A stretch of DNA of 64,000 nt, from NCBI RefSeq assembly GCF_000143985.1, contig NC_014364.1, positions 1,116,001 through 1,180,000 of the forward strand, read 5' to 3'. The notes under the pieces are model-generated. The model did not search any database. It was not told the origin of the DNA and saw only the letters and a list, made by a program, of their open reading frames with translations. The translations under genes were made by a program, and so were the position numbers. Position 1 is the stretch's first letter. Each line of letters begins with the position of its first letter. This stretch comes from Sediminispirochaeta smaragdinae DSM 11293. Its GTDB lineage: Bacteria > Spirochaetota > Spirochaetia > DSM-16054 > Sediminispirochaetaceae. Below are positions 1 to 64,000 of this stretch, piece by piece.

Positions 1-1
1 C

Positions 2-382
2 GTTTCCCTTTACATGCTGGGAAACTACTTCAGGACCATCCCCTTTTCCATTGAAGAGGCGGCCATGATCGAAGGATCAACCCGTTTCGGTACCATCTGG
101 CGTATCATCATTCCCCTCTCCATTTCCGCAATCGTGACGGTCTTTATTTACTGTTTCATGATAGCCTGGAATGAGTACCTCTTTGCCTCGGTCTTCCTGA
201 AGAATTTTCGAGACCTCTACACCCTTCCCATGGGGCTTAAGGCCCTGATCCATAGCAAAAACGCCATCTGGGACAGGATCATGGCCGCATCGGTGCTCAC
301 TGCCACGCCGGTCATCGTTCTCTTCATGACCGTTCAGAAAAACCTTGCCGGAGGCATGACCGAAGGAGGGGTCAAGGAATAG
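2..382 (+). CDS. Carbohydrate ABC transporter permease, MalG type (5' truncated by window)
   Basis: C-terminal part of an inner-membrane permease of a CUT1 sugar ABC importer. The frame is open from base 2, so the true start lies upstream of the window. The EAA loop that docks the ATPase is visible: EEAAMIEGSTRFGTIWRIII, followed by the typical IPLS. Two hydrophobic segments follow (around SAIVTVFIYCFMIAW and AASVLTATPVIVLFM), and the protein ends GGMTEGGVKE, a MalG-type C terminus. The substrate cannot be told from this fragment. It ends just before a hairpin shared with the convergent aldo-keto reductase gene. Confidence 0.9.
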   Translation, partial: VSLYMLGNYFRTIPFSIEEAAMIEGSTRFGTIWRIIIPLSISAIVTVFIYCFMIAWNEYLFASVFLKNFRDLYTLPMGLKALIHSKNAIWDRIMAASVLTATPVIVLFMTVQKNLAGGMTEGGVKE

Positions 383-405
383 CTCTTTCCTTTGATGGCG
401 AGTAT

Positions 406-440
406 CCCCCGGCTTCGGTTTCGAAACCGGGGGCGCTTTT
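406..440. terminator. Bidirectional hairpin terminator between convergent genes
   Basis: CCCCCGG and CCGGGGG form a 7-bp GC stem around a 14-nt, partly self-complementary loop. On the plus strand it is followed by GCGCTTTT. It lies between the permease stop and the stop codon of the convergent reductase, so it can serve both. Confidence 0.7.
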
Positions 441-1467
441 AGTATTTGCTCGATTCCGCCCAGAGGTTGATGCCTCCCTCCTGGGCCCATCTGTCGATCT
501 CGGCAAGCTCGTCGCTGGAAAAGGTAAGCTTACCCACAATTTCGGCATTTTCTTCGATCTGCTTCGGGCTGCTTGCCCCGATCAGAACCGAGGTCACCTG
601 GCTATTTCGCAGGTTCCAGCTCAGCGCCATCTGGGCCAGGGACTGGCCGCGGGCGGCGGCAAGCTCGTTGAGTTTTGCGATGTGGCTAAGGTTTTCCTTG
701 GTCAAAAGGGAGGCATCCAGGGCCGTATTGCTCTTTGCTGCCCGGGAGCCTGCCGGAATTACCTTGAGATATTTATCGGTAAGCATTCCCTGAGCCAGAG
801 GACTAAACGTGATGCAGCCCACACCCTCTTCTTCCAGGGTGGCAAGCAGCTCTTTCTCAATCCAGCGATTGAGCATGGAGTAGCTGGGCTGATGGATCAA
901 AAGGGGCACGCCCATGCCACGGAGAATCGATGCCGCCTCTTTCGTTTTTTCCGCACTGTAACTGGAAATTCCCGCATAAAGGGCCTTGCCCTGTTTCACT
1001 GCCGAAGCCAGGGCCCCCATGGTCTCTTCCAGCGGCGTCTCCGGATCGAAACGATGGCTGTAGAAGATGTCTACATAATCGAGACCCATCCGGGAAAGGC
1101 TCTGGTCCAAACTTGCAAGAAGATACTTTCTGCTACCCCAGTTTCCGTAGGGGCCCGGCCACATATCGTAGCCTGCCTTGGTGGAGATGACCAACTCGTC
1201 CCGATAGGGGAGGAAATCCTGCTTGAAGATTTTCCCGAAGTTTTCTTCTGCCGATCCGTAAGGTGGTCCATAGTTGTTGGCCAGATCAAAGTGGGTGATT
1301 CCGAGATCAAAGGCACGGTGCAGCATGGCTCGCCCATTCTCAAGGCTATCAACCCCTCCGAAGTTATGCCATAGGCCCAGACTTATGATCGGCAGCTTCA
1401 AACCGCTTCTACCGCAACGGCGGTACTCCATCCGTTCGTATCGTTTTTCGTCTGCTTGGTAATTCAT
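439..1467 (-). CDS. gpr: Aldo-keto reductase, L-glyceraldehyde 3-phosphate reductase (YghZ/Gpr) type
   Basis: Cytosolic NADPH-dependent reductase of 342 residues, full length for the AKR14/YghZ group. The AKR catalytic tetrad is present: D61 and Y66 in DLANNYG, K97 in STKAGYDMWPGPYG, and H138 in IFYSHR. The DLANNYGPPYGSAEENFG and STKAGYDMWPGPYG blocks resemble E. coli YghZ, as I remember it. YghZ also has a short N-terminal lead before the 'YRYCG(K/R)SGL' block, which supports the start at 1467 (MNYQADEKRYERMEYRRCG). In YghZ the role is detoxification of L-glyceraldehyde 3-phosphate and methylglyoxal; the same role here is inference. It appears monocistronic and convergent to the upstream permease. 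Confidence 0.9.
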   Translation of the reverse strand: MNYQADEKRYERMEYRRCGRSGLKLPIISLGLWHNFGGVDSLENGRAMLHRAFDLGITHFDLANNYGPPYGSAEENFGKIFKQDFLPYRDELVISTKAGYDMWPGPYGNWGSRKYLLASLDQSLSRMGLDYVDIFYSHRFDPETPLEETMGALASAVKQGKALYAGISSYSAEKTKEAASILRGMGVPLLIHQPSYSMLNRWIEKELLATLEEEGVGCITFSPLAQGMLTDKYLKVIPAGSRAAKSNTALDASLLTKENLSHIAKLNELAAARGQSLAQMALSWNLRNSQVTSVLIGASSPKQIEENAEIVGKLTFSSDELAEIDRWAQEGGINLWAESSKY

Positions 1468-1512
1468 CTTTTAAATATATACAAAAGCGGGAAGGCGGAC
1501 AAATTCGTATAT

Positions 1513-1545
1513 AGTGTCCGGAATCCTGGTGGTGATATGTCCTTT
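1513..1545. repeat. Single end of a dispersed inverted-repeat element
   Basis: TAGTGTCCGGAATCCTGGTG, then GT, a variable stretch and TCCTTTTT, closely matches the left end of the 148-bp element at 21121 (TAGTGTTCCGAATCCTGGTG). Only this end is recognisable here; no right end is seen before the symporter gene at 1622. It is probably a solo terminal repeat left by excision or decay. Confidence 0.5.
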
Positions 1546-1621
1546 TTATCGAGATTGCTCCAAATCGGTTGACGGATTGTCTTCAAACATTGGAAAATAG
1601 CTACCCGCAGGAGGATAGTAC

Positions 1622-3118
1622 ATGAAACGAGAAACGTGGGGCAGCAGAGCGGGATTTATCCTTGCTGCTGTCGGTTCCGCAATTGGTCTGGGAAATATTT
1701 GGCGATTTCCTTATATGGCCTTTGAAAATGGGGGAGGAGCCTTTCTTATCCCTTATTTCTTCGCCTTGGTTACAGCAGGGATCCCCATTTTGATACTGGA
1801 GTTTTCCCTCGGGCACAAAATGAAAGGGAGCGCTCCCTTTACCTTTGCAAAACTCAACAGAAAATGGGAATGGCTTGGTTGGTGGCAGGTGTTTATCAGT
1901 TTTGTCATTGCCGTCTATTATGTGGTTATTGTGGGCTGGGCCATCAGCTATGTGGGGTACTCCTTTACTCTGGCGTGGGGTGATAAGACGGTTGCCTTTT
2001 TTACGGGAGATTTTTTAGGTCTCACCGATAGTCCCTTTCACTTAGGGGGCTTTCGATGGGGAATCGTTGCAGCAACCCTTTTCGCATGGCTTGTAAGTTT
2101 TGTTGTGCTCTACGCAGGTGTAAAGTCGGGCATTGAAAAGGCTAACAAGATTTTCATGCCACTTTTAATTGTTATTCTGCTGATCGTTATGGTTCGTGGC
2201 GTTACCCTTCCCGGGGCCGCAGACGGCCTTGAACGGCTCTTTCGTCCTGATTTCAGCAAGATGCTCAGCGGCAGGGTCTGGATTGCCGCCTATGGCCAGA
2301 TCTTTTTCAGCCTGAGCATTGCCTTTGCCATCATGCTCACCTATGCAAGCTATCTCCCGGAGAAGTCGGATATCGTCAATAATGCCTTTATGACGGGATT
2401 GTTGAACTGTGGTTTCAGTATTCTTTCGGGGATCACCGTGTTTAGCATTATCGGCTTTATGACGCAGCAGGCGGGGGGACAACTTCCTGAAAAACTGAGC
2501 GGGGTCTTTCTTGCTTTCGCCACCATTCCCCAGGCAATCAATCAACTCCCGACAATGAGTGTTCTTGTGGGAGTCCTCTTTTTCCTTTCTTTGACCTTTG
2601 CCGGGCTTTCGTCGTTTATATCGATTAATGAGGTCCTTGTCTCTTCTTTTGCCGACAAGCTTAATCTTCCCCGGAAAAAAGTAGTTGTCGGTTACACCCT
2701 CATTGCAGGCCTGGTAAGCCTTGTTTTTACCACAGGCGCCGGGCTTTATATCCTTGACATCGTCGATCATTGGGTCAACAACTTTGGCGTCGTGTTGTCG
2801 GGCTTGACGGAGCTTATCTTTATTGGTTGGATCTGTAAGCTCATTACGTTACGTGAACATTTTGAGCCCGTTTCCGACTTTAAAGTAGGCATGTGGTGGG
2901 AATTAACCGTTAAGTTTGTTACCCCCTTTGTCTTAGCCGTTACCGCGGTTCAGGGCTTTATTCAGGAGTTCACCAGCCCCTATGGTGGTTACCAGCTTGG
3001 ACCGCTTATCGCATACGGTTGGGCCGTTGTATTGCTCATCGTTATCTTGGGTGTTGTCTTCGGTAAAACAAAATGGGCCGATCCCGGAGCCTTCGCAACA
3101 TCGAAAGCACAGAGCTAA
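1622..3118 (+). CDS. Sodium:neurotransmitter symporter (SNF/NSS) family transporter
   Basis: Inner-membrane, Na+-coupled importer of 498 residues, probably for an amino acid (LeuT/MhsT-like fold). The N terminus carries the family signature: TWGSRAGFILAAVGSAIGLG followed by NIWRFPY, where TM1 unwinds and binds Na+ and substrate. About 11 hydrophobic segments follow, which is usual for bacterial members. An AGGAGG-like site precedes the ATG. The gene is followed after 9 bp by a tiny MetS-like subunit gene, the arrangement seen in MetPS-type methionine/alanine importers, so an amino-acid substrate is favoured. The exact substrate is not visible. Confidence 0.92.
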   Translation: MKRETWGSRAGFILAAVGSAIGLGNIWRFPYMAFENGGGAFLIPYFFALVTAGIPILILEFSLGHKMKGSAPFTFAKLNRKWEWLGWWQVFISFVIAVYYVVIVGWAISYVGYSFTLAWGDKTVAFFTGDFLGLTDSPFHLGGFRWGIVAATLFAWLVSFVVLYAGVKSGIEKANKIFMPLLIVILLIVMVRGVTLPGAADGLERLFRPDFSKMLSGRVWIAAYGQIFFSLSIAFAIMLTYASYLPEKSDIVNNAFMTGLLNCGFSILSGITVFSIIGFMTQQAGGQLPEKLSGVFLAFATIPQAINQLPTMSVLVGVLFFLSLTFAGLSSFISINEVLVSSFADKLNLPRKKVVVGYTLIAGLVSLVFTTGAGLYILDIVDHWVNNFGVVLSGLTELIFIGWICKLITLREHFEPVSDFKVGMWWELTVKFVTPFVLAVTAVQGFIQEFTSPYGGYQLGPLIAYGWAVVLLIVILGVVFGKTKWADPGAFATSKAQS

Positions 3119-3127
3119 GGAGGATAT

Positions 3128-3229
3128 ATGTCTATTGGAGCCATTATTTTTATGATTTTTGGGCTTCTGCTCACCTGGGGTGGGGCCGCAGTTTGTATTT
3201 CGATTGCATTGCGCAAGCGGGATTTGTAG
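3128..3229 (+). CDS. MetS-like small transporter subunit (33 aa)
   Basis: A 33-residue peptide, MSIGAIIFMIFGLLLTWGG and onward, ending ISIALRKRDL. It has one hydrophobic helix with the TWGG motif and a short basic tail, the pattern of the 'methionine and alanine importer, small subunit' (MetS) family. A strong AAGGAGG site sits 6 bp before the ATG, and it starts 9 bp after the symporter stop, so the two are almost certainly co-translated partners. In Corynebacterium MetS is needed for activity of its NSS partner; the same role here is inferred. Confidence 0.8.
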   Translation: MSIGAIIFMIFGLLLTWGGAAVCISIALRKRDL

Positions 3230-3253
3230 ATTCTGGGAATACATGAATCATTG

Positions 3254-3286
3254 GGGACGAACAATGGTTTCGTCCCTATTTTTTTA
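3254..3286 (+). terminator. Intrinsic terminator of the symporter operon
   Basis: GGGACGAA, a 7-nt loop and TTCGTCCC form an 8-bp stem followed by TATTTTTTT. It lies 25 bp after the small subunit and is a textbook rho-independent terminator. Confidence 0.85.
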
Positions 3287-3414
3287 CCATGGAGCGTGCC
3301 GGGAATGGCTGATCGTACTTCTGTGAGGCCGAAGGCTCTCCTCTTTTCCCTCCCTTCTGTTTTCTATGGTATACTTTTTTCTGAACACAAAATGTATGGA
3401 GGAGGGTACTTATC

Positions 3415-4425
3415 ATGTCCCGTTCTCTGCGATTTCCCCAGATCGAGCAGCTGCTGCTTGACCATCCGGAAGGCCTGCATCGGGCAGATATCGCCCGACG
3501 CCTCGGAGTACACAAATCCACCATCGGCCGGGATATCACCCTGCTTACCAGCCAGCTGCCCCTGATCGAAGAAGCCGATGGTCGCATCCGTCTGGATCGT
3601 CACGGCTATCTTCACACCATTCACCTTACCATGCATGAGCTTGAGGCGCTCCATCTTTCCGCCCGACTTTTTTCCAAGGTAATGCGATTTCCCTTTCCCC
3701 ATGCCTCGGCTGCCCTGCGTAAATTAGCCGACGCTCAGGGGCGGGTGAGCCCAGCCCTTGCTGCTCGAATACGGGACACTGCTGAGGAGTTGGATGAATT
3801 TATCTCAGCATCTTCGGGAGATTACGCTGCCTACCGGAAGGTGATCGAGGAGCTCGGCATTGCAATATCCGAAATGCGGCCGGTGAAGATCAGCCACTTT
3901 TCCCGGGAAAAACAAAGCACGAGACAATTTCACCTTTTTCCTGTTACCCTCGAACCCCATCCCGAAGGCAAGGCCGTCCATCTCATCGGCTGGGACCTGG
4001 ATGCTGAAGAGCCCTTCTTCCGCACCATCAAAACCGAACGGATCGACTCGGTGATTCTGGAGGCCTCTGATCCTGATCTCTTTGCCTGCATCCCCACCGA
4101 ACGCATGATGGAAGGGCTCCGCAACGCCTGGAGCATCTGGAGCACCGATGCTCCTCCCATTCCGGTACGTCTCTGCTTCTCTTCGGTGGTGGCAGACCGG
4201 GTTGCCGAGACCCAGTGGCACAGCAGTCAGAATCTCGACTACCTGCCCGACGGCCGCCTTATCTGGTCAGCGCTCATCGCCGAACCCAAGGAGATGTACC
4301 CCTGGATCCGCGGCTGGGGCCCCGACGTCGAAATCCTCGAGCCTGAGGATTTACGCCTGCGGCACAGAAGCGATCTTGAACGCGGGGTGGCGCTCTATGC
4401 CGAAAAGGGGACAACGGATGTGTAG
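3415..4425 (+). CDS. HTH and WYL-domain transcriptional regulator beside the cas operon
   Basis: Cytosolic DNA-binding regulator of 336 residues. The N terminus is a winged helix (IEQLLLDHPEGLHRADIARR then LGVHKSTIGRD). The middle and C-terminal parts match the WYL layout, including the beta-strand block EPFFRTIKTERIDSV. WYL domains bind ligands such as nucleic acids and often regulate CRISPR-Cas, phage-defence or DNA-damage genes. The gene has a GGAGGAGGG site 9 nt before the ATG and lies 143 bp upstream of cas3 in the same direction. Control of the cas operon is therefore a reasonable inference, but no operator was identified. Base composition is more GC-rich than the cas genes. Confidence 0.82.
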   Translation: MSRSLRFPQIEQLLLDHPEGLHRADIARRLGVHKSTIGRDITLLTSQLPLIEEADGRIRLDRHGYLHTIHLTMHELEALHLSARLFSKVMRFPFPHASAALRKLADAQGRVSPALAARIRDTAEELDEFISASSGDYAAYRKVIEELGIAISEMRPVKISHFSREKQSTRQFHLFPVTLEPHPEGKAVHLIGWDLDAEEPFFRTIKTERIDSVILEASDPDLFACIPTERMMEGLRNAWSIWSTDAPPIPVRLCFSSVVADRVAETQWHSSQNLDYLPDGRLIWSALIAEPKEMYPWIRGWGPDVEILEPEDLRLRHRSDLERGVALYAEKGTTDV

Positions 4426-4568
4426 ATGTTTTCCTTTCCGCAAGAAAAAAATTGCAGAAAACTATTTTGGGTTGCGGTAGGTGCAACGGGGAGGAGGGAG
4501 AATGATGACAACTCTTATGGGGCCAAGAAAAATGTTGTGTCCCTGAAAGCTTTTGTGGGAGTGATAAC

Positions 4569-6794
4569 ATGGGGAAAGAATTGTTAGCGCATGTAAAACA
4601 GAATGATGACAAAGAATGGCAAATACACACTTTAGAAGACCACCTTAAAGGTGTCGCAGTATTATCTGCTAAGTTTACAAGCTGTTTTGGCCTGGAAAAA
4701 CTTGCATTTATTCAGGGCCTAACCCACGATGCAGGAAAGGCCAGTGATGATTTTCAGCAGAAAATAGCCGGGAAAAGCGGATATGATTCGGATGCCCATG
4801 TAAGCACAGCCGTCGATCACTCCACTGCCGGGGCCCAGTACGTCATTGAAAAATATGGAGAAGGTGCAATCCCTCTTGCCTATTCAATAATGGGGCATCA
4901 TGGCGGGCTTCCGAACGGATATGACGAAAATGATTCCTGTCTGGAAAAACGCCTTGAGAAAGAGGTCTCTGAATATAAAACCAATTTGCCGGATGAGAAC
5001 CTTCCGGATACTATTTTGCCCTCTGATTACCTGCCAAAGAAAAGCCTAAAACCTCCGAAAGTCCATTTTTTGATCCGGATGTTATACTCGGCCCTCACAG
5101 ACGCCGATTTTCTTGATACGGAACGATTTATGTCGCCGGAAAAGGAAAGTTTAAGAAATGATGGTAGTGTAAACTTCATTCAGCTTAAGGAACTCCTTGA
5201 TAATGATCTATCTGCATACACAGATCGGAGCGGAATAAACGGCACCCGGGCGGATATTCTTGACTGGTGCAGAAAAGCGGCAAATCTACCTCAGGGAATT
5301 TATTCTTTGACAGTTCCCACAGGCGGAGGCAAAACAAAATCTTCAGTGTCTTTTGCCATCGAACATTGTATCAGGCATGAGCTCAAACGTATCATTTATG
5401 TAATTCCTTATACGAGTATTATCAGCCAGAATGCCGGAGTTTTCCGCGGGATTTTCGGAGTAGATAATGTCCTGGAACATCACAGTAATCTTGAACCGGA
5501 ACATGAAAATGCCAGGAACCGCTTGTTATGTGAAAATTGGGATGCTCCCATTGTTGTTACGACCAATATCCAGTTTTTTGAATCTTTTTACAGCAGCAGA
5601 AGTTCTTCCTGCCGCAAGCTCCATAATGTAGCCGATAGCGTGATAATCTTTGATGAGGCCCAGATGCTTCCCTCTGAGTTTTTAAAACCGTGCCTGGAAA
5701 TAATAAGTGAACTGGTGGATAACTACGGCTGTACAGCCGTTCTCTGTACCGCGACACAGCCGACACTGAATAAAGAAAGATTTTTAAAAGATTCAGCATT
5801 AAAAAATGTGACAGAGATCATCCCTGAACCAGAGACTCTTTATCAAAGCTTAAAGCGCGTGGAAATAGAGTATCTTAACGAACCATTATCGAATGAGGAT
5901 ATAAGTACCAGAGTTTTACCGTTACGGCAGGTTTTGATAATAGTCAATACCAGAAGGGACGCAAGAAAAATCTTTGAGTTTATGCTCCAGAACCATCAGG
6001 ATGACGGTTCTATTTTTCATCTATCGACCTTTATGTGTCCGAAGCATCGGGAACAGACACTCAAAATTATCCGAGAAAGACTGTCGCAAAATATGCCTTG
6101 TAAGGTCGTAAGTACCCAATTGATTGAAGCCGGAGTCGATATCGATTTCTCTGTGGTCTATCGGGCCATTGCCGGTCTCGATTCAATTGCCCAAGCGGCG
6201 GGCCGTTGTAATCGGGAAGGAAAGCTTGAATACGGTAAAGTATTTGTTTTTAAGGGTGAGAATCCGCCGCCTCCCGGCCATCTGAGGCAGAGTGCTGAAT
6301 CAGGTGAGAAAACCTTGCAATCTTTTCAGAAAGATCCCTTGTGCCTTGATGCCATAGCATCCTATTTTGATGATTTCTTCTGGAAAAGAGCCGGGGCACA
6401 TGGGATGGACAAGAAAAACATCGCCTCTCGCCTTAATGTACATCCTAACGAAATTGACAAGATTCCCTTCAAAGACGTGGCAAAGGATTTTTCAATAATT
6501 AATCAGCCTACAAAGGCGATTATAATTCCCTTTGAACAAGAAGGTGAATTATTAGTTGAAAGATTGCAGAATAAATATTACTTCCCCAACAGGGATGATT
6601 ACAAAAAGGCACAGCGCCTGTCGGTTCAGGTTATGGATAAGGTGCTTGATTTGCTTGTCGGATTGGGCGCTGTCGTCGACGCCAGAGGGGACGGGCAGTT
6701 TTATATTCTGTCTAACACAGATATTTATAGTAAGCATACGGGATTATCCACGGATGATCCGCAATTTATAGAAAGTGAGAAACTTGTTTTTTAA
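4569..6794 (+). CDS. cas3: CRISPR-associated helicase/nuclease Cas3 (type I-C)
   Basis: Cas3 of 741 residues, recruited by Cascade to unwind and degrade target DNA. The N-terminal HD nuclease has H25, H53-D54 (LTHDAGKASDDF), H84 and H110-H111. The SF2 helicase follows: Walker A TVPTGGGKTKSS (about 248-259), Walker B/DEAD-type box FDEAQ (361-365), motif III TATQ (394-397), and motif VI QAAGRCNREG. All key residues are intact, so it should be active. It opens the cas operon, with cas5c beginning 9 bp downstream behind an AAGGAGG site. The cas genes are visibly richer in A+T than the flanking genes, as expected for a transferred module. Confidence 0.97.
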   Translation: MGKELLAHVKQNDDKEWQIHTLEDHLKGVAVLSAKFTSCFGLEKLAFIQGLTHDAGKASDDFQQKIAGKSGYDSDAHVSTAVDHSTAGAQYVIEKYGEGAIPLAYSIMGHHGGLPNGYDENDSCLEKRLEKEVSEYKTNLPDENLPDTILPSDYLPKKSLKPPKVHFLIRMLYSALTDADFLDTERFMSPEKESLRNDGSVNFIQLKELLDNDLSAYTDRSGINGTRADILDWCRKAANLPQGIYSLTVPTGGGKTKSSVSFAIEHCIRHELKRIIYVIPYTSIISQNAGVFRGIFGVDNVLEHHSNLEPEHENARNRLLCENWDAPIVVTTNIQFFESFYSSRSSSCRKLHNVADSVIIFDEAQMLPSEFLKPCLEIISELVDNYGCTAVLCTATQPTLNKERFLKDSALKNVTEIIPEPETLYQSLKRVEIEYLNEPLSNEDISTRVLPLRQVLIIVNTRRDARKIFEFMLQNHQDDGSIFHLSTFMCPKHREQTLKIIRERLSQNMPCKVVSTQLIEAGVDIDFSVVYRAIAGLDSIAQAAGRCNREGKLEYGKVFVFKGENPPPPGHLRQSAESGEKTLQSFQKDPLCLDAIASYFDDFFWKRAGAHGMDKKNIASRLNVHPNEIDKIPFKDVAKDFSIINQPTKAIIIPFEQEGELLVERLQNKYYFPNRDDYKKAQRLSVQVMDKVLDLLVGLGAVVDARGDGQFYILSNTDIYSKHTGLSTDDPQFIESEKLVF

Positions 6795-6803
6795 GGAGGC
6801 GTA

Positions 6804-7466
6804 ATGAATTATGGAATAAAATTGCTGGTCCGTGGAGACTATGCCCTCTTCACCAGACCGGAACTAAAGGTAGAACGAGTCAGCTATGATGTAATGACTC
6901 CGTCTGCGGCGCGGGCGATAGTTGAAGCGATCTACTGGAAACCTGCAATACGATGGATCATTGATTCAATCCTGGTTCTGAATCCGGTAAAATTTGACAA
7001 CTTAAGAAGGAATGAAGTCAAATCCAAGATCGCAGAACAGTCTATATCGGCAGCAATGAAGACCAATTCAGCGATTTGTCTTTATGCTGATGATTCAGAT
7101 ATTCGTCAGCAGCGTGCGGCTACGCTCCTTCGGGATGTTGCGTATATCATTGAAGCCCATTTTGAATATGTTCCAGGGATGGGGGATGAAAATGACGGAA
7201 AACATCTGGAGATCTTTAACCGGAGACTGGAAAACGGTCAGTGCTTTGCTCAGCCCTACCTCGGGACAAGGGAGTTCAGTTGTAGCTTTGAACCTGTAAA
7301 GGAGAAATACACGTCACAGCTTGAAGGTGAGCGGGACCTCGGAATTATGCTGTTTGATCTTGATTTCAGTGACAAAAAGAATCCTCAACCGCTCTTTTTC
7401 AGAGCAAAAATGAGCGACGGTCTGATGCTTGTTCCTCATCCCGATTCTGAGGAGGTTCTGAGATGA
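6804..7466 (+). CDS. cas5c: CRISPR-associated Cas5c/Cas5d, crRNA-processing subunit
   Basis: A 220-residue RAMP protein. In type I-C, which lacks Cas6, this subunit cuts the pre-crRNA and stays bound to the 5' handle in Cascade. The residues reported as catalytic in Bacillus halodurans Cas5d (Tyr, Lys-His) have likely counterparts here: Y44 in EAIYWKPA and K133-H134 in DGKHLEIF. No cas6 gene is present, which fits this role. The ATGA overlap of 4 bp with cas8c indicates translational coupling. Confidence 0.95.
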   Translation: MNYGIKLLVRGDYALFTRPELKVERVSYDVMTPSAARAIVEAIYWKPAIRWIIDSILVLNPVKFDNLRRNEVKSKIAEQSISAAMKTNSAICLYADDSDIRQQRAATLLRDVAYIIEAHFEYVPGMGDENDGKHLEIFNRRLENGQCFAQPYLGTREFSCSFEPVKEKYTSQLEGERDLGIMLFDLDFSDKKNPQPLFFRAKMSDGLMLVPHPDSEEVLR

Positions 7467-9235
7467 TACTACAGGAACTAAGCAAATATTATAAAAGGCT
7501 CCTTGAAGATCCTCAGATTGATATTTGTGAACCGGGATTCTCTCCGGAAAATATTAGTTTCAGAATTGTGATCTCAAAAGACGGAGATTTTATTAATCTT
7601 GAAGATCTGCGTGAGCCGGATGAAAAAAACAATCTCAGGCCAACCATAATGAATGTTCCGAAATTCGATGGCAAACGAGCAAGAGGTATAAAGCCTTATT
7701 TTCTCTGGGATAAAAGCCATTATACGGTTGGAATAAAATCGGAAAATTCTATTGAAGAAGAAACTCTGGAGCATAAAAATGCATTTATCTTACTGATCGA
7801 TGAAATCATGGGGGATTCTCTATCCGATTATTCTTCAATCGTTGCCATCAGAAAGTTTAGTTCGAACAAAGATAATATTGCAAAGCTCAAAGCCCATACT
7901 CACTGGAATGATTTTCTTAACAATTTTGCGGTCTTCGAGGTTGAAGGATCAGGATTTCAAACTGTATTTGATGATCCTCAGATTCTTGAGATCTGGCGAA
8001 AACATTACGCAAAGAGCGCTACCGGCAAGGAGATGCAACAGGGGCTCTGCCTTGTTTCAGGGGAGAAAGGTAGCCTTACAACAACCCATCCGACTATAAA
8101 AAGGGGAATAGGGGGAAAGAATGATGTTCCTTTGGTTTCCTGTAATATCGATTCCGGGGAATCCTACAATAAAACGAAAGGTGAGAACGCTCCTGTCTCT
8201 TCTATTTCCGCATCATATTTCACAGGTGCTTTGAACTACCTTGTAGATCACAATACCAATAATATCCTTCTGGGGGATACCCGGGGAGGGGATCGGCTAT
8301 TGTTCTGGGCGGAAGAAAATAAAGAAAGTGAGTCTTTTTTCGGCAGTGTTTTTGATAATCAAAAACGGGACGAGAGCAAACTAAAAGAGCTTGAAGCAAC
8401 ATTTAAGATAATTCGGAAAGGACAATATCCTGATGAGCTTGATGATGACAGTCATTTTTTTGTTCTCGGTCTGGCGCCCAATTCCGCTCGTGTATCAGTT
8501 CGGTTCTGGCATGTAGATACGGTAAAATCGATGGTTACAAAAATTGGAAGACATGTAGAAGATTTGCAGATAATCAAGATGTTTCCCGAGAGAGAGACGA
8601 ATATTCCATCGATATGGCAGCTCTTGATTGAGACTGCGGTTCTCAGGGATTCGAAAAATATTCTTCCCACCTTAGCCGGACCGTTGATGCGATCCGTTTT
8701 ATCAGGAAACAGGTACCCCAATAATATCCTGGCACTCCTGATAGGACGCATCAGACACGATCAGGACGATAAAAAAAAGGGAAAATGGAAAATAAGTTCC
8801 TACAGGGCCTCTTTTATCAAGGCTATTCTAAACAGAAATTATAATAAGGAGTTATCCGTGGCATTAGACAAAGAAAAAACAAGCGTACCTTACTGTCTGG
8901 GAAGACTGTTTGCGGTACTGGAAAAAATTCAGGAGGATTCCGCCGACGGCGAAATCAATACGACAATCAAGGACAGATATTTTTCATCTGCGTCAGCTAC
9001 ACCTAAGGTGGTATTTCCGACAATACTGAAACTCTCACAGAATCATCAGAAAAAATTGCGGACGAAAAGTCCAGGCAACATGATTAATAAAGAAAAACTT
9101 CTCGGTGAAATAATGGGTAATATCTCTGAATTCCCGGCAACACTGAAACTTGAGGACCAGGGAGAATTTGCTATCGGATATTATCATCAGCGTCAAAACT
9201 TTTTTACGAAAAAAGAGAATAAAGGAGATAACTAA
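7463..9235 (+). CDS. cas8c: CRISPR-associated Cas8c/Csd1, large Cascade subunit
   Basis: A protein of 590 residues, normal for Csd1. It is the large subunit of type I-C Cascade that recognises the PAM and starts R-loop formation. In I-C systems a small subunit (Cas11c) is usually made from an internal start within this gene; I did not find a start I could defend. The gene overlaps cas5c by 4 bp and cas7 by 1 bp (TAATG), a tightly coupled effector operon. Identification rests on position between cas5c and cas7, length, and segments such as [20 protein letters not shown], where the family has a similar block. Confidence 0.93.
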
Positions 9236-10101
9236 TGGAAGCAATAAAAAACAGGTATGAATTTGTATTATTATTCGATGTAGAAAATGGAAATCCCAAT
9301 GGAGATCCCGACGCAGGGAATCTACCCAGAATTGATGCTGAAACGTCCAAAGGCATTGTTACAGATGTTTGCCTGAAACGAAAAATACGAAATTACATAG
9401 AAATCAAGCACGGTCACGAGGCAGGGTATCATATTTATGTAAAGGAAAAAGGAGTACTGAATGCTCAGCATGAACTGGCATATAAAGCATTGGGATTGAA
9501 ACCTGAACCCAAAAAGCTCCCAAAAGATGAAGCAAAAGCCAGGGAACTTACGGAGTGGATGTGCACAAATTTCTTTGACATCAGGACTTTCGGCGCGGTA
9601 ATGACTACTGAAATTAATTGCGGGCAGGTTAAGGGTCCTGTTCAGTTAAATCTTGCCAAAAGTATAGACCCGGTAATGCCAAGTGAGCTTTCTATAACAC
9701 GAATGGCCGTAACCAAAGAAGCAGACAAGGAAAAAGAAAGAACTATAGGCAAGAAGACCCTAATCCCATACGGCTTGTATCGAGTGGAAGGATATATTTC
9801 CGCCCATTTTGCCGAGAGAACCGGATTTAACGAGACAGACCTTAACGAGTTATGGGATGCTTTTAAGAATATGTTCGATCATGACCGTTCAGCTTCAAGA
9901 GGAAAGATGAGTCCGCAAAAATTAATAGTCTTTAAACATGACAGCGCCCTTGGAAATGCTCCGGCACATAAATTATTCGATCTTGTTGATATAAAACGTA
10001 TAGGTAACACCGACCAGCCACCGCGAAGCTTCCAGGATTATGAAGTCGTTATGAATGATAATCCTTTTAATGGTGTCACAATACAAACGCTGCTTGATTA
10101 A
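9235..10101 (+). CDS. cas7: CRISPR-associated Cas7/Csd2, Cascade backbone
   Basis: A RAMP protein of 288 residues that polymerises along the spacer part of the crRNA to make the Cascade backbone. The N terminus has the characteristic Csd2 block [20 protein letters not shown] followed by PRID. The C-terminal region has the conserved [11 protein letters not shown] stretch. It begins at the TAATG overlap with cas8c and is the last effector gene. A strong hairpin follows its stop before the adaptation genes begin. Confidence 0.96.
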
Positions 10102-10109
10102 AATAAAGG

Positions 10110-10133
10110 AGTTGCCCTCAGAAGAGGGCAACT
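10110..10133 (+). other. Intercistronic stem-loop between cas7 and cas4
   Basis: AGTTGCCCTC, loop AGAA, GAGGGCAACT: a perfect 10-bp stem, 8 bp after the cas7 stop. It is followed by AAAATTA rather than a U-run, so it is more likely an mRNA-processing or 3'-stabilising hairpin, or partial attenuator, than a full terminator. It separates interference genes from adaptation genes. Confidence 0.75.
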
Positions 10134-10142
10134 AAAATTACT

Positions 10143-10787
10143 ATGTACACTGAAGACGATTTTATCCAGCTTTCAGCTATCCAGCATTATAGGTTTTGTA
10201 AGCGACAGTTTTATCTTGCTTATGTCGAGGAGATCTGGATCGAGAATTTTTTAACAGCGTCAGGACGCATCATGCATCAGCATGTTGATGATGTTCATAG
10301 AGAAAAAAGAAAAGGCCTATCTCAGGAATTTGGGCTTGCATTATGTTCTTATGAATTGGGCGTCAGCGGTAAGGCTGATGTTATAGAGTTTTATCATGAT
10401 CAAGACGGCGAATTAGTAGAAATAATACCTGTTGAATACAAAAGGGGAATTGAAAAGGAAGATAATTGCGATGCCATGCAATTATGCGCACAGGCGATAT
10501 GTCTTGAAGAAATGACTGGTTTATCAATTGAGCACGGATTTCTTTTTTACGGCAAGGAACGAAGGCGAACAGAGATCACGTTCTCACAGGAATTACGGGA
10601 AGAAACAAAAACAGCGTTTCTTGATATTCATTCATTATATAACGAGTTTTCTGAACCTCCCAAAGCAATATTTAATCAAAACTGTAAAGCATGCAGCTTT
10701 TTTGAATATTGCAAACCCAAGACTGTAGGGAAAAGGAAATCTGCAAAATCATATTTTCAAAAAATAATTAGAGAGGTAAAACCCTGA
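10143..10787 (+). CDS. cas4: CRISPR-associated exonuclease Cas4
   Basis: A RecB-like nuclease of 214 residues that works with Cas1-Cas2 to trim and orient prespacers by their PAM. An N-terminal cysteine (C19 in HYRFCKRQFYLA), the nuclease motif VEYKRG, and C-terminal cysteines in CKACSFFEYCKP are all visible. These four cysteines are the expected 4Fe-4S ligands. Its stop overlaps the cas1 start by one base (TGATG). It is the first adaptation gene after the hairpin. No clear Shine-Dalgarno site was found just before the ATG, so expression may be lower than that of cas7. Confidence 0.95.
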   Translation: MYTEDDFIQLSAIQHYRFCKRQFYLAYVEEIWIENFLTASGRIMHQHVDDVHREKRKGLSQEFGLALCSYELGVSGKADVIEFYHDQDGELVEIIPVEYKRGIEKEDNCDAMQLCAQAICLEEMTGLSIEHGFLFYGKERRRTEITFSQELREETKTAFLDIHSLYNEFSEPPKAIFNQNCKACSFFEYCKPKTVGKRKSAKSYFQKIIREVKP

Positions 10788-11812
10788 TGAAGAGGCATTC
10801 AAATACTTTATATTTAATGACACAGGGGACGTATTGCCACAAAGAAAATGACGGAATTGTCATTAAAGTCGACGGAGAACGAAAAGCAAAGTTCCCTGTC
10901 CATAATATTGAAAGTATTGTCTGTTTTGGAAATATACTTTGCAGCCCGTTTCTCCTAGGTTTTTGTGCTGAGAACAATATCTCAATAAGCTATCTGACTG
11001 AGAATGGTCGATTTCTGGGAAGATTCCAGGGCAATGTAAGCGGTAATGTTCTGCTGCGTCGAAACCAGTATCGCTGGGCTGATGATCCAGAAAAAACAGG
11101 ATATGTTGCAAGGACAATAATACAGGGGAAAATAATCAACTCAATTGCAGTATTAAATCGATTTTTGCGAGATTCAAAAGAAGTCAATGAAAGTGTAAAG
11201 TCGGCGGTTAATGAATTAAAACATATTTTGGGCGCTGTTGAAAAATCAAATGATCTGGAAGTTATTCGTGGAATTGAAGGAATAGCAGCAAAATGTTATT
11301 TCAATGTCTTTAACAATCTGATAAAGCAACAAAAAGATGACTTTGTATTTAATGGACGAAATAAACGTCCTCCAAGAGACGAGGTTAATGCATTATTGTC
11401 ATTTATATATGTTGTTATGATGCATGATATCAGATCTGCTTTGGAAACTGTTGGTCTCGATCCTGCTGTAGGATATCTGCATAGGGATCGATCCGGAAGA
11501 TATAGCTTAGCTCTTGATTTAATGGAAGAATTCAGATCTTTTTTTGCTGATAGATTGATTTTGTCTCTCATAAATCGTAATCAAATCAAAAAATCTCATT
11601 TCCGATTAACAGAGGCAAAGTCTGTCTTACTGAATGATGAAGGGAAAAAGATATTGTTGACGGCATATCAGGATAGAAAAAAGGAAGAGATATTGCATCC
11701 TTTCATCAATGAGAAGTGCACTTACGGAAGATTATTTTTTATACAGGCACTTATTTTTGCCAGATGGGTAAGGGGAGATATAGATGGCTATCCTCCATTT
11801 ATCTGGAAGTAA
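10787..11812 (+). CDS. cas1: CRISPR integrase Cas1
   Basis: A 341-residue integrase that inserts prespacers at the leader end of the array, in complex with Cas2. The metal-binding catalytic residues are recognisable: Glu in RGIEGIAAKCYF, His in VGYLHRDRSGRYSL, and Glu/Asp in the following LALDLMEEFRS. Length and order (cas4-cas1-cas2) are standard for type I-C. It overlaps the cas4 stop (TGATG), and cas2 follows after 11 bp. Confidence 0.97.
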   Translation: MKRHSNTLYLMTQGTYCHKENDGIVIKVDGERKAKFPVHNIESIVCFGNILCSPFLLGFCAENNISISYLTENGRFLGRFQGNVSGNVLLRRNQYRWADDPEKTGYVARTIIQGKIINSIAVLNRFLRDSKEVNESVKSAVNELKHILGAVEKSNDLEVIRGIEGIAAKCYFNVFNNLIKQQKDDFVFNGRNKRPPRDEVNALLSFIYVVMMHDIRSALETVGLDPAVGYLHRDRSGRYSLALDLMEEFRSFFADRLILSLINRNQIKKSHFRLTEAKSVLLNDEGKKILLTAYQDRKKEEILHPFINEKCTYGRLFFIQALIFARWVRGDIDGYPPFIWK

Positions 11813-11823
11813 GGGGTTCAAAA

Positions 11824-12117
11824 ATGCGTGTTGTAGTAAGCTATGATGTAAGGACTGATACCTCAGAAGGCCGTAGGCGGCTAAGAAGAATTGCAAAGCT
11901 ATGTGAAAGCAATGGTGTAAGAGTTCAGTATTCTGTTTTTGAATGTCAGGTCGATTCGGCAGAGTGGGTCAAAATGAAAGATAAAATTGTTAAAATTATT
12001 AATGAAGATGAAGATAGCGTAAGAGTTTATTTTCTTGGAAGCAATTGGCAACGAAAGATCTCTCATATTGGACTTAAAAAGCACTTTGATGTTGTAGATG
12101 ACACCCTGATCTTATAA
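11824..12117 (+). CDS. cas2: CRISPR-associated Cas2
   Basis: Structural partner of Cas1, 97 residues from the ATG at 11824. The ferredoxin-like N terminus MRVVVSYDVRTDTSEGRRRL contains the conserved YDV with its aspartate. The frame is open upstream into cas1, but the family N terminus and the cas1 stop at 11812 fix this start. It is the last cas gene. The array leader begins directly after its stop. Confidence 0.96.
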   Translation: MRVVVSYDVRTDTSEGRRRLRRIAKLCESNGVRVQYSVFECQVDSAEWVKMKDKIVKIINEDEDSVRVYFLGSNWQRKISHIGLKKHFDVVDDTLIL

Positions 12118-12271
12118 TGCGAAACTCAAGTTCACAGTTATCTTTAAAAAACTATTTTATTGGTATGTAAGGATTTATGAACGTTACTACTTGTTCTTTC
12201 ACATAATTAGGGAAGGATTCGCAAATACTTAACAATAATTCATTTATATGTAATAATTTAGGATGTATAGA
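12118..12271 (+). promoter_or_regulatory. CRISPR leader
   Basis: This 154-bp, strongly A+T-rich, non-coding stretch lies between the cas2 stop and the first repeat. Its position next to cas2, the perfect repeats at this end and the degenerate repeat at the other end all mark it as the leader, holding the array promoter and the integration-anchoring sequences. A GGATTCGCAAA motif occurs at about 12214. No promoter boxes can be placed with confidence. Confidence 0.8.
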
Positions 12272-15200
12272 GTCGCTCCCTTCGCGGGAGCGTGGATTGA
12301 AACCGGGCGGAGCTTAGCCTCGCCTCGGAGGTTCATAAGTCGCTCCCTTCGCGGGAGCGTGGATTGAAACTGTTTAAGCTTGTCCTCTTTCTCCGTCTTC
12401 TGGGGTCGCTCCCTTCGCGGGAGCGTGGATTGAAACACCAACAGGGAATTGCCGAGGCATGTATGGTACATTGTCGCTCCCTTCGCGGGAGCGTGGATTG
12501 AAACGTAAGTATCCCTTTCATGTTTTATCTGGTTTAAGGTCGCTCCCTTCGCGGGAGCGTGGATTGAAACGAAGAAAAGAAAATGCATGTACTACGACTT
12601 ATACCGTCGCTCCCTTCGCGGGAGCGTGGATTGAAACTTATAATGTACCGAGACGTTTTGTCTAACTCCCTGTCGCTCCCTTCGCGGGAGCGTGGATTGA
12701 AACAAGTTACTTGTCATATCTCACCTCCAATATAGTTTGTCGCTCCCTTCGCGGGAGCGTGGATTGAAACATGGAACAAGGAACAGGTAAAAGTAAAACA
12801 CTCCTTGTCGCTCCCTTCGCGGGAGCGTGGATTGAAACATAATAAAGAACATGCAAGAAAAAGTAACGATAATGTCGCTCCCTTCGCGGGAGCGTGGATT
12901 GAAACATAAATCATAGCCGGACCGTAATCACAACTAACCAGTCGCTCCCTTCGCGGGAGCGTGGATTGAAACACCGTTTTGATGGCGAGCTGTGGGAGTC
13001 CATAGGGTCGCTCCCTTCGCGGGAGCGTGGATTGAAACGAGAAAAATATCAATAAAGCTTCCACCTAATGCACGTCGCTCCCTTCGCGGGAGCGTGGATT
13101 GAAACCCGCTTTTTAATACCGGGAATTCTTTGACGTCCCAGTCGCTCCCTTCGCGGGAGCGTGGATTGAAACATAGCAGACCTTATATTTCCCTGAGTAA
13201 CAGATTCGTCGCTCCCTTCGCGGGAGCGTGGATTGAAACATCTGTTCATCTAAAAGCCGCTTTACAGACTTCGCGTCGCTCCCTTCGCGGGAGCGTGGAT
13301 TGAAACAACAAGGTTATTCCGGAAAGTAAGTATGAGGAATGGGTCGCTCCCTTCGCGGGAGCGTGGATTGAAACGAAAATGCGTTTATTGACCAAGGACC
13401 CTCACCTGGTCGCTCCCTTCGCGGGAGCGTGGATTGAAACATGCAAGGCTCGTAGCGGCAAATGTAGACGGGCTGAGTCGCTCCCTTCGCGGGAGCGTGG
13501 ATTGAAACATCGGAGGATCCCGTACCCCTGTTATTATTTCCGAGTCGCTCCCTTCGCGGGAGCGTGGATTGAAACGTAGGCAGGCCCATAAGCTGCCAAA
13601 CATCAAGATTGTCGCTCCCTTCGCGGGAGCGTGGATTGAAACACCTATTGGTGCTACGCTGGTTAAGTCTGATTTTCGTCGCTCCCTTCGCGGGAGCGTG
13701 GATTGAAACAAAGGTGGATCCTATTACAATTGGTGCTTTAACGGTCGCTCCCTTCGCGGGAGCGTGGATTGAAACCCGCTCGAAACCGCGAGAATGGCAC
13801 CAGGGTAATAGGTCGCTCCCTTCGCGGGAGCGTGGATTGAAACTTCCCTGATCTCTCTAAGCCGGTCAATAACCGACTGTCGCTCCCTTCGCGGGAGCGT
13901 GGATTGAAACGGAAACCTTGTACTGAGCTACCCAGTCAGGATATGTCGCTCCCTTCGCGGGAGCGTGGATTGAAACACTTCTGCCTGGTGTTTTCTCAGC
14001 GTCAAAACGAAGGTCGCTCCCTTCGCGGGAGCGTGGATTGAAACATCCATGAGCGAACAAAACAAGAAAAATTATACGCGTCGCTCCCTTCGCGGGAGCG
14101 TGGATTGAAACCAGCTGCAATCCCAGGGAATTGGTAAACGCTATTGGTCGCTCCCTTCGCGGGAGCGTGGATTGAAACGCCCCGTTATTATCAACGCCTA
14201 CTTAATATACCTAGGTCGCTCCCTTCGCGGGAGCGTGGATTGAAACAGAAAAAAAATCACGATTATAACGAACATAACTATGTCGCTCCCTTCGCGGGAG
14301 CGTGGATTGAAACGTTGGAACAGTCTAGCTCCGTGTTCGAGGCTAGGGTCGCTCCCTTCGCGGGAGCGTGGATTGAAACCGGCTAAAGCACCAATTGTAA
14401 TAGGATCCACCTGTGTCGCTCCCTTCGCGGGAGCGTGGATTGAAACGCGTCGTTCCTGGCGCAAGGATTATTTTACGAGTGGTCGCTCCCTTCGCGGGAG
14501 CGTGGATTGAAACGATGATCCCCGAAGAGATTCAGCGTGGTCAGAGCGGTCGCTCCCTTCGCGGGAGCGTGGATTGAAACGATAAGGAGGACTCCGGTGA
14601 GTAGACCAAAACTTTGTCGCTCCCTTCGCGGGAGCGTGGATTGAAACTTTTGTATATAGTCAGCAACATATCTGGCTGAATCAGTCGCTCCCTTCGCGGG
14701 AGCGTGGATTGAAACGTTACCATCACTTATGACGATGCTCATTTGCCTGGTCGCTCCCTTCGCGGGAGCGTGGATTGAAACATTATGCTATTACATAGCT
14801 CACAGGCTGTACTATGTCGCTCCCTTCGCGGGAGCGTGGATTGAAACAAATGTCCCGTAACGGGTAGCCCATACCCGTTAATGTCGCTCCCTTCGCGGGA
14901 GCGTGGATTGAAACATTAAATAAATTAAAAAAGGAGCAAGCCTATTCAAGTCGCTCCCTTCGCGGGAGCGTGGATTGAAACATCTATGCTTTCTAACATT
15001 TCTATGAGGGAAGTGGGTCGCTCCCTTCGCGGGAGCGTGGATTGAAACAAAGGAGCTTGTTAATCCTACTATAGTGCTAACGGTCGCTCCCTTCGCGGGA
15101 GCGTGGATTGAAACTTTTCAAAAACATCCCTGGCAGCCTCTATTGCTGCTGGTCGCTCCCTTCGCGGGAGCGTGGATTGAAACAGAAACATTCATGCCTG

Positions 15201-17395
15201 AATATTAAATCTGTAAAGAGTCGCTCCCTTCGCGGGAGCGTGGATTGAAACACGGAGGTTTTAGCTTCCTAGAAAAGAATAAATCAGTCGCTCCCTTCGC
15301 GGGAGCGTGGATTGAAACATGGCTGATGATCGATGTGTACAGGTTCCATTCGGTCGCTCCCTTCGCGGGAGCGTGGATTGAAACGTGACTGTGACAAGCG
15401 ACACATCAAAATCCACAATGTCGCTCCCTTCGCGGGAGCGTGGATTGAAACTGCATCAAGGCAGCTATGCCAGCCTGGCAAAAAGTCGCTCCCTTCGCGG
15501 GAGCGTGGATTGAAACTGATGATCGCAGACAGGGCCATCGAAACATCCATTGTCGCTCCCTTCGCGGGAGCGTGGATTGAAACGATGACAACCACCCCAT
15601 TGGCACACTTCTACTGCTTGTCGCTCCCTTCGCGGGAGCGTGGATTGAAACTCATTCCGGAAGAGGGATTACTTGATCGCTGTCAGTCGCTCCCTTCGCG
15701 GGAGCGTGGATTGAAACGAACCCCGCATGTTAACTGCATTGATCCGGGCCACGTCGCTCCCTTCGCGGGAGCGTGGATTGAAACGATAATTCAATGCGAT
15801 TGTTTTTCCAAACATCTCCGTCGCTCCCTTCGCGGGAGCGTGGATTGAAACGATCAGCGCCTTGACTGCTTTCATTTCAGACCGGCGTCGCTCCCTTCGC
15901 GGGAGCGTGGATTGAAACATAATAATATGATGGAATATGTATAAAGGTGTTGTGTCGCTCCCTTCGCGGGAGCGTGGATTGAAACGGGGGTATCAGTTCC
16001 GACTTCCTGATTGGTGATTTGTCGCTCCCTTCGCGGGAGCGTGGATTGAAACATGATTGAATTAGGCGATAGGCTCTACCTTTCAGGGTCGCTCCCTTCG
16101 CGGGAGCGTGGATTGAAACGCTATACATACAGGCGTGGAGCAATGGGACAGGCTAGTCGCTCCCTTCGCGGGAGCGTGGATTGAAACAATTATACTCTAT
16201 AATTTATAGTATATTGAATAAGTCGCTCCCTTCGCGGGAGCGTGGATTGAAACCTCATTAGCCCTTTACTCCATCATTCCAATATCCTAAGTCGCTCCCT
16301 TCGCGGGAGCGTGGATTGAAACAAACGAATAGTAACCCCATAAGTCTCTCCATAGTGTCGCTCCCTTCGCGGGAGCGTGGATTGAAACGAGCGAATGGTG
16401 ATCGACGGGAAGATCGCCCACGGTCGCTCCCTTCGCGGGAGCGTGGATTGAAACACGAAAGGTGTCAGAATAACGCCTGCCGTCTGATAGTCGCTCCCTT
16501 CGCGGGAGCGTGGATTGAAACAAGTTTGCCTGTGCAAACGGGGATTACATCAAGTGGGTCGCTCCCTTCGCGGGAGCGTGGATTGAAACGTATGCCGATT
16601 TCCATTTACTTTGCCCCCTGCATGTCGCTCCCTTCGCGGGAGCGTGGATTGAAACAATGAGTAGAATGGTATCTATGTCAGCAATAACAACGGTCGCTCC
16701 CTTCGCGGGAGCGTGGATTGAAACATGGCTGATGATCGATGTGTACAGGTTCCATTCGGTCGCTCCCTTCGCGGGAGCGTGGATTGAAACGTGACTGTGA
16801 CAAGCGACACATCAAAATCCACAATGTCGCTCCCTTCGCGGGAGCGTGGATTGAAACACTGAGACCTTTGAGGGGTACGCAAGAATCTCGAACGTCGCTC
16901 CCTTCGCGGGAGCGTGGATTGAAACACGAAAGGTGTCAGAATAACGCCTGCCGTCTGATAGTCGCTCCCTTCGCGGGAGCGTGGATTGAAACAAGTTTGC
17001 CTGTGCAAACGGGGATTACATCAAGTGGGTCGCTCCCTTCGCGGGAGCGTGGATTGAAACGTATGCCGATTTCCATTTACTTTGCCCCCTGCATGTCGCT
17101 CCCTTCGCGGGAGCGTGGATTGAAACAATGAGTAGAATGGTATCTATGTCAGCAATAACAACGGTCGCTCCCTTCGCGGGAGCGTGGATTGAAACATGGC
17201 TGATGATCGATGTGTACAGGTTCCATTCGGTCGCTCCCTTCGCGGGAGCGTGGATTGAAACGTGACTGTGACAAGCGACACATCAAAATCCACAATGTCG
17301 CTCCCTTCGCGGGAGCGTGGATTGAAACTCCCGTAGGTTTCTTGCAACGAGGTGGGACGAAGCGTCGCTCCCTTCGCAGGAGCGTGGATTGAAAC
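12272..17395 (+). CRISPR. Type I-C CRISPR array, 77 repeats and 76 internal spacers
   Basis: The repeat is 32 nt: GTCGCTCCCTTCGCGGGAGC followed by GTGGATTGAAAC. The CGCTCCC/GGGAGCG stem and GTGGATTGAAAC tail are typical of I-C. I counted 77 repeats at a mean spacing of 67 bp; spacers are 33-37 nt. The repeats I read are identical except the last (17364), which has one G-to-A change. Transcription is inferred to run left to right from the leader. Spacers 63-68 (16455-16825) recur as 70-75 (16926-17296). The pair 46-47 (15319-15419) also equals 67-68 and 74-75. Spacers at 13710 and 14380 are reverse complements over 29 nt. Confidence 0.99.
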
Positions 17396-17429
17396 AGCTT
17401 ATTAAGCAGTGACTTTATTCTGGAGTCAG

Positions 17430-17461
17430 GTCGCATCCCTCGCGGGTGCGTGGGGTGCGAC
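17430..17461 (+). repeat. Degenerate leader-distal CRISPR repeat
   Basis: GTCGCATCCCTCGCGGGTGC followed by GTGGGGTGCGAC lies exactly one spacer (34 nt) after the last good repeat. The repeat stem has changed on both arms (CGCA opposite TGCG), keeping it pairable with one bulged T. The 3' tail GGATTGAAAC is lost. Its outer ends GTCGCA/TGCGAC are also complementary. Decay at this end confirms array polarity. Confidence 0.8.
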
Positions 17462-17689
17462 TAAAAATGGAGCTGAAAGGGGATGTACGCCTTCCATCAC
17501 TTCTGCGAGTGGTAATTCTCCCCTTCGTGAGAAAACCTGGAAATGAATTATAATCCGAAAACATTTTAGGAGGGCCTGTTGAGGAAGATGATAGAGAATT
17601 GGGAGGAAAGATTAGACGGTGTCGGGACAGTGGTAGCTCACTTAGAAGATCACAGCAATCAATATTTGCCGATCATCGTTGCATGATGA

Positions 17690-18235
17690 GTGTCTGAGAC
17701 CTGTACTGGATGCGTTGTATGACTCGGTATAACTGAGTTCTTTTATCACTACTGTAGGAAATGCCTTGGCGATCTTGGCAATCGATTACTCTTTGTCTAC
17801 CTTGAGTTCCACCACTATCAGTCTCAAGAGCCACTATGAAGTGAGGGAAGAAGATGATCTTGATAGCGTTACCATCACCAGGGGGCGAGTACGGAGAGGT
17901 TGATAGAAGCGAGAAAAGTGCTTAATGGAGTTAATCTTGAATCCATGACTCCTTGTGCAGACCGGCATTATTGCTACAGCTGCCGGGAGAGCGAATATGG
18001 CAATGTCAAACAGCGACACGTACGAGAAAGAGTTCTGGTTCCTGAAAGCCCCGATGCTCTATGCTGGGAGCCTCTATTTCAATTCTCCGAGGCGCATTAT
18101 GGCTTTGATATGGTGATGGGGTTGTCTCTTCTTGTGTTCGTTCTTTCAGAGAAAGGCTTTATGATAGAAAACCAAGTCAAAAGCAGATCGACAACCCAAT
18201 GCTACACTGGAAAAACTGTATTTTTAGCTTAAGGT
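17690..18235 (+). pseudogene. Decayed IS1634-like (DDE, DUF4277-type) transposase
   Basis: Remnants in three frames read like an IS1634-family transposase. LRPVLDALYDSV, a stop, LSSFITT and SHYEVREEDDLDSVTITRG match the 'LDALYE.G.TEL' and 'HG.Y...ITRGYSRD' regions. A second frame gives YEKEFWFLKAPMLYAGSLYF then NSPRRIMAL. A third gives DMVMGLSLLVFVLSEKG, the conserved tail. Stops and frameshifts make it dead. It begins about 230 bp beyond the degenerate CRISPR repeat. No inverted repeats were found. Bases 17462-17690 hold nothing else I can identify. Confidence 0.65.
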
Positions 18236-18536
18236 GAGCGGAGAATAGGATGTATGTCCCCTGCCATTTCTAAAAATTTTGTATAACAATCTGTGCCTGC
18301 AACAGCGTTACGTGATATAATAAAAAAAGAAGGGACTTTCGGCGTTGTGGATTCTGGCCGATGCATATCGACCACCATAATAAAGAAGGCCCTTTTTGTA
18401 TCGATACGCCACAACTCCGAGAGGTGTGGTTGAAGCGTGCACAATCACCTTACATCATTCTCATATCTGTTTAACCTTTGCTTCATGAAATCTCCGTATG
18501 CTCAGGAAAGTTATGTCTGATACTATAGGAGTTTCT
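18236..18536. other. Non-coding stretch after the transposase remnant
   Basis: No convincing gene. It may contain the last traces of the transposase C terminus. GTATCGATAC near 18397 is a 10-bp palindrome. The last 20 bp carry the ATAGGAG ribosome-binding site of the lipoprotein gene at 18537. Confidence 0.4.
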
Positions 18537-19823
18537 ATGAAAAAAGCATGTTCTCTTGGACTGGTCGCGGTACTTTTGCTGTCGCTTGCGGCGTGTACAA
18601 GTGTCGATGTTTCAAAGGTTCCAGCGGCGGGAAGCAGGCTGCCGTATACGGTTTTGACGACCCTGCCCAATGGCACCGAGGTGCGTAACGGCGGATATGG
18701 ATCGGCTATGACGGGGCATCCGGCAAAAGCGGGCCGGTTTTATGCCATTACCGACCGAGGGCCGAACTCCAGTTATACCGGAAGTGCCGGCAAGGGCAAG
18801 AAATTTCCGGTACCCGATTACACCCCTCGCATTGGAGAGTTCAAGCTGAACGCCGACGGTTCTGTTTCGATGATCAGAGAGATCCTTTTGAAAGATCCCC
18901 AGGGGACTCTAATCTCCGGAAGGCCAAACCCCGAGGGGCTTGGGGCCACCGGCGAGGTTGCATATGATAACGATGGTAATGCCTTGGCGGCCGATCCCTA
19001 CGGCCTGGATAGTGAAGGGCTTGTCGCCTTATCCGACGGGACCTTCTGGATCAGTGATGAGTATGGTCCCCATATTGTTCACTACTCCGCCGATGGCGTG
19101 GAGCTGGAGCGTATCAGTCCCATGGGGATTGATACCAGCGGCAGGAAACTTCCCAGGGTTTTTGCCCGGCGTAGGGCAAATCGCGGTATGGAGGGGCTGG
19201 CCATTACTCCCGACGAAAAGACCTTGGTCGGTATCATGCAGTCGACCCTGTATAACCCCTCCAAGAAGGCTGCAACCAATACGACCCTCGCACGAATCGT
19301 TACCTTCGACCTCGATACGGGCGAGACCCATCAGTACCTCTACCACCAGGAAAAAAACAACAACTCCGATTCTGAACTTGCCGCATTAACGGCCACAACC
19401 TTTCTGGTGGATGAGCGGGACGGGGCATTCTCGGGCGAAGGCGATGCCCAGAAAACCCTCTACAAGATAGATCTTTCCGGTGCCACCGATGTCTCCGGCG
19501 ATATTGATGCTGCCGGCGGTATGACTGTCGATGGCCGTACCCTGGAAGAGATGAGCTGGGATGATATCTATGCCGCCGGTATCAAGCCCGTGAAAAAGGA
19601 ACTTGTTGCCGATGTTGTGGCAATGCTGCCGAATCACTATCCCCACGACAAACTCGAGGGATTGTGGGTTATTGATGCCACCACCGTGGGCATATTGAAT
19701 GACGATGATTTTGCCGTAACTCCCCAGGGAGATGATGTGGTGCAGAAGATTCTTCCCGGAACGGCTAACGAGATTGACGGGGATGTCCTTTATATTCTCC
19801 ATCTTGCAAAGCCGCTTTTTTAG
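18537..19823 (+). CDS. Phytase-like / esterase-like lipoprotein
   Basis: Exported lipoprotein of 428 residues from the ATG at 18537. This start has an ATAGGAG site and gives a normal signal peptide, MKKACSLGLVAVLLLSLAAC, ending in a lipobox cysteine. The body matches the phytase-like beta-propeller family (PF13449 type): FYAITDRGPNS, DSEGLVALSDGTFWISDEYG, RGMEGLAITPD and LEGLWVID are typical blade signatures. Members of this family are annotated as phosphatase/esterase-like or extracellular proteins of unknown substrate; no specific activity can be claimed. It is monocistronic, followed by a terminator. Confidence 0.82.
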   Translation: MKKACSLGLVAVLLLSLAACTSVDVSKVPAAGSRLPYTVLTTLPNGTEVRNGGYGSAMTGHPAKAGRFYAITDRGPNSSYTGSAGKGKKFPVPDYTPRIGEFKLNADGSVSMIREILLKDPQGTLISGRPNPEGLGATGEVAYDNDGNALAADPYGLDSEGLVALSDGTFWISDEYGPHIVHYSADGVELERISPMGIDTSGRKLPRVFARRRANRGMEGLAITPDEKTLVGIMQSTLYNPSKKAATNTTLARIVTFDLDTGETHQYLYHQEKNNNSDSELAALTATTFLVDERDGAFSGEGDAQKTLYKIDLSGATDVSGDIDAAGGMTVDGRTLEEMSWDDIYAAGIKPVKKELVADVVAMLPNHYPHDKLEGLWVIDATTVGILNDDDFAVTPQGDDVVQKILPGTANEIDGDVLYILHLAKPLF

Positions 19824-19845
19824 ATCAAAATAATTCGGCACTTGT

Positions 19846-19883
19846 GGCTCGTCTCGAAAATCATTCCGGACGGGCCCTTTTTT
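19846..19883 (+). terminator. Intrinsic terminator after the phytase-like gene
   Basis: GGCTCGTC pairs with GACGGGCC (8 bp, one G-T pair) around a 15-nt loop, followed by CTTTTTTAT. It lies 23 bp after the stop. Confidence 0.75.
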
Positions 19884-19982
19884 ATCCCATTGGATTGGCT
19901 GGCTCATCCTTTGCCTGCTCCGGCGGGGAGTAGGGGCCCCGTACAAGTTGTACGCCTGTGTACATTTTGCCGGCGGCTGTTT

Positions 19983-20543
19983 ATGATGTCTGGCAGTATG
20001 AACACCTATCTGGATCTTTTTTTTACCTTCGCCCGGATCGGCGGACTCACCTTTGGTGGCGGTTATGCCATGCTTCCCATTCTTCAGCGGGAGGTGGTGG
20101 AAAAGCGACGCTGGGTCACCGATGAAGAGCTGATGGACTACTATGCAGTGGGCCAGTGCACTCCGGGAATCATTGCTATCAATACCGCGACCTTTATCGG
20201 CAATCGCCGGAAGGGCGCCTCTGGCGGAATCGTCGCCACCTTAGGGATGATTTTCCCTTCCCTGATTATCATCACCCTGATCGCGGCCTTTATCAGTAAT
20301 TTTGCCGATTTGGCGGTAGTGAAGAATGCCTTTGCCGGCATACGGGTCTGTGTCTTTGTGCTCATCCTCCAGGCCATTTGGAAATTGCAAAAACGGGCTC
20401 TGATAGATCGGGCTACGGGTATCATCTTTGCCTTAGTCTTTCTGCTGTCGGTGTTCACCGGTCTATCACCGATCCTCTTTGTTCTTCTGTCGGGTCTTGC
20501 CGGAATCATTATTCAGGGCAAAAAGGCAGGGGGGAAAGGGTGA
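19983..20543 (+). CDS. Chromate transporter, first half (short-chain CHR)
   Basis: Inner-membrane protein of about 186 residues with the CHR domain: FFTFARIGGLTFGGGYAMLP, then GQCTPGIIAINTATFIG and several hydrophobic helices. In short-chain CHR systems two such proteins with opposite topology act together to export chromate or a related anion. The start is uncertain: ATGs occur at 19983, 19986 and 19998, none with a strong ribosome-binding site; the family N terminus suits any of them. Its stop overlaps the GTG of the second half (GTGA). Confidence 0.85.
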   Translation: MMSGSMNTYLDLFFTFARIGGLTFGGGYAMLPILQREVVEKRRWVTDEELMDYYAVGQCTPGIIAINTATFIGNRRKGASGGIVATLGMIFPSLIIITLIAAFISNFADLAVVKNAFAGIRVCVFVLILQAIWKLQKRALIDRATGIIFALVFLLSVFTGLSPILFVLLSGLAGIIIQGKKAGGKG

Positions 20544-21112
20544 TCCTCCTGCAGCTTTTCTTCGAATACTTTAAAGTGGGCCTTTTCGCCGTCGGCGGAG
20601 GTCTTGCAACCCTTCCGTTTCTGTATGCAATGTCGGATAGTACCGGGTGGTTTACCCACACCCAGCTGGCGGACATGCTTGCCGTTTCGGAATCGACCCC
20701 GGGGCCTATCGGCGTTAACATGGCAACCTACGTGGGTTTTACTACGGCCGGGATTCCGGGAACCATAGCGGCGACGTTGGGATTGGTGACGCCTTCGGTC
20801 ATCATTATTATTGTGGTGGCCCATTTTTTGAAGGCCTTTAGCGGAAATCCCCTGGTGCAGGGGGCCTTTTACGGGCTTCGTCCTGCATCGGTGGGGCTCA
20901 TTGCTGCCGCGGGCTGGGTTGTGCTCAAGATCTCTCTACTGGATATTCCCCTTTTCCGGGAAAGCGGTGAGTTGCTTCGCCTCTTCCGCTGGAAGGGACT
21001 TGTCCTGGCTTTGGTGATCTTTGCCATTCTCAAGCTATGGAAGATCCATCCGGTCTTTGTTATTGCTCTTTCCGCGGTGGTCGGGGCCGTGTTTCGTTTC
21101 GCAGGGGCTTAG
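20540..21112 (+). CDS. Chromate transporter, second half (short-chain CHR)
   Basis: Partner of the preceding gene, 190 residues from a GTG at 20540 that overlaps the previous stop by 4 bp and has GGGGAAAGG upstream. The domain signature is clear: LFFEYFKVGLFAVGGGLATL then PF, followed by SESTPGPIGVNMATYVGF. An ATG far upstream in the same frame would run through the first half and is rejected. Chromate resistance is the family annotation; the physiological anion is not shown. Confidence 0.87.
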   Translation: MILLQLFFEYFKVGLFAVGGGLATLPFLYAMSDSTGWFTHTQLADMLAVSESTPGPIGVNMATYVGFTTAGIPGTIAATLGLVTPSVIIIIVVAHFLKAFSGNPLVQGAFYGLRPASVGLIAAAGWVVLKISLLDIPLFRESGELLRLFRWKGLVLALVIFAILKLWKIHPVFVIALSAVVGAVFRFAGA

Positions 21113-21120
21113 GGAGTATG

Positions 21121-21268
21121 TAGTGTTCCGAATCCTGGTGGTCTGCATGCCCTTTTGTCTGTAACAGACTCGATTTAGTGCCGGTGCTCACTTTTTTCTC
21201 TACGTTCTCCTCCAGGTTGCTGCGGGAAAAGGAATTACGTTTCTCCAACCACCAGGATTCGGAACAGT
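21121..21268. mobile_element. 148-bp element with terminal inverted repeats (MITE-like)
   Basis: TGTTCCGAATCCTGGTGGT at the left end is the exact inverse of ACCACCAGGATTCGGAACA at the right end (19 bp), with GTAG outside both ends as a possible target duplication. The interior is non-coding. Left-end homology is found at 1513 and right-end homology (about 40 bp) at 40905, so this is a dispersed family. It may be a non-autonomous transposable element or a relic IS. No transposase with these ends was seen in the window. Confidence 0.6.
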
Positions 21269-21314
21269 AGATAAAAAGTAGGCTGCCACAGGTATAGTCC
21301 GCCAGTATCCTCTT

Positions 21315-21416
21315 GCATGGGGTCCGGGGCGAAGCCCCGGAGAAGGGGGTGCGGCGAGATCACCGGGGACGAAGGACCCGGAAGCTCGCCGCAGGGGGAA
21401 GGCCTTCCCCCACCAG
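21315..21416. repeat. REP-like structured repeat
   Basis: Three nested palindromes occur within 100 bp: CCGGGGC-GAA-GCCCCGG (21324-21340), GCGGCGAG with CTCGCCGC (21351/21385), and the perfect 18-bp palindrome GGGGGAAGGCCTTCCCCC (21394-21411). Its right part recurs at 29003. It lies just downstream of the stop of the convergent FG-GAP gene and may act as its terminator. Confidence 0.6.
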
Positions 21417-21429
21417 AATCATTATATCC

Positions 21430-22044
21430 TTAAAATCTTCCATTCAGATAAAGAATCGTTTTTCCACTGACATTGGTATCTGCCCCGCAGAGGATGAGAT
21501 CCTCATCACCGTCGCCGTCATCGTCCGGGTCTCCCGGGATGATGGCTGCGGCCCAGAGGCCTTTGAGTTGCTGACTGCTTTTTTCAAAGGTTCCGTCGCC
21601 GTCGTTGAAGTAGAGTTCGGTAATCGTTTCATCATCTGCGGTACGGCCGGCCAGGCAGAGGTCGAGGTCGCTGCCCCCCTCGACATCGAGGAAGGCGCTC
21701 ATGGCGAAGCTGACGCCGAGGAGGCCTGCATGGGAGTCGGTAAAGCCACCGTTTCCGTCATTGAGATAGAGGATGGTGGTTTCATCGCTTCCGTCGTAGC
21801 CTGCTATCAGTATATCGATGTCCCCGTCATTGTCCACATCTGCGATGCTGCAGGATGGGTTGCGGGAAAGGCCTTTCAGATTGGCCTGTGCATCGATAAA
21901 CGATAAGGAGGTCTGGCCTGTGTGGTCCGCTTCCGAGGAGTTTGTGGGGTTTGAACAGCCGATGGCAAATAGAAGTGCCGCGGCTGCCAGGAAAAATGGT
22001 GCGCTATGTGCAGTACCAGATTTTGTTGGTAACGGTAATTTCAT
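21430..22044 (-). CDS. FG-GAP/VCBS-repeat lipoprotein, short
   Basis: Exported lipoprotein of 204 residues. The start at 22044 has an AAGGAG site 5 nt upstream; an in-frame ATG further upstream lacks one. The signal peptide ends FAIGC, a lipobox. Three calcium-binding FG-GAP-type repeats follow: ADVDNDGDIDILIAGYDG, LDVEGGSDLDLCLAGR, and GDPDDDGDGDEDLILCG. Such repeats fold into beta-propeller blades and usually number six or seven, so three suggests a truncated protein. The stop lies 14 bp from a REP-like repeat, which could mark the break. Confidence 0.75.
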   Translation of the reverse strand: MKLPLPTKSGTAHSAPFFLAAAALLFAIGCSNPTNSSEADHTGQTSLSFIDAQANLKGLSRNPSCSIADVDNDGDIDILIAGYDGSDETTILYLNDGNGGFTDSHAGLLGVSFAMSAFLDVEGGSDLDLCLAGRTADDETITELYFNDGDGTFEKSSQQLKGLWAAAIIPGDPDDDGDGDEDLILCGADTNVSGKTILYLNGRF

Positions 22045-22285
22045 AGAATCTCCTTTCTTCTGCCGTTCTGTCACCGATAACGTGCCGTATAGCACATCGT
22101 TCTTGTCACCATCCCGTATCTGGGCAGGCCAGTTGATAATGGTTTTGATCACTATTCCCTCCTGATTCTTGACTGATGTGTTGCTGAGAACGTATCATGA
22201 GCCTATCTGGAAAATGGGATTTTAATTCGTTTACAACATGTTTCCCTACTTTTTCGTACAGAAACATATTTCCGAGGTTTCTGCC

Positions 22286-22809
22286 ATGCGTGATTATCCC
22301 GTCGGGTCGGCTGTTTTTCTGGCTGTTTTGTCCATCTTTGCCCTTTTTGCAGGTTTTTTTCTCGTTTTGACAGGAGGTGGGGACGTTCGTCTTCCGACAC
22401 TTGTCTTGTGGGCCCTGCTGGGCGTGGTGAGTGAATCACTCTCGGTCCACAACAGCCGCGGAAATATCTATATTTCCACGACGGAAGCGGTGGTATTTGG
22501 TGCTTATATTACAGGCGGCACGGTAACTGGACTGGTGACGATTTGTGCGAGCTTGCTTTTGTGGGTTGAGATCAGGGACGGAAAGATGAGAAATCTGTTT
22601 ACGACTCCTTTTCGTCTTACGCTTTTTAATAGTACGCATTTCATTGTCGGTTTATCGATTGTGGATCTTGTCTATCGTTTTCTGGTCTCGTTTAGCGGTG
22701 GTAATCATGGCTGTGACCTATCCCCGTTTTGGACTCCTTTCGTTTCTGTTTTTCTTCACGCCGATTATCGTCGCTCGTATTATTCTTGCGGATAAAATGG
22801 AAGGCTGAT
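22286..22809 (+). pseudogene. Polytopic membrane protein, apparently frameshifted near its 3' end
   Basis: The ATG at 22286 has GAGG 9 nt upstream. The first about 140 residues contain four hydrophobic segments, resembling the membrane sensor regions that precede HD-GYP or GGDEF domains (STTEAVVFGAYITGGTVTG). This frame then runs to a poor C terminus and stops at 22795. In the next frame, VIMAVTYPRFGLLSFLFFFT and PIIVARIILADKMEG, stopping at 22809, restores a membrane helix and a TGATG overlap with the next gene. A one-base shift near 22700 is therefore likely. No enzymatic domain follows. Confidence 0.55.
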
Positions 22810-23224
22810 GGTACCAATCGCATTTTTACTTTTACTTTCCTTGTATGTTGCGTTTCCTGCTTTTTATGGAACTCTCCTCTATCTCTTTCCGGCTCCAATG
22901 CTTGCGCTCAGCTTTGTCGTGGTCTATCGATTTTCCCGTCGTCAGGATGTTGCACGATTGGCTAGTGGCATCGCCCTCCTTCTTATCCTTCTTTTTTCCT
23001 ACACCATTATCCTTTTGGCTCTGAAATTGTATTTAATACAACATAGCGTCATTCCTCTTTCTCCTCATGAAATTGTTTTTAACATATATGAAGGACTTAA
23101 TTACCTTCCTGCACTACTATTTCTTCTCTATCTTAGATCAAGCTCAGAGAATCGCTTATGTGTGATTCCCTCGGGTGTGTGGTTTAAAAACGAGGAGATC
23201 TCTTCTTCCTTTACGAGCATGTAG
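22808..23224 (+). CDS. Four-helix membrane protein of unknown function
   Basis: 138 residues, mostly hydrophobic, with about four membrane segments and a short polar C terminus. Its ATG overlaps the restored stop of the preceding gene (TGATG), and the next gene begins 6 bp after its stop, so the three form one unit. No family is recognised. The ribosome-binding site is weak (GGAAGG close to the start), consistent with translational coupling. Confidence 0.6.
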   Translation: MVPIAFLLLLSLYVAFPAFYGTLLYLFPAPMLALSFVVVYRFSRRQDVARLASGIALLLILLFSYTIILLALKLYLIQHSVIPLSPHEIVFNIYEGLNYLPALLFLLYLRSSSENRLCVIPSGVWFKNEEISSSFTSM

Positions 23225-23230
23225 CGGACC

Positions 23231-23926
23231 ATGTTGTCGCTGCTTGTAAAACGCATTCTGCCCTTCGGAATAAGCCTCGCGGTGCTTCTTCTCTTGTCAT
23301 TTTCCACCGTTCCTCTTGTCGGTGAGTTGGGGGCCCTGTTCCTTGCATTGAAAAATAGTATTTTTATGGCGATACTCTTTCTTCTCGTTCCCTCTACTCA
23401 TTTTGATTTTCAGCGTTTCCGTAAGCGTTCCGCCAACATCATGTTCTGGCTGATATGGTTTTACATGGCTGTGTTGACGGCATTCGATCCTTCTTTGCTT
23501 TCAACACAGGAACTGTTTCTCAACAGCACCTTCGGTGAGCTGTTTTCTATGTTGATCGATCGTTTTTTTCTCTTTTTTGTATTGGTTTTTTCTGTCGGCT
23601 TTTATTCACTTGGCAACAAAATTCTTGAGATAGAAGGGGATTCAATATGCTTTAACGGCCGAGAGCTTTCCGGAACCCTTTCCGGGCATAATCGTGCGAT
23701 ACTAAGCGCTTTTATCGGTAACCCCGGACGAGTCCTCAGATGTTCAGATATTTTGAAACTTCTTTCTCCCGGTCAACTGGATGAATGTACGATCGAGTGT
23801 AAACCAAGCCTTTGTAAAGAGTATCAAAGGATTTATAAACGGATACGTACCATCAGGCGGTATCTTGAAACTACCGGCATCGGTACGTACCATCATAAGT
23901 CCAGAATGGCGGCCGCAAGCGCATGA
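23231..23926 (+). CDS. Membrane protein with C-terminal winged-helix-like domain
   Basis: 231 residues. The first about 135 contain four or five hydrophobic helices. The C-terminal 90 are soluble and resemble an OmpR/PhoB-type winged helix: GHNRAILSAFIGNPGRVLRC, then a loop and a basic recognition-like helix YQRIYKRIRTIRRYLETTG. This would make it a membrane-anchored regulator, with the order opposite to ToxR/CadC (membrane part first). The assignment is by motif only. It is the last gene of the 22286-23926 cluster. The sequence from 23927 to 24166 holds nothing I can identify. Confidence 0.55.
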   Translation: MLSLLVKRILPFGISLAVLLLLSFSTVPLVGELGALFLALKNSIFMAILFLLVPSTHFDFQRFRKRSANIMFWLIWFYMAVLTAFDPSLLSTQELFLNSTFGELFSMLIDRFFLFFVLVFSVGFYSLGNKILEIEGDSICFNGRELSGTLSGHNRAILSAFIGNPGRVLRCSDILKLLSPGQLDECTIECKPSLCKEYQRIYKRIRTIRRYLETTGIGTYHHKSRMAAASA

Positions 23927-24166
23927 AGAAGGCTGGCGGCTTGTCATCCGTGACGATGTTTGGGTGAGGGATCGGTCGTAAGCGCCGTTCCGCATGCAGG
24001 AGAATTAATCGCAATAAATGAAGAGGAGCTGTACAAGTCGTACGTAGGGCTTGATGAATACCTGCTATGAATTTACAGGGTAAGGAAATAGTGGTGAAAC
24101 TTCCTGAATGAAGTGCAAGGAAAAGAGAGGAAAGGTGTCAAACCCTTTGCACCTGTGGAGGGAAAA

Positions 24167-24605
24167 ATGTACCACACAAAGGATACACGACAGCTTGAAT
24201 TGGAGAGCTTCGTGCTTCCTTCTCCACGAACCACTGAGAGGGATAGAAAAGAAGCCACGGACGTATAGAGAACAGGCGCGCAAGGAATATTTGAAGGTCG
24301 CGAAGAAGAGAAAGCAGAAAAGGAAAACGATCAGAAAAGGGATCAAGAAGCAGTTGCGGTATCTTCGGCGTAATTTGAAGCATATAAAGGAGTTGAGAGA
24401 AAAGACTTTGTTGAAGGTTCTTGATGGTCGACTCTATAAAGATCTATTGGTTGTCTCTGAGCCGTATCGGTAGCAGCAGGAGATGTACGATTGCCGGGCG
24501 AATTGTGAGCATCAGTCAACCCCATGTGAGGCCGATTGTACGAGGGAAAGCGGGTGTTCCCACCGAGTTCGGAGCGAAGGTATCCGTTTCCCTGGTGGAC
24601 AGCTC
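24167..24605 (+). pseudogene. IS5-like transposase remnant with internal deletion
   Basis: Pieces of an IS4/IS5-superfamily DDE transposase in shifting frames. The N-terminal start MYHTKDTRQLELESFVLP (24167) is joined directly to mid-protein sequence KKPRTYREQARKEYLKVAKK and KKQLRYLRRNLKHIKEL in another frame. Then come YKDLLVVSEPYRQQQEMYD and [18 protein letters not shown], then [12 protein letters not shown], after further frame changes. The catalytic N-terminal part is missing. It ends abruptly at the hsdR fragment near 24605. Confidence 0.7.
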
Positions 24606-24956
24606 ATCAGTTCCAATCTCTTCATCGAGTTCTTTAACGAGTTTTTTAACGAGTTTTTTACCAGCAGCACTGAGTGCAATCTTTGCAAGGCGGCTTTCAT
24701 AATAGATACGGACGGTAGCGCCGTCTTCTACAGCCTGTGCGATATCATAGACATCAACATAATTACCAAACACAGCGGGTGTAGTAACATCGGTACTTTC
24801 GATAGTCGTACCGGTAAACCCGAGGTAGGTCGCATTAGGAAGGGCATCTCTCATATATTTGGCAAAGCCGTAGACGATCTTTTTACCGATGATGTTGCCA
24901 TCTTTATCCTTATCATCTACATATTTTTCTATAACGGATTCAGTTATTTTACTCAT
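24606..24956 (-). pseudogene. Fragment of type I restriction subunit HsdR
   Basis: [20 protein letters not shown] and TIESTDV, then [20 protein letters not shown] and [10 protein letters not shown], correspond to the motor domain of HsdR type I restriction endonucleases. The usual TGTPIE motif reads TGTTIE. Only about 115 residues remain: the nuclease domain, Walker motifs and C terminus are absent. The open frame continues into the antisense of the transposase remnant, so the junction near 24606 is a deletion or insertion scar. Confidence 0.75.
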
Positions 24957-25010
24957 CTTATTGAGTCTACCAAGAGATATAATAAAAATAAATCAAATAA
25001 GAATATTTGA

Positions 25011-25499
25011 TCAGATATTTTGAAGGTTGATTAAAAAATCTTTCAATATATTTCCTGTAATTTCCGGATTATTTTTATGGATTTTTTCAGCTATTCCTTT
25101 TGCTCTGGCCTTTTTTATTTGAGAATTACTAACAAGCAGAAGGAGCATTTCCAAGCCCCAAATAGTGTCCAAACCATTGGACTTACACGCTCTTCTAAGG
25201 GCTTTATCATTAGTTAAACAAACAGCGAAGTGCTTTTTTGTGTAATAAAAACAGGACAGATCCTGATATGATAATACAGGATCTTCTTTTAATTCTGAAA
25301 AAGGAGTTTCTACAATAACAAGACCTAATTCGGCAGCTCTATCCAGTGTTAATCCGTCTACTTCATTAATAACACAGTCAGGTACCAGTACTTCTTTCCA
25401 GTAATTTGATAGCTCTCTAATGATATCTTCATCAGCAAGTACATAATCGATCAGTATATTCGCATCGATTATTGATAGAGATAATTTATGATTATTCAT
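25011..25499 (-). CDS. PIN-domain protein, probable toxin/RNase
   Basis: A cytosolic protein of 162 residues with a PIN-type RNase fold. Acidic motifs are in order: IIDANILIDY (Asp), INEVDGL (Glu), SYQDLSCFY (Asp) and CLTNDKALRRAC (Asp). PIN proteins are Mg2+-dependent RNases, most often toxins of type II toxin-antitoxin systems. It overlaps by 8 bp the end of an XRE/ImmA regulator gene, which would be the antitoxin. Both lie in a zone of decayed restriction-modification genes. It is intact by motif. Confidence 0.8.
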   Translation of the reverse strand: MNNHKLSLSIIDANILIDYVLADEDIIRELSNYWKEVLVPDCVINEVDGLTLDRAAELGLVIVETPFSELKEDPVLSYQDLSCFYYTKKHFAVCLTNDKALRRACKSNGLDTIWGLEMLLLLVSNSQIKKARAKGIAEKIHKNNPEITGNILKDFLINLQNI

Positions 25500-26622
25500 T
25501 AAGCTCTATTTCTTTCCATGCTGACAGGAATTTGCGCATCTGCATAGTGGACTTGCCGAGCATCTCCCCGGCCTTTGACATTGAGATACCACCGGCAGAA
25601 TATGCCTTAAGAACAAGGGCTGCATAATGATCCTCGATTAAATCGAAATCACTTAATGGTTCCGGCTCTTCAATTGCCTCAGGCTCATAATGGTTCTTAA
25701 GATTATGATGATACTTTTCCTGAAATTCGGTATTGAACCTGATATATATCTGAGGAGATTCAAATTGAGGATTAAGCTGGGAAAGACGCATTAAAACAAC
25801 TTGATAGCTTACCCTGTAGATCTTCTTTATCTTTAAGACCCTGTCGACAAGATCAAGGCCTATGGCCTCAGACCATTCCCTTTTTAAGGCCGAAGTCGGC
25901 AGCAGGAACTCTCCGGCAAAGAGATCCGCCTCTTTTTCCTGAGCGCTTCCCTTATCTTCCACAGTCTCTTCACCGTTATAGCTGCCCCTGTGCATAAGAA
26001 GATGCCCAAGCTCATGGGCAATGGTAAAAATACGACGCTCTATCGATATATCCTTTTCGGAATTAACCACGATTGCAGGCCCCATATCAATGTCCGCGAC
26101 GGAAAGCCCGAAGGTCTTCTTAAAACCGAATGAGTGCAGATACAGCTTTATGCCCGCCTTCTCGATTTCAGCAGGAAGATCGACAATGGGCTGTGAATCA
26201 GTAAGCCCCAGTTTTTCACGGACAATATTCGCAAGCCTAATGGGATCTGCTTCCCCAAGATCCTTAAACCCGTATTCCGGTTTAACATTCAGCAGATCTT
26301 CAAGGGTATTGTAGTTCTTCAGCCACTGGGCAGTTTCATAAAGCATTTGATCTCTTTCAGCCTTTTCTCTGGCAGACAAATTACTGTTGGTTCTGAAACG
26401 CAGACTCTGCAGCTTTGGGGCGTCGGCCAGAATATCGGGCAACCCCACCTCAAGGGCATTGCAGAACTTAAGTAGGGTAGAGGATTTTGGTTCGGAACGT
26501 CCGTTCAAGATATTGGAAATGGTTGCAGTTCCGACCCCCATCCGCGCAGACAGTTTGGCGATCGAATAGCCCTTAATCTTCATAATGCGCCTGATATTGG
26601 CGCCTATATCTTCAATAGCCAT
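25492..26622 (-). CDS. XRE-family regulator fused to ImmA/IrrE metallopeptidase domain
   Basis: 376 residues from the ATG at 26622, which has AAGGGAG upstream; an earlier in-frame ATG adds an atypical basic lead. The N-terminal Cro/C1 helix-turn-helix (YSIAKLSARMGVGTATISNI) is followed by a COG2856 zinc peptidase domain with the HEXXH motif IFTIAHELGHLLMHRG, then a C-terminal helical domain containing a second HTH-like segment (GISMSKAGEMLGKSTMQMRK). Such fusions act as cleavable repressors or antitoxins. Its 3' end overlaps the PIN gene, so a toxin-antitoxin pair is inferred. Confidence 0.87.
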   Translation of the reverse strand: MAIEDIGANIRRIMKIKGYSIAKLSARMGVGTATISNILNGRSEPKSSTLLKFCNALEVGLPDILADAPKLQSLRFRTNSNLSAREKAERDQMLYETAQWLKNYNTLEDLLNVKPEYGFKDLGEADPIRLANIVREKLGLTDSQPIVDLPAEIEKAGIKLYLHSFGFKKTFGLSVADIDMGPAIVVNSEKDISIERRIFTIAHELGHLLMHRGSYNGEETVEDKGSAQEKEADLFAGEFLLPTSALKREWSEAIGLDLVDRVLKIKKIYRVSYQVVLMRLSQLNPQFESPQIYIRFNTEFQEKYHHNLKNHYEPEAIEEPEPLSDFDLIEDHYAALVLKAYSAGGISMSKAGEMLGKSTMQMRKFLSAWKEIELNE

Positions 26623-26898
26623 GCCCCTTGCTCCCTTATAATTATAATATACCACACAATTTGATTTATACAAAAACTAATAATTAAATAGTACAATATT
26701 TAATATTGACATATGGAGTTTGTTTATGTATTTTAGGAATAAGGACAAAAAAAGCCAGGAACTGGTACTTCCCGGCCCTAAACCAATTGTTAATTGGCTT
26801 TGTCCAATCCATGAGAACAGGACATTATAGTTTACAACACAACCATATTACACAATTAATAATAAAGTCAAGTTCTCGAAACTAAGAGGTGATCATTT
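26623..26898. other. AT-rich divergent intergenic region
   Basis: 276 bp between the XRE/ImmA gene (minus) and the DUF2188 gene (plus). It must hold both promoters. A structured stretch around 26755-26810 (CCAGGAACTGG; CAATTGTTAATTG) could form hairpins or an operator. The DUF2188 gene has AAGAGGTG before its ATG. Confidence 0.4.
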
Positions 26899-27147
26899 AT
26901 GTCTAACACAAATGATCGAATGGTTTATCGCAGAGCCAACGGCGACTGGGTAAACAAGAAGAACGGCAGTAGCCGTGCAAGCAGTGTCCACGACACACAG
27001 GCAGGGGCAATCGATGCCGCCAGAGCAAATTTGATTCATCAGGGCGGCGGGGAACTCACGACAAAGGGCCGTAACGGCCGCATTCGAAGCAAAGATACCA
27101 TTGGCGGAGGCAATGATCCATGCCCACCAAGGGACAAGGAGCATTAG
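26899..27147 (+). CDS. DUF2188 small protein
   Basis: 82 residues. The family core is clear: NGDWVNKKNGSSRASSVHDT, then QAGAIDAARANL and GRNGRIRSKDTIGGGNDP. DUF2188 proteins are small, widespread and of unknown function, often found in accessory islands near toxin-antitoxin or restriction genes. The gene is followed after one base by a YjzC-like gene and a terminator, giving a two-gene operon divergent from the XRE/ImmA-PIN pair. Confidence 0.85.
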   Translation: MSNTNDRMVYRRANGDWVNKKNGSSRASSVHDTQAGAIDAARANLIHQGGGELTTKGRNGRIRSKDTIGGGNDPCPPRDKEH

Positions 27148-27148
27148 A

Positions 27149-27346
27149 ATGAGCAGCAAAAGATACAAGACCGGCGAAAAAGCTCCAGCAAGGGCCTGGT
27201 ATACCTGGGACGGCTATATTGACGGAACAACTACTCCAAAACCAACCGCTGAAGAGATGAGAATACCCCTTGAAACAGGCGAAACATTCCCTCCGATTCA
27301 TTCATGTAACAAAGGCGCCTACTGGGTTCTGAATTCTTACAGATAA
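27149..27346 (+). CDS. YjzC-like small protein
   Basis: 65 residues from the ATG at 27149 (MSSKRYKTGEKAPARAWYTW). The pattern 'KTGEKAP..G.Y..DGY.DGT.TPKPT..E....L..GETFPPI.SC.KGAYW' matches the YjzC family of small proteins with no known function. An in-frame ATG at 27101 lies inside the preceding gene and is rejected. AAGGAG sits 10 bp upstream inside the end of the DUF2188 gene, and the two are co-transcribed. Confidence 0.8.
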   Translation: MSSKRYKTGEKAPARAWYTWDGYIDGTTTPKPTAEEMRIPLETGETFPPIHSCNKGAYWVLNSYR

Positions 27347-27353
27347 TCAACGT

Positions 27354-27379
27354 AGCCGGAGAATTTCTCCGGCTTTTTA
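27354..27379 (+). terminator. Intrinsic terminator of the DUF2188-YjzC operon
   Basis: AGCCGGAGAA and TTCTCCGGCT form up to 10 paired bases around a tight loop, followed by TTTT, 7 bp after the stop. Confidence 0.85.
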
Positions 27380-27390
27380 CAATTCAACCT

Positions 27391-27650
27391 TTATTTCACC
27401 TGACATAAGTTTGGGAGTTTTGGTAATAATGAATTTCGTATATTCTCAAGCGTGTTTAATTGTTTACTATTGCGTTTTATCTTTAATAGATAGGGATATA
27501 TTTCTGTGGGATATCTAATTGCCATATCCATATTTGGTATATAAAAACGAATGTTCAATATATCTTCTGGTCTCACCCTCTGATGACTACCACTTGTTAC
27601 TGATGCAGCCATTTCTAATTCTGCAACAGCATTATCAGATTTGAAAAGGG
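27391..27650 (-). pseudogene. Fragment of type I specificity subunit HsdS (C-terminal part)
   Basis: About 85 residues read NAVAELEMAASVTSGSHQRV then RPEDILNIRFYIPN and LLKIKRNSKQLNTLENIRNS then LLPKL. This is the second target-recognition end and distal conserved helix of HsdS. The first recognition domain and the start are absent. With the HsdR fragment 2.4 kb away, this indicates the former presence of a type I restriction-modification locus. Confidence 0.7.
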
Positions 27651-27659
27651 AATATCAAT

Positions 27660-27945
27660 GATCTTCTTGTTGAACCTTTTGAGTTGAGAACTTTACGCTT
27701 CAGAACCAAAAAATTAAGAGGTAGAGAGAAAGTTGAAAGAGATCAAACCAAAAACAAAACTGCCGTATGGTTGGAGAACTATAAGTTTCTTGAAGAGAAA
27801 TTACATGAGCAGCTCAGTTTTGAACTGACTGGGCCTTTCTCTTCTGACCTGGGATTATCTATCGAGAGACAAATTTTTATATTGAGCATGAACTCGGGCA
27901 TCTTGTAGTTCCCCATAAATCGTATGAAGCATCTATTCGTACGTA
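27660..27945 (+). pseudogene. Degenerate second copy of the XRE/ImmA regulator
   Basis: LRFRTKKLRGREKVERDQTK, then TAVWLENYKFLEEKL, aligns closely with LRFRTNSNLSAREKAERDQM, then TAQWLKNYNTLEDLL, in the intact gene at 25492. A deletion then leads to DLGLSIERQIF, and after a one-base shift to IEHELGHLVVPHKSYEAS, the zinc-peptidase HEXXH region. Both ends are missing, so it is non-functional. Confidence 0.75.
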
Positions 27946-28946
27946 AACTCTATTATCTGTCCATTTACTAATGCTCTTTTGGGAATGCCGTTTGATACAT
28001 CAATATCGTCTGAATCTTCAAGTGTAAAAAAAGTTATGGTATTGGCATCTTCTCCATCCGTTTCAACTCGAATATCTGTATTAACCCATATCCCATTATA
28101 ATTCCCCTTATATGCCTTGCCATCAAATATAATCAAGCGTTCATTAATTTCATTATCCTCTAATATATGCTTCGTTATGTAGATGTTATAATTTCTTATT
28201 GTACCAAGATCTATGAGTTTTAATGTTTCGTTATCAGGCCAATTCTGTGGATTAATTCTATGCAAAGTTGCAAAAACGGCATCCGTTCGTTCTTCATAAC
28301 GAATTATTGTATTAAGTATGATCGTATGCTTTCCTGACATACTATTGAGTATTTCATCATTACTTGCATCAGTCGGGTGGTACCATTGGCAGTTAGCAAA
28401 TAATTGTTCTAACTCCAACGACTTAAATTGATAGCCATAATATGCAAAAATACAATTTCGTAATATATGAATATCGTTTCTCGGTATATATGGCAATACT
28501 TTGTTATAAATGAAATCACTATCGATATCATAATCGTCACAGTCATCCAATAATTTTTTGTAATGATTTACCACAAATAATAAAAGGGGATCATTGCTGT
28601 TACTTTCTATTTTTTCAACGTTGATAAGTGCCGGTGGTACGAGTACCCCAACAAATACCGCGTCACAGGATGCCATGTCTTTTACATCAAAGTCAGGTGC
28701 ATATGTAAATTGGAGGTATCCGCATGTTTTATCACCACGGGAAAGCCTGATATCGTAATCTTCACTATTGCAATTTCCAGTATTGATTTCATCTATTATT
28801 GAAGCATTGTCTGTGAACAACATATAGCCGTTACTTTCTGCTGTAATTAGACCATTTGCATATTCATGAATCTGCACAGTCGTTTTAGCAAAAAGAGCTG
28901 CTGTACATAAGCCCATAATCAGAAATAGAGAGACTCTCTTTTGCAG
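27933..28946 (-). CDS. Secreted YARHG-domain protein
   Basis: About 337 residues, exported. The region ILRNCIFAYYGYQFKSLELE and QLFANCQWYHPT is a YARHG-type domain (consensus LRN.IYARHGY.F...EL...F....WY.P), found in extracellular bacterial proteins of unknown function. The start is unusual. The first ATG (28916) gives a truncated signal sequence, while CTG at 28946, 8 nt after GAAGGAG, gives a complete one: QKRVSLFLIMGLCTAALFA. The CTG start is therefore preferred but unproven. The gene is A+T-rich compared with the metabolic regions. Confidence 0.65.
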   Translation of the reverse strand: MQKRVSLFLIMGLCTAALFAKTTVQIHEYANGLITAESNGYMLFTDNASIIDEINTGNCNSEDYDIRLSRGDKTCGYLQFTYAPDFDVKDMASCDAVFVGVLVPPALINVEKIESNSNDPLLLFVVNHYKKLLDDCDDYDIDSDFIYNKVLPYIPRNDIHILRNCIFAYYGYQFKSLELEQLFANCQWYHPTDASNDEILNSMSGKHTIILNTIIRYEERTDAVFATLHRINPQNWPDNETLKLIDLGTIRNYNIYITKHILEDNEINERLIIFDGKAYKGNYNGIWVNTDIRVETDGEDANTITFFTLEDSDDIDVSNGIPKRALVNGQIIEFTYE

Positions 28947-29002
28947 TTTTGCTTCTCCTTCAGCAATCTGATCTTCCTTGACTTTTTTATTAGCATAACG
29001 TA

Positions 29003-29036
29003 AAGCTCGCCGCAGGGGGAAGGCTTGCCCCCGCCA
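29003..29036. repeat. Partial copy of the REP-like repeat
   Basis: AAGCTCGCCGCAGGGGGAAG followed by GC is identical to positions 21382-21403, and the sequence then continues TTGCCCCCGCCAAG, a close match. Only the right part of the 21315 unit is present. It sits between the divergent YARHG gene and the NEW3/ABC pseudogene. Confidence 0.6.
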
Positions 29037-29140
29037 AGAAAGAAAGAGAAAGAAGTTCTCCTGAGTGTGTACCGCCGCCGGGAACGGGTGTTTTTAGCTA
29101 TGGTATGTACATCATCACATATGTGGAAAGGAGAAAACCA

Positions 29141-30317
29141 TGCTAAAACGAATTGCGACACTTCTACTTATCCTGGGAATTGGCGTCATGGAAGTTTTTC
29201 TCTGCCCCTGACGATCAGCACCGGCGGCGTTCTCTTATGAAGTGGAATTGAAAAATAATAGTGCGGGCCAGGTCCTGGTGAAGCTTGATGCTGCTACTCC
29301 AAAGGGCTTTCAGGTTGTATTTGCCGAAAACTACGGCGACAAGGAACTTTCAACGATTCCAATAGAGGGGAGCTATGAGATTAGCGTGGTTGCCAAGTCC
29401 CAGAGTGCCGAGGCTGAGACAAAGCTTTCGATGGAGATCAAGGGGCAGCCCGAACTGAATATTGCTGGTCCGGACGGGAGGCTTTCGGGGGCGGCGGTTG
29501 CTGGCCGGGATACGGTCTTTGATCTGACATTGAAAAATAGCGGAAGTGCTGCGGCAATGACGACCACGATTTTGATGCTCCTCGGCCTGACCGAACCGAC
29601 GAGCGGCAGTGTCGATATTTGGGGGTTCGATCCCCTGTGCTCTCCCCTGGCCATTAAGCGGCGGGTGGCCTATATGCCCGACACCATCGGATTCTACGAT
29701 GAGCTTAGCGCTTTTGAGAACCTCGATGGGAGGCTCTTGGCCTGTGGTGCTGTCAACAGCGAATTCCAGAAGAAGACACCGGGACGGATCTTGTCCCAGC
29801 CGATATATCGGGATGCTTTGCTTTTCGGAAAGGCTTTGGGGGCTTTGACTGCCTTGGCTATTGTGCTGCTTGCATTGTGGCTTTTGGTAATCGGCAGTAC
29901 GATGCTCTTTCTTGGAATTCCTCCCTCTGCCGAGCAGGTGGATCGGGCGTTATCGTTTTATGTGCTGACGCTGTTGTATGCGGCGGTGTGGTTTGTTCTG
30001 GCTATGCTCTTTTCCGTTCTCTTTCGTCAACCTGCGACATCGGCACTGGTTTCCATCGCCCTCTGGCTACTTTTTACTGTTTTCTGGCCGCTGATTACGA
30101 GTATCGTTACTCAAGCCTTGCCTTGCTCAATCCGTCGACGCGGGCCTTGGGGCCGGTGATGTTTTCACAACTGGAAAGGACTGTGATGGGATCGCCACTT
30201 CCTTTCGGACAGAGTCTTTTGCTGCTCTGGCCCCAGGTGTCGGCATTGATCGCTGCCAGCCTCTTGGTGTTTACCGGCGCTTATATCGGTTTTCAGAGGC
30301 GGGAAATTCGGACCTGA
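29141..30317 (+). pseudogene. Collapsed NEW3-domain protein / ABC ATPase / ABC-2 permease operon
   Basis: Three genes are fused by deletions. A signal-like start MLKRIATLLLILGIGVMEVF (29141) breaks by frameshift before a NEW3-type extracellular domain (YEVELKNNSAGQVLVKLDAA). Near 29555 this joins in frame to an ABC ATPase just after its Walker A lysine: TTTILMLLGLTEPTSGSVDI, then the Q-loop region VAYMPDTIGFYDELSAFENL. Near 29745 it joins an ABC-2 permease (RDALLFGKALGALTALAIVL and onward). A frameshift near 30105 breaks the permease C terminus (SLLLLWPQVSALIAASLLVF, ending RREIRT). The intact operon would have exported an unknown substrate. Confidence 0.7.
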
Positions 30318-30340
30318 TTGTGTAAGAACAAGTTGTAATG

Positions 30341-30373
30341 CCTCCTCTCTCGTTTTTATGTATGGGAGAGGAG
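30341..30373 (+). other. Stem-loop upstream of the pyrophosphatase gene
   Basis: CCTCCTCTC and GAGAGGAGG form a perfect 9-bp stem around a 15-nt loop, 24 bp after the permease remnant and about 145 bp before the pyrophosphatase start. There is no U-run. It may be the old operon's terminator or part of the pyrophosphatase leader. Confidence 0.45.
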
Positions 30374-30516
30374 GGACACTTGCCCCAAAATAAACCTGGA
30401 CATAAATCTGCTTTTTTCCTATAACTATTCTGTTGTCCGTTACGCTTGCTATTCGAAAATGTTCTTGAATGCGGATCGTCTTTATTTCTTTCACACATGT
30501 ACTGAGGAGAAAAATC

Positions 30517-32673
30517 ATGATTGGATTAGTTGCTGTCGCGGTTATTGCCGCGCTTTCTTTTGCCCTGGTGAATTTCTATGCAGTAAAGAAAAAGGATCCG
30601 GGTACCGAAGCAATGAGAGAAATTGCCGGTGCCATCCAGGAGGGGGCCGATGCCTTCTTGAAGCATGAATATAAAGTGATTTTTCTAATTGTCTTATTAA
30701 TTGCCGCCACGCTCCTTTTGGTGGTTTCCTGGCAGTCTGGGGTTGCCTTTTTGTTGGGAGCAACTATGAGCGGTACCGCCGGTTGGGTCGGTATGCGTAT
30801 CGCCACGATCGCCAATGTCAGGGTTTCCAACAAGGCACGGGAGTCCCGGAATCTTGGTGCTACCCTGAAGGTCGCCTTTCAGGGCGGAAGTGTCATGGGC
30901 CTCTGCGTCGGCGGTTTTGCTCTTCTAGGCCTTTTAATCGTCTATGTCGTTTTCGGAAAGGTGATGGGCCAGGCACATGCCGACTCTCTGGTGATTCACA
31001 AAAACTGGCTTGGAATCAGCGACATTCCCTTTACCATGACCGTTTCCTGTTATGCCCTCGGCTGTTCGATTATTGCGATGTTCAACAGGGTTGGGGGAGG
31101 AATCTATACCAAGGCGGCCGATATGGGGGCCGATCTGGTCGGAAAGACAGAAGCCGGTATTCCCGAGGACGACCCTCGTAACCCGGCGACCATTGCCGAT
31201 AATGTTGGAGACAATGTCGGAGATGTTGCCGGGTTGGGATCGGATCTGTTGGAGAGTTTTGTTGGAGCTATTATTTCCAGCATCGTACTGGCCGCATACA
31301 TGTATTACACGGGCTTAAAGACCGGCGCCGCCATCGATTTCCACCTGGTTTCCAGAATGATGGAGTATCCGATTCTCGTCGCTGCGGTGGGACTGCTTTC
31401 CTGTGTTATCGGGATTCTGATCCTTGTGGTGAAAAAACCTTCCGATAATCCACACCGGGAATTGAATGCCACCACCTGGACCTCTGCCGTTCTTACCATC
31501 CTTTCCAGCGGATTCGTGACCTGGTTGCTGTTCCGGGGGGAAGATGTTGCTCAGGTCGGTTTTCATGCCGGGTTCCTGTCTCCTTGGATTGCCGCGATTT
31601 TTGGAATCGTCAGCGGTATCATCATCGGTCAGATGGCCGAGTACTATACCAGTTACGATTATAAGCCCACCCAGGGCATCGCTGCGGCCTCCCGTGAGGG
31701 AACGGCTCTGACCATCACCGAGGGGATGGCCGTGGGAATGGGCTCTGTTTTCTTTCCCGTGCTGGTCCTTGCCGTTGCGATAATTGCCGCAAATACCGTG
31801 GCAGGCCTCTACGGAGTGGCCATGGCCGCCATCGGTATGCTCTCCTTTGTGGCCGCTACGGTATCGGTGGATACCTACGGTCCCATTGCGGACAACGCCG
31901 GAGGGATCAGTGAGATGGCGAAGCTTGATCCTGAAGTTCGTGAGATCACCGACAAGCTTGACTCGGTAGGCAATACCACCGCAGCCATAGGCAAGGGCTT
32001 TGCCATCGGCAGCGCCGCCTTTGCCGCCTTGAGCCTTTTTGCCTCTTTTCTCTACGCGCAAGGGGGAGAAAATATCACGAAAGACTTTTCCCTTGTCCTT
32101 AATATGATCAATACCCTGACCCTTGCAGGGGCCGTCGTCGGCGCAGCCTTGCCCTGGCTTTTTTCCGGTATCCTCATCGAGGCTGTTGCAAAGGCCGCAA
32201 GTGCCATGGTTACGGAGGTCCGCAGACAGTTCCACGAGATCCCCGGTATTCTCAGCGGTGAGGCAAAACCCGATTATCGTCAGTGTATTTCGATCTCTTC
32301 CGTCGGAGCTCTTCGGGAAATGAAAAAACCGGCTTTGATCGCCGTAACCATGCCCTTGATCTGCGGCTTTATCTTCGGCCCTGAGTTCGTCGGCGGACTG
32401 CTTATCGGCACGACCCTTTCGTCGATCATGTTGGCTCTCTACACCGCTAATGCCGGCGGTGCCTGGGACAATGGAAAAAAGTACATTGAGAACGGACATC
32501 ACGGTGGAAAGGGTTCGGAGGCACACAAGGCCGCGGTTGTCGGCGATACCGTGGGAGACCCTTTGAAGGATACCGTCGGCCCCTCTCTTGATATCCTCAT
32601 TAAGATCATGTCGGTTGTTTCCTTGATTTTTGTATCGATCTTCGGAAAATATAATCTTTTTGGTCTTTTTTAA
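30517..32673 (+). CDS. hppA: Membrane-bound proton/sodium-translocating pyrophosphatase
   Basis: Integral membrane pump of 718 residues that couples pyrophosphate hydrolysis to H+ or Na+ export. The start at 30517 has GAGGAG upstream; an earlier in-frame ATG lacks one. The substrate site motifs EDDPRNPATIADNVGDNVGD and GDTVGDPLKDTVGPSLD are intact. The K+-dependence signature is GNTTAAIGKGFAIGSAA: Ala rather than Lys after GNTTA marks the K+-dependent subfamily, which includes Na+-pumping enzymes. It is monocistronic, with a terminator downstream. It would save energy by using PPi from biosynthesis, as common in fermentative spirochaetes. Confidence 0.95.
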   Translation: MIGLVAVAVIAALSFALVNFYAVKKKDPGTEAMREIAGAIQEGADAFLKHEYKVIFLIVLLIAATLLLVVSWQSGVAFLLGATMSGTAGWVGMRIATIANVRVSNKARESRNLGATLKVAFQGGSVMGLCVGGFALLGLLIVYVVFGKVMGQAHADSLVIHKNWLGISDIPFTMTVSCYALGCSIIAMFNRVGGGIYTKAADMGADLVGKTEAGIPEDDPRNPATIADNVGDNVGDVAGLGSDLLESFVGAIISSIVLAAYMYYTGLKTGAAIDFHLVSRMMEYPILVAAVGLLSCVIGILILVVKKPSDNPHRELNATTWTSAVLTILSSGFVTWLLFRGEDVAQVGFHAGFLSPWIAAIFGIVSGIIIGQMAEYYTSYDYKPTQGIAAASREGTALTITEGMAVGMGSVFFPVLVLAVAIIAANTVAGLYGVAMAAIGMLSFVAATVSVDTYGPIADNAGGISEMAKLDPEVREITDKLDSVGNTTAAIGKGFAIGSAAFAALSLFASFLYAQGGENITKDFSLVLNMINTLTLAGAVVGAALPWLFSGILIEAVAKAASAMVTEVRRQFHEIPGILSGEAKPDYRQCISISSVGALREMKKPALIAVTMPLICGFIFGPEFVGGLLIGTTLSSIMLALYTANAGGAWDNGKKYIENGHHGGKGSEAHKAAVVGDTVGDPLKDTVGPSLDILIKIMSVVSLIFVSIFGKYNLFGLF

Positions 32674-32704
32674 ACCGTTTTGTTGCTATCAGGCGTACGG
32701 AAGA

Positions 32705-32734
32705 GGGTCGGCCGTTTTTGGGCCGGCCCTTTTT
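32705..32734 (+). terminator. Intrinsic terminator of hppA
   Basis: GGGTCGGCC and GGCCGGCCC form a 9-bp stem (one G-T pair) with loop GTTTTTG, followed by TTTTT, 31 bp after the stop. Confidence 0.85.
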
Positions 32735-32834
32735 GCCATACGCATGATGAAATTTCAATTTCCTCATGAAGATATCGCGTATATAATGATGATAGAAAGT
32801 ATTTCTTTTGCATCCCCGAGTAGAGGAGGAGCGT

Positions 32835-33605
32835 ATGGCTAATTACTATTATCTGACAGTGTATCCTATGGAAGCTCTTATTGTCTCTGAGCTTGATCCT
32901 GAGCAGTTTGCCTCATACATGGCAAACGGCACGAGAAAGGGTTCGGCAGAGGATCTGATGTTCATCGAGGTTCGGGAGAACTTCAGTGATGTATTCGACT
33001 GGGAGTATGCGCGGCAGCGTTGCGTACCCCATAGCGACGGTAGAGCGAAGAATTCGGTATATCTCGGGGTATACAGAATTCTCGAACATGCCTCTCTGGA
33101 TGTGTTGGGTGATTTGTACCTGGTAACCCGTGACGGCAGATCCTTGCGGATAGCTAAAGAGGCCTACACAGAGCCCAGACTCTGGAAGGGATTTGCCCTC
33201 TACAAGGAGCTGTGCCCTGTATCGCCCCTCGTTGTCAGCGCCCTCAACCCAAAGCATTTCGGTCAATATATGACAAGTCCGAAAAATAAGGTCATGATTC
33301 CCACTTTGGTATATGCCTCCCTTAAGGTGATCGACCTGGAAGATCGCGAGAATACCGGGAATGTCGGTGGGCTTTACGATCACAACATCGAACATCTGAA
33401 GTCTTGTATCAACGACCTTACATCCGGGAAGGGAAAGATGACCAAGGTTGTGGACCGTTCCTATTCCGCTGTCTTCAGCTATCAAGTCATTAGAGAAGGG
33501 ATCTATGTCGCTTCGAATGAAGAGGTGGTTTTTTATCCCATGCCGGACCGTGAGACCCTGAAGCAGCAGCACTATGACTGGGCACGTTCGGCTTTGATAT
33601 TCTAA
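32835..33605 (+). CDS. Conserved-looking hypothetical protein with internal duplication
   Basis: 256 residues from the ATG at 32835, which has AGAGGAGG upstream. No known family is recognised, and there is no signal peptide or membrane segment, so it is probably cytosolic. Two halves share a pattern: ALIVSELDPEQFASYMANGT near the N terminus and PLVVSALNPKHFGQYMTSPK in the middle, each followed by a hydrophobic strand (DLMFIEV; TLVYASL). This suggests two copies of one small domain. Strong ribosome-binding site, normal codon use and its own terminator indicate a real, expressed gene. Confidence 0.75.
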   Translation: MANYYYLTVYPMEALIVSELDPEQFASYMANGTRKGSAEDLMFIEVRENFSDVFDWEYARQRCVPHSDGRAKNSVYLGVYRILEHASLDVLGDLYLVTRDGRSLRIAKEAYTEPRLWKGFALYKELCPVSPLVVSALNPKHFGQYMTSPKNKVMIPTLVYASLKVIDLEDRENTGNVGGLYDHNIEHLKSCINDLTSGKGKMTKVVDRSYSAVFSYQVIREGIYVASNEEVVFYPMPDRETLKQQHYDWARSALIF

Positions 33606-33620
33606 TCGGATTCCATCAGC

Positions 33621-34238
33621 CTAAGGCCGGTGCATAAAATCCCTGCTGTTGCCCAACAGCAGGGATTTTATTTCATGTACCGCTCCTGTCTTGGTGAAAT
33701 CGACTTTCCATATCTCGCCATTGTTCGGAAACGTGGTCGGATAGTGGGGGAGGGTATGTTTCAAGACGGCATGAATAAGCCTGAGGGCAATGGCGTGAGT
33801 CACAATGAGGACCTTCTGATTCGCCGGGAGCTCTTCCAAGGAGTGGAGAAAATCTTTTACCCTGGCGGCTATCATGGCGTAGGATTCTCCCCCTTCGGGA
33901 CACCAATCCCATCGCTTAAGAGGATCGCTTTCGTATGATTCAATGGTTTTTACCTCGTCGTACCCTTTTCCCGAAAAAATTCCAAGGTCGTGTTCCGATA
34001 ATCGATCATCGGTCTCGATAGGGAGTGAGAAGGCCTTGCCGAAGGACTCTGCCGTTTCAACCGCCCGTACAAGCGGCGATGAGATGATCCTGTCCAGAGA
34101 GGTCTCCCGTTTCAATTCCGATGCTATTAAATCTGCATCGTGTTTTCCTTCGGCGGTGAGGTGATACGGAAGCCTGCTTGCCAAAATGCGTTCCTTATTT
34201 GCAACACTCTCCGCATGACGGATAAGATAGAGTACCAT
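33621..34238 (-). CDS. Histidine phosphatase (phosphoglycerate mutase-like) family protein
   Basis: Cytosolic phosphatase of 205 residues. The start at 34238 has GGAGG upstream. The catalytic RHG-type motif is LYLIRHAESVANKERI (His phospho-acceptor). The second Arg is in SSPLVRAVETAESFG, the Glu in SEHDLGIFSGKG, and the second catalytic His in VLIVTHAIALRLIH. Substrate unknown; sugar phosphates are typical. It follows the DeoR regulator by 22 bp, so the two are probably co-transcribed and linked to the divergent amino-sugar operon. Its last codons form a terminator hairpin. Confidence 0.88.
   Translation of the reverse strand: MVLYLIRHAESVANKERILASRLPYHLTAEGKHDADLIASELKRETSLDRIISSPLVRAVETAESFGKAFSLPIETDDRLSEHDLGIFSGKGYDEVKTIESYESDPLKRWDWCPEGGESYAMIAARVKDFLHSLEELPANQKVLIVTHAIALRLIHAVLKHTLPHYPTTFPNNGEIWKVDFTKTGAVHEIKSLLLGNSRDFMHRP
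33635..33674. terminator. Bidirectional terminator inside the end of the convergent gene
   Basis: TAAAATCCCTGCTGTT, loop GCCC, AACAGCAGGGATTTTA: a perfect 16-bp stem flanked by T-rich tails on both strands. It lies within the last codons of the histidine phosphatase gene (minus strand) and terminates the plus-strand gene ending at 33605. Confidence 0.88.
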
Positions 34239-34260
34239 TACTGTTCCTCCGTTGTTTTTT

Positions 34261-35022
34261 CTACATGTCGGCGATGGTAACTTCGACGCCTGCCGATGCA
34301 AGCTGCGAACGGAATTCCGGGGCTAAACCCGGATCGGTAAAAAGTTTGTTTACATCGGAAATCGGCGCTATGACGGCCGGGGCTACCCTGCCTACCTTGC
34401 TGTGATCGGTGACGACCCAAACGCTTTTTGCCTGGGTTACATATAGAGATGCTGTATGGGCTTCCTGCATAGTATACGTCGAAATTCCTCGATTAATATC
34501 TATGCCGTCTACGCCGATGATCGCAATATCGAGATTCAGCTCCGACAGCGTCCGGTCCGCCACGTGTCCGACTAATTCATAGGATCTTGATCGCAGGGAT
34601 CCTCCCGTCACGATTACCTGAGCCTTTTGGGAAGGGGCGAGTTCCATGGCAATATTGATGGCGTTCGTTATAATGGTGACCTCTTTCCCTTTTAAGTGTT
34701 TCACTACGGACATAAGGGTGGTCCCGCCGGTACAACCGATGACGCTTCCTTCCGGGATTGCTTCGGCTGTGGCAATTCCAATGGCCCGTTTTTCCTGGGC
34801 ATAGGCTAATAGTTTTGAATGAAAGGGGAGCTCTTCGTCGGAATCCACCAGACGTGCCCCTCCATGGGTCCGCTGTAAGGATCCTCTCTCCTCCAGCACA
34901 TCCAGGTCGCGTCGTATCGTTGCTCTCGAAACCCCGAGCAGTACCGCTAATTCATCTCCATCGACGATTTCCCGTTTCCCTAATTCACTTAGAATAAGTT
35001 CGAATCGTTTTTCCCGAATCAT
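34261..35022 (-). CDS. DeoR-family transcriptional repressor (AgaR-like)
   Basis: 253 residues. The N-terminal HTH is DELAVLLGVSRATIRRDLDV then LEERGSLQRTHGGARL, the DeoR signature. The C-terminal sugar-phosphate sensor domain contains GCTGGTTLMSVVKHL and the IIGVDGID block. These proteins sense phosphorylated sugars. Its divergent position next to agaS and kbaZ/gatZ suggests it represses that operon in response to an amino-sugar or tagatose phosphate. Candidate operators, AAACGATCAAAAACGATTAA direct repeats, lie in the shared intergenic region. Confidence 0.9.
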   Translation of the reverse strand: MIREKRFELILSELGKREIVDGDELAVLLGVSRATIRRDLDVLEERGSLQRTHGGARLVDSDEELPFHSKLLAYAQEKRAIGIATAEAIPEGSVIGCTGGTTLMSVVKHLKGKEVTIITNAINIAMELAPSQKAQVIVTGGSLRSRSYELVGHVADRTLSELNLDIAIIGVDGIDINRGISTYTMQEAHTASLYVTQAKSVWVVTDHSKVGRVAPAVIAPISDVNKLFTDPGLAPEFRSQLASAGVEVTIADM

Positions 35023-35091
35023 GTTTCCTCTCTCCTCGAAAGCATAACCGAAATCTTGATTTGATACAATATGTGCTCATTAATAAACTAA

Positions 35092-35156
35092 AACGATCAA
35101 AAACGATTAAAAATAGCATAATTTTTATTGACAAATGATTGTTTGCTTCATAGTAT
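35092..35156 (+). promoter_or_regulatory. agaS operon promoter and putative DeoR-family operator
   Basis: A near-consensus sigma-70 promoter lies at TTGACA (35128-35133) and TAGTAT (35151-35156) with 17-bp spacing, 30 bp before agaS. Upstream, tandem AACGATC/AACGATT units within AAACGATCAAAAACGATT (about 35093-35112) resemble direct-repeat operators used by DeoR-family repressors. Confidence 0.6.
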
Positions 35157-35185
35157 ATCAAATAACAACGAAAAAAGAGGAGCAT

Positions 35186-36379
35186 ATGGCAATTCCTATT
35201 AATACGCTGACAAAGCATCTCGATGAGTATCATCGAGAAATACACGGGTGTATTCATACCGCAACAGAAATTATGGCTCAGCCTGCGCTATGGCGGCAGA
35301 CCGGGGCTTTAATAGAGAAGCTCCTTCCCAAGCTCGTTTCTTTTTGGGGCCCGAGCTCGAACCTCCTTTTTTCCGGGGCCGGAAGTTCTCACTATGTCGG
35401 AATGTCGATCACCCCGGCATTGAAAAGAGTTTTTTCGACGGTAGAAGCTATTTCATCGACCGAGATGGTGATGGATCCCGAATCCTCCTTTCCCCGCGAA
35501 GAATTTGTCCTTATCTCTTTTGCACGTTCGGGAGAAAGCCCTGAAACCAATGCCGTTATATCGTTGGCCGAGAAACTGCGTCCCGGCTCTGTTAAGCATG
35601 TGGCTATCACCTGTAACCCCGATGGCTCATTGGCACACATTGTCGACGGCTTGGGGAAAAGGGGATTTGTCATAGTCCTTCCTGAAGGAACAAATGATAG
35701 GGGTCTGGCGATGACCTCTTCCTTTACCTCAATGGCCGTGGCTGGTTTCATGCTGCGTGCCGTGGTGCATGGTGATGTCGGCAGGTACCGGGAAAAGGTC
35801 GATGCTTTGGCGAACATAGGGGAACGGTTTCTGAATGATTTTCCTGAGATGGCATCGCGTATGGTTCGGGAAGGTTTCCAGAGAATCTTTTTTGTGGCAT
35901 CCAGGCCTTGTTTCGGGGGAGCCTTGGAGGCCCATCTAAAAGTTCAGGAGCTCTCCGGGGGGGAAGTTATGGCAAAGGCCGAGGATACGTTAGGATTTCG
36001 TCACGGCTTTATGGCAGCCGTCAATTCGGAGAGCTTACTTGTTATTCTCTTTTCATCCGACCCCTATCGGCGATTGTATGAGATCGATTTGGCAAAAGAA
36101 CTTCGCAAAAAAAAGATGGGAAAGAAGATAGTGGCAATCTGCAATAAGAGGGAGGATATAGAGGGCCTTGCCGATTATATCTTCCAGACCGATTCAGCCA
36201 TCGATTCCGATGATGATAACCGTGCCATGATGGTAACCCTGGCAGGCCAGATCATCGGATTTTTTGTTGCATTATCATTGGGCCTCAACCCCGATGCCCC
36301 TTCGCCGGAAGGGGTGATACATCGTGTGGTGAGCGGCGTTACGATCTATCCCTATTCAACTAGTGAGAATAAAGCGTAA
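35186..36379 (+). CDS. agaS: AgaS-type SIS sugar isomerase/deaminase
   Basis: Cytosolic SIS-domain protein of 397 residues. The ATG at 35186 has AGAGGAG upstream. Two SIS domains are visible: FSGAGSSHYVGM with VLISFARSGESPETNAVISL then AEKL, and a second around FFVASRPCFGGALEAHLKVQ then ELSGGE. AgaS converts galactosamine 6-phosphate to tagatose 6-phosphate plus ammonia in (N-acetyl)galactosamine catabolism. This fits the next gene (tagatose-bisphosphate aldolase subunit) and the later PfkB kinase. The stop overlaps the next start by one base. Confidence 0.87.
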   Translation: MAIPINTLTKHLDEYHREIHGCIHTATEIMAQPALWRQTGALIEKLLPKLVSFWGPSSNLLFSGAGSSHYVGMSITPALKRVFSTVEAISSTEMVMDPESSFPREEFVLISFARSGESPETNAVISLAEKLRPGSVKHVAITCNPDGSLAHIVDGLGKRGFVIVLPEGTNDRGLAMTSSFTSMAVAGFMLRAVVHGDVGRYREKVDALANIGERFLNDFPEMASRMVREGFQRIFFVASRPCFGGALEAHLKVQELSGGEVMAKAEDTLGFRHGFMAAVNSESLLVILFSSDPYRRLYEIDLAKELRKKKMGKKIVAICNKREDIEGLADYIFQTDSAIDSDDDNRAMMVTLAGQIIGFFVALSLGLNPDAPSPEGVIHRVVSGVTIYPYSTSENKA

Positions 36380-37710
36380 TGCGTGACATTTTTGAAGAAC
36401 TCATAACGGCCCGAGAAAACGATGATCCCTTTAGCCTCTATTCGGTATGCTCGGCAAATCAATTGGTTCTTGAAACTGCGGTGCGTCGTTCCGTACGTAG
36501 TGGACTGCCGCTCCTTATCGAGGCTACGGCCAATCAGGTGAACCAGGAAGGCGGTTACACGGGTATGCGCCCTTCCGATTTTGCCGCAAGGCTCCAGGGG
36601 CTATGCGACCGTTACGGAGCAGATCGAGAAAGCATTGTTTTCGGCGGCGACCACCTGGGTCCCTATCCCTGGAGGAAACTGGCGGCGGAAAAAGCCATGC
36701 AATCGGCTGAGACACTTGTACGGGCCTTTGTTGCTGCGGGGGCCCGTAAAATACACCTCGATGCAAGTATGCATTTGGGAGGGGATACCACCGCCGTTCC
36801 TGATCCGAGGATCGCTGCATCGCGGGCGGCACAGCTTTGCAGGGCCGCGGAAGATGAATATGAAAAGGCGGCCACAAAGGGCAAGCCTTTTCTTCCTCCC
36901 GTCTATGTTATAGGAACGGAGGTTCCTGTTCCCGGGGGGACCCTGGATGACGACGCTGAACCCGAGACTGGGCCAGCTCCTACAAGCTATGCATCGCTGC
37001 TTTCCACCCTTGAGCTTCATGAAGAGGCCTTTTACTCGTTTGGGCTTCATGATGCCTGGAGGCGGGTCATCGGGGTTGTTGTGCAGCCCGGATTGGAGTT
37101 CGGTTCGGAGATCGTCCATCCGTACAAAAGAAGGCATGCCGAAGAGCTCAAGCAGATCTTTTCGGTGAAAGCAAATCTCTTTTTCGAGGCACACTCTACC
37201 GATTACCAGAGCAGTGAGGCGTTAGGCGCTCTGGCCCGTGATGGGTTTGCTTTCTTAAAGGTCGGTCCGGCCCTGACCTTTGCATATCGTGAAGCTCTTG
37301 TCGGTCTTGCCTATATCGAACAACGACTTCATGGAAGAAGCAAAAATCGAATTCTTGAATCCTTGTCCCTTATCATGCGCCGCAACGACAAGTACTGGCG
37401 TGACTACTACGCCAAAGGGGATGATACAGAGCTCATCTTTTCCTTATCGGATCGGGTCCGATACTACTGGGACGATCCCGTGTTAGTGCAGGAGGTCGAA
37501 CAGCTCTTTCAGTCCATTGATATTCACGAAAGAGTTACACCGGGGCTCGTTTCTCAATACTTACCCCGTTTTTCCGGTCCTCACACTACATCCATGTTTC
37601 TTTCAGGCCTTCATGATCCCCGCGAATTCGTTATGTACGCTATTGATGCCGAATTATCACGCTATGAACAAGCGTGCTTTTCGAACAGAGGATGTGTTCA
37701 TGCCGAATAA
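36379..37710 (+). CDS. Tagatose-1,6-bisphosphate aldolase subunit KbaZ/GatZ
   Basis: 443 residues, the usual size of KbaZ/GatZ. Typical segments: ATANQVNQEGGYTGMRPSDF, FGGDHLGPYPW, KIHLDASMHLGGDTT, YVIGTEVPVPGG and FLKVGPALTFAYREA. In E. coli this subunit stabilises the class II aldolase KbaY/GatY and was described as non-catalytic. No KbaY/GatY gene is present in the window, so either it lies elsewhere or the protein acts differently here. ATG overlaps the agaS stop (TAATG). The end overlaps the next permease start by 11 bp. Confidence 0.9.
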   Translation: MRDIFEELITARENDDPFSLYSVCSANQLVLETAVRRSVRSGLPLLIEATANQVNQEGGYTGMRPSDFAARLQGLCDRYGADRESIVFGGDHLGPYPWRKLAAEKAMQSAETLVRAFVAAGARKIHLDASMHLGGDTTAVPDPRIAASRAAQLCRAAEDEYEKAATKGKPFLPPVYVIGTEVPVPGGTLDDDAEPETGPAPTSYASLLSTLELHEEAFYSFGLHDAWRRVIGVVVQPGLEFGSEIVHPYKRRHAEELKQIFSVKANLFFEAHSTDYQSSEALGALARDGFAFLKVGPALTFAYREALVGLAYIEQRLHGRSKNRILESLSLIMRRNDKYWRDYYAKGDDTELIFSLSDRVRYYWDDPVLVQEVEQLFQSIDIHERVTPGLVSQYLPRFSGPHTTSMFLSGLHDPREFVMYAIDAELSRYEQACFSNRGCVHAE

Positions 37711-38611
37711 GCTCGTTTCTTCCGACTTTTTCGAAAGGGAATCAGTCCTTGCCGCCATCCTTTTAACTCCCGCTTTGCTGATTGTTTTGGGGGTACTTAT
37801 ATTTCCAATGGTTACTTCCCTGGGACTAAGCTTTACCGATTTGAAGCTTACGAAACCGGGAAGCGGGATTTTTATCGGCTTAAAAAATTATATAACGGCC
37901 CTCAAAGCCCCTCTGTTTTGGGCTTCGATGTTGCGTACGACTATTTTTGGTGTTTCAACTGTTCTGACGGAGACCTGTCTGGGGGTGGCAATCGCCATGT
38001 TGCTTAATCAGAAATTTGTGGGGAGGGGATTCGTACGGGGGCTTGTCATCCTTCCCTGGGCGCTGCCCTATGTGGTAAACGGCATCATGTGGAAGTGGAT
38101 TTTTGATGCGAATTACGGGGCTTTCAATGCAGCATTGACCCAGCTCGGTCTTATCGATACATACAAAATCTGGCTGGGAAACCCAAAGGCCGCAATGGTC
38201 ATCGTCATTTGCGCAAATATATGGAAGGAGACCCCTGTTGCCGTTATTCTCATACTTGCCGCTTTGCAGTCTATACCGGCAGAACTCTATGAAGCCGCAG
38301 CCATTGACGGTGCAAGAGGCATGAAGCGTTTTTCTCGAATAACACTTCCCTTGCTCAAACCGATCATTGTTACCTTGATTATCATCAAGACGGTATGGGC
38401 ACTCAAGGAATTTGATCTTATCTATATCATCACAAAGGGCGGGCCTGCAAACGGTACCAATATGTTTTCGTACTACATATATCAGAATACCTTTCAATTC
38501 CTTAATTTCGGTTATGGCTCTGCCCTTGCGTATCTACTGACAATCCTGACGATAGGACTCTCTATGCTTTATATGAAAAGTTTGAAAGGAGGCTTGGATG
38601 TCGAAGGGTAA
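37700..38611 (+). CDS. Carbohydrate ABC transporter permease, MalF/UgpA type
   Basis: Inner-membrane permease of 303 residues from the ATG at 37700, with AGAGGA 8 nt upstream; the frame is open further upstream inside the previous gene, but that part is not permease-like. Six or so membrane helices, with the EAA loop YEAAAIDGARGMKRFSRITL then PLLKP. It pairs with the next permease and the binding protein at 39559 to import a sugar, most likely an amino sugar or related compound given agaS and kbaZ/gatZ. The operon has no ATPase gene; a shared MsmX/UgpC-type ATPase encoded elsewhere is expected. Confidence 0.93.
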   Translation: MPNKLVSSDFFERESVLAAILLTPALLIVLGVLIFPMVTSLGLSFTDLKLTKPGSGIFIGLKNYITALKAPLFWASMLRTTIFGVSTVLTETCLGVAIAMLLNQKFVGRGFVRGLVILPWALPYVVNGIMWKWIFDANYGAFNAALTQLGLIDTYKIWLGNPKAAMVIVICANIWKETPVAVILILAALQSIPAELYEAAAIDGARGMKRFSRITLPLLKPIIVTLIIIKTVWALKEFDLIYIITKGGPANGTNMFSYYIYQNTFQFLNFGYGSALAYLLTILTIGLSMLYMKSLKGGLDVEG

Positions 38612-38652
38612 GTACAAAACCTGCCCCGGCAGGGAACAGAACGGGGAGCTAT

Positions 38653-39507
38653 GTGATGGTTGGCGAATATAAAAAGGGCGGCCTTGTATTACTCTACGCT
38701 GCGGTGTTGTTTGTCTGTTTGAGCATATTGATTCCATATCTCTGGCTTGTCATCAGTAGTGTCTCCCATCGGGTGGAGTTAACCTCCATACCGCTAAAAT
38801 GGATACCCGATTCGTTAAATCTGGAAAATTACCGCCAGATTGTGACCGGCAGCAGCGGTATCAATGCCTCGCTGAAATATGGATTACTCAACAGCCTGAT
38901 CATCGCAGGGGTTGCTACCCTGTTTTGCCTTTTTGCGGGCTCCCTGGCAGCCTATGCCTTTTCACGGTTGCGGTTCCGGGGAAAAAATGTCGTCTTTTCA
39001 TTTATTCTCGTGACGCAGGTCATGCCGATGATCGTGCTGATCATTCCAATTTACATCATCATGAGCAAGATCGGGTTGCTGAATACCATACCGGCCCTCA
39101 TCATAGCGGACTGTGCATTTATTCTTCCCCTGGTGATTTGGCTGATGCGCAGTTTTTTTGAGTCTATTCCCAGAAGTCTGGAAGAGATGGCGTGTATCGA
39201 TGGTTGTTCCCGCTTTGGAACTATTTTCAGAATTGTTATGCCCCTATCCACACCGGGGCTGGCGGCAAGCGGGATATTTGCCTTTATCATTGCCTGGAAT
39301 GAGTTCTTTTCTGCCCTGATTCTTAGTTCCACAATCAAGTCGAAGACCATCAGTGTGATTATTTCCGAATATTCAAGCAAGGTAGGGGTGGATTATGTTG
39401 CGATGGCCGCGGCAGGTGTTGTTGCCAGTATTCCTCCCGTCCTTTTGGCCTTGTTGTTTCAAAAATATATTGTTCAAGGCTTAACCGCAGGATCTGTAAA
39501 GGGATAA
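38653..39507 (+). CDS. Carbohydrate ABC transporter permease, MalG/UgpE type
   Basis: 284 residues, partner of the preceding permease. Start at GTG 38653 or ATG 38656; GGGGAGC lies just upstream and suits the ATG slightly better. The EAA loop is LEEMACIDGCSRFGTIFRIV then MPLSTPG. It ends QGLTAGSVKG, the typical MalG-like C terminus. The N-terminal periplasmic loop (ELTSIPLKWIPDSLNLENYR) is normal for the family. Confidence 0.93.
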   Translation: MMVGEYKKGGLVLLYAAVLFVCLSILIPYLWLVISSVSHRVELTSIPLKWIPDSLNLENYRQIVTGSSGINASLKYGLLNSLIIAGVATLFCLFAGSLAAYAFSRLRFRGKNVVFSFILVTQVMPMIVLIIPIYIIMSKIGLLNTIPALIIADCAFILPLVIWLMRSFFESIPRSLEEMACIDGCSRFGTIFRIVMPLSTPGLAASGIFAFIIAWNEFFSALILSSTIKSKTISVIISEYSSKVGVDYVAMAAAGVVASIPPVLLALLFQKYIVQGLTAGSVKG

Positions 39508-39558
39508 TCGTTTCGACTTTCTAAAAACAATCCCCGTAAAGGGAAAGGAGTGTTTAGT

Positions 39559-40845
39559 ATGAAAAGGAAGGTAATTGCTCTTCTTCTGGCGCTTATGCTG
39601 GTGGGAGGAACGCTTTTCGCATCGGGGGATGCCGAGAGTGCGGAAAGAATCACGGTGATCATGCCTCGCCATGAGATGGACTTGGTGGGCATTTGGGAGC
39701 GGCAAACAAGAGAGTTCGAAGAGTCCACGGGAATCCAGGTGGAGTTCATTCAGATGTCATGGGATGAGGTCCAGACCAAGGTCATGACCGACCTTGCAGC
39801 GGGCGGCAATTCCTATGACGTGATTGAATTCGACAATGGCTGGGTTGAAAAATTCGCTGCTGCCGGTTGGGTGGAACCCTTAAATGATTACGGTGATAGC
39901 GACTATTTTAACACCCTTTTGCCCGGCTTGTTGAATACCTTTACGGTAGACGGAAAAATTCTTGGAGTCAGTTGGAATAATGATACCCGTTTTTTCTTCT
40001 ACAACAAAGCAATGTTGGAAAAAGCGGGAATTACTGCTCCTCCCAGAACATGGGCGGATGTTGTGGCACAGTCCGAGAAGCTGAAACGTGCAGGGCTTAC
40101 CGATTACCCGATAGCCGAATACTGGAACCAGGAATGGGCCCTTGCAAACTCTTTGGCTTTTTATCTTTACAGCTTTGGGGCGAACTACTTTGATAAGGAT
40201 GGAAACATCACGATTAATAAGCCGGAAGCTGTGGAAGCCCTGCAGTTTATGTACGATATGCTGTATAAACAGAAGATTGTCAATCCTTCCAGCATTACCC
40301 TTTCACAGGAGGCCGCAGCCGACCTCTTCTACCGCGGTTCGTCCGCATTTTTCTTTCAGGGACCTCCCAGTACATTCAGCTATGCCAATGACCCCACGAA
40401 GTCACAAGTCGTCGGAGATGTAGAGGTTTCCGAATGGCTTCCCGCAAAGGCAGTTGGTCTGCAGGCGACCCTGACCCTTCCCGAGGCCTTTGCCATTCCA
40501 AAGGCAAGCGATAATAAAGAGGCTGCATGGAAGTATATTCGCTATATGATCTCTCATGATCGCGATAAAGAGCGGGCCATGGAGATCGGAAGTTTGCCGC
40601 TGTTTAAGCGTTCCTACAATGATCCCGATTTACTCGAAAAGTACCCCTACTGGGTTCAGTTTGGAAAGCAGTCCGCCGTTGCTCAGGCTCTTCCCCTCGT
40701 GGACTGGTATGATGAGCTTGTACAAAAAACAATTGTTGCGGTGCAGCAGATGTTCCAGGGAACAAAGAGCGCTCAGGATGTTGGGGACGAAATCGCCGAA
40801 TTTCTAAAAGGCAGAGAATACAACGGCATGATCCTGCATGAGTAG
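39559..40845 (+). CDS. Extracellular solute-binding protein, family 1 (sugar)
   Basis: Periplasmic or envelope-attached binding protein of 428 residues for the adjacent permeases. The ATG at 39559 has AAAGGAG upstream. Signal peptide MKRKVIALLLALMLVGGTLF then ASGDAES. Family-typical regions include the ITVIMPRHEMD strand, DVIEFDNGWVEKFAAAGWVE then PLNDY, and DTRFFFYNKAMLEKAGI then PPRTWADV. The sugar cannot be read from sequence; context suggests an amino sugar or galactitol/tagatose-type compound. Confidence 0.92.
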   Translation: MKRKVIALLLALMLVGGTLFASGDAESAERITVIMPRHEMDLVGIWERQTREFEESTGIQVEFIQMSWDEVQTKVMTDLAAGGNSYDVIEFDNGWVEKFAAAGWVEPLNDYGDSDYFNTLLPGLLNTFTVDGKILGVSWNNDTRFFFYNKAMLEKAGITAPPRTWADVVAQSEKLKRAGLTDYPIAEYWNQEWALANSLAFYLYSFGANYFDKDGNITINKPEAVEALQFMYDMLYKQKIVNPSSITLSQEAAADLFYRGSSAFFFQGPPSTFSYANDPTKSQVVGDVEVSEWLPAKAVGLQATLTLPEAFAIPKASDNKEAAWKYIRYMISHDRDKERAMEIGSLPLFKRSYNDPDLLEKYPYWVQFGKQSAVAQALPLVDWYDELVQKTIVAVQQMFQGTKSAQDVGDEIAEFLKGREYNGMILHE

Positions 40846-40863
40846 TATATAATTCTGACCATG

Positions 40864-40889
40864 GAGGAGCCTTAGCGATAGGGCTCCTC
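40864..40889 (+). terminator. Weak hairpin after the binding-protein gene
   Basis: GAGGAGCC and GGCTCCTC form an 8-bp stem with a 10-nt loop. The following sequence (TGCATATTT) has only a poor U-run, so read-through to the kinase gene is likely. Confidence 0.55.
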
Positions 40890-40904
40890 TGCATATTTCC
40901 GTAG

Positions 40905-40946
40905 AAAGAAATTACGTTCCTTCAATCACCAGGATTCGGAACAGTA
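40905..40946. repeat. Single right end of the inverted-repeat element
   Basis: AAATTACGTT, then CACCAGGATTCGGAACAGTA and GGTAA, matches 21235-21272 at nearly every base. No left end is found nearby. It lies about 20 bp before the PfkB kinase start and separates that gene from the agaS operon. Confidence 0.55.
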
Positions 40947-40961
40947 GGTAAGGAGAGCCCT

Positions 40962-41906
40962 GTGCCAGAAAAAGTGCTTTTTGCCGGTGATGCAAACATT
41001 GATTTCATTTTTTCCGATCTCGATACCCCGCCTCAGGAGGATAGGGAGGTCTTCTGCAAAGGATATACGACCGCGCTCGGCGGTTCCGGTACCATAACCG
41101 CTGCCGCATATGCTCGACTGGGCGGATCGTGTGATTTCTGCGGCCTGCTGGGAGATGACACGAACGGCCGTCAGGTCATGGAGTATCTCAGGAATGCTGG
41201 CGTCGGGCTTACGCTCCTGCGGCGCATGGAAAACCTGGAGACTGGTATCACGGTGAGCATGATACATGGTTCGACTCGTACCCAGGTGACCTATCGTGGA
41301 AGCCTTGATGTAGCGGATGAAACAGAGACCCTCAAACAGGAGATGCACGACTACGGTCATCTCCACCTCTCCGGGATATACGGGACAACGCAATTCCTCC
41401 CGAATGTTACCCAGGTTCTGCAAGCCGCATATGATAAGGGATTGACGACTTCTCTTGATACACAGTGGGATCCCTCCCAAACATGGCCGTTTGCCGATCA
41501 ATGGCTGCCCTATATCACGTGGCTTTTTGTCAATGAATCGGAAGCAATATCCCTTGCAGTTAAGCACTGCGGGATATCGGATAGGAAGCCTGACTGGGAA
41601 ATGGCATGGGAAGCCCTTGCTAAGAAGACCCCTTGTCCAATCATTAAACTGGGACCAAAGGGAAGCTATATGGGAGGGAACCTTTACCCCCCCGTGGATG
41701 TCGATCACGTATATGATCCTACAGGTGCCGGAGACAGCTTTGCCGCGGCGTTTCTGTATGCAACGATCGCAGCGGGACAGGATGCCTGTCGGGCAATTCA
41801 CCTTGCTCAGGCCGCAGGAGCCCTGGCCTGTACCTTTCTCGGCGGTAATTCCGAAAGGTTTACCCGTGAGAAACTCTATTCGATGGTGGAGAACCCCCTC
41901 CTTTAA
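40962..41906 (+). CDS. PfkB-family carbohydrate kinase
   Basis: Cytosolic sugar kinase of 314 residues, GTG start with GGTAAGGAG upstream. The ribokinase/PfkB hallmarks are the GG-rich N-terminal block TTALGGSGTITAAAYARLGG and the C-terminal DPTGAGDSFAAAFLYA, containing the catalytic Asp and anion hole. Substrate is not determined by these motifs. Given agaS and kbaZ/gatZ upstream, phosphorylation of tagatose 6-phosphate to the bisphosphate is the natural missing step, but this is inference. A relic repeat lies between it and that operon. Confidence 0.85.
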   Translation: MPEKVLFAGDANIDFIFSDLDTPPQEDREVFCKGYTTALGGSGTITAAAYARLGGSCDFCGLLGDDTNGRQVMEYLRNAGVGLTLLRRMENLETGITVSMIHGSTRTQVTYRGSLDVADETETLKQEMHDYGHLHLSGIYGTTQFLPNVTQVLQAAYDKGLTTSLDTQWDPSQTWPFADQWLPYITWLFVNESEAISLAVKHCGISDRKPDWEMAWEALAKKTPCPIIKLGPKGSYMGGNLYPPVDVDHVYDPTGAGDSFAAAFLYATIAAGQDACRAIHLAQAAGALACTFLGGNSERFTREKLYSMVENPLL

Positions 41907-42018
41907 ACTTTCTTCATACAATTTTCTCTATGCCTATGGTATCATAGAGGGGCGAGGGATCACTATAGATGAGATCGCAAAGATCTCCCTCTTCCTCTCA
42001 TTATGATTGGAGTGCTGT

Positions 42019-43719
42019 ATGACGGAAAATCTTCAACTCCTTGAACTGGTTGAAAAGGAACAGCTGGACGAAGTGCTGCGCGGTTTTACCCAGATCACGG
42101 GGGTTTCGAGTTTCATCATCAGTCCCGAGGGCGAGCCAATCAGTGAACAGTACAATTGGACGCATCTGTGTAGTGACTATTGCCGGTCCACAGAGAAGGG
42201 AAAGCAGCTCTGTTATAAAAGCGATCGCTACGGGGCAGAGATGTCGGCGAAGCTGAAAAAGCGTGTCAGTTATACCTGTCTGAATGCCGGATTGATCGAT
42301 TGTACCTCGCCTATCATCGTTGGAAACTACCATATCGCCAGTTTTATGTGCGGCCAAATCCTCTATAAGCCCATCGATGAGGATTGTGCCCGGCGGCATG
42401 CCTGTGCAATAGGAATCAAAGATCTTGATGGCTATCTTCAGGCCGTCAGCAGTATTCCGATTATCAGCCCCGAACGGATGGATGCCATTGTCGATTTCCT
42501 GCAGGTGATAACCCGAACGATAAGTGAACTTGCTTGGAATACGTATGTTCATTCCAAACAGACACGGCGTTACCTGGATCGGATCATCAATATGGTCAGC
42601 GATGGAATTGTCTCGATTGATACGCAGGGGCGAATTTCCATGGCAAATGATGCCGTCGGCTACATGACGGGCTTTAACAAGCATGAGATCATTGGCCAGG
42701 ACTTTTCCGAATTCCTCGGTGATGATGATTCGCTGTCGACCTATGAGAAGATGCTTTCCACCGTTAGGGAAAAGGGCCATGGTAGGGCGGCAATACAACT
42801 TGCCACTGCCTCAGATAAGAAAATCCCCGTCCAGGTCTCCTTTGATAAGGATAAAGAGCAACAGGCCCACCTTGCCTGTGTGGCGGTATTACGGGATGTT
42901 TCTCAGGAGTTTGCCATTGAGCAGTTGAAGGAAGATCTCATCGGTATGATGACGCACGATCTGAAAAACCCTGTTTTTTCCATCCAGAAGGCGATGCAGC
43001 TTTTATCCTCCGGGGTTCTCGGAACCCTGAATCCCGAACAGGATGAGGTGGTAAGGCTTTCTCTTGGTACGACTCAACAGCTTTCGCGAATGGTCATGGA
43101 TTATCTTGATATCTATCAGCATGAAAATGGCGAACTGCGGCTTCGTAAGGAGATCTTGGATATGCGAACGATACTCAGGCAGAGTATCGACCAGATAGAA
43201 TTAATTGCGCAGGAGAAGGACGTCGCTATTGTGTACAATCCTCCGACGGCTGCGTTGAATTTCATGGGCGACCGCTTGCGTCTTATTCGCATATGTCTAA
43301 ACCTATTGGAAAATGCCATAAAATTCAGTCCTTTTGGCGGAACGATTCACATCGAAAGTCGCTATGTTTCTCCCCGTGATTGTCCCTATCTTTCGGAATG
43401 CCTACTTGATCGGGAAAAAGATGAACAACACTACGTATTGACGGAAATGAGCGACCAGGGGCCTGGTATTAAAAAGGGTGCCGAATACGCCATTTTTGAT
43501 AAATTTTCTACTTCCAGATGCCGGGATTCCTGCATCCCGGGAGGGGGGGGACTTGGGCTTGCCTTTTGCAAACTGGCGGTAACGGCTCATCACGGTGTGA
43601 TCGGGGTTGCTTCGCCTGTCTGTTCGGATCGGAAAGGAGAGCTCTACGGAAGCCGTTTCTACTTTCTTCTCCCTGCCGATACGAAGATCAAATTTCAAAC
43701 GGCGGGTATCGAACTATAG
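42019..43719 (+). CDS. PocR-PAS sensor histidine kinase
   Basis: 566 residues, probably cytosolic (no membrane segment seen). The N-terminal about 165 residues are a PocR ligand-binding domain, with its cysteine pattern CSDYCRSTEKGKQLCYKSDR then CLNAGLIDCTSPI and FMCGQIL. A PAS domain follows (RIINMVSDGIVSIDTQGRIS). The HisKA phospho-acceptor is H313 in MMTHDLKNPVFS, and the HATPase has N-box NLLENAIKFSP and G-boxes DQGPGIKKG and GGGGLGLAFCK. PocR domains sense small organic molecules such as propanediol. ATG at 42019 has GGAG upstream. It pairs with the regulator 36 bp downstream. Confidence 0.92.
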   Translation: MTENLQLLELVEKEQLDEVLRGFTQITGVSSFIISPEGEPISEQYNWTHLCSDYCRSTEKGKQLCYKSDRYGAEMSAKLKKRVSYTCLNAGLIDCTSPIIVGNYHIASFMCGQILYKPIDEDCARRHACAIGIKDLDGYLQAVSSIPIISPERMDAIVDFLQVITRTISELAWNTYVHSKQTRRYLDRIINMVSDGIVSIDTQGRISMANDAVGYMTGFNKHEIIGQDFSEFLGDDDSLSTYEKMLSTVREKGHGRAAIQLATASDKKIPVQVSFDKDKEQQAHLACVAVLRDVSQEFAIEQLKEDLIGMMTHDLKNPVFSIQKAMQLLSSGVLGTLNPEQDEVVRLSLGTTQQLSRMVMDYLDIYQHENGELRLRKEILDMRTILRQSIDQIELIAQEKDVAIVYNPPTAALNFMGDRLRLIRICLNLLENAIKFSPFGGTIHIESRYVSPRDCPYLSECLLDREKDEQHYVLTEMSDQGPGIKKGAEYAIFDKFSTSRCRDSCIPGGGGLGLAFCKLAVTAHHGVIGVASPVCSDRKGELYGSRFYFLLPADTKIKFQTAGIEL

Positions 43720-43755
43720 TAGGACGATAAGAGGCGTATCAGAAAGGGGGATGGT

Positions 43756-44400
43756 ATGGAAGGAGAAAAGCAATCAACGATTTTTATCTGCGATGATCAT
43801 CCTCTCTTTCGCTGCGGTCTGCGTTTAAGTCTGAATCAGCTGTCGAATCTTGAGGTCGTCGGTGAGGCGGAGAACGGCTTTGACGCGGTGGAGCGTATCA
43901 TTGCTTGTAAGCCGGATATGGCATTGGTCGATGTCGATATGCCGGGGCTCTCCGGAATCAGTGCCATCAAGGTTCTTCGCAAGGCCCTGCCGAAGTTGAA
44001 AATTCTTGTATTGTCGGCACTCGAGGATGATCACTATGTCCGTGATGCCATGGCTGCCGGTGCCGACGGCTACCTCCTTAAGTGTGTCGATATCGATGCC
44101 CTGGTTCAGATTATCGGCAGCCTCTGTAAAGGGATTCCTGCGGTTTCTCCCTACCTACTGAATCTGACCATTGATGATCTTTCTGACGCAAAGGATTCCG
44201 GCTCTTCTCTGACCACAAGAGAGAAGGATGTTTTACGATGTATGCTGGAAGGAAAAGAGAATAAAGAGATAGCGGATGAGCTTTTCATCAGCTGCGAGAC
44301 GGTAAAAAGTCATATAAAACATATTTTCCGCAAGTTAGAGGTGACCAACCGGGTCCAGGCCGTTCAGGTTGCCGCAGAAAAAAAGATTCTTAACTCTTAG
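43756..44400 (+). CDS. NarL/LuxR-type response regulator
   Basis: 214 residues. Receiver domain with acidic pair D13-D14 (FICDDHPLFRCGLR), phospho-acceptor D59 (MALVDVDMPGLSG) and the conserved Lys in GYLLKC. The C-terminal LuxR helix-turn-helix is LTTREKDVLRCMLEGKENKE then IADELFISCETVKSHIKHIF. It is the cognate partner of the PocR kinase. Only 149 bp separate it from the molybdenum-hydroxylase operon in the same direction, so that operon is its likely target. Confidence 0.94.
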   Translation: MEGEKQSTIFICDDHPLFRCGLRLSLNQLSNLEVVGEAENGFDAVERIIACKPDMALVDVDMPGLSGISAIKVLRKALPKLKILVLSALEDDHYVRDAMAAGADGYLLKCVDIDALVQIIGSLCKGIPAVSPYLLNLTIDDLSDAKDSGSSLTTREKDVLRCMLEGKENKEIADELFISCETVKSHIKHIFRKLEVTNRVQAVQVAAEKKILNS

Positions 44401-44440
44401 TACAGTCAATTAATTACTGCAGGGATCATATCCTCTTAAA

Positions 44441-44475
44441 ATCCCCCTTTTGGGGGATAATCTTCCCCCCTTTTG
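44441..44475 (+). promoter_or_regulatory. Palindrome and direct repeats upstream of the hydroxylase operon
   Basis: ATCCCCCTTTTGGGGGAT is a perfect 18-bp palindrome (44441-44458). It could act as a terminator for the response regulator or as an operator. CCCCCTTTTG is repeated directly about 22 bp further on (44466-44475), two helical turns away, which favours a protein-binding site. It sits 75-110 bp before the first hydroxylase gene. Confidence 0.5.
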
Positions 44476-44549
44476 TGCGATTTACCGCTGGTTGTACCTC
44501 TTCTATAGTGTAAGCAGATATGTAGGAGAACAAGGGAGGTTCGAAAATT

Positions 44550-45050
44550 ATGGTTAAGGTCGACGAAGAGGGCGGCGCCAGAAGAATAACGCTTCACATA
44601 AACGATGATGAGCACCATTTGGTCGTCGAACCCCAAGAGACCCTGCGTGAGGTTTTGCACGACAGGATCGGCTTAACAGGAACGAAGGAGATGTGCGATA
44701 GAGGTGCCTGCGGCTCCTGTACCGTAATCATGGACGGCAGGCCGGTGCTTTCCTGCATGACGCTGGCGATTGAATGCGAGGGACACCGGATTGAAACCAT
44801 CGAACAGATCAACAAAATGGGGCACCCGCTGGTACAGGCGTATGCCGACAACCATGCAATGCAGTGTGGCTATTGTACTCCGGGTTTTGTGGTAACGGCG
44901 AAGGCCTTGTTGGACCGAAATGCAAATCCGTCGAAGGAAGAGATTATTTCGGCTCTGGAGGGCAACATCTGCAGATGTGGAACATATCCGGCGCATGTAA
45001 GAGCGGTGCAGGATGCAGCCAAAAGATTACAGGAGAAGGAGGCAGTCTGA
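44550..45050 (+). CDS. Molybdenum hydroxylase, 2Fe-2S subunit (CoxS/XdhC-like)
   Basis: 166 residues with two 2Fe-2S clusters. Plant-type ferredoxin cysteines are in MCDRGACGSCTVIMDGRPVL then SC; the second cluster is in QCGYCTPGF and NICRCGTYP. This small subunit passes electrons from the molybdenum site to FAD. GGGAGG lies 12 nt before the ATG. It is the first gene of an eight-gene operon, and the molybdopterin subunit starts one base after its stop. Confidence 0.94.
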   Translation: MVKVDEEGGARRITLHINDDEHHLVVEPQETLREVLHDRIGLTGTKEMCDRGACGSCTVIMDGRPVLSCMTLAIECEGHRIETIEQINKMGHPLVQAYADNHAMQCGYCTPGFVVTAKALLDRNANPSKEEIISALEGNICRCGTYPAHVRAVQDAAKRLQEKEAV

Positions 45051-45051
45051 A

Positions 45052-47535
45052 ATGTCCGACGAACCGAAAATCATGGAATATGAGCCCCTGGTTCATGACA
45101 GATACATCCCGGAAGCCTTTGAGTTTCTTGGAAAACGGGGCATAGCGCGAATGGACGGCAGGGAAAAAGCGGGCGGTACGGCTCAATATACCCGTGATGT
45201 GAGCCTTCCCGGCATGCTCTATTGCAAGATCATGATGTCACCCTATGCGAATGCCGTTATCAAAAGTCTCGATACATCAAAGGCTGAAGCCTTGCCCGGA
45301 GTACGTGCGATTTTACGTTTCGATGACCCGGAGCTGCAGAACAAGGCGCTGCTCGGGACGAATACGAAGTTTAATGCGGGCCACCTCGCTTCTGACGGGC
45401 AGGCTTTTTACAAAGGCAAAGAAGAACTTGCCGTTACCCAGGAGCAGTGGATGCAGGGGGGCGGTCGGGTTCTTGACGGCTTTGCATGGTGGGAAGGTGC
45501 CCATTCGGGTGTTGCCGTCGCCGCCGAAAGCCTTCAAATAGCAGAAGAGGCTATTAATCTGGTAGAGGTTGAATGGGAAGAGCGGGATGTGGTTCTTAAT
45601 CCCATAGAGGCCCTTAAACCCGGTGCTCCTCCCGCTGCCCCGGAGCTGAACGACAAAAACAACATGCTCAGAAAGGTTCGTATCGAACACGGGGATGTAG
45701 AGAAGGGTTTCCAGGAAGCGGATAAGGTTATCGAATTCAGCATCAAGCGGAACCCCTATTCGGTAGCCGACGCCGAGCCCATGAGTGATGTCATTCTCTG
45801 GAGGGGAGACAACATGGAGATTTGGGCCCATCAGCAGCAAGCCTATGACGGGAAGTGCCTGCTGAGCGCGGTAACGGGCGTTCCTCTCAATAAGATAAAA
45901 CTCCATGTTCCGTATCAGGGCTGCCATTTCGGTGGAGGCGGAAACCCCATGATGCACCATACCCACGGGTTGCATGTGGTCAGTGCCATCCTATCGAAGC
46001 GCACAGGGCGGCCGGTCAAAACCCTCTACAATCGACGGGACAATTTTTATTCCCTTTCTCAGGATGCGGATTCCAATACCCACTTCAAGGTTGGTTTTAC
46101 GAATGACGGAACCATCACTGCGGTCAAGATTGATAATATTGTGGCAAAGATGGGACAGTACGGTATCGATCACTTTGAAGACAACACCCGTATTCCCAAC
46201 CTGCTTCTTAACTACGTAGAGGCCCAAACAAATGTTGCACCGGCCTGGTGGTTCCGCTGCGAACAGAACCACAACTGTTTCTGCTTTAGTGCGGTCTTCG
46301 CTCACGTTGCTGAAGCAACGGGCCTGGATCCGACGGTCGTTGCCCTGAAGAACGATGGTGTAGGCGGCAAGGACATGAAGTATCTTTCCAAATTCAAGAA
46401 AGAACACGGATTTCCGGATCGGGACAGCCTCGCCGAAATCATTAAGAAGGGTAAAGCGGCCATAGAGTGGGACAAGAAGTGGCATGAACCTGGAAAAAAG
46501 ATGCTGCCGAATGGAAAGCTGCACGGCATCGGTTTTACCTGGGACCATGAATGGGACGACAACAGAGGATCTGCAAGTGCCGGGCTTATTATGCATTGTG
46601 ATGGTACGGTGGACATCCTGGCACAAAAGTCGGACGACGGCGTCAATCCCATGACTACCCACTGTGAGATCGTTGCAGAGGAGCTCGGGCTGAAACTGGA
46701 AGATGTTAACTGGCGCTTTTTTGAAGAGACCGGTTTCCAGATGATGACTCCTGACGGTTCCTGCAACTTGTGTACCGACGCATATGTAAGCTGCAACATG
46801 GCAAGGAAAGCCAAGAAGAAACTCCTCGAATACGCCACAACACCCATCAAACTTATTGAAATTGAATATCCTCCTGCTTTTCCCAACCGAAAACCGGAAG
46901 AACTTGACGTCAAGGACAGTATGGTTTTTGTAAAGGCTGATCCGAGTATCAGTGTACCTGTAGCGGAAGTGGTCAAACGGACCGTATTGAATCAGGCCGG
47001 TAGCCGGGCTCCGCTCTTTGAGTGGGCCTATCACCGCCAGGGCCGCTATGGTTGTGAAGAGGGACGGCACCGTCTGTGTCGGCAGGGATATTTTTCAGAA
47101 GTTGAGGTTGATCCTGAAACGGGTGAAGTGGATATCAAGAAAATCGTCAATATCAACGACGTAGGCAAGGCCTTAAGTCCCGACACCTGCGAAGGCCAGC
47201 AATACGGTGGTGCGTATATGGGAGCAGGGCGAGGCATGGCAGAAGAGGTTGTGTACGACCCGAAAACCGGTGTCAAATTGAATGGTAATTTGATCGACTA
47301 TAAGGTTTGGACATTTCGCGATATCGAAGCCACGGAAAACATTCTTGTAGAGACCGGAATGGGCTATGGCCCCTATGGATTGGTCGGTATAGGAGAGGAT
47401 TGTGCTACTGTCGTTCCCTTTGTAATCGGGAATGCGATCCATAACGCTATTGGGGAATGGGTCGATGAACATCCGATGACGCCGAATAAGGTCATCAAAG
47501 CAATCCAAAAAGCCAAAGAGAAGGGGGTCTTCTAA
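45052..47535 (+). CDS. Molybdenum hydroxylase, molybdopterin-binding subunit (divergent)
   Basis: 827 residues from the ATG at 45052, with GGAGAAGGAGG upstream. Domain order is that of xanthine dehydrogenase/CO dehydrogenase large subunits: N-terminal aldehyde-oxidase domain (RMDGREKAGGTAQYTRDVSL then PGMLY) and two Mo-cofactor domains. The usual GGGFGGK loop is YQGCHFGGGGNP (about 288-299), and the RGxGxP region is degenerate (WWFRCEQNHN). The catalytic Glu is kept in VGIGED (E782). This is a divergent subfamily; the substrate cannot be assigned. Likely cytosolic, since no Tat signal is seen. Confidence 0.9.
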   Translation: MSDEPKIMEYEPLVHDRYIPEAFEFLGKRGIARMDGREKAGGTAQYTRDVSLPGMLYCKIMMSPYANAVIKSLDTSKAEALPGVRAILRFDDPELQNKALLGTNTKFNAGHLASDGQAFYKGKEELAVTQEQWMQGGGRVLDGFAWWEGAHSGVAVAAESLQIAEEAINLVEVEWEERDVVLNPIEALKPGAPPAAPELNDKNNMLRKVRIEHGDVEKGFQEADKVIEFSIKRNPYSVADAEPMSDVILWRGDNMEIWAHQQQAYDGKCLLSAVTGVPLNKIKLHVPYQGCHFGGGGNPMMHHTHGLHVVSAILSKRTGRPVKTLYNRRDNFYSLSQDADSNTHFKVGFTNDGTITAVKIDNIVAKMGQYGIDHFEDNTRIPNLLLNYVEAQTNVAPAWWFRCEQNHNCFCFSAVFAHVAEATGLDPTVVALKNDGVGGKDMKYLSKFKKEHGFPDRDSLAEIIKKGKAAIEWDKKWHEPGKKMLPNGKLHGIGFTWDHEWDDNRGSASAGLIMHCDGTVDILAQKSDDGVNPMTTHCEIVAEELGLKLEDVNWRFFEETGFQMMTPDGSCNLCTDAYVSCNMARKAKKKLLEYATTPIKLIEIEYPPAFPNRKPEELDVKDSMVFVKADPSISVPVAEVVKRTVLNQAGSRAPLFEWAYHRQGRYGCEEGRHRLCRQGYFSEVEVDPETGEVDIKKIVNINDVGKALSPDTCEGQQYGGAYMGAGRGMAEEVVYDPKTGVKLNGNLIDYKVWTFRDIEATENILVETGMGYGPYGLVGIGEDCATVVPFVIGNAIHNAIGEWVDEHPMTPNKVIKAIQKAKEKGVF

Positions 47536-47536
47536 C

Positions 47537-48508
47537 ATGGTACGGTTCAAACATTTTGACGCTTCAACAGTAGAAGAAGCGGTCGAGCTCCTATACAGGT
47601 TTGAAGGCAGGGCAAAAGTGATAGCAGGCGGTACAGATATCGTCGGCTTTTACAAAGACAATATCCTGCCGACACCCTACGAGGCATTAATCAATATCAA
47701 GACCATTCCGGGGCTCGAGGAGATAAAGGAAGAGGATGGGTTTTTACGAATCGGAACCCTGGTTAGGCTTGAAGATATCGCACACAATACAGCGGTCCAG
47801 GAAAACTATACTGCGCTGGCCCTTGCCGCACAGCATGCGGCCTCTCCCCACATCCGAGAAATGGGGACTATCGGCGGAAATGTCTGCCAGAATTCGCGGT
47901 GCTGGTATTTCAGAACCCCGAATAACCGTTTTTCCTGTGCCAGAAAGGGCGGAGATGAGTGCTTTGCTTCAGAAGGAGATAATCGTTATCACTCGATTTT
48001 TGGCGATGTAAAGGATTGTCTGGCGGTGAATCCGAGCGATACGCTTCCTGCACTGATTGCCCTTGGGACAAAGATCGTAACCTCCAAGCGGACCCTTGAT
48101 ATCACAGAGATGTTTCCGGAAAAGGATCCGACGAGAATGCATACTCTCGATCCGGATGAGATTATTACCGAATTTCAGATTTCGGCCCCTGCTGCTGGAA
48201 TGAAGAGTTCATGGAAAAAGTTCGCTATTCGTAAGTCCATCGATTTCCCAGTTGTCAACTGTGCAGCCGCCGTTACCATAGCGGATGGAAAGGTTGAGGA
48301 TGCGATGCTTTGCTTGAATGCTGTCTATTATAAACCCTACGTTCCTGCGAGGGCGGTCGCCTATCTTAAGGGGAAGGTCCTGGACGAAGAGGTCGCCGAA
48401 ACCACGGGAGAGGCGGCCGTTTGGGGTGCAAAACCTCTGGCCATGAACGAATACAAAATTCAGATTGCAAAAGGTCTTATCAAACAGACCCTGTTGGCCT
48501 GCAGGTAG
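47537..48508 (+). CDS. Molybdenum hydroxylase, FAD-binding subunit with Cys-rich loop
   Basis: 323 residues, CoxM/XdhB type. FAD-binding motifs are AKVIAGGTDIVGFYKDN and REMGTIGGNVCQNSRCWYFR. The central region has five cysteines (C117, C122, C134, C142, C161: CARKGGDECFASEGDNRYHS, then DC). A comparable insertion in the beta subunit of 4-hydroxybenzoyl-CoA reductase binds an extra 4Fe-4S cluster, so one is possible here. One base separates it from the previous stop. FAD would hand electrons to NAD or, given the context, to the Etf encoded downstream. Confidence 0.92.
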   Translation: MVRFKHFDASTVEEAVELLYRFEGRAKVIAGGTDIVGFYKDNILPTPYEALINIKTIPGLEEIKEEDGFLRIGTLVRLEDIAHNTAVQENYTALALAAQHAASPHIREMGTIGGNVCQNSRCWYFRTPNNRFSCARKGGDECFASEGDNRYHSIFGDVKDCLAVNPSDTLPALIALGTKIVTSKRTLDITEMFPEKDPTRMHTLDPDEIITEFQISAPAAGMKSSWKKFAIRKSIDFPVVNCAAAVTIADGKVEDAMLCLNAVYYKPYVPARAVAYLKGKVLDEEVAETTGEAAVWGAKPLAMNEYKIQIAKGLIKQTLLACR

Positions 48509-48577
48509 CCGGTTCATGAGGTCCGGCCGGTGTCGGCCGGGCCGTTTCGATGTAATAACGCCCAAGGAGGAAGCCCT

Positions 48578-49663
48578 GTGTCAACATTGTGGAATACCCG
48601 ATATGAGGAATTGACTGAATTTATAAAAGAAAAGCCGCAGGTCGTTATAAAGGAGGACAGTGTCAGCATCGATGAGGCTGTACGGCAGGATTTTTATAAA
48701 AAGTTCAACAGCACGCGGAGCTCCTTCCTTGCCGAATACTATTCAGATTGGTTGGATGAAGCCCAATTTCTCAGCACAAAATATAGTAGAGTCGAAGGAG
48801 CGCTACGGCAACGACTGCAGCTGGAATCTATTCTTATGCCGGTTTCTTTACGGCGATTTCTTTCCGACCCGATAAACGAGGTTACCAGGGAGCTGTTTGA
48901 TCCTCTTTTTGAATTACTTCAGGAAAAAATCGAACCGGAGGAATTCGAAATAAAGGCGCATGAAAATCTTCGCGATTCTTTTCGTAAACTGTATCAGACA
49001 GGGTATATCAACTGGTTTGTTCTCTCGCTTATGGAAAAAATCGAGCCTGAAGCCATCTTTTCCGTGCCCCTTCCCGAGCCTTCATCCAAGCAGATTATTA
49101 AACATCGTGATGAGGTTAGAGAGCATGTGCCTACGCCTTCTCCTACACGGACATTGGGATTTGGGGTGGAGCGTCGGGAGATTGTTTCGGTTCCCGATTT
49201 CATTGTCCATAGTGCGCGTCTTGGTAAGTATGTTGCATTTCGGACAAGCCTCGGAAAGGCAATCTGGAAGGCATCGTACTACAGCGAAAATCGAAACTGG
49301 TTTTCCATCGCCGACATGATTGACTCCTACGGGGTCTCCGAGCTGCAGCCGGATCTTTTACTCTACATTGGTGACAATCTTGAGGACCTCTCTCTTGTGG
49401 CGGATGCCGAGGAATTTTGCCGCCCGGATATGGTTGTTTTCTTTACCGATCAATTGACTGGAGAGAGGTATCTCATAAACAAAAAAATGGACGATGTAAG
49501 AATGGCCCATGAAATTCTCAAACCAGCTAAAGGGAGTGCTGTTATTGCAAAAGATCATTTGCCTCCTGAGGCAATAAAGGATCTGGACCGGCATACGGAA
49601 GTAATCCATTTCGGCTTTAATAATCTAAAGTGGGAGATAATGCTGCACCTGCTTGAAGTATGA
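48578..49663 (+). CDS. Unknown 361-residue protein in the hydroxylase-Etf operon
   Basis: GTG start at 48578 with a strong AAGGAGG site; an upstream in-frame ATG lies in a spacer with no site. No known domain is recognised. The N-terminal half is charged and helical (LSTKYSRVEGALRQRLQLES), with no membrane or signal segment. A proline-rich linker (REHVPTPSPTRTL) leads to a C-terminal half with mixed strands and helices (KYVAFRTSLGKAIWKASYYS; LLLYIGDNLEDLSL). Its single Cys argues against a metal cluster. Fixed between the FAD subunit and etfB, it may be an assembly factor or a substrate-handling subunit; both are guesses. Confidence 0.85.
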   Translation: MSTLWNTRYEELTEFIKEKPQVVIKEDSVSIDEAVRQDFYKKFNSTRSSFLAEYYSDWLDEAQFLSTKYSRVEGALRQRLQLESILMPVSLRRFLSDPINEVTRELFDPLFELLQEKIEPEEFEIKAHENLRDSFRKLYQTGYINWFVLSLMEKIEPEAIFSVPLPEPSSKQIIKHRDEVREHVPTPSPTRTLGFGVERREIVSVPDFIVHSARLGKYVAFRTSLGKAIWKASYYSENRNWFSIADMIDSYGVSELQPDLLLYIGDNLEDLSLVADAEEFCRPDMVVFFTDQLTGERYLINKKMDDVRMAHEILKPAKGSAVIAKDHLPPEAIKDLDRHTEVIHFGFNNLKWEIMLHLLEV

Positions 49664-49681
49664 GAAATCACGGAGGAAATC

Positions 49682-50482
49682 ATGTCTCTTAACATCGTGG
49701 TATGTATAAAACAGGTTCCAAACCCCGATTATTTTTCAAAGATCACCTTGGATCCGGAGACCGGGGCGATTAGTCGGAAAAATATTCCAACGATACTGAA
49801 CCCGGTAGATGAAAACGCCATAGAAGAAGCGCTCAGGCTTCGCGAACGATTTTCTGGGAAGGTCACGGCGATCAGCATGGGCCCGCCCCAGGCAAAGGAG
49901 GTTCTCGATTGGGCGTTGACATTGGGAGTCGATGAATCGGTGCTTCTCTGTGATCGGGCCTTTGCCGCGGCCGATTCGCTTGCCACCGCCTATGTCCTGG
50001 CTGCGGGTATCAGAAAGATCGGCAATGTCGATATCGTTTTGTGCGGAAACGAATCGGTAGACGGCGCGACCGAACAGGTGGGACCCCAGGTTGCCGAGTT
50101 GCTGGATATTCCCCACATCTGTAATGCGACGGATATCTCTTTGCCGAATGGCAGGCAGGCTGTGGTCAGGCGGAATATCGAGTATGGCCATCTGACAATT
50201 GAAGGGTGTGTGCCGCTCCTTATCACCGTGTCGAGGGAAATAAACCAACCGAGAACGGCCACGGCCGAAGGCATCCTTACCTTGATGGACAAGGTGTCGC
50301 GAACATGGGGGGTAAAGGACATTGAGGTGGACAACGACGCCATCGGGCTTGCCGGTTCTCCGACACGGGTAGGAAAGAGCTATGAGCAGAAACTCGAACG
50401 GGAACGAATGATTCTTACTGGTTCCGTGGATGAGATGGTCGCAGCTGCCATCAAAAGGCTCAAGGCTGAGGCGCTTGTATAG
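49682..50482 (+). CDS. etfB: Electron transfer flavoprotein, beta subunit
   Basis: 266 residues. Family signatures: IVVCIKQVPNP at the N terminus, NPVDENAIEEALRLRE, and the AMP/FAD-binding CGNESVDGATEQVGPQVAEL (common form CGKQ.IDGDT.QVGP). It forms a heterodimer with EtfA. The presence of EtfBA directly after a molybdenum hydroxylase suggests transfer of its electrons to a dehydrogenase, quinone or bifurcating partner. No such partner is encoded next to it. GGAGG upstream of the ATG; etfA follows after 15 bp. Confidence 0.93.
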   Translation: MSLNIVVCIKQVPNPDYFSKITLDPETGAISRKNIPTILNPVDENAIEEALRLRERFSGKVTAISMGPPQAKEVLDWALTLGVDESVLLCDRAFAAADSLATAYVLAAGIRKIGNVDIVLCGNESVDGATEQVGPQVAELLDIPHICNATDISLPNGRQAVVRRNIEYGHLTIEGCVPLLITVSREINQPRTATAEGILTLMDKVSRTWGVKDIEVDNDAIGLAGSPTRVGKSYEQKLERERMILTGSVDEMVAAAIKRLKAEALV

Positions 50483-50497
50483 AGAGGGAGCGAAAGA

Positions 50498-51496
50498 ATG
50501 AATGCAATACACGAGGTGTGGATCTGGGCGGAACAACGAGATGGAAGGCTGATGGATGTTTCCCTTGAGATTCTTGGAAAGGCTTCCGAACTTGCAGAAG
50601 AGATAGGAGGGGGTACCGCCGCGATACTCATTGGTGACGAGCTTTCGCCCCTGGCCCGGGAGTTGATCGCCTATGGTGCGGATAAAGTCTATCTTTTCAG
50701 CGATCCCCGGCTTACCTATTATCAAAGCGATGCATACACAAGGCTCATTAGCGATCTCCTTGAGAAACAGCAGCCGGAAATCTTGCTTTTGGGTGGTACC
50801 ACCATTGGGATGGATCTGGCCCCCAGCGTTGCGGCAAGGATAAAGACCGGTTTAACGGCCCACAGCTGCAAACTCGAGATTGATAAAAGCGGAGACAAAC
50901 CGTTATTGATGGCGGCCGTCCCCGGTTGGGGGGGCGGAATGATTGTCAATATCGCCTGTCCGGAACATCGGCCTCAAATGGTTACGGTGCAACAGGGCGT
51001 GATGGAGAAACCTCCGCGCGATGACCATCATTCCGGAGAACTCATCCCCATGGAAGTAAAACTCAATGAACGTGATTTTCGGGTGAAGTGCATCGAAATG
51101 GTTGAAACCATTCCGGAGGGGCCGCAAATCGATACCTCGGATGTTGTGGTCGTCGGAGGATACGGCATGAAATGCCAGGGATCCTTACTGCCCCTGGAGG
51201 AGCTGACTGATCTGCTCCACGGCGCCTTGGGCGGTACGCGTCCGGCCCTGGACGAGGGATGGATCCCCGAATGCAGCATGATCGGGGTGAACGGGAAGGC
51301 TATAGGTCCAAAGTTGTTGATTACCATCGGAACATCGGGTGCAAATCATTATACAGCCGGGTTTGTCAAAGCAGGTACGGTAATGGCCATAAACAGCGAT
51401 CCGGATGCGCCGATATTCGATGTCTGCGATATCGGTATTGTCGGAGATGCTTTAGAGGTGGTTCCTGCGATGGTAAAGGCCTTGAAGGCCCTGTAG
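50498..51496 (+). CDS. etfA: Electron transfer flavoprotein, alpha subunit
   Basis: 332 residues. The C-terminal FAD-binding domain is present: GGYGMKCQGSLLPLEELTDL, GATRPALDEGW-like GGTRPALDEGWIPE, then KLLITIGTSGANHYTAGFVK and INSDPDAPIFDVCDIGIVGD. The common 'QxGxTG' and 'GISGAxQH' motifs are altered (MIGVNGKAIG; GTSGANHY), so FAD potential or binding may differ from well-known Etfs. No extra ferredoxin domain is fused. GGGAGCG precedes the ATG. Confidence 0.93.
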   Translation: MNAIHEVWIWAEQRDGRLMDVSLEILGKASELAEEIGGGTAAILIGDELSPLARELIAYGADKVYLFSDPRLTYYQSDAYTRLISDLLEKQQPEILLLGGTTIGMDLAPSVAARIKTGLTAHSCKLEIDKSGDKPLLMAAVPGWGGGMIVNIACPEHRPQMVTVQQGVMEKPPRDDHHSGELIPMEVKLNERDFRVKCIEMVETIPEGPQIDTSDVVVVGGYGMKCQGSLLPLEELTDLLHGALGGTRPALDEGWIPECSMIGVNGKAIGPKLLITIGTSGANHYTAGFVKAGTVMAINSDPDAPIFDVCDIGIVGDALEVVPAMVKALKAL

Positions 51497-51536
51497 CCAA
51501 GAAGGCGGATCGCCGCCGGGGAGGATAGGTGTTCAG

Positions 51537-51842
51537 ATGAAACAAGATGCCATTTTGATTACAAATCGGGATAATGTTGCCACCGCTTTGCGGGATGTGG
51601 AAGCGGGGCAGACCTGCCATTTCCTGAAAGGAGAACAGGCGGTGAGTGTGGTTGTGCAAGATGCCATTGTCTATGGCCATAAATTTGCCGTTGTGGATAT
51701 TCCCAAGGGCGCCGACATCATAAAGTATGGCGAGGTAATGGGGCGGGCCACCGCAGACATTCCCCGGGGAGCCCATGCGCATGTCCAGAATATCGAAAGC
51801 CTTCGCGGACGTGGTGACCTGAAACATAAGGGAGGTACATGA
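51537..51842 (+). CDS. Altronate/galactarate dehydratase-like, small (SAF) subunit
   Basis: 101 residues forming the SAF domain that in UxaA and GarD is the N-terminal part: DNVATALRDVEAGQTCHFLK, VVDIPKGADIIKYGEVMGRA then TADIPRGAHAHVQNIESLRG, with HVQN typical of the family. In many bacteria the enzyme is split into this and the large part. These enzymes dehydrate sugar acids using Fe2+. It lies 41 bp after etfA and 1 bp before the large subunit. Confidence 0.9.
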   Translation: MKQDAILITNRDNVATALRDVEAGQTCHFLKGEQAVSVVVQDAIVYGHKFAVVDIPKGADIIKYGEVMGRATADIPRGAHAHVQNIESLRGRGDLKHKGGT

Positions 51843-51843
51843 G

Positions 51844-53004
51844 ATGAATTTCCTCGGATATGCACGAAAAGATGGCGGCGTGGGAACTCGAAACGATGTA
51901 GGAATCCTTTCAACGGTGATTTGTGCGAATGAAGTGGCGGAAAGAATCGCTCGGCAGGTCTCCGGGACAACACCTTTTTTGCATCACCAGGGATGCTGCC
52001 AGACCCCCGTTGATATTAATAGAGTAACTGATGTCCTGATCGGATTGGGGAAGAATCCCAATCTGGCGGCAGTTTTGTTGGTCAGTCTTGGTTGTGAAAG
52101 TACAAACGTCGACCGGGTTGCAAAGTCCATCGCGGAAACGGGCAAGCCTGTTGAAATTGTTACAATCCAGGAAGAGGGTGGGGCAGCCAAGGCTGTCGCA
52201 AAGGGCATTCTGCTGGCCCAAGCTATGGTGACGGCGGTAAGCGAGCTGAAACGGGAACCCTTTCCCATCAGTGAACTGGTACTTGGCCTCAAATGCGGCA
52301 GTTCCGATACTACATCGGGACTCTCTTCAAACCCGGTCGTTGGAATCCTTTCCGATCTCATTGTAAAAGCAGGGGGGACATCTATTTTAGGAGAGGTAAC
52401 CGAATTTATCGGCGCCGAACATCTTTTGGCACGCCATGCAAAGAATCAAGAGACTGCCGATGCAATTCTCTCTCTGGTGAACCAGATGGAGAACCGTGCC
52501 ATGCAGATGGGCTTTGATATCCGGGGAGGCCAGCCGACCGGGGGAAATATCAAGGGTGGGCTCACGACCATCGAAGAAAAGTCTTTGGGAGCGATCGCCA
52601 AGGCGGGATCTGCAAAAATTCAGGCGGTGTATGAATACGGTGTTCGTCCCGATGTCGAAGGTTTGGTCGTCATGAACTCTCCCGGACGGGAACCGGAACT
52701 TCTTACCGGTTTGGCGGCGGCGGGAGCTACCCTCATCACATTTACAACGGGACGGGGGGCACCTCAGGGGTTTCCCTTCGTCCCTGTGATCAAGGTGACC
52801 GGAAACGAAAAGACGTGGAGTAACCTGAAAGACCACATGGATTTCAATGTCTCCCCGGTCATAGACGGTAGCGAGAGCCTTACGGATGCAGGAAACCGCC
52901 TCCTTGATGAGGTGGTTCGAGTTGCTTCGGGCAAAAAGACAAAGGCGGAAATATCAGGTTACACCAGTTCCATGGATATCTATATGACAGGGCCGGTTAT
53001 ATAG
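51844..53004 (+). CDS. Altronate/galactarate dehydratase-like, large subunit
   Basis: 386 residues, UxaA/GarD C-terminal family. Diagnostic segments are FLGYARKDGGVGTRNDVGIL, then HHQGCCQTPVD, VSLGCESTNVDRVAKSI, LKCGSSDTTSGLSSNPVVGI and the cysteine/histidine iron-site regions. The C-terminal ITFTTGRGAPQGFPFVPVIK is also typical. The substrate is probably a hydroxy acid or sugar acid, but a (R)-sulfolactate lyase-like activity (SuyAB has the same architecture) is an alternative. It closes the operon begun at 44550. Confidence 0.9.
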   Translation: MNFLGYARKDGGVGTRNDVGILSTVICANEVAERIARQVSGTTPFLHHQGCCQTPVDINRVTDVLIGLGKNPNLAAVLLVSLGCESTNVDRVAKSIAETGKPVEIVTIQEEGGAAKAVAKGILLAQAMVTAVSELKREPFPISELVLGLKCGSSDTTSGLSSNPVVGILSDLIVKAGGTSILGEVTEFIGAEHLLARHAKNQETADAILSLVNQMENRAMQMGFDIRGGQPTGGNIKGGLTTIEEKSLGAIAKAGSAKIQAVYEYGVRPDVEGLVVMNSPGREPELLTGLAAAGATLITFTTGRGAPQGFPFVPVIKVTGNEKTWSNLKDHMDFNVSPVIDGSESLTDAGNRLLDEVVRVASGKKTKAEISGYTSSMDIYMTGPVI

Positions 53005-53016
53005 CCGAACCTCCTT

Positions 53017-54303
53017 TTATCCGACGAGACGCTTCGCCATGTTCACCCAGCCGGTTATGTTGGATGGATTCCCTCCGAGGGTATGGTTGTCTTTCATGAT
53101 GATCTCGACAACGTTGTTGTCCCGCGATATTTCCAGCTTCCTTTTGAGTTCCTTTTCTGCCGTCTCCATGTCTATTTCGGGCTGGGCCAAGGGGGTGGGT
53201 GAGGGCTTCATGGAATAGATGTACTCTTTCCGTAAAAGCTCACTCATCTTTTCCGGATCGGCCCAGGGCGAAACCGAAACGCGTCTGAGATTTTTTGCGG
53301 CCTTAACAATATGGAATCGGGGGTCCATGCCTTCGCAGCATCCGTAGCAGGTGAGCCCGAAGCGCTCCATGATCTCTTTCTGATACGGGAAGATAAACTC
53401 GGCAAACATATCCGGAGAAATTCCTACGGTGATCTGACTCTCTGCCAGCCCCCACATCGTGGAGAGTTTCGCCGGTTCAAGGGACGGCAGTTCGTCGGTA
53501 TATCCGAGTCCGCCGGAACCGATAAACGTGTAATTATTATTGGGATAGAGGAGTCCCCCCTGCTCCAGGAAGTCCAGTTTTTTGAGTGTCCCCTGCTGTA
53601 GTCGCTTCATTAAAGCGTGAATACCGTCCGGCTGATCAAAGAAATCAAGCATCATCTTGTCCATTCCCCGCAGCTGAGCGAACTCGTCGGTCATGCCAAA
53701 GGACCAGAACCATACGGTTCTGTTTTGTATTTTCAGAAAGGCGCCCATGATCTCTTCGGCAAGCTCCAGTAGTTTTTCCGTGGTGCCATAATCCACAACG
53801 ATTTCCGGATCTAAAAGGTTATCGATTTCATCATAGGAATCCATGATGGATTCGATGTGGTAGGCTCCCCCGTCCAGTTGCGTGGTAAAGGCAAGACTCT
53901 TTTCTTCCTTGCCGCGGATTCTCCAGGGTGTTTCCGTATACACGTGGGGAAGATCAAAGACCGGTTCGACAACATAATCGTCGTTCATCTCGTCTCCCCA
54001 GAAGATTTGCTTTCGCAACGTAAGCTCCCAATGCCGAGCAATATCGTTTCGGCAGACCAGGCTCTCCTCCGGAATGATCTCATGCCAGCCGTTTTCAGGA
54101 TCGGCAAAGACCATGGGACGTTCATTATCCAAGCGGTTATGTCGGCTCCAGAGCCTCTTCCTCTCTTCCATTTCCGGCCTTTCCGCAATCTCCCTGACCC
54201 GTGCCGCAAGGCGGGTCAGACACTCTTTATCCTGAGTGTCCATACGTAAATCACTGTAATCGCAGTCCGTATAATCGACACGCACATTTAAATGGCGATA
54301 CAT
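53017..54303 (-). CDS. Uroporphyrinogen decarboxylase-family protein (methyltransferase-like)
   Basis: 428 residues from the ATG at 54303, which has AAGGAGA upstream. The second half has the URO-D superfamily fold segments: FFDQPDGIHALMKRL, LAESQITVGISPDMFAEFIF, YGCCEGMDPRFHIVKAAKNL then RRVSVSPWADPEKMSELL. In cobamide-dependent methyltransferases a cysteine in such a region binds Zn. True haem-pathway HemE is shorter, so this is one of the catabolic URO-D paralogues, common beside sugar or methylated-compound gene clusters. A perfect 18-bp palindrome 24 bp upstream of the start suggests tight regulation. Convergent with the preceding operon. Confidence 0.78.
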   Translation of the reverse strand: MYRHLNVRVDYTDCDYSDLRMDTQDKECLTRLAARVREIAERPEMEERKRLWSRHNRLDNERPMVFADPENGWHEIIPEESLVCRNDIARHWELTLRKQIFWGDEMNDDYVVEPVFDLPHVYTETPWRIRGKEEKSLAFTTQLDGGAYHIESIMDSYDEIDNLLDPEIVVDYGTTEKLLELAEEIMGAFLKIQNRTVWFWSFGMTDEFAQLRGMDKMMLDFFDQPDGIHALMKRLQQGTLKKLDFLEQGGLLYPNNNYTFIGSGGLGYTDELPSLEPAKLSTMWGLAESQITVGISPDMFAEFIFPYQKEIMERFGLTCYGCCEGMDPRFHIVKAAKNLRRVSVSPWADPEKMSELLRKEYIYSMKPSPTPLAQPEIDMETAEKELKRKLEISRDNNVVEIIMKDNHTLGGNPSNITGWVNMAKRLVG

Positions 54304-54326
54304 GGTCGTCTCCTTATCGTGTTTAT

Positions 54327-54344
54327 ATCGTGTACGTACACGAT
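54327..54344 (-). promoter_or_regulatory. 18-bp palindromic operator upstream of the URO-D-like gene
   Basis: ATCGTGTACGTACACGAT is a perfect palindrome, 23 bp upstream of the start codon at 54303. Its form (TCGTGTAC-GTACACGA) resembles GntR- or LacI-family operators. The LacI gene at 54828 is a possible source of its ligand-binding protein. Confidence 0.6.
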
Positions 54345-54491
54345 ACGGTATCATAGTTTATGAAAAAGTCAAGAGATGTGTGGGAGGTCTTTTGTCGATG
54401 TTGATAGGGCCGAAGTCTCTATACTATTCTATGGTTTCATGAAATTAGCAGAACTGAAGGCTTGTTAGCGTATGATTAATGGAGGTTTATC

Positions 54492-54730
54492 ATGGGAGAA
54501 ACTAAAACGTTGGATGTGCCGTATCCAATACCCGGCGAGATCTTAAAAGAAGAATTTCTCGACCCTATGGCATGACGCCCTATAGCTTAGCGAGGGAAAT
54601 TTTTGTCGACCCGTCCAGTGTTTATTGGATGATTATCCAAATGCAATATGATATGCAGATGTATAGAATTGCGGAACGCAAAAAGCCAAACGGTGATATT
54701 GGAAAAATCAAGCAGCACAAGACTACCTAG
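54492..54730 (+). pseudogene. Degenerate HigA-type antitoxin gene
   Basis: GGAGG and an ATG at 54492 begin YPIPGEILKEEFLDPM, the HigA 'PGEIL.EEFL.PLG' signature, which breaks by frameshift into MTPYSLAREIFVDPSSVYWM. The helix-turn-helix core is deleted and the sequence jumps to MIIQMQYDMQMYRIAERKK, the HigA C terminus (normally 'FWLNLQ..YDL'). No higB toxin gene is seen nearby. Clearly non-functional. Confidence 0.75.
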
Positions 54731-54827
54731 GGGTGAATACGAAAAAAACGCAAGGTACGTGAAGCTATTGATATGTGAAAACATCATGATATCATAGCAA
54801 TGATGTTTCTATGAAAAGAGGATTCCA

Positions 54828-55859
54828 TTGAAGAAGGTAACAGTTAAGGATATTGCCCGACTATGTGGAGTTTCTATCGGTAGTGTCGACCGGGCATTGC
54901 ATAACCGAAGTGGTATAAACGCAGATACACGGGCACGTATCCTGCAGGTTTGTGAACAACAGGGATTTCGGATAAACCGCTTTGCCCAATCGCTTTCCCG
55001 GCAGCAGTATCGGCTGGCGGCTATCATCCCTGAGAAGGGGGATGAATTCTATCGGATCGTTGAACAGGGGCTTCGAACTGCGGCGGAAGAGCTGAAAGAT
55101 CTTAATGTTCACCTTGAGATCACGAAAACGAAAAAACTGGGCTATGAGGAAGAAAATGCATGGATGGAAACCTATCTTGCAGAAGGGTTCCATGGTGTTG
55201 CCGTCTGTGCCGGGCACATGCGTCGCCTTAATGTGGTTATTGATAAATTGGTGAGTTCGGGTGTTCATGTCGTCACCATGGCTACCGATGCGCCGGAGAG
55301 TAAGCGGACCGCCACGGTTGCTGTTCCTCCGCAGAAGACCGGAGCAATCGTAGCATCCTACATGGGGCGATTCATTCATACTCCCGGAACAGTATGTGTC
55401 CTGACCGGAAGCAATCAGATAATGGACCATGCGTACAAGGCCGAAGGTTTTAAAGCTGCAATTAACGGTTACTGGCCACAGCTCAGGCTGGGAGAAATCC
55501 TGGAGACCGATGAAGATCCCTGCAGATTGAAGGCTGCGGTGAAAACACTCTGGGAGCGATATCCTGATTTGAAGGGCTTGTATTTGGTGACCTACGGTGG
55601 CCACTTTTGCGGAGAGGCAATGGAAGAGCTTGGAATTCAGAAGAAGATCACCTTTATCGCAACCGACATCTATCGTCGTCTATGGCCCTATCTGGAGCGG
55701 GGAACTATCGACATGTTGGTTCATCAGAATCCTTTTCGGCAGGGATATGAAGCCGTACAGCTTCTTTTCGACGGTCTCACCGGTAAGGAACAAGATCGAA
55801 AAGCATATAAGGTTTTTCCCGAATTCGTTATCAAAGAAACCCTGGAATTCTATCAATAA
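54828..55859 (+). CDS. LacI-family transcriptional regulator
   Basis: 343 residues from a TTG start at 54828 with AGAGGA upstream. HTH: TVKDIARLCGVSIGSVDRAL then HNRSGINADTRARI, the LacI signature with a Gly-Ser-Val-Asp variation. The effector domain is a periplasmic-binding-protein fold (LAAIIPEKGDEFYRIVEQGL and onward), so it should sense a sugar or polyol. It is convergent with the ROK regulator gene (6 bp apart). Target operons may be the inositol-type operon downstream or the URO-D-like gene. Confidence 0.9.
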   Translation: MKKVTVKDIARLCGVSIGSVDRALHNRSGINADTRARILQVCEQQGFRINRFAQSLSRQQYRLAAIIPEKGDEFYRIVEQGLRTAAEELKDLNVHLEITKTKKLGYEEENAWMETYLAEGFHGVAVCAGHMRRLNVVIDKLVSSGVHVVTMATDAPESKRTATVAVPPQKTGAIVASYMGRFIHTPGTVCVLTGSNQIMDHAYKAEGFKAAINGYWPQLRLGEILETDEDPCRLKAAVKTLWERYPDLKGLYLVTYGGHFCGEAMEELGIQKKITFIATDIYRRLWPYLERGTIDMLVHQNPFRQGYEAVQLLFDGLTGKEQDRKAYKVFPEFVIKETLEFYQ

Positions 55860-55864
55860 GCTTT

Positions 55865-57085
55865 TTACATCGTATAAAATTTATCGACTCCGAGGATTGC
55901 CGCACCCTTGAGGGTAGGAACCGATTGTCCGTCGCTGAATAGCAAAGCCGTTTGACGTGTTAGGCGGGGAAGGGCGAGTTCCCATACTCGCTTATCGATT
56001 CCCTTTTCCATGTAGCGACATTTTGAGGCGTATTCACCCTCGATCAAGATGATTTCGGGATCGAAGAACATAATGATATTGGAGATTGCAATCGCAAACC
56101 AATTAATAACCTCGTCCAAAACGGTTCTGGCCAGAGAATCACCTTCGTCGGCAGCATCGAAAACGGAAAGCAGACCCAATCCTTTACCTTCTTTAGCCAA
56201 TGTGGAGCCCGGGTAATGCTCCAGTAATGTGCGTACCCTGGTGAGTACTCTTTTTTCCGATATTTGCTGCTCGAAACAGCCGGAACTTCCACAGGCACAA
56301 AGTTCTGTCTCCTGCGGATTAATCAGGCTGTGTCCTATCTCGCCGGAGAGAAAATGCTTACCAGCATAAATTTTCCCTCCGATGAGGATTCCTGAAGTGA
56401 CCCCATGCCAGCCTGCGTCGATCAGCACAACGGTATCGTAGTTTTTTGCAAGACCAATCTTGCTCTCCCCATACGCCTTATAGCGTATCCAGTTGTCAAG
56501 ATAGATGGGACAGTCCAAACCAAGCACGGGGGTAAGCTGTTCTTTTAGATTATTGTAGGTTCCCCATGATGGGAAATAGGTTGAATGGATGCAGATGCCG
56601 CTTTCCGAATCCACATTGCCGTGAATTGCCACCATGCAGGCAAGGAACGTGGATTGCCGCTCCTCTGGACTGCTGTTCCTTTCAATCAATATCTTCATTT
56701 TTTTTGCGATTTCCGGGAAAACCTCATTTTCCCGTATGGATATTTCGTCTTTTTTCAGGCTTTTATAGGTAAGATCAGAGAGACGAAAATGAATTCGATC
56801 ATATTTTATATGAAGCGAAATGATGAGCTTATTCTGAGCATTGAAACGGTACAGCGAGGGCTTCTTTCCCCCTTCGTCCGTTGAAGAGCCCTTACCCGCA
56901 GCAACGATAATCCCTTCTTGCAGAAGATCTTCGTTAATTTTCATGACGGTCGTACGGCTCAGGTGGATTTTTTGTGCAATTGATGAGACCGATAGCATCT
57001 CTTTACTGCGATACAACTCAACAATCAGTTTTTTGTTCTTTGATCGAATATTCTTGGGCTTGTTTCCATGCTCAGTCGTCTTCAT
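55865..57085 (-). CDS. ROK-family transcriptional repressor
   Basis: 406 residues from the ATG at 57085; an upstream in-frame ATG adds an unlikely hydrophobic lead. N-terminal winged helix (SVSSIAQKIHLSRTTVMKIN then EDLLQEG). The ROK domain follows: VLIDAGWHGVTSGILIGGKI, the zinc-binding GEIGHSLINPQETELCACGS then SGCFEQQ, and the C-terminal ALPRLTRQTALLF. Changes in the ATP-binding region suggest a sensor rather than a kinase, like NagC/XylR. It is divergent from the isomerase-dehydrogenase-ABC operon and is the obvious candidate to control it. Confidence 0.9.
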   Translation of the reverse strand: MKTTEHGNKPKNIRSKNKKLIVELYRSKEMLSVSSIAQKIHLSRTTVMKINEDLLQEGIIVAAGKGSSTDEGGKKPSLYRFNAQNKLIISLHIKYDRIHFRLSDLTYKSLKKDEISIRENEVFPEIAKKMKILIERNSSPEERQSTFLACMVAIHGNVDSESGICIHSTYFPSWGTYNNLKEQLTPVLGLDCPIYLDNWIRYKAYGESKIGLAKNYDTVVLIDAGWHGVTSGILIGGKIYAGKHFLSGEIGHSLINPQETELCACGSSGCFEQQISEKRVLTRVRTLLEHYPGSTLAKEGKGLGLLSVFDAADEGDSLARTVLDEVINWFAIAISNIIMFFDPEIILIEGEYASKCRYMEKGIDKRVWELALPRLTRQTALLFSDGQSVPTLKGAAILGVDKFYTM

Positions 57086-57141
57086 GTGTGGAAGAGTAGG
57101 ATGTTTTCTTCCGAAAGTCAAGGTTAATAGATAATAAAGTA

Positions 57142-57193
57142 TTGATACAAAGTATCGAAATAAAGTTGACAAACAAAAAAACTATGATACCCT
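57142..57193 (+). promoter_or_regulatory. Promoter/operator region of the polyol operon
   Basis: GATACAAAGTATC (57144-57156) is a palindrome just upstream of TTGACA (57166-57171). A poor -10 candidate, TACCCT, lies 16 bp further. The palindrome fits an operator for the divergent ROK or the nearby LacI regulator. Confidence 0.45.
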
Positions 57194-57240
57194 ATTCCCA
57201 TGGGGATGAAAAAAATTACAAGAGCTATAAAGGAGAACGT

Positions 57241-58065
57241 ATGACTCACGCTAACAGGCTCGGCCTTAACAGAATTATACAACCGGGTCTCTCCATCACG
57301 GAATTCATCAAATTTGCTGCCGATTGTGATTTTGCCGGCATTGAGCTGAGAAATGACCTGGAAGACAGCCGGGTTCTCGGTGGTGAACGTGCTGCCGATA
57401 TCATTGCAGTCTGTCACGGCTTGGGGATCGATATACTTACCATCAATGCTTTGCAGCGGTTTAATGATCCCGCTTTATTTGAGCAGAAAAAGGAGGAACT
57501 GCTTCTGCTGATGGCAGAGGCGGAAAAGGTCGGATGTAAGAACATCGTTCTTTGTCCGGTAAATGATCCGAAGGATGCTCGGGGAAAGGAACAGCAACGA
57601 GAGGATCTCGTGCAGGCACTGAAAACGTATGGACCGCTTTTTGAAAAGAAAAATATGGTGGGTTTTATCGAGCCTTTGGGTTTTCCGATCTGCAGTGTAC
57701 GCTATAAGCAAGAAGCCGTCGCAGCAATTCAAAATAGCGGCTTCGATGTCCTTTACCGCATTGTACACGACACCTTTCATCATTTCCTTTCCGAAGAAAA
57801 GCAGGTTTTTCCTGAATGGACGGGTATGGTCCATATTTCAGGTGTATATGCCGGTAAGAAAAAAGATGCAATCACCGATGATGACCGTGTCTTGGTGGAT
57901 GCACAGGACATAATGGATAACAAGAATCAGATTACGCGGCTGCTTGACGGCGGTTGTGATGCCCCGATCTCCTTTGAACCCTTCTCTTCTTCTATTCAGA
58001 AGCTGGGATTATCAGAGCTGAAGCAGAAGCTTACAAAAAGTATTCATTACATTTTCAATACGTAA
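57241..58065 (+). CDS. TIM-barrel sugar isomerase/epimerase (IolI/IolE-like)
   Basis: 274 residues from the ATG at 57241 (AAAGGAG upstream). The xylose isomerase-like TIM-barrel (AP endonuclease family 2) pattern is visible: FAADCDFAGIELRNDLEDSR, IVLCPVNDP, VGFIEPLGFP with a metal-binding Glu, and YRIVHDTFHHFL with metal-binding Asp and His. Close in type to inosose isomerase/dehydratase enzymes, consistent with the dehydrogenase that follows. Exact substrate unknown. Confidence 0.83.
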   Translation: MTHANRLGLNRIIQPGLSITEFIKFAADCDFAGIELRNDLEDSRVLGGERAADIIAVCHGLGIDILTINALQRFNDPALFEQKKEELLLLMAEAEKVGCKNIVLCPVNDPKDARGKEQQREDLVQALKTYGPLFEKKNMVGFIEPLGFPICSVRYKQEAVAAIQNSGFDVLYRIVHDTFHHFLSEEKQVFPEWTGMVHISGVYAGKKKDAITDDDRVLVDAQDIMDNKNQITRLLDGGCDAPISFEPFSSSIQKLGLSELKQKLTKSIHYIFNT

Positions 58066-58144
58066 TATTTTGCTCAGAAAAACAGTTTGCCATAAGCTTT
58101 GGTGAAATTTTGATCGCATGGTCTGGCTAAGGAGAAAATGGAAA

Positions 58145-59155
58145 ATGCGAAAATTGAATTTAGGAATTATTGGGGCGGGAAGAATTGCCTATGTGCATGC
58201 ACGAAGTATTACCTACAATATTCCACATGCGGAAATTAAGATCATCGCCGATCCCTATATGACGGATGAGGCAAAAAAATGGATTGCGGAATTTAATATC
58301 CAAACCATATCAAGAGACTATAAGGATGTGATCAACAATCCGGAAGTAGATGCTGTCTTGGTTTGTTCTTCTACCAATACGCACGCCCAATGTACCCGGG
58401 AAGCTGCCACTGCCGGGAAACATGTTTTCTGTGAAAAGCCCATCGATCTTGATATCCGGGAAATAAAGAAAACAATTGATGTCGTTGAAAAATCGGGAGT
58501 GAAATTCCAGGTTGGGTTCAATAGAAGATTCGACCACAATTTTATGGCTCTCCGTGAGGCTGTTGCCAAAAAAACAATTGGGGAACTGCACCTGGTAAAA
58601 ATAACTTCACGGGACCCGTCTCCGCCTCCCCTCGACTATGTCAAAGTGTCGGGCGGCCTTTTCATGGATATGACAATTCATGATTTTGATATGGTGCGAT
58701 ATCTCACCGGAAGCGAAGTCGATGAAATTTTTGCATACGGAAATGTCCTGGTCGACAACGCGATTGGGTCCGCAGGTGATATCGATACTGCCATCATAAG
58801 CATGAAGATGAAGAACGGGGCCATGGCCGTCATTGATAATTCCAGAAAAGCAGCATACGGATACGATCAGCGGGGAGAGGTCTTCGGTTCTCTGGGAATG
58901 ATGGTTACCGGAAATGACACTCTGCATACCGGAACCTTTTGGGGGAAAGAGGGCGTCGTCGCGCAAAAGCCGTTGTATTTCTTTCTTGAGCGCTATAGGG
59001 AGGCCTTTTCTCATGAGATGATCGAATTTGTTCATGCTGTTGCCGAGGGGCGACCTGTTCCGGTGGGAGGAATTGATGGGCTGAATTCTGTTATTTTGGC
59101 TGCTGCTGCGGCTGAATCCTTGAAGCAGGGAAAGAGTATCACAGTATCGTACTAA
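58145..59155 (+). CDS. Gfo/Idh/MocA oxidoreductase, inositol 2-dehydrogenase-like
   Basis: 336 residues from the ATG at 58145 with AAGGAGA upstream. Rossmann motif LGIIGAGRIAYVHARSI, the EKP motif (VFCEKPIDLD) with the catalytic Lys, and FQVGFNRRFDHNF then GGLFMDMTIHDFDMVRYLTG with the catalytic Asp/His pair. This last block is close to IolG-type inositol dehydrogenases. It likely oxidises a cyclitol or sugar imported by the ABC system encoded downstream. Confidence 0.88.
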   Translation: MRKLNLGIIGAGRIAYVHARSITYNIPHAEIKIIADPYMTDEAKKWIAEFNIQTISRDYKDVINNPEVDAVLVCSSTNTHAQCTREAATAGKHVFCEKPIDLDIREIKKTIDVVEKSGVKFQVGFNRRFDHNFMALREAVAKKTIGELHLVKITSRDPSPPPLDYVKVSGGLFMDMTIHDFDMVRYLTGSEVDEIFAYGNVLVDNAIGSAGDIDTAIISMKMKNGAMAVIDNSRKAAYGYDQRGEVFGSLGMMVTGNDTLHTGTFWGKEGVVAQKPLYFFLERYREAFSHEMIEFVHAVAEGRPVPVGGIDGLNSVILAAAAAESLKQGKSITVSY

Positions 59156-59220
59156 GTCCGAATCGATAATTCTACCATTCTAAATGGTAGCATATTTATG
59201 TAATACAGAAGGGGGATCTT

Positions 59221-60186
59221 ATGGAAAAAAGATTCAGTATGGTTTTGGTTCTTCTCTCGTTATTATTGACACCAATTTTTGCCAATGGGAGTCAGGAGAG
59301 CTCATCCTCTCAGGAGGGCGGTAAAAGCTATAGGATCGCTTTTACCATGGCACTGCGTGATCAGTTCCTGTCGACCATGGAAAATGCATGCCTGGCAGAA
59401 GCAAAAAAAGAAGGGGTTAAGGTTGCTTCACAAGATGCGCAACAAAGCAGTAATGCACAGCTTTCGCAAGTTCAGCAGTTTGCAGCCCAGGATTATGATG
59501 CTTTGATTGTCAACCTTGTCACTACTGACAATTCACAGGCTGTTCTTAGTGCAGCGGGGGATATGCCGGTGGTCTTTGTGAACAGGGCCCCGGATGTCGA
59601 TCTGGTAAAAGGCAAACAGACGTATGTTGGCTCGGATGAACATAAATCCGGAGCATTCCAGGCTCAGGCATTGGCAAAGTTTTTTACGGAAAGAAATGTA
59701 AAGACAATCAACTACGTCCTGTTACAGGGTACACTTGGACTGCAGCATACTACCTTAAGGACCTCTTCTGTGAAAAAAGGGCTCGAAGATGCCGGTTTTA
59801 CCCTGAATCAGGTGTATCAGGATACTGCTGAGTATGATCGTGCAAAGGCCCTGAATAAAATGCAGCAGTTCATTGCCAGCGGCAAGAAGTTTGATTGCGT
59901 AATCTGTAATAACGATGAAATGGCTTTAGGCGCGATTGCGGCAATGAAACAGGCTGGTTTGGACCCGAAAGAGATTCCTGTGGTAGGTATCGATGCAACA
60001 GCGGCCGGACTTACTGCAATGGAGAACGGAGAACTTTATGCCACCGTTTTTCAGGATGCAAAAGGGCAGGGAGAAGGGGCTCTCAAGGCTGCAATGGCAT
60101 TGGCTTCTGGTCAGGAAATAGATACCTATATCGATATTCCATTTCAGCTGGTTGATCAAAGCAACTATAAAAATTACATGAAGTAG
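59221..60186 (+). CDS. Sugar-binding protein, RbsB/periplasmic binding protein type 1
   Basis: 321 residues. Signal peptide (MEKRFSMVLVLLSLLLTPIF) followed by ANGSQESSSS, a common start of spirochaete binding proteins. The sugar-binding domain has YRIAFTMALRDQFLSTMENA, then YDALIVNLVTTDNSQAVLSA, CVICNNDEMALGAIAAMKQA and PVVGIDATAAGLTAMENGEL. Such proteins bind ribose, galactose, inositol and similar. GGGGGA upstream of the ATG. It precedes its ATPase and permease, separated from them by a hairpin. Confidence 0.92.
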   Translation: MEKRFSMVLVLLSLLLTPIFANGSQESSSSQEGGKSYRIAFTMALRDQFLSTMENACLAEAKKEGVKVASQDAQQSSNAQLSQVQQFAAQDYDALIVNLVTTDNSQAVLSAAGDMPVVFVNRAPDVDLVKGKQTYVGSDEHKSGAFQAQALAKFFTERNVKTINYVLLQGTLGLQHTTLRTSSVKKGLEDAGFTLNQVYQDTAEYDRAKALNKMQQFIASGKKFDCVICNNDEMALGAIAAMKQAGLDPKEIPVVGIDATAAGLTAMENGELYATVFQDAKGQGEGALKAAMALASGQEIDTYIDIPFQLVDQSNYKNYMK

Positions 60187-60214
60187 CATCAAATTTTACT
60201 TCTTTATTTATGCT

Positions 60215-60245
60215 GAGCCCAATTGCCGGACGGCTTTTCGGGCTC
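60215..60245 (+). other. Hairpin between binding-protein and ATPase genes
   Basis: GAGCCC and GGGCTC pair around a 19-nt loop, followed by AATATAA rather than a U-run. Hairpins in this place usually protect the binding-protein mRNA so it is made in excess over the membrane parts. Confidence 0.55.
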
Positions 60246-60290
60246 AATATAATGCTCCTGCTCACATAGGAATAACTGGAGGAACGAACG

Positions 60291-61781
60291 GTGAATGGAA
60301 GCGAATATGTTCTTGAAATCCATGATGTGGTCAAAAGATTTCCAGGGGTTCTGGCGCTTGATCAAGTTAATTTTTCGTTACGCAAAGGGACTGTTCATGC
60401 ACTAATGGGTGAAAATGGGGCAGGAAAATCCACATTGATGAAGTGCTTGTTAGGAGTGTATCACATGGATTCCGGCCAAATCTCTTTGCATGGAGAGCCT
60501 GTTACCATTTTAAACCCGGCAGATGCAATCAGACATGGCCTCTCGATGATTCACCAAGAGCTAAATCCGATTCCAAAGCGAAGTGTCTGCGATAACATAT
60601 GGCTCGGAAGGGAATTGCGAAAGGGAATACATCTTGATCAAACGGAAATGATGCGGCAGTCCAGAGATATTCTCTCCCGCTTGCATATTAAAGTGAATCC
60701 TGCAAAGTTGATGGGTTCCTTATCGGTTGCGCAAATGCAGATGGTGGAAATTGCCAAAGCTGTTTCATATAATGCCGAAATAATCATCATGGACGAACCG
60801 ACATCGGCGTTGACTGAGGCGGAAATTCGTTCTTTATTTACGGTTATTGAAGAACTGAAGGCAGCAAACAAGGCCGTAATTTATATTTCCCACAAAATCG
60901 ATGAAATCTTTGAAATTTGTGATGACGTTACTGTTTTTCGGGACGGTAAAAATGCAGGATTCGCTACGGTCAAAGATGCCACGCCTCAGGGTCTGATCAG
61001 CATGATGGTCGGAAGGAAGGTGAACAATATCTATCCGAAAGTCGATTGTCCTATTAAGGGGCCGGTATTGAAAGTCGAACACCTAAGTTCGGGAGAAACA
61101 TTCCAGGATATCAGTTTTACCGTGCATAAGGGAGAGATTTTCGGGTTCTACGGATTAGTTGGAGCAGGTAGGACTGAAGTCTGTGAAACGCTTTTCGGAA
61201 TGAGAGAAAAAAGCGCTGGAACTATTCAGCTGAATGGAAAAAACATCAAAATAAAGTCACCCAAGGATGCTATCCGCCATGGCATAGGAATGGTAACGGA
61301 GGACCGTAGGGCCTCGGGTATTTTCCCCGTTCTGAGTGTCCTTGACAATATCAGCATCGCGAATCTAAAAAAATACTGCAATCGTTTGTATAAAATAAAT
61401 CATGTAGCATTAAGAAAAGAAGCCATAGCGTTCGGTGATGAATTACGCATAAAAATGCCGGGTTATGGAGCACGGATCATGAACCTCAGCGGTGGAAACC
61501 AACAGAAAACCATCGTTGCACGTTGGCTGATGATGCAACCGGATATCTTGATTGTCGATGAACCTACACGGGGAATTGACGTAGGGGCAAAAGCAGAAAT
61601 TCACTCATTAATTACGAAACTGGCTGGAGAAGGAAAGGCAATAATCATGATCTCTTCTGAAATGCCGGAAGTTATGGGCATGAGCGACAGAATTTTAGTT
61701 ATGCATGAGGGTAAGATGACCGGAATCATTAAGCGACCCGATTTCACACAAGAAAGAATAATGGAATTGGCAATTAAGTAA
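60291..61781 (+). CDS. Sugar ABC transporter ATPase, RbsA/MglA type
   Basis: 496 residues with two ABC domains, GTG start with TGGAGGAA upstream. First domain: Walker A GENGAGKSTLMK, signature LSVAQMQMVEIAK, Walker B IIIMDEPTSAL. Second domain: degenerate Walker A region GLVGAGRTEVCE, signature LSGGNQQKTIVARW, Walker B ILIVDEPTRGIDVGAK. The degenerate second site is normal in this family. It energises import through the permease at 61801. Confidence 0.95.
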   Translation: MNGSEYVLEIHDVVKRFPGVLALDQVNFSLRKGTVHALMGENGAGKSTLMKCLLGVYHMDSGQISLHGEPVTILNPADAIRHGLSMIHQELNPIPKRSVCDNIWLGRELRKGIHLDQTEMMRQSRDILSRLHIKVNPAKLMGSLSVAQMQMVEIAKAVSYNAEIIIMDEPTSALTEAEIRSLFTVIEELKAANKAVIYISHKIDEIFEICDDVTVFRDGKNAGFATVKDATPQGLISMMVGRKVNNIYPKVDCPIKGPVLKVEHLSSGETFQDISFTVHKGEIFGFYGLVGAGRTEVCETLFGMREKSAGTIQLNGKNIKIKSPKDAIRHGIGMVTEDRRASGIFPVLSVLDNISIANLKKYCNRLYKINHVALRKEAIAFGDELRIKMPGYGARIMNLSGGNQQKTIVARWLMMQPDILIVDEPTRGIDVGAKAEIHSLITKLAGEGKAIIMISSEMPEVMGMSDRILVMHEGKMTGIIKRPDFTQERIMELAIK

Positions 61782-61800
61782 CGAACGGAGGAACTAAAGC

Positions 61801-62841
61801 ATGGAATCCTTGAAGAAACAGAATAACAACCTACCCCCGGTTACCAGTAGAAAGGAAAGCCTGATAAGTCTGCTTTCCGAAAATAAGATGTTTGTAATCT
61901 TAGCCATGGCATATCTATTACTCGGAATATTGACCCGAGGTGCCTATTTTGCCCCGGATAACTTTCTTTATATGGTACAAGCAGAATCGGGAGTAGGCAT
62001 CTTAACGTTCGGTGTAACGTTTTGTATCATTTCCGGAGGAATCGATTTATCTCTTGGATCTGTTGTTTCCTTGTCGTCGGTTGTGGCTGGGAGCTTTGCG
62101 CAAAAATTAGCATATTCTGCCAAGATCTTTCCCGGTATGGCCCCTTACCCTGCGGTCGTTGCACTACTGATCGGTCTGGCCGTTGGTTTGGCCGTTGGAT
62201 TTACAAACGGCATGTTTATTGCTTATACGAGAATCCATCCGTTTATCGCAACCTTAGGCAGCATGTGTATCGCAAGGGGCCTTGCTTTGGTCTATACAAA
62301 AGGACAGCCTGTTTCGCAATTGACCGACAGCTTTAACAAGTTCGGCAATATCCATATTTGGGGCGATGTAACTGGTATTATGGTTTTCTTTATTATATGC
62401 GGCGCCATATCGTGGTACCTGTTGAATCAAACACGGTTCGGCAGAAGTGTATATGCAATAGGAGGTAACTTGGCGGGAAACAGTGCTGCTGCACGTGTAG
62501 TCGGAATCAATGTCGAACATAACTTGGTCAAGGTATATGCCCTCTCCGGGCTTTTTGCAGGCCTTGGCGGAGTCCTGATTGCAGCAAGGACCGGCGCCGG
62601 AAACCCAACCCTGGGACTGAATATGGAACTGGATGCAATTGCTGCTGCGACCATAGGCGGTGTTTCTCAAAGAGGAGGAATCGGGCGTATCAGCGGTGTT
62701 TTTGCCGGTATATTAATTTTAGGTATCGTAAAAAGTGCCTTAATTTATCTTGGTATTTCTTCCTATTTCCAGGACATCGTCAAAGGTGTGATTATCATTT
62801 TTGCTGTTGTTCTTGATATGACGGGGCAGAAAAACAACTAA
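61801..62841 (+). CDS. Sugar ABC transporter permease, RbsC type
   Basis: 346 residues with about eight to ten hydrophobic segments. The family motifs are ISGGIDLSLGSVVSLSSVVA and TLGSMCIARGLALVYTKGQP, then YAIGGNLAGNSAAARVVGIN and AATIGGVSQRGGIGRISGVF. CGGAGGA lies upstream of the ATG. It completes a binding protein-ATPase-permease set with the two preceding genes; sugar or cyclitol specificity follows from the enzymes at 57241 and 58145 and is inferred. Confidence 0.95.
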   Translation: MESLKKQNNNLPPVTSRKESLISLLSENKMFVILAMAYLLLGILTRGAYFAPDNFLYMVQAESGVGILTFGVTFCIISGGIDLSLGSVVSLSSVVAGSFAQKLAYSAKIFPGMAPYPAVVALLIGLAVGLAVGFTNGMFIAYTRIHPFIATLGSMCIARGLALVYTKGQPVSQLTDSFNKFGNIHIWGDVTGIMVFFIICGAISWYLLNQTRFGRSVYAIGGNLAGNSAAARVVGINVEHNLVKVYALSGLFAGLGGVLIAARTGAGNPTLGLNMELDAIAAATIGGVSQRGGIGRISGVFAGILILGIVKSALIYLGISSYFQDIVKGVIIIFAVVLDMTGQKNN

Positions 62842-62878
62842 AACAGGGCCTTTATCCATGTTTAGCGATCGTTGTTAT

Positions 62879-62928
62879 AGTGTACAATATTAAACATACA
62901 TTGACAATATGTACAAATATTGTACACT
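62879..62928. promoter_or_regulatory. 13-bp inverted repeat over the start of the DUF4143 ATPase gene
   Basis: AGTGTACAATATT (62879-62891) and AATATTGTACACT (62916-62928) are perfect inverted repeats, 24 bp apart. Between them lies TTGACAATATGTACAAATAT, itself partly palindromic and containing a -35-like TTGACA. This looks like an operator overlapping the gene's promoter and start. Confidence 0.55.
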
Positions 62929-64000
62929 GATCTATGTGATCGATAGAGAAGTAGAATCAGAATTGTTCCTGCTCAGCAAAGAATTTCCAATTATAGCAAT
63001 ATTAGGTCCACGTCAGTCAGGGAAGACGACACTTTCGCAAAAAGTGTTTTCAGGCTATGAGTATGTCTCATTGGAAGACATAGACCACAGAGAATTTGCT
63101 CAAAATGACCCCCGGGGATTTCTTTTGCGGTATGGCGGAAAGGTTATCTTTGATGAGATCCAAAGAGTACCGCAACTGATATCCTATTTACAGACACATG
63201 TTGATAAACACAAAGAAAATGGCCAAATAGTAATAACCGGATCCCATAATTTTCTCTTGATGGAACAGATCAGTCAATCATTATCCGGACGTGTAGGAAT
63301 CGTAAAACTTTTGCCGTTTACTGCGTCTGAACTAAAAGCAACCAATAACAGCCTGGGTGATTTGCTGTACAATGGGATGTACCCCAGGATTTATGATCAG
63401 CATATTCGGCCTGAGACATTCTATAAAAATTATATTGCGACATACATAGAGAAGGATGTGCGTCAGATCAAACAGATCATGAATTTGGATAACTTTATGA
63501 AGTTTATCCGGGTGTTGGCTGGAAGAACAGGACAAGAGTTACATCTTGCATCAATAGGAGAGGAATGCGGAATATCTCATAACACAGTAAACGAATGGAT
63601 CAGTGTACTTGAGGCGAGTTTTATCATATACAGGATACGGCCTTATTATAAGAACTATAACAAAAGGATAGTAAAAAATTCAAAGATCTATTTTACCGAC
63701 ACAGGACTTGTCTGCAATGTGCTAGGAATTAGAAAAAAAGAAGAACTTGATTATCATTTCTTGAAAGGGAGTATTTTCGAAACCTTTGTAGTCAATGAGC
63801 TGATGAAGGAAAATTTAAATACGGGAGAAAAAGTGGGACTCTATTTTTGGAGAGATAATCATAAAAAAGAGCTTGATATAGTGATAGATGCAGGAAGTCA
63901 AACGTATGGAGTGGAGATAAAATCCAGTGCAACGATTCAGGAAAAGTACTTTGCTGGACTTAAGTATTGGAGCGAACTCAGTGGGGTGGAACCATCGAAG
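62909..64000 (+). CDS. AAA ATPase with DUF4143 domain (3' truncated by window)
   Basis: At least 364 residues, open to the window end. Start is ATG 62909 or GTG 62936; neither has a good ribosome-binding site and the first lies within an inverted repeat. The AAA_14 domain has Walker A IAILGPRQSGKTTLSQ, Walker B GGKVIFDEIQRVP and sensor-1 region QIVITGSHNF. The DUF4143 part follows with ELHLASIGEECGISHNTVNE and FETFVVNEL, then RDNHKKELDIVID and VEIKSS, a nuclease-like core. Function of this widespread family is not established. It is A+T-rich and may be acquired. Confidence 0.87.
   Translation, partial: MYKYCTLIYVIDREVESELFLLSKEFPIIAILGPRQSGKTTLSQKVFSGYEYVSLEDIDHREFAQNDPRGFLLRYGGKVIFDEIQRVPQLISYLQTHVDKHKENGQIVITGSHNFLLMEQISQSLSGRVGIVKLLPFTASELKATNNSLGDLLYNGMYPRIYDQHIRPETFYKNYIATYIEKDVRQIKQIMNLDNFMKFIRVLAGRTGQELHLASIGEECGISHNTVNEWISVLEASFIIYRIRPYYKNYNKRIVKNSKIYFTDTGLVCNVLGIRKKEELDYHFLKGSIFETFVVNELMKENLNTGEKVGLYFWRDNHKKELDIVIDAGSQTYGVEIKSSATIQEKYFAGLKYWSELSGVEPSK

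Follow-up and report, generated by a model that had tools for sequence, protein, structure and literature searches.

The crRNAs of type I systems guide Cascade to double-stranded DNA targets, the seed being the PAM-proximal end of the spacer. Microviridae (microviruses) are tiny single-stranded DNA phages, and Sediminispirochaeta smaragdinae (formerly Spirochaeta) is a free-living marine spirochaete. In Bacillus halodurans, for which type I-C adaptation by Cas4-Cas1-Cas2 has been described, the gene set cas3-5-8c-7-4-1-2 is accompanied by a 32-nt repeat and spacers of 33-37 nt (PMC6519985). Processing by Cas4 in type I-C depends specifically on the PAM and contributes to setting the orientation (PMC6519985), and the canonical PAM of this type is TTC (PMC8482600). 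Repeated type I sampling of one region leaves multiple, partly overlapping spacers of a single invader lineage from both strands, an older mismatched one being followed by a newer one. Primed or targeted acquisition is also known for type I-C, in Legionella, according to work cited in PMC7056967. With regard to microvirus hosts, a 2022 survey had links to Spirochaetes only as single contigs in fragmented metagenome-assembled genomes, which were treated as error-prone (PMC9239249). The finished type-strain chromosome of S. smaragdinae (4,653,970 bp) has one reported CRISPR (PMC3035371).

The window analysed in this study is a stretch of 64,000 nucleotides of that chromosome. A complete type I-C operon with its WYL regulator spans 3415-12117 (PADLOC; E-values of the cas genes 2.8e-38 to 8.6e-218; Table 1), and the order cas3-cas5c-cas8c-cas7-cas4-cas1-cas2 bears out the type I-C setting that had been proposed from the sequence alone. 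The array shows the features expected of this type, with repeats of about 32 nt ending in GTGGATTGAAAC and spacers of 33-37 nt, 68 of which are distinct. Gene set, repeat and spacer lengths are the same as in B. halodurans, and nothing unusual was seen in the S. smaragdinae system by comparison. A decayed repeat, GTCGCATCCCTCGCGGGTGCGTGGGGTGCGAC, lies 3' of the last spacer (17431-17462) and is similar to GTCGCACCCCTCGCGGGTGCGTGGATTGAAAC, the sister-species repeat. Exact direct duplications of spacer blocks were observed at the old array end (15319-17296), where S46-47 = S67-68 = S74-75 and S63-66 = S70-73. The sister species (L270, G376 C11:44500-51500) has an I-C-type array of its own, in which 43 repeats were found and the first two spacers are tandemly duplicated; no spacer is common to the two arrays.

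Table 1. Features of the CRISPR-Cas locus and of the spacers discussed (positions in the window)
Feature	Position	Strand	Description
WYL-domain regulator, adjoining the cas operon	3415..4425	+	PADLOC WYL 9.1e-20
cas3 (I-C)	4569..6794	+	PADLOC Cas3c 8.6e-218
cas5c	6804..7466	+	PADLOC Cas5c 4.2e-70
cas8c	7463..9235	+	PADLOC Cas8c 4.7e-154
cas7c	9235..10101	+	PADLOC Cas7c 4.4e-113
cas4	10143..10787	+	PADLOC Cas4c 2.3e-74
cas1	10787..11812	+	PADLOC Cas1c 5.2e-147
cas2	11824..12117	+	PADLOC Cas2c 2.8e-38; ORF listed from 11716, Cas2 match from residue 37
CRISPR array, type I-C	12272..17395	+	77 repeats of GTCGCTCCCTTCGCGGGAGCGTGGATTGAAAC; 76 spacers
Array polarity			leader side at 12271, beside cas2; variant last full repeat 17364-17395
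S19	13509..13543	+	major capsid protein motif IGGSRTPVIIS, score 49
S22 (younger, leader-proximal)	13710..13743	+	AAAGGTGGATCCTATTACAATTGGTGCTTTAACG, 34 nt
Shared 29-mer in S22	13712..13740	+	AGGTGGATCCTATTACAATTGGTGCTTTA
S28	14112..14146	+	VP4 motif QLQSQGIGKRY, score 49; conserved Phe precedes in relatives (TTC PAM possible)
S29	14179..14214	+	VP4 motif PRYYQRLLNIP, score 48
S32 (older)	14380..14414	+	CGGCTAAAGCACCAATTGTAATAGGATCCACCTGT, 35 nt
Shared 29-mer in S32	14384..14412	-	reverse complement of AGGTGGATCCTATTACAATTGGTGCTTTA
S33, adjoining S32	14447..14481	+	major capsid protein motif RRSWRKDYFTS, score 58
S35	14581..14615	+	AAGGAGG, then GTG AGT AGA CCA AAA CTT = MSRPKL.., read against capsid N-termini
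S36	14648..14683	-	VP4 motif DSARYVADYIQ, score 55
S37	14716..14749	+	VP4 motif VTITYDDAHLP, score 58; conserved Phe precedes in relatives (TTC PAM possible)

Two spacers, S22 and S32, are mirror images of each other. The array parse confirmed their positions and their reverse-complement identity over 29 nt as noted in the sequence-only reading; the shared part had been given there as 20 nt plus 9 nt and is in fact one contiguous 29-mer. The flanks differ as had been claimed, at positions 2, 32 and 34 of S22 against the reverse complement of S32, so that 31 of the 34 aligned positions are identical over the full spacers, and the two nearly coincide in extent (1-34 for S22 and 1-35 for reverse-complemented S32). 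Such a match was absent from 100 dinucleotide shuffles of the window. Among all spacer pairs no other opposite-strand match exceeds 9 nt and, exact duplicates set aside, no same-strand match exceeds 10 nt, while the 29-mer occurs in the genome at up to three mismatches only in S22 and S32. The suggestion that the two crRNAs could pair with each other also holds thermodynamically: the spacer RNAs are predicted to pair over 29 bp at -51.4 kcal/mol, compared with -28.7 kcal/mol for the next pair. The mirror pair is a clear case of the sampling of one site in opposite orientations, a known kind of event for which no new mechanism is needed.

It is scarcely credible that the pair arose from inversion or copying of one spacer inside the array in place of two acquisitions. 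Duplicated spacer blocks do exist at the old array end, but they are direct and bounded by repeats, whereas the inverted pair consists of 33-nt arms alone, with neither neighbour spacers nor repeats accompanying them, and its three substitutions and length difference are restricted to the edges. Nothing in the structure of the array supports a rearrangement, and this origin was rejected.

The spacers around the pair point to the invader. All spacers were translated in every stop-free frame and scored against 96 microvirus loci (five GenBank records, most of the others being IMG/VR contigs fetched by capsid similarity), the sister-species array serving as a negative control. Six spacers within S19-S37 scored 48-58 against microvirus proteins, above the maxima of the shuffled peptides (42) and of the sister array (41), in which no microvirus-like spacers were found. 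S35 is probably the start of a capsid gene, judging by its GTG codon behind AAGGAGG, and this supports the use of GTG starts in these viruses. S20 (13576-13610, minus strand) reads NLDVWQLMGLPT and may perhaps be a site in another microvirus protein, its score of 39 being inside the control range. The eight assigned spacers are confined to 19 consecutive array positions, S19-S37 (p about 0.0004), a pattern suggestive of a single episode of attack by microviruses. The nearest microviruses are of the VP1-VP2-VP4 type, namely bajarodmic virus 207 (PQ006306) and IMG/VR contigs such as L110 (3300012286_000377). The capsid, VP4 and VP2-start peptides of this clade match the S. smaragdinae spacers. 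At the nucleotide level the two are not similar enough for a protospacer to be called directly, and the targeted viruses themselves are absent from the collections searched.

With concatenated spacers, weak blastn matches clustered in one virus family, the Microviridae: S33 matched capsid genes, and both S36 and S37 matched replication-initiator (VP4) genes. The best matches of these neighbour spacers cover 23-35 nt at 86-100% identity (E 0.3-3) in microvirus VP1/VP4 genes. The database search for the 29-mer that the sequence-only reading had proposed did not yield its protospacer in phages, viral contigs, plasmids or Spirochaetota genomes. For S22 and S32, no exact or near protospacer was found in phage records, by patterns in IMG/VR or in 393 Spirochaetota genomes, where the one match outside the array at up to three mismatches has three and is expected by chance. 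Matches of both to phages were at chance level by blastn, run with all 68 distinct spacers and also with the pair alone, and a plasmid blastn with seven spacers (the six microvirus ones and S22, with S32 left out) gave no match. In IMG/VR, the degenerate 29-mer had no matches in the frame GGSYYNWCF and seven in the frame VDPITIGA, none of them microviral; the pattern DSARYVADYI had none in viral contigs. No microvirus capsid was found in 60 relatives.

Read as coding sequence, S22 gives AAAG + GTG GAT CCT ATT ACA ATT GGT GCT TTA ACG and the reverse complement of S32 gives ACAG + GTG GAT CCT ATT ACA ATT GGT GCT TTA GCC G. With GTG as the start, these become MDPITIGALT and MDPITIGALA(G), and the site would comprise about 4 nt upstream, the GTG start codon and codons 2-10, MDPITIGAL(T/A), of a VP2 (DNA-pilot) gene. 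VP2 genes of the same clade, which were picked by capsid similarity independently of the MDPITIGAL peptide, start as MDPVTIAAIIGGG (L110), MDPVTTSALIGAG (L132) and MDPVLASALIGGG (L139), and the position of the start codon in the two spacers agrees with all three. Their N-termini include MDPVTIAAIIG (L110), MDPVTTSALIG and MDPVLASALIG, and the VP2 of L110 matches PHROG pilot proteins. Against VP2 N-terminal regions, S22 (score 36) ranked first and S32 (32) third of 398 spacer peptides, the second being the opposite frame of S22 and the best unrelated peptide scoring 28; in a search of whole microvirus genomes, the S22 VP2 score of 36 falls inside the shuffle range. Context and peptide together make the start of VP2 the most likely target.

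The peptide alone is no proof of VP2, because many proteins of tailed phages likewise start with MDP[IV]T[IV][GA]A. The site may instead lie in another phage gene with this start, such as one for a tailed-phage internal-virion or structural protein, given that, of 80 contigs fetched for the pattern, most carry non-microviral proteins that begin in this way, and that the N-terminus of L187 is exactly MDPITIGAL. We regard this as unlikely, since S33, S36 and S37 beside S32 and the nearby S28 and S29 are microviral and the VP2 ranking also argues against it. Among those contigs (L144-L223), unrelated phage proteins repeatedly have the pattern as their N-terminus, and many of these proteins are about 150-180 aa long. 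On the other strand, the reading ..KAPIVIGST.. might place the site in a tailed-phage gene for a PAAR-domain protein (tail-spike tip), with exact APIVIGST in the PAAR proteins of L005/L017 and L011/L018 (PAAR Pfam 1.6e-14). This was a promising peptide but proved very unlikely as the target: its scores of 33 and 31 are barely above those of unrelated sister-species spacers (30), even though the loci were picked via this same peptide, and it was rejected as being at background level. PAAR proteins have a conserved Ser after GST where the spacers read Cys or Phe, and no match above shuffles was found at the DNA level in the PAAR loci. A degenerate pattern for the PAAR frame occurred in 12 stretches among the matches listed for 84,980 species genomes.

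The sequence-only reading had explained the pair either by one locus sampled from opposite strands in two related invaders or by repeated sampling of a hot spot. The first of these finds inferential support, in that the 29-nt core is kept, the flanks differ and both spacers can be read as a VP2 start. A hot spot is not needed. When 8-19 spacers were drawn at random from one microvirus genome of 4-4.5 kb, an opposite pair sharing at least 29 nt appeared in 4-29% of the simulated arrays, an estimate that ignores the two variants, which require a conserved site. Pairs of opposite TTC sites overlapping by at least 29 nt number 23-30 per genome in five microvirus genomes, and the repeated sampling of a small genome is enough to explain the pair. 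We consider it probable that S22 and S32 were acquired independently, and stored in opposite orientations, by the I-C system from the same site of about 35 bp (most likely the VP2 start) in two related but non-identical microviruses.

A 5' TTC PAM fits the neighbouring microvirus spacers by homology. Phe codons (TTT/TTC) precede S37 in 84 homologous positions and S28 in 75, and Lys-Lys codons follow S36 in relatives; the residue preceding the S19 motif is Tyr in relatives. For the pair itself, a variant of the same-site, two-virus origin, which is not exclusive of the VP2 assignment, is that the two prespacers derive from one strand and one TTC PAM left of the site, and that one of the two (in the simplest case S32) entered the array the wrong way round. 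The reversed spacer would then lack a PAM on that side and might not function. The two spacers do share their left end, the one that such a TTC would anchor, with free ends differing by 1 nt, while two independent PAMs would by our estimate give a coincident end in roughly 1/13 of the offsets that leave 29 nt or more in common. These coincident ends somewhat favour a flipped insertion. Even so, we find it rather doubtful: flips are expected to be rare because cas4 is present and its processing is PAM-specific in I-C (PMC6519985), and opposite PAM pairs are common in microvirus genomes, as counted above. The right flank is also compatible with a reverse PAM, since almost every MDP-type relative shown has Gly (GGN) as VP2 codon 11, which places a G directly beside the right end of the spacer. 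A separate PAM for each orientation (TTC left, GAA right) is favoured by Cas4 and by how often paired PAMs occur, and is placed slightly ahead of flipped insertion as a judgement and not a measurement, both fitting about equally well.

With the leader adjoining cas2 and variant and decayed repeats at the far array end, S22 is the younger spacer. In the two-virus origin preferred here, S32 would have been stored first, and S22 would have followed as the tenth insertion after it, taken from a variant in which the edges of the site carry three changes. Against S32, this variant has mismatches at positions 2 and 4 from the PAM-proximal end of the spacer. The S22 variant may have escaped S32 and then primed or re-triggered the acquisition of S22, a course that is plausible because both mismatches sit in the expected S32 seed. 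This order of events resembles repeated type I sampling as outlined above, including Legionella I-C priming, but two viral variants are implied in S. smaragdinae and priming here is putative. Between them, the two crRNAs would cover both strands of the replicative dsDNA form.

It is possible, and tentatively proposed, that this isolated spirochaete was immunised repeatedly by at least two microvirus strains, which would be the first secure evidence of Microviridae entering Spirochaetota, with the mirror pair reflecting strain turnover at the VP2 start and a PAM on each side allowing one prespacer to be stored both ways. This record is no binning error, because the chromosome that contains it is finished and belongs to an isolated type strain. 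The spacers show entry of DNA, not productive infection. Provisionally, the linking of Microviridae to a spirochaete isolate appears to be new among open-access papers, most subscription papers being outside the search. This host link is the interesting part, the S22/S32 pair itself being ordinary CRISPR biology. Should a protospacer be found, Spirochaetota would join the microvirus host range and the two-PAM (TTC..GAA) idea would become testable. Nearer the leader, S8 (12771-12806) reads MEQGTGKSKTLL, a Walker-A-like helicase motif, from which the newer spacers probably include some against dsDNA elements.

Follow-up and report, generated by a model that had tools for sequence, protein, structure and literature searches.

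A conserved eight-gene operon of Sediminispirochaeta smaragdinae joins a xanthine-oxidase-family molybdenum hydroxylase to EtfBA, a split UxaA-type lyase and a protein of an unnamed family

An eight-gene set at positions 44550-53004 of the analysed window (the whole stretch of 64,000 nucleotides from S. smaragdinae DSM 11293) joins a three-subunit molybdenum (Mo) hydroxylase, an EtfBA pair, a split UxaA-type lyase and a 361-aa protein that we call P4. The set is rare, its order is shared by very different anaerobic bacteria, which takes it beyond a chance neighbourhood, and it points to an undescribed breakdown route for a small sugar-like compound. The reading we prefer, to which we give a probability of about 0.42, is that of an inducible, horizontally moving catabolic operon in which the Mo enzyme would turn a hydroxy-aldehyde into an acid and pass the electrons to EtfBA, the lyase would turn the acid into a 2-oxo acid, and P4 would serve the Mo enzyme as a family-specific assembly factor. 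Specifically, a PocR-type kinase and a NarL-type regulator would sense a small polyol-like compound and activate the operon via a conserved element ahead of it, and the cytoplasmic Mo hydroxylase would oxidise a C3 or sugar-like hydroxy-aldehyde to a 2,3-dihydroxy acid. Electrons would pass from Mo by way of two 2Fe-2S clusters and FAD (with a candidate 4Fe-4S cluster) to a dedicated EtfBA, occupying the place of the NuoEF-like module in related enzymes, with NAD+ possibly as the final acceptor. The split SAF/UxaA lyase would then dehydrate the acid to a 2-oxo-3-deoxy acid, or to pyruvate were the substrate a C3 compound.

The first-pass annotation of this DNA had described eight tightly spaced same-strand genes with a PocR-type kinase and a response regulator directly upstream, and both descriptions hold. 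By ORF inspection, eight plus-strand ORFs fill the interval with gaps of 1, 1, 69, 18, 15, 40 and 1 bp, the Pfam identities agree except for P4, which has none, and the kinase and regulator genes immediately precede the set, with 149 bp between the end of the regulator gene and the start of the operon (Table 1).

Table 1 Features of the operon and its upstream region, in window positions.
Feature	Position	Strand	Details
PocR-domain sensor histidine kinase	42019..43719	+	ATG at 42019; Pfam PocR 161.5 bits, PAS, HisKA, HATPase_c
NarL/LuxR-type response regulator	43756..44400	+	Pfam Response_reg + GerE
Conserved promoter/operator element	44440..44509	+	palindrome AATCCCCCTTTTGGGGGAT at 44440-44458, then GATTTACC
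Promoter-like TTTACC-17-TATAGT	44481-44509	+	inside the conserved element
2Fe-2S subunit, xanthine-oxidase-family Mo hydroxylase	44550..45050	+	Pfam Fer2, Fer2_2
Mo-cofactor subunit, 827 aa	45052..47535	+	ATG at 45052; Pfam Ald_Xan_dh_C, MoCoBD_1, MoCoBD_2
FAD subunit	47537..48508	+	Pfam FAD_binding_5, CO_deh_flav_C; four-cysteine insert
P4, 361 aa	48578..49663	+	GTG start, preceded by GGAGGAAG; without Pfam match
EtfB	49682..50482	+	Pfam ETF; bifurcating-type ancestry (probable), altered motifs
EtfA	50498..51496	+	Pfam ETF + ETF_alpha; Arg contacting b-FAD N5 replaced by Val
SAF-domain small subunit, split UxaA-type lyase	51537..51842	+	Pfam SAF 32.2 bits
UxaA/GarD-type large lyase subunit	51844..53004	+	Pfam GD_AH_second + GD_AH_C (GD_AH_C 300 bits)

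The Mo trio belongs to the xanthine oxidase family, its 2Fe-2S, Mo-cofactor and FAD domains all scoring above the Pfam cut-offs, and all three subunits fall under every listed NCBIfam cut-off. A Gly-Glu pair close to the Mo subunit's C-terminus (G780 E781) is invariant in 6/6 aligned Mo subunits, and its Glu is presumably catalytic. (The Mo-subunit queries started at 45055 instead of the ATG at 45052, and one Mo ORF of <550 aa was removed before the Mo-subunit tree was built.) The trio is like 4-hydroxybenzoyl-CoA reductase (4-HBCR) and other three-subunit enzymes of the family in its subunits, its domains and the four-Cys insert of the FAD subunit; the window operon differs from 4-HBCR in adding the dedicated EtfBA, P4 and the UxaA-type lyase. 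The insert, which aligns with PDB chains 5y6q_B and 5g5g_B (PaoB) and keeps its four Cys in 8/8 aligned FAD subunits, is a candidate site for an extra 4Fe-4S cluster. A Tat-like N-terminus on the 2Fe-2S subunit is missing in the window and in a Desulfobacteraceae MAG that carries the same operon (L016), and is present in three other loci (L018, L019 and L062).

Counting against an oxidative enzyme, the nearest PDB chain to the Mo subunit is the alpha subunit of the reductive 4-HBCR (1rm6_A, E 4e-45) and in NCBIfam the FAD subunit matches 4-HBCR beta best; the three 4-HBCR equivalogs score 145, 261.6 and 134.4 bits, all under their cut-offs of 257.8, 994.55 and 404.55 bits. These likenesses, the four-Cys insert, and the presence of NADH-linked reductase Etfs such as CarD among the nearest solved Etfs would suit a reversed flow, from NADH through EtfBA to a Mo enzyme working as a reductase in the manner of 4-HBCR or urolithin C dehydroxylase, with the lyase acting elsewhere in the pathway. 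Reductive members of the xanthine oxidase family do exist and, in a passage of PMC12771579, are thought to be under-counted. We nevertheless consider this reading unlikely, as the insert is shared with two aldehyde oxidases, 5y6q_B and PaoB, both ranking higher among the PDB chains than 4-HBCR beta, several relatives of the trio adjoin genes for oxidative 2-hydroxyacid and alcohol dehydrogenases, and a hydroxy-acid lyase has no obvious role in aromatic dehydroxylation.

Clues to the substrate come from twelve loci of Mo-subunit relatives (L078 and L084-L094; 34-51% identical, 10/12 at 44-51%). In a table that describes a pattern, its neighbour-gene queries having been chosen from those same loci, NuoF and/or NuoE/G-like genes occur in 8/12 loci (NuoF is absent from L078, L088, L093 and L094), a 2-hydroxyacid-oxidising enzyme occurs in 5/12, and Etf, UxaA and P4 occur in none within the fetched stretches. 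The NuoEF-linked clusters of Desulfobacterota are the trio's nearest relatives beyond the set; their redox module adjoins the trio as EtfBA does in the window, and the product of the enzyme found in five of the twelve loci would be a 2-oxo acid, as proposed here. They differ in carrying a NuoF/NuoE-like module, 2-hydroxyacid dehydrogenases and no P4, whereas the window has EtfBA, a lyase and P4. Because several of the nearest relatives adjoin alcohol dehydrogenases, 2-hydroxyacid dehydrogenases and 2-oxoacid:ferredoxin oxidoreductases, an aldehyde-to-acid step fits better than the hydroxylation of a heterocycle or an organic acid. S. smaragdinae itself uses glycerol, mannitol, ribose and D-xylose (from a section of PMC3035371), and galactose and fumarate are also among its reported substrates.

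The pathway first suggested for this operon had an aromatic, heterocyclic or organic acid hydroxylated, electrons handed to Etf and the product dehydrated. The family permits heterocycle and aromatic chemistry, and the Mo subunit scores 270 bits with the XdhA model and 262 bits with that of 4-HBCR alpha, but these scores lie far below the cut-offs of 780 and 994.55. Pfam recognised no ring-opening enzyme, CoA ligase or hydrolase among the eight genes (P4 being without a match), and UxaA-type lyases are known to act on dihydroxy acids. We therefore regard that version as quite unlikely as a whole. Its co-inherited unit, its Etf partner, its inducibility and, as a step that the lyase would carry out, its dehydratase acting on the product all pass into the reading we prefer; its heterocycle or organic-acid substrate finds no support in the neighbours of the trio's nearest relatives.

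EtfBA, at 49682-51496, is the only Etf pair in the genome. Three usual families of Etf partner were sought there with the models Acyl-CoA_dh_1, FAD-oxidase_C and Fer4_ETF_QO (ETF-QO/FixX), which gave matches in 9/14, 11/14 and 3/14 control genomes, respectively, and none in S. smaragdinae; remote types or other Etf-interacting proteins would fall outside these three families. For a role of the Etf in some other system of the cell (acyl-CoA, lactate-type or ETF-QO/FixX), the genome thus offers none of the domains sought. Because the pair is the sole Etf and none of the three partner families is present, the Mo hydroxylase is its likely partner, and EtfBA likely accepts electrons from it, an assignment made by exclusion that agrees with the electron partner named at first pass.

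The five best PDB matches of EtfB are 6fah (CarD), 5ol2, 7qh2 (LctB), 7koe and 4kpu, and bifurcating EtfABs (CarDE, LctBC, Bcd-EtfAB and FixAB) are the best sequence matches overall, with the SPT motif and most of the b-FAD motif common to them and the window. The window pair departs from them at several points. Aligned with LctC (R205/D189), EtfA of both the window and L016 has Val at the R205 position, against Arg in 5/5 PDB chains among the matches listed and in 6/6 plasmid relatives, and the altered segment reads AVPGWGGG where RPAFGGN would stand; the comparison took bifurcating PDB chains and plasmid relatives, and the Arg may be general to Etfs, in which case its loss would mark only an unusual Etf. 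In EtfB, the b-FAD motif DGDTAQVGP reads DGATEQVGP, with the second Asp lost and the first Asp, Gly, Thr, Gln, Val, Gly and Pro kept (the motif is intact in 5/6 relatives), the NAD motif RXFXG reads RAFAA in the window and L016 and MAFAG in L017, a Coatesbacteria contig (intact in 6/6 relatives), SPT is retained, and three residues are inserted near the N-terminus. The genome also differs from those of bifurcating systems in that no acyl-CoA or FAD-oxidase_C-type partner was found in it. The motif definitions follow the portion of PMC9232219 seen, which also gives R205A as abolishing bifurcation in Ldh-EtfAB. Because this bifurcation-essential Arg is replaced by Val, the Etf is probably a plain carrier now, derived, as its best matches suggest, from bifurcating Etfs. 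A comparable case may be the acryloyl-CoA reductase EtfAB of Clostridium propionicum, the top NCBIfam match for EtfA and the second for EtfB (both below cut-offs), which is apparently non-bifurcating though bifurcating-like, according to an excerpt of PMC5861303; unlike that system, the window genome has no acyl-CoA dehydrogenase that we could find.

The Arg-to-Val change led us to set aside a standard bifurcating Etf as the main reading, and it also bears on the idea that the Mo hydroxylase and EtfAB form a complex capable of true electron bifurcation or confurcation, joining substrate, NAD and ferredoxin. The best matches of both EtfB and EtfA to bifurcating Etfs, the NuoEF-like modules beside related trios, and the small Gly that is required for b-FAD (as stated in a passage of PMC12630350) and is kept in the window Etf all speak for such a complex. 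Against it stand the Val at the position of the b-FAD N5 Arg in both the window and L016, the reported effect of R205A, and the changes in the DGDTAQVGP and RXFXG motifs, and we hold it to be very doubtful.

The lyase has the complete UxaA/GarD-type domain set (SAF, GD_AH_second and GD_AH_C) split over two genes, and its GD_AH_C gene is the only one in the genome. The large subunit aligns over nearly its whole length with GarD (6u7l, E 2.4e-56), scores 227.9 bits with the GarD model TIGR03248, under the cut-off of 730.85, and shares 68% identity with a plasmid protein of Sporomusa termitida. Lyases encoded, as in the window, by two genes, one for a SAF-like subunit and one for a large UxaA subunit, are found on plasmids of Sporomusa, Escherichia albertii and Metabacillus; unlike the window lyase, these have sugar-acid genes or a gene for a LarA-type isomerase beside them, and no Mo hydroxylase is annotated near them in the stretches examined, for which the gene table is incomplete. 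Sulfolactate sulfo-lyase, SuyAB, is likewise a split SAF/UxaA enzyme, and for this reason a sulfolactate route was considered as a candidate. For LarA, racemisation of glycerate is reported in part of PMC11770544.

P4 belongs to an unnamed protein family that is associated with Mo hydroxylases and has members in Spirochaetota, Desulfobacterota, Coatesbacteria and Chloroflexota. Searches of Pfam and NCBIfam at E 0.001, of PDB at E 1 and of plasmids gave no match for it. With the window and congener copies excluded, 19 of 24 homologs examined lie within 5 kb of Mo hydroxylase genes, or 14/19 without the five ORFs taken from loci found through the Mo subunit; these counts include the partial matches L036, L037 and L047, and L054 and L055 are near-identical copies from two genomes. 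Among the five homologs without nearby Mo genes, L049 and L067 have neighbours in common, L052 and L063 are close to where their contigs stop, and L057 adjoins XdhC. Structure prediction, run without the homologs in L049-L067, modelled a helical N-terminal part and left the C-terminal part unmodelled, and the model had no Foldseek match to solved structures at E<=0.001 (best Z 5.3 on a second look); this fold comparison listed no usable match, and P4 may still belong to a known chaperone family. As an XdhC-type or NarJ/TorD-like chaperone, P4 found no sequence match (Pfam including XdhC_CoxI/XdhC_C at E 0.001, NCBIfam and PDB). We see it as a candidate assembly or maturation factor for the Mo enzyme.

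Searches of the open-licence PMC literature brought up no named pathway that includes these genes. The text seen of PMC4791908 mentions both Mo hydroxylases and orphan EtfAB pairs without linking them, and the nicotine enzyme that uses Etf, as described in part of PMC7688666, is not a Mo hydroxylase. Xanthine-oxidase-family enzymes are usually partnered by NAD, ferredoxin, oxygen or cytochrome-like proteins, and Etf by acyl-CoA, lactate and amine dehydrogenases (in part from PMC12630350 and PMC7688666). It is thus possible, at odds we would put somewhat short of even, that the operon holds the first xanthine-oxidase-family Mo hydroxylase to feed its own Etf (a formerly bifurcating one that has lost its Arg) and a lyase in a self-contained two-step conversion of a hydroxy-aldehyde to a 2-oxo acid, with P4 as a new family of Mo-hydroxylase assembly factors. 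If so, the pairing of a Mo hydroxylase with its dedicated Etf would enlarge the known partners of both families, it could show how a bifurcating module is pared down to simple electron carriage when the aldehyde is so strongly reducing that bifurcation is not needed, and P4 would be a new accessory family for Mo enzymes alongside XdhC. The type strain of S. smaragdinae is cultured, which makes the pathway testable.

The first-pass annotation had named conservation of the gene order as a check, and chance adjacency of the etfBA and uxaA-like genes as grounds for dropping the idea. The order proves complete in two genomes and partial in a third. In a congener (G375), all ten genes, kinase and regulator included, are 94-100% identical and in unchanged order. 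L016 keeps the whole order too, together with an equivalently placed kinase ortholog (61.5% identical) and two regulators (66% and 67% identical to that of the window). Identities to the window run from 57% (P4) through 74% (SAF subunit) to 86% (Mo subunit), and the order has therefore been kept while the sequences drifted. L017 shares the order Mo-FAD-P4-EtfB on a contig that begins inside Mo and ends inside EtfB, the EtfA, SAF and UxaA region lying beyond it; both L016 and L017 are MAG contigs, for which misassignment is possible. Within a sample of 392 genomes from the window's phylum, P4 matches and close Mo matches came only from the window genome and its congener, as judged with a single P4 query sequence that a remote P4 could escape. 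One sequence profile was built on rows from the same five genomes, so that its 5/5 recovery is circular and its value lies in further copies. We infer that the operon moves horizontally. That Etf and UxaA genes stand beside the trio by chance, or belong to separate pathways sharing one promoter, might be argued from the lack of both in the fetched stretches of the twelve other related-trio loci, but is largely refuted, and in our view exceedingly improbable, given the identical order in L016 across that range of identities and the equivalent place of EtfB in L017.

Inducibility, also proposed at first pass, is in keeping with the conservation in L016 of the kinase, the regulator and the promoter-region element. 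The PocR domain is, we assume, a sensor of the 1,2-propanediol type. The element is present in the congener as well, and in L016 it stands ahead of both the second regulator gene and the 2Fe-2S gene. Its count is weak by itself, with one match in the window and at least one in 26/100 shuffles, and promoter matches show no excess over shuffled sequence.

The eight genes include no transporter, and no kinase or aldolase that would act on a 2-oxo-3-deoxy acid. An upstream AgaS/GatZ/ABC/PfkB operon was considered as part of the system and set aside, its PfkB having no match in L016 or L048. In L016, a UgpC/MalK-like ABC importer, XdhC, SufS and a NifU_N protein lie beyond the operon and a PEP synthase precedes the kinase, neighbours that would suit a pyruvate-forming substrate.

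The first-pass annotation had read eight tightly packed genes on one strand, in the order 2Fe-2S subunit, Mo subunit, FAD subunit, an unknown 361-aa protein (P4), EtfB, EtfA, SAF subunit and UxaA-type subunit, and reading of the open reading frames together with Pfam domains confirmed this arrangement. Pfam also identified the two genes directly upstream as a kinase with a PocR sensory domain and a NarL/LuxR-type regulator. The conservation of gene order that had been proposed as a check was found: a congener genome (G375) contains the ten genes (kinase, regulator and operon) in identical order at 94–100% identity, a Desulfobacteraceae MAG contig (L016) carries the complete set, and a Coatesbacteria MAG contig (L017), which starts inside the Mo gene and ends inside etfB, retains Mo-FAD-P4-EtfB. 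Identities to the window proteins are 79% (2Fe-2S), 86% (Mo), 78% (FAD), 57% (P4), 70% (EtfB), 70% (EtfA), 74% (SAF) and 81% (UxaA) in L016, which also encodes the kinase (62%) and two regulators (66% and 67%), and 78% (Mo, from residue 258), 71% (FAD), 44% (P4) and 76% (first half of EtfB) in L017. Scanning contigs with the Mo subunit gave seven stretches with a pattern match, four of them encoding relatives. Loci from two Dehalococcoidales MAGs (L018 and L019) contain the trio of Mo hydroxylase subunits at 36–37% identity plus a P4-like gene, with no Etf or UxaA match at either locus. When 392 genomes sampled from the phylum of the window were searched, both P4 and a Mo subunit match at E ≤ 1e-100 were present only in the window genome (one contig of 4,653,970 bases) and G375. 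The eight-gene set is a real unit that is rare within the genomes searched. In a tree of 38 Mo subunits, the window, L016 and L017 form one group (support 100/100) nested, with weaker support (82/97), in a 14-row group with Desulfobacterota enzymes. Since the Mo subunit is 86% identical across two phyla, we infer that the operon was probably acquired or moved by horizontal transfer. To our knowledge the set corresponds to no named pathway; its parts are of familiar types, and the novelty lies in how they are combined, in the altered Etf and in the P4 family.

EtfBA is the sole Etf pair of the window genome, in which domain searches found no match to Acyl-CoA_dh_1, FAD-oxidase_C or Fer4_ETF_QO. 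Because only this pair is present and these three partner families are absent, its partner would be either the operon's Mo hydroxylase or a protein outside the searched families. This exclusion, together with gene linkage, makes electron flow between the Mo enzyme and Etf probable (roughly 65%). In the PDB, EtfB matches five entries best, 6fah (CarD), 5ol2, 7qh2 (LctB), 7koe and 4kpu, and these also rank first for EtfA; judged by sequence, EtfBA belongs with the bifurcating Etfs. A mutational study of Ldh-EtfAB names key residues and reports that R205A abolished bifurcation (PMC9232219). We compared such residues across the window, L016, L017 (partial EtfB only) and six plasmid relatives. At the EtfA Arg205 position (LctC numbering), all six plasmid relatives and the five aligned PDB chains have Arg whereas the window and L016 have Val; at Asp189, all six relatives have Asp whereas the window and L016 have His. 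The EtfB motif DGDTAQVGP is intact in five of the six relatives and reads DGATEQVGP in the window, and RXFXG, intact in all six, is RAFAA in the window and L016 and MAFAG in L017. SPT is retained in EtfB of the window and of L016, and the small Gly reportedly required for bifurcating FAD (PMC12630350) is likewise present. These residues therefore suggest that EtfBA may still bind bifurcating FAD and that standard bifurcation is unlikely.

Relatives of the Mo subunit occur in 10 of 395 Desulfobacterota genomes, and we compared 12 of their loci, leaving out L016's own (Mo identity to the window 34–51%). NuoF and/or NuoE/G-like genes lie beside the trio in eight (L084–L087 and L089–L092) and were not found in L078 (a 3-kb contig), L088, L093 or L094. 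Enzymes converting 2-hydroxy acids to 2-oxo acids occur in five (Ldh/Mdh-type in L084, D-2-hydroxyacid dehydrogenase plus LUD in L088, GlcD-type in L089 and L091, LutB in L092). Short-chain dehydrogenases were seen in 5/12 loci, branched-chain-type ABC genes in 5/12 and 2-oxoacid:ferredoxin oxidoreductase in two. Etf, UxaA and P4 are absent from all 12 within the stretches fetched. The scheme shared by these relatives would lead from an alcohol through the aldehyde and the 2-hydroxy acid to a 2-oxo acid. The L084–L092 clusters, in which a Mo hydroxylase is joined by a NuoEF-like module and by dehydrogenases for 2-hydroxy acids or alcohols, appear to be an undescribed diol or hydroxy-aldehyde pathway.

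In the window operon, EtfBA would take NuoEF's slot as redox module of the Mo hydroxylase, and a dehydratase that of the 2-hydroxyacid dehydrogenase; a dehydratase so placed would require a 2,3-dihydroxy acid, and thus a glyceraldehyde- or sugar-like aldehyde as substrate. By family, the pair of SAF and UxaA-type subunits is of the GarD/altronate dehydratase kind. The large subunit, the only GD_AH_C gene of the window genome, aligns with GarD 6u7l across nearly its full length (E 2.4e-56) and scores below the GarD equivalog cut-off. Its closest plasmid relative (68% identity), from Sporomusa termitida, neighbours a LarA-type nickel-pincer isomerase (NCBIfam group 22, whose model names no substrate), a tripartite tricarboxylate transporter and a mandelate racemase-family gene. 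A Metabacillus relative lies beside alpha-ketoglutaric semialdehyde dehydrogenase and a dihydrodipicolinate-synthase-family gene, and one from Escherichia albertii beside 2-keto-3-deoxygluconate permease. Each of the three contexts fits 2-hydroxy or sugar acids. L016 encodes, downstream of the operon, a UgpC/MalK-like ABC importer (below cut-off), XdhC, SufS and a NifU_N protein and, before the kinase, a PEP synthase (718 bits vs a cut-off of 598 with one model, 706.6 vs 739.75 with another); these surroundings, in one genome only, agree with a glyceraldehyde- or sugar-like aldehyde route. The reading of the operon as aldehyde oxidation plus dehydration is tentative. Most doubt attaches to the direction of the Mo reaction, which may be reductive, since xanthine-oxidase-family members acting reductively exist (PMC12771579).

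Searches with P4 found nothing in Pfam or NCBIfam at E 0.001, nor any PDB chain of similar sequence at E 1. A seven-member profile, its rows drawn from the same genomes as those searched, matched seven times in one Dehalococcoidales MAG (G394) and eight times in another (G395; at least one being the second piece of one frame). Within the class of these two MAGs the profile hit 2 of 197 genomes, and within that of the Desulfobacteraceae MAG 4 of 85, the centre genome included each time. For 19 of the 24 P4 ORFs examined, a gene for a Mo hydroxylase subunit lies no more than 5 kb away (14/19 without the five reached via the Mo subunit). Nearly every 2Fe-2S ORF at P4 loci starts with a Tat-type signal (e.g. 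SRREFLKDAG), whereas this signal is missing from the proteins of the window and L016. P4 therefore associates with the Mo enzyme and not with Etf, UxaA or export, and the linkage makes it a candidate assembly or maturation factor. Structure prediction gave a helical N-terminal part (block pLDDT 83–93 to residue 130) and no model of the C-terminal part; fold comparison found no usable match. The rumen Dehalococcoidales MAGs and relatives (L049–L067, L018, L019) carry several P4 genes, mostly beside trios with a Tat-type signal on the 2Fe-2S subunit, and exported Mo hydroxylases have possibly expanded there. A family of small proteins (119–134 aa, mutual identity 36–77%) is encoded adjacent to P4 or Mo hydroxylase genes or in their vicinity, with no Pfam match in the two members scanned (L019, L061).

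A palindrome between the regulator and the first operon gene recurs in G375 and L016. In L016 one similar element stands upstream of the 2Fe-2S gene and another upstream of the second regulator (the latter copy recognised by reading and absent from pattern-search listings), and the remaining spacer sequence differs. Allowing one mismatch, the window has one match (at least one in 26 of 100 shuffles) and L016 two (at least two in 2 of 100). Weak on count alone, the element depends on conservation for its case as a candidate operator of the response regulator. Matches to sigma-70-type promoters in this region did not exceed chance.

Features in and around the window and at related loci
Feature	Location	Strand	Remark
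AgaS-family isomerase, GatZ/KbaZ-like protein, sugar ABC permeases and binding protein, PfkB kinase	35135-41906
DeoR-type regulator	34261-35022		opposite to the AgaS-PfkB genes
Palindrome	44440-44458		AATCCCCCTTTTGGGGGAT, then GATTTACC
Eight-gene operon	44550-53004	+
445-aa protein	53017-54354	-	convergent with operon end
Two further MoCoBD_2 matches	G000:C1:1107156-1110754		about 5 kb before window
Split UxaA lyase and nickel-pincer isomerase, Sporomusa termitida plasmid	L068:10663-13489
Small-protein family member	L018:720-1079
Small-protein family member	L019:13453-13833
Small-protein family member	L055:1202-1588
Small-protein family member	L061:2083-2472
Small-protein family member	L063:2026-2430

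The 445-aa protein has no Pfam match at E 0.001. Just upstream, the AgaS-to-PfkB genes resemble a standard operon of the amino-sugar or galactitol type. MoCoBD_2 matches in the window genome number 11 in total.
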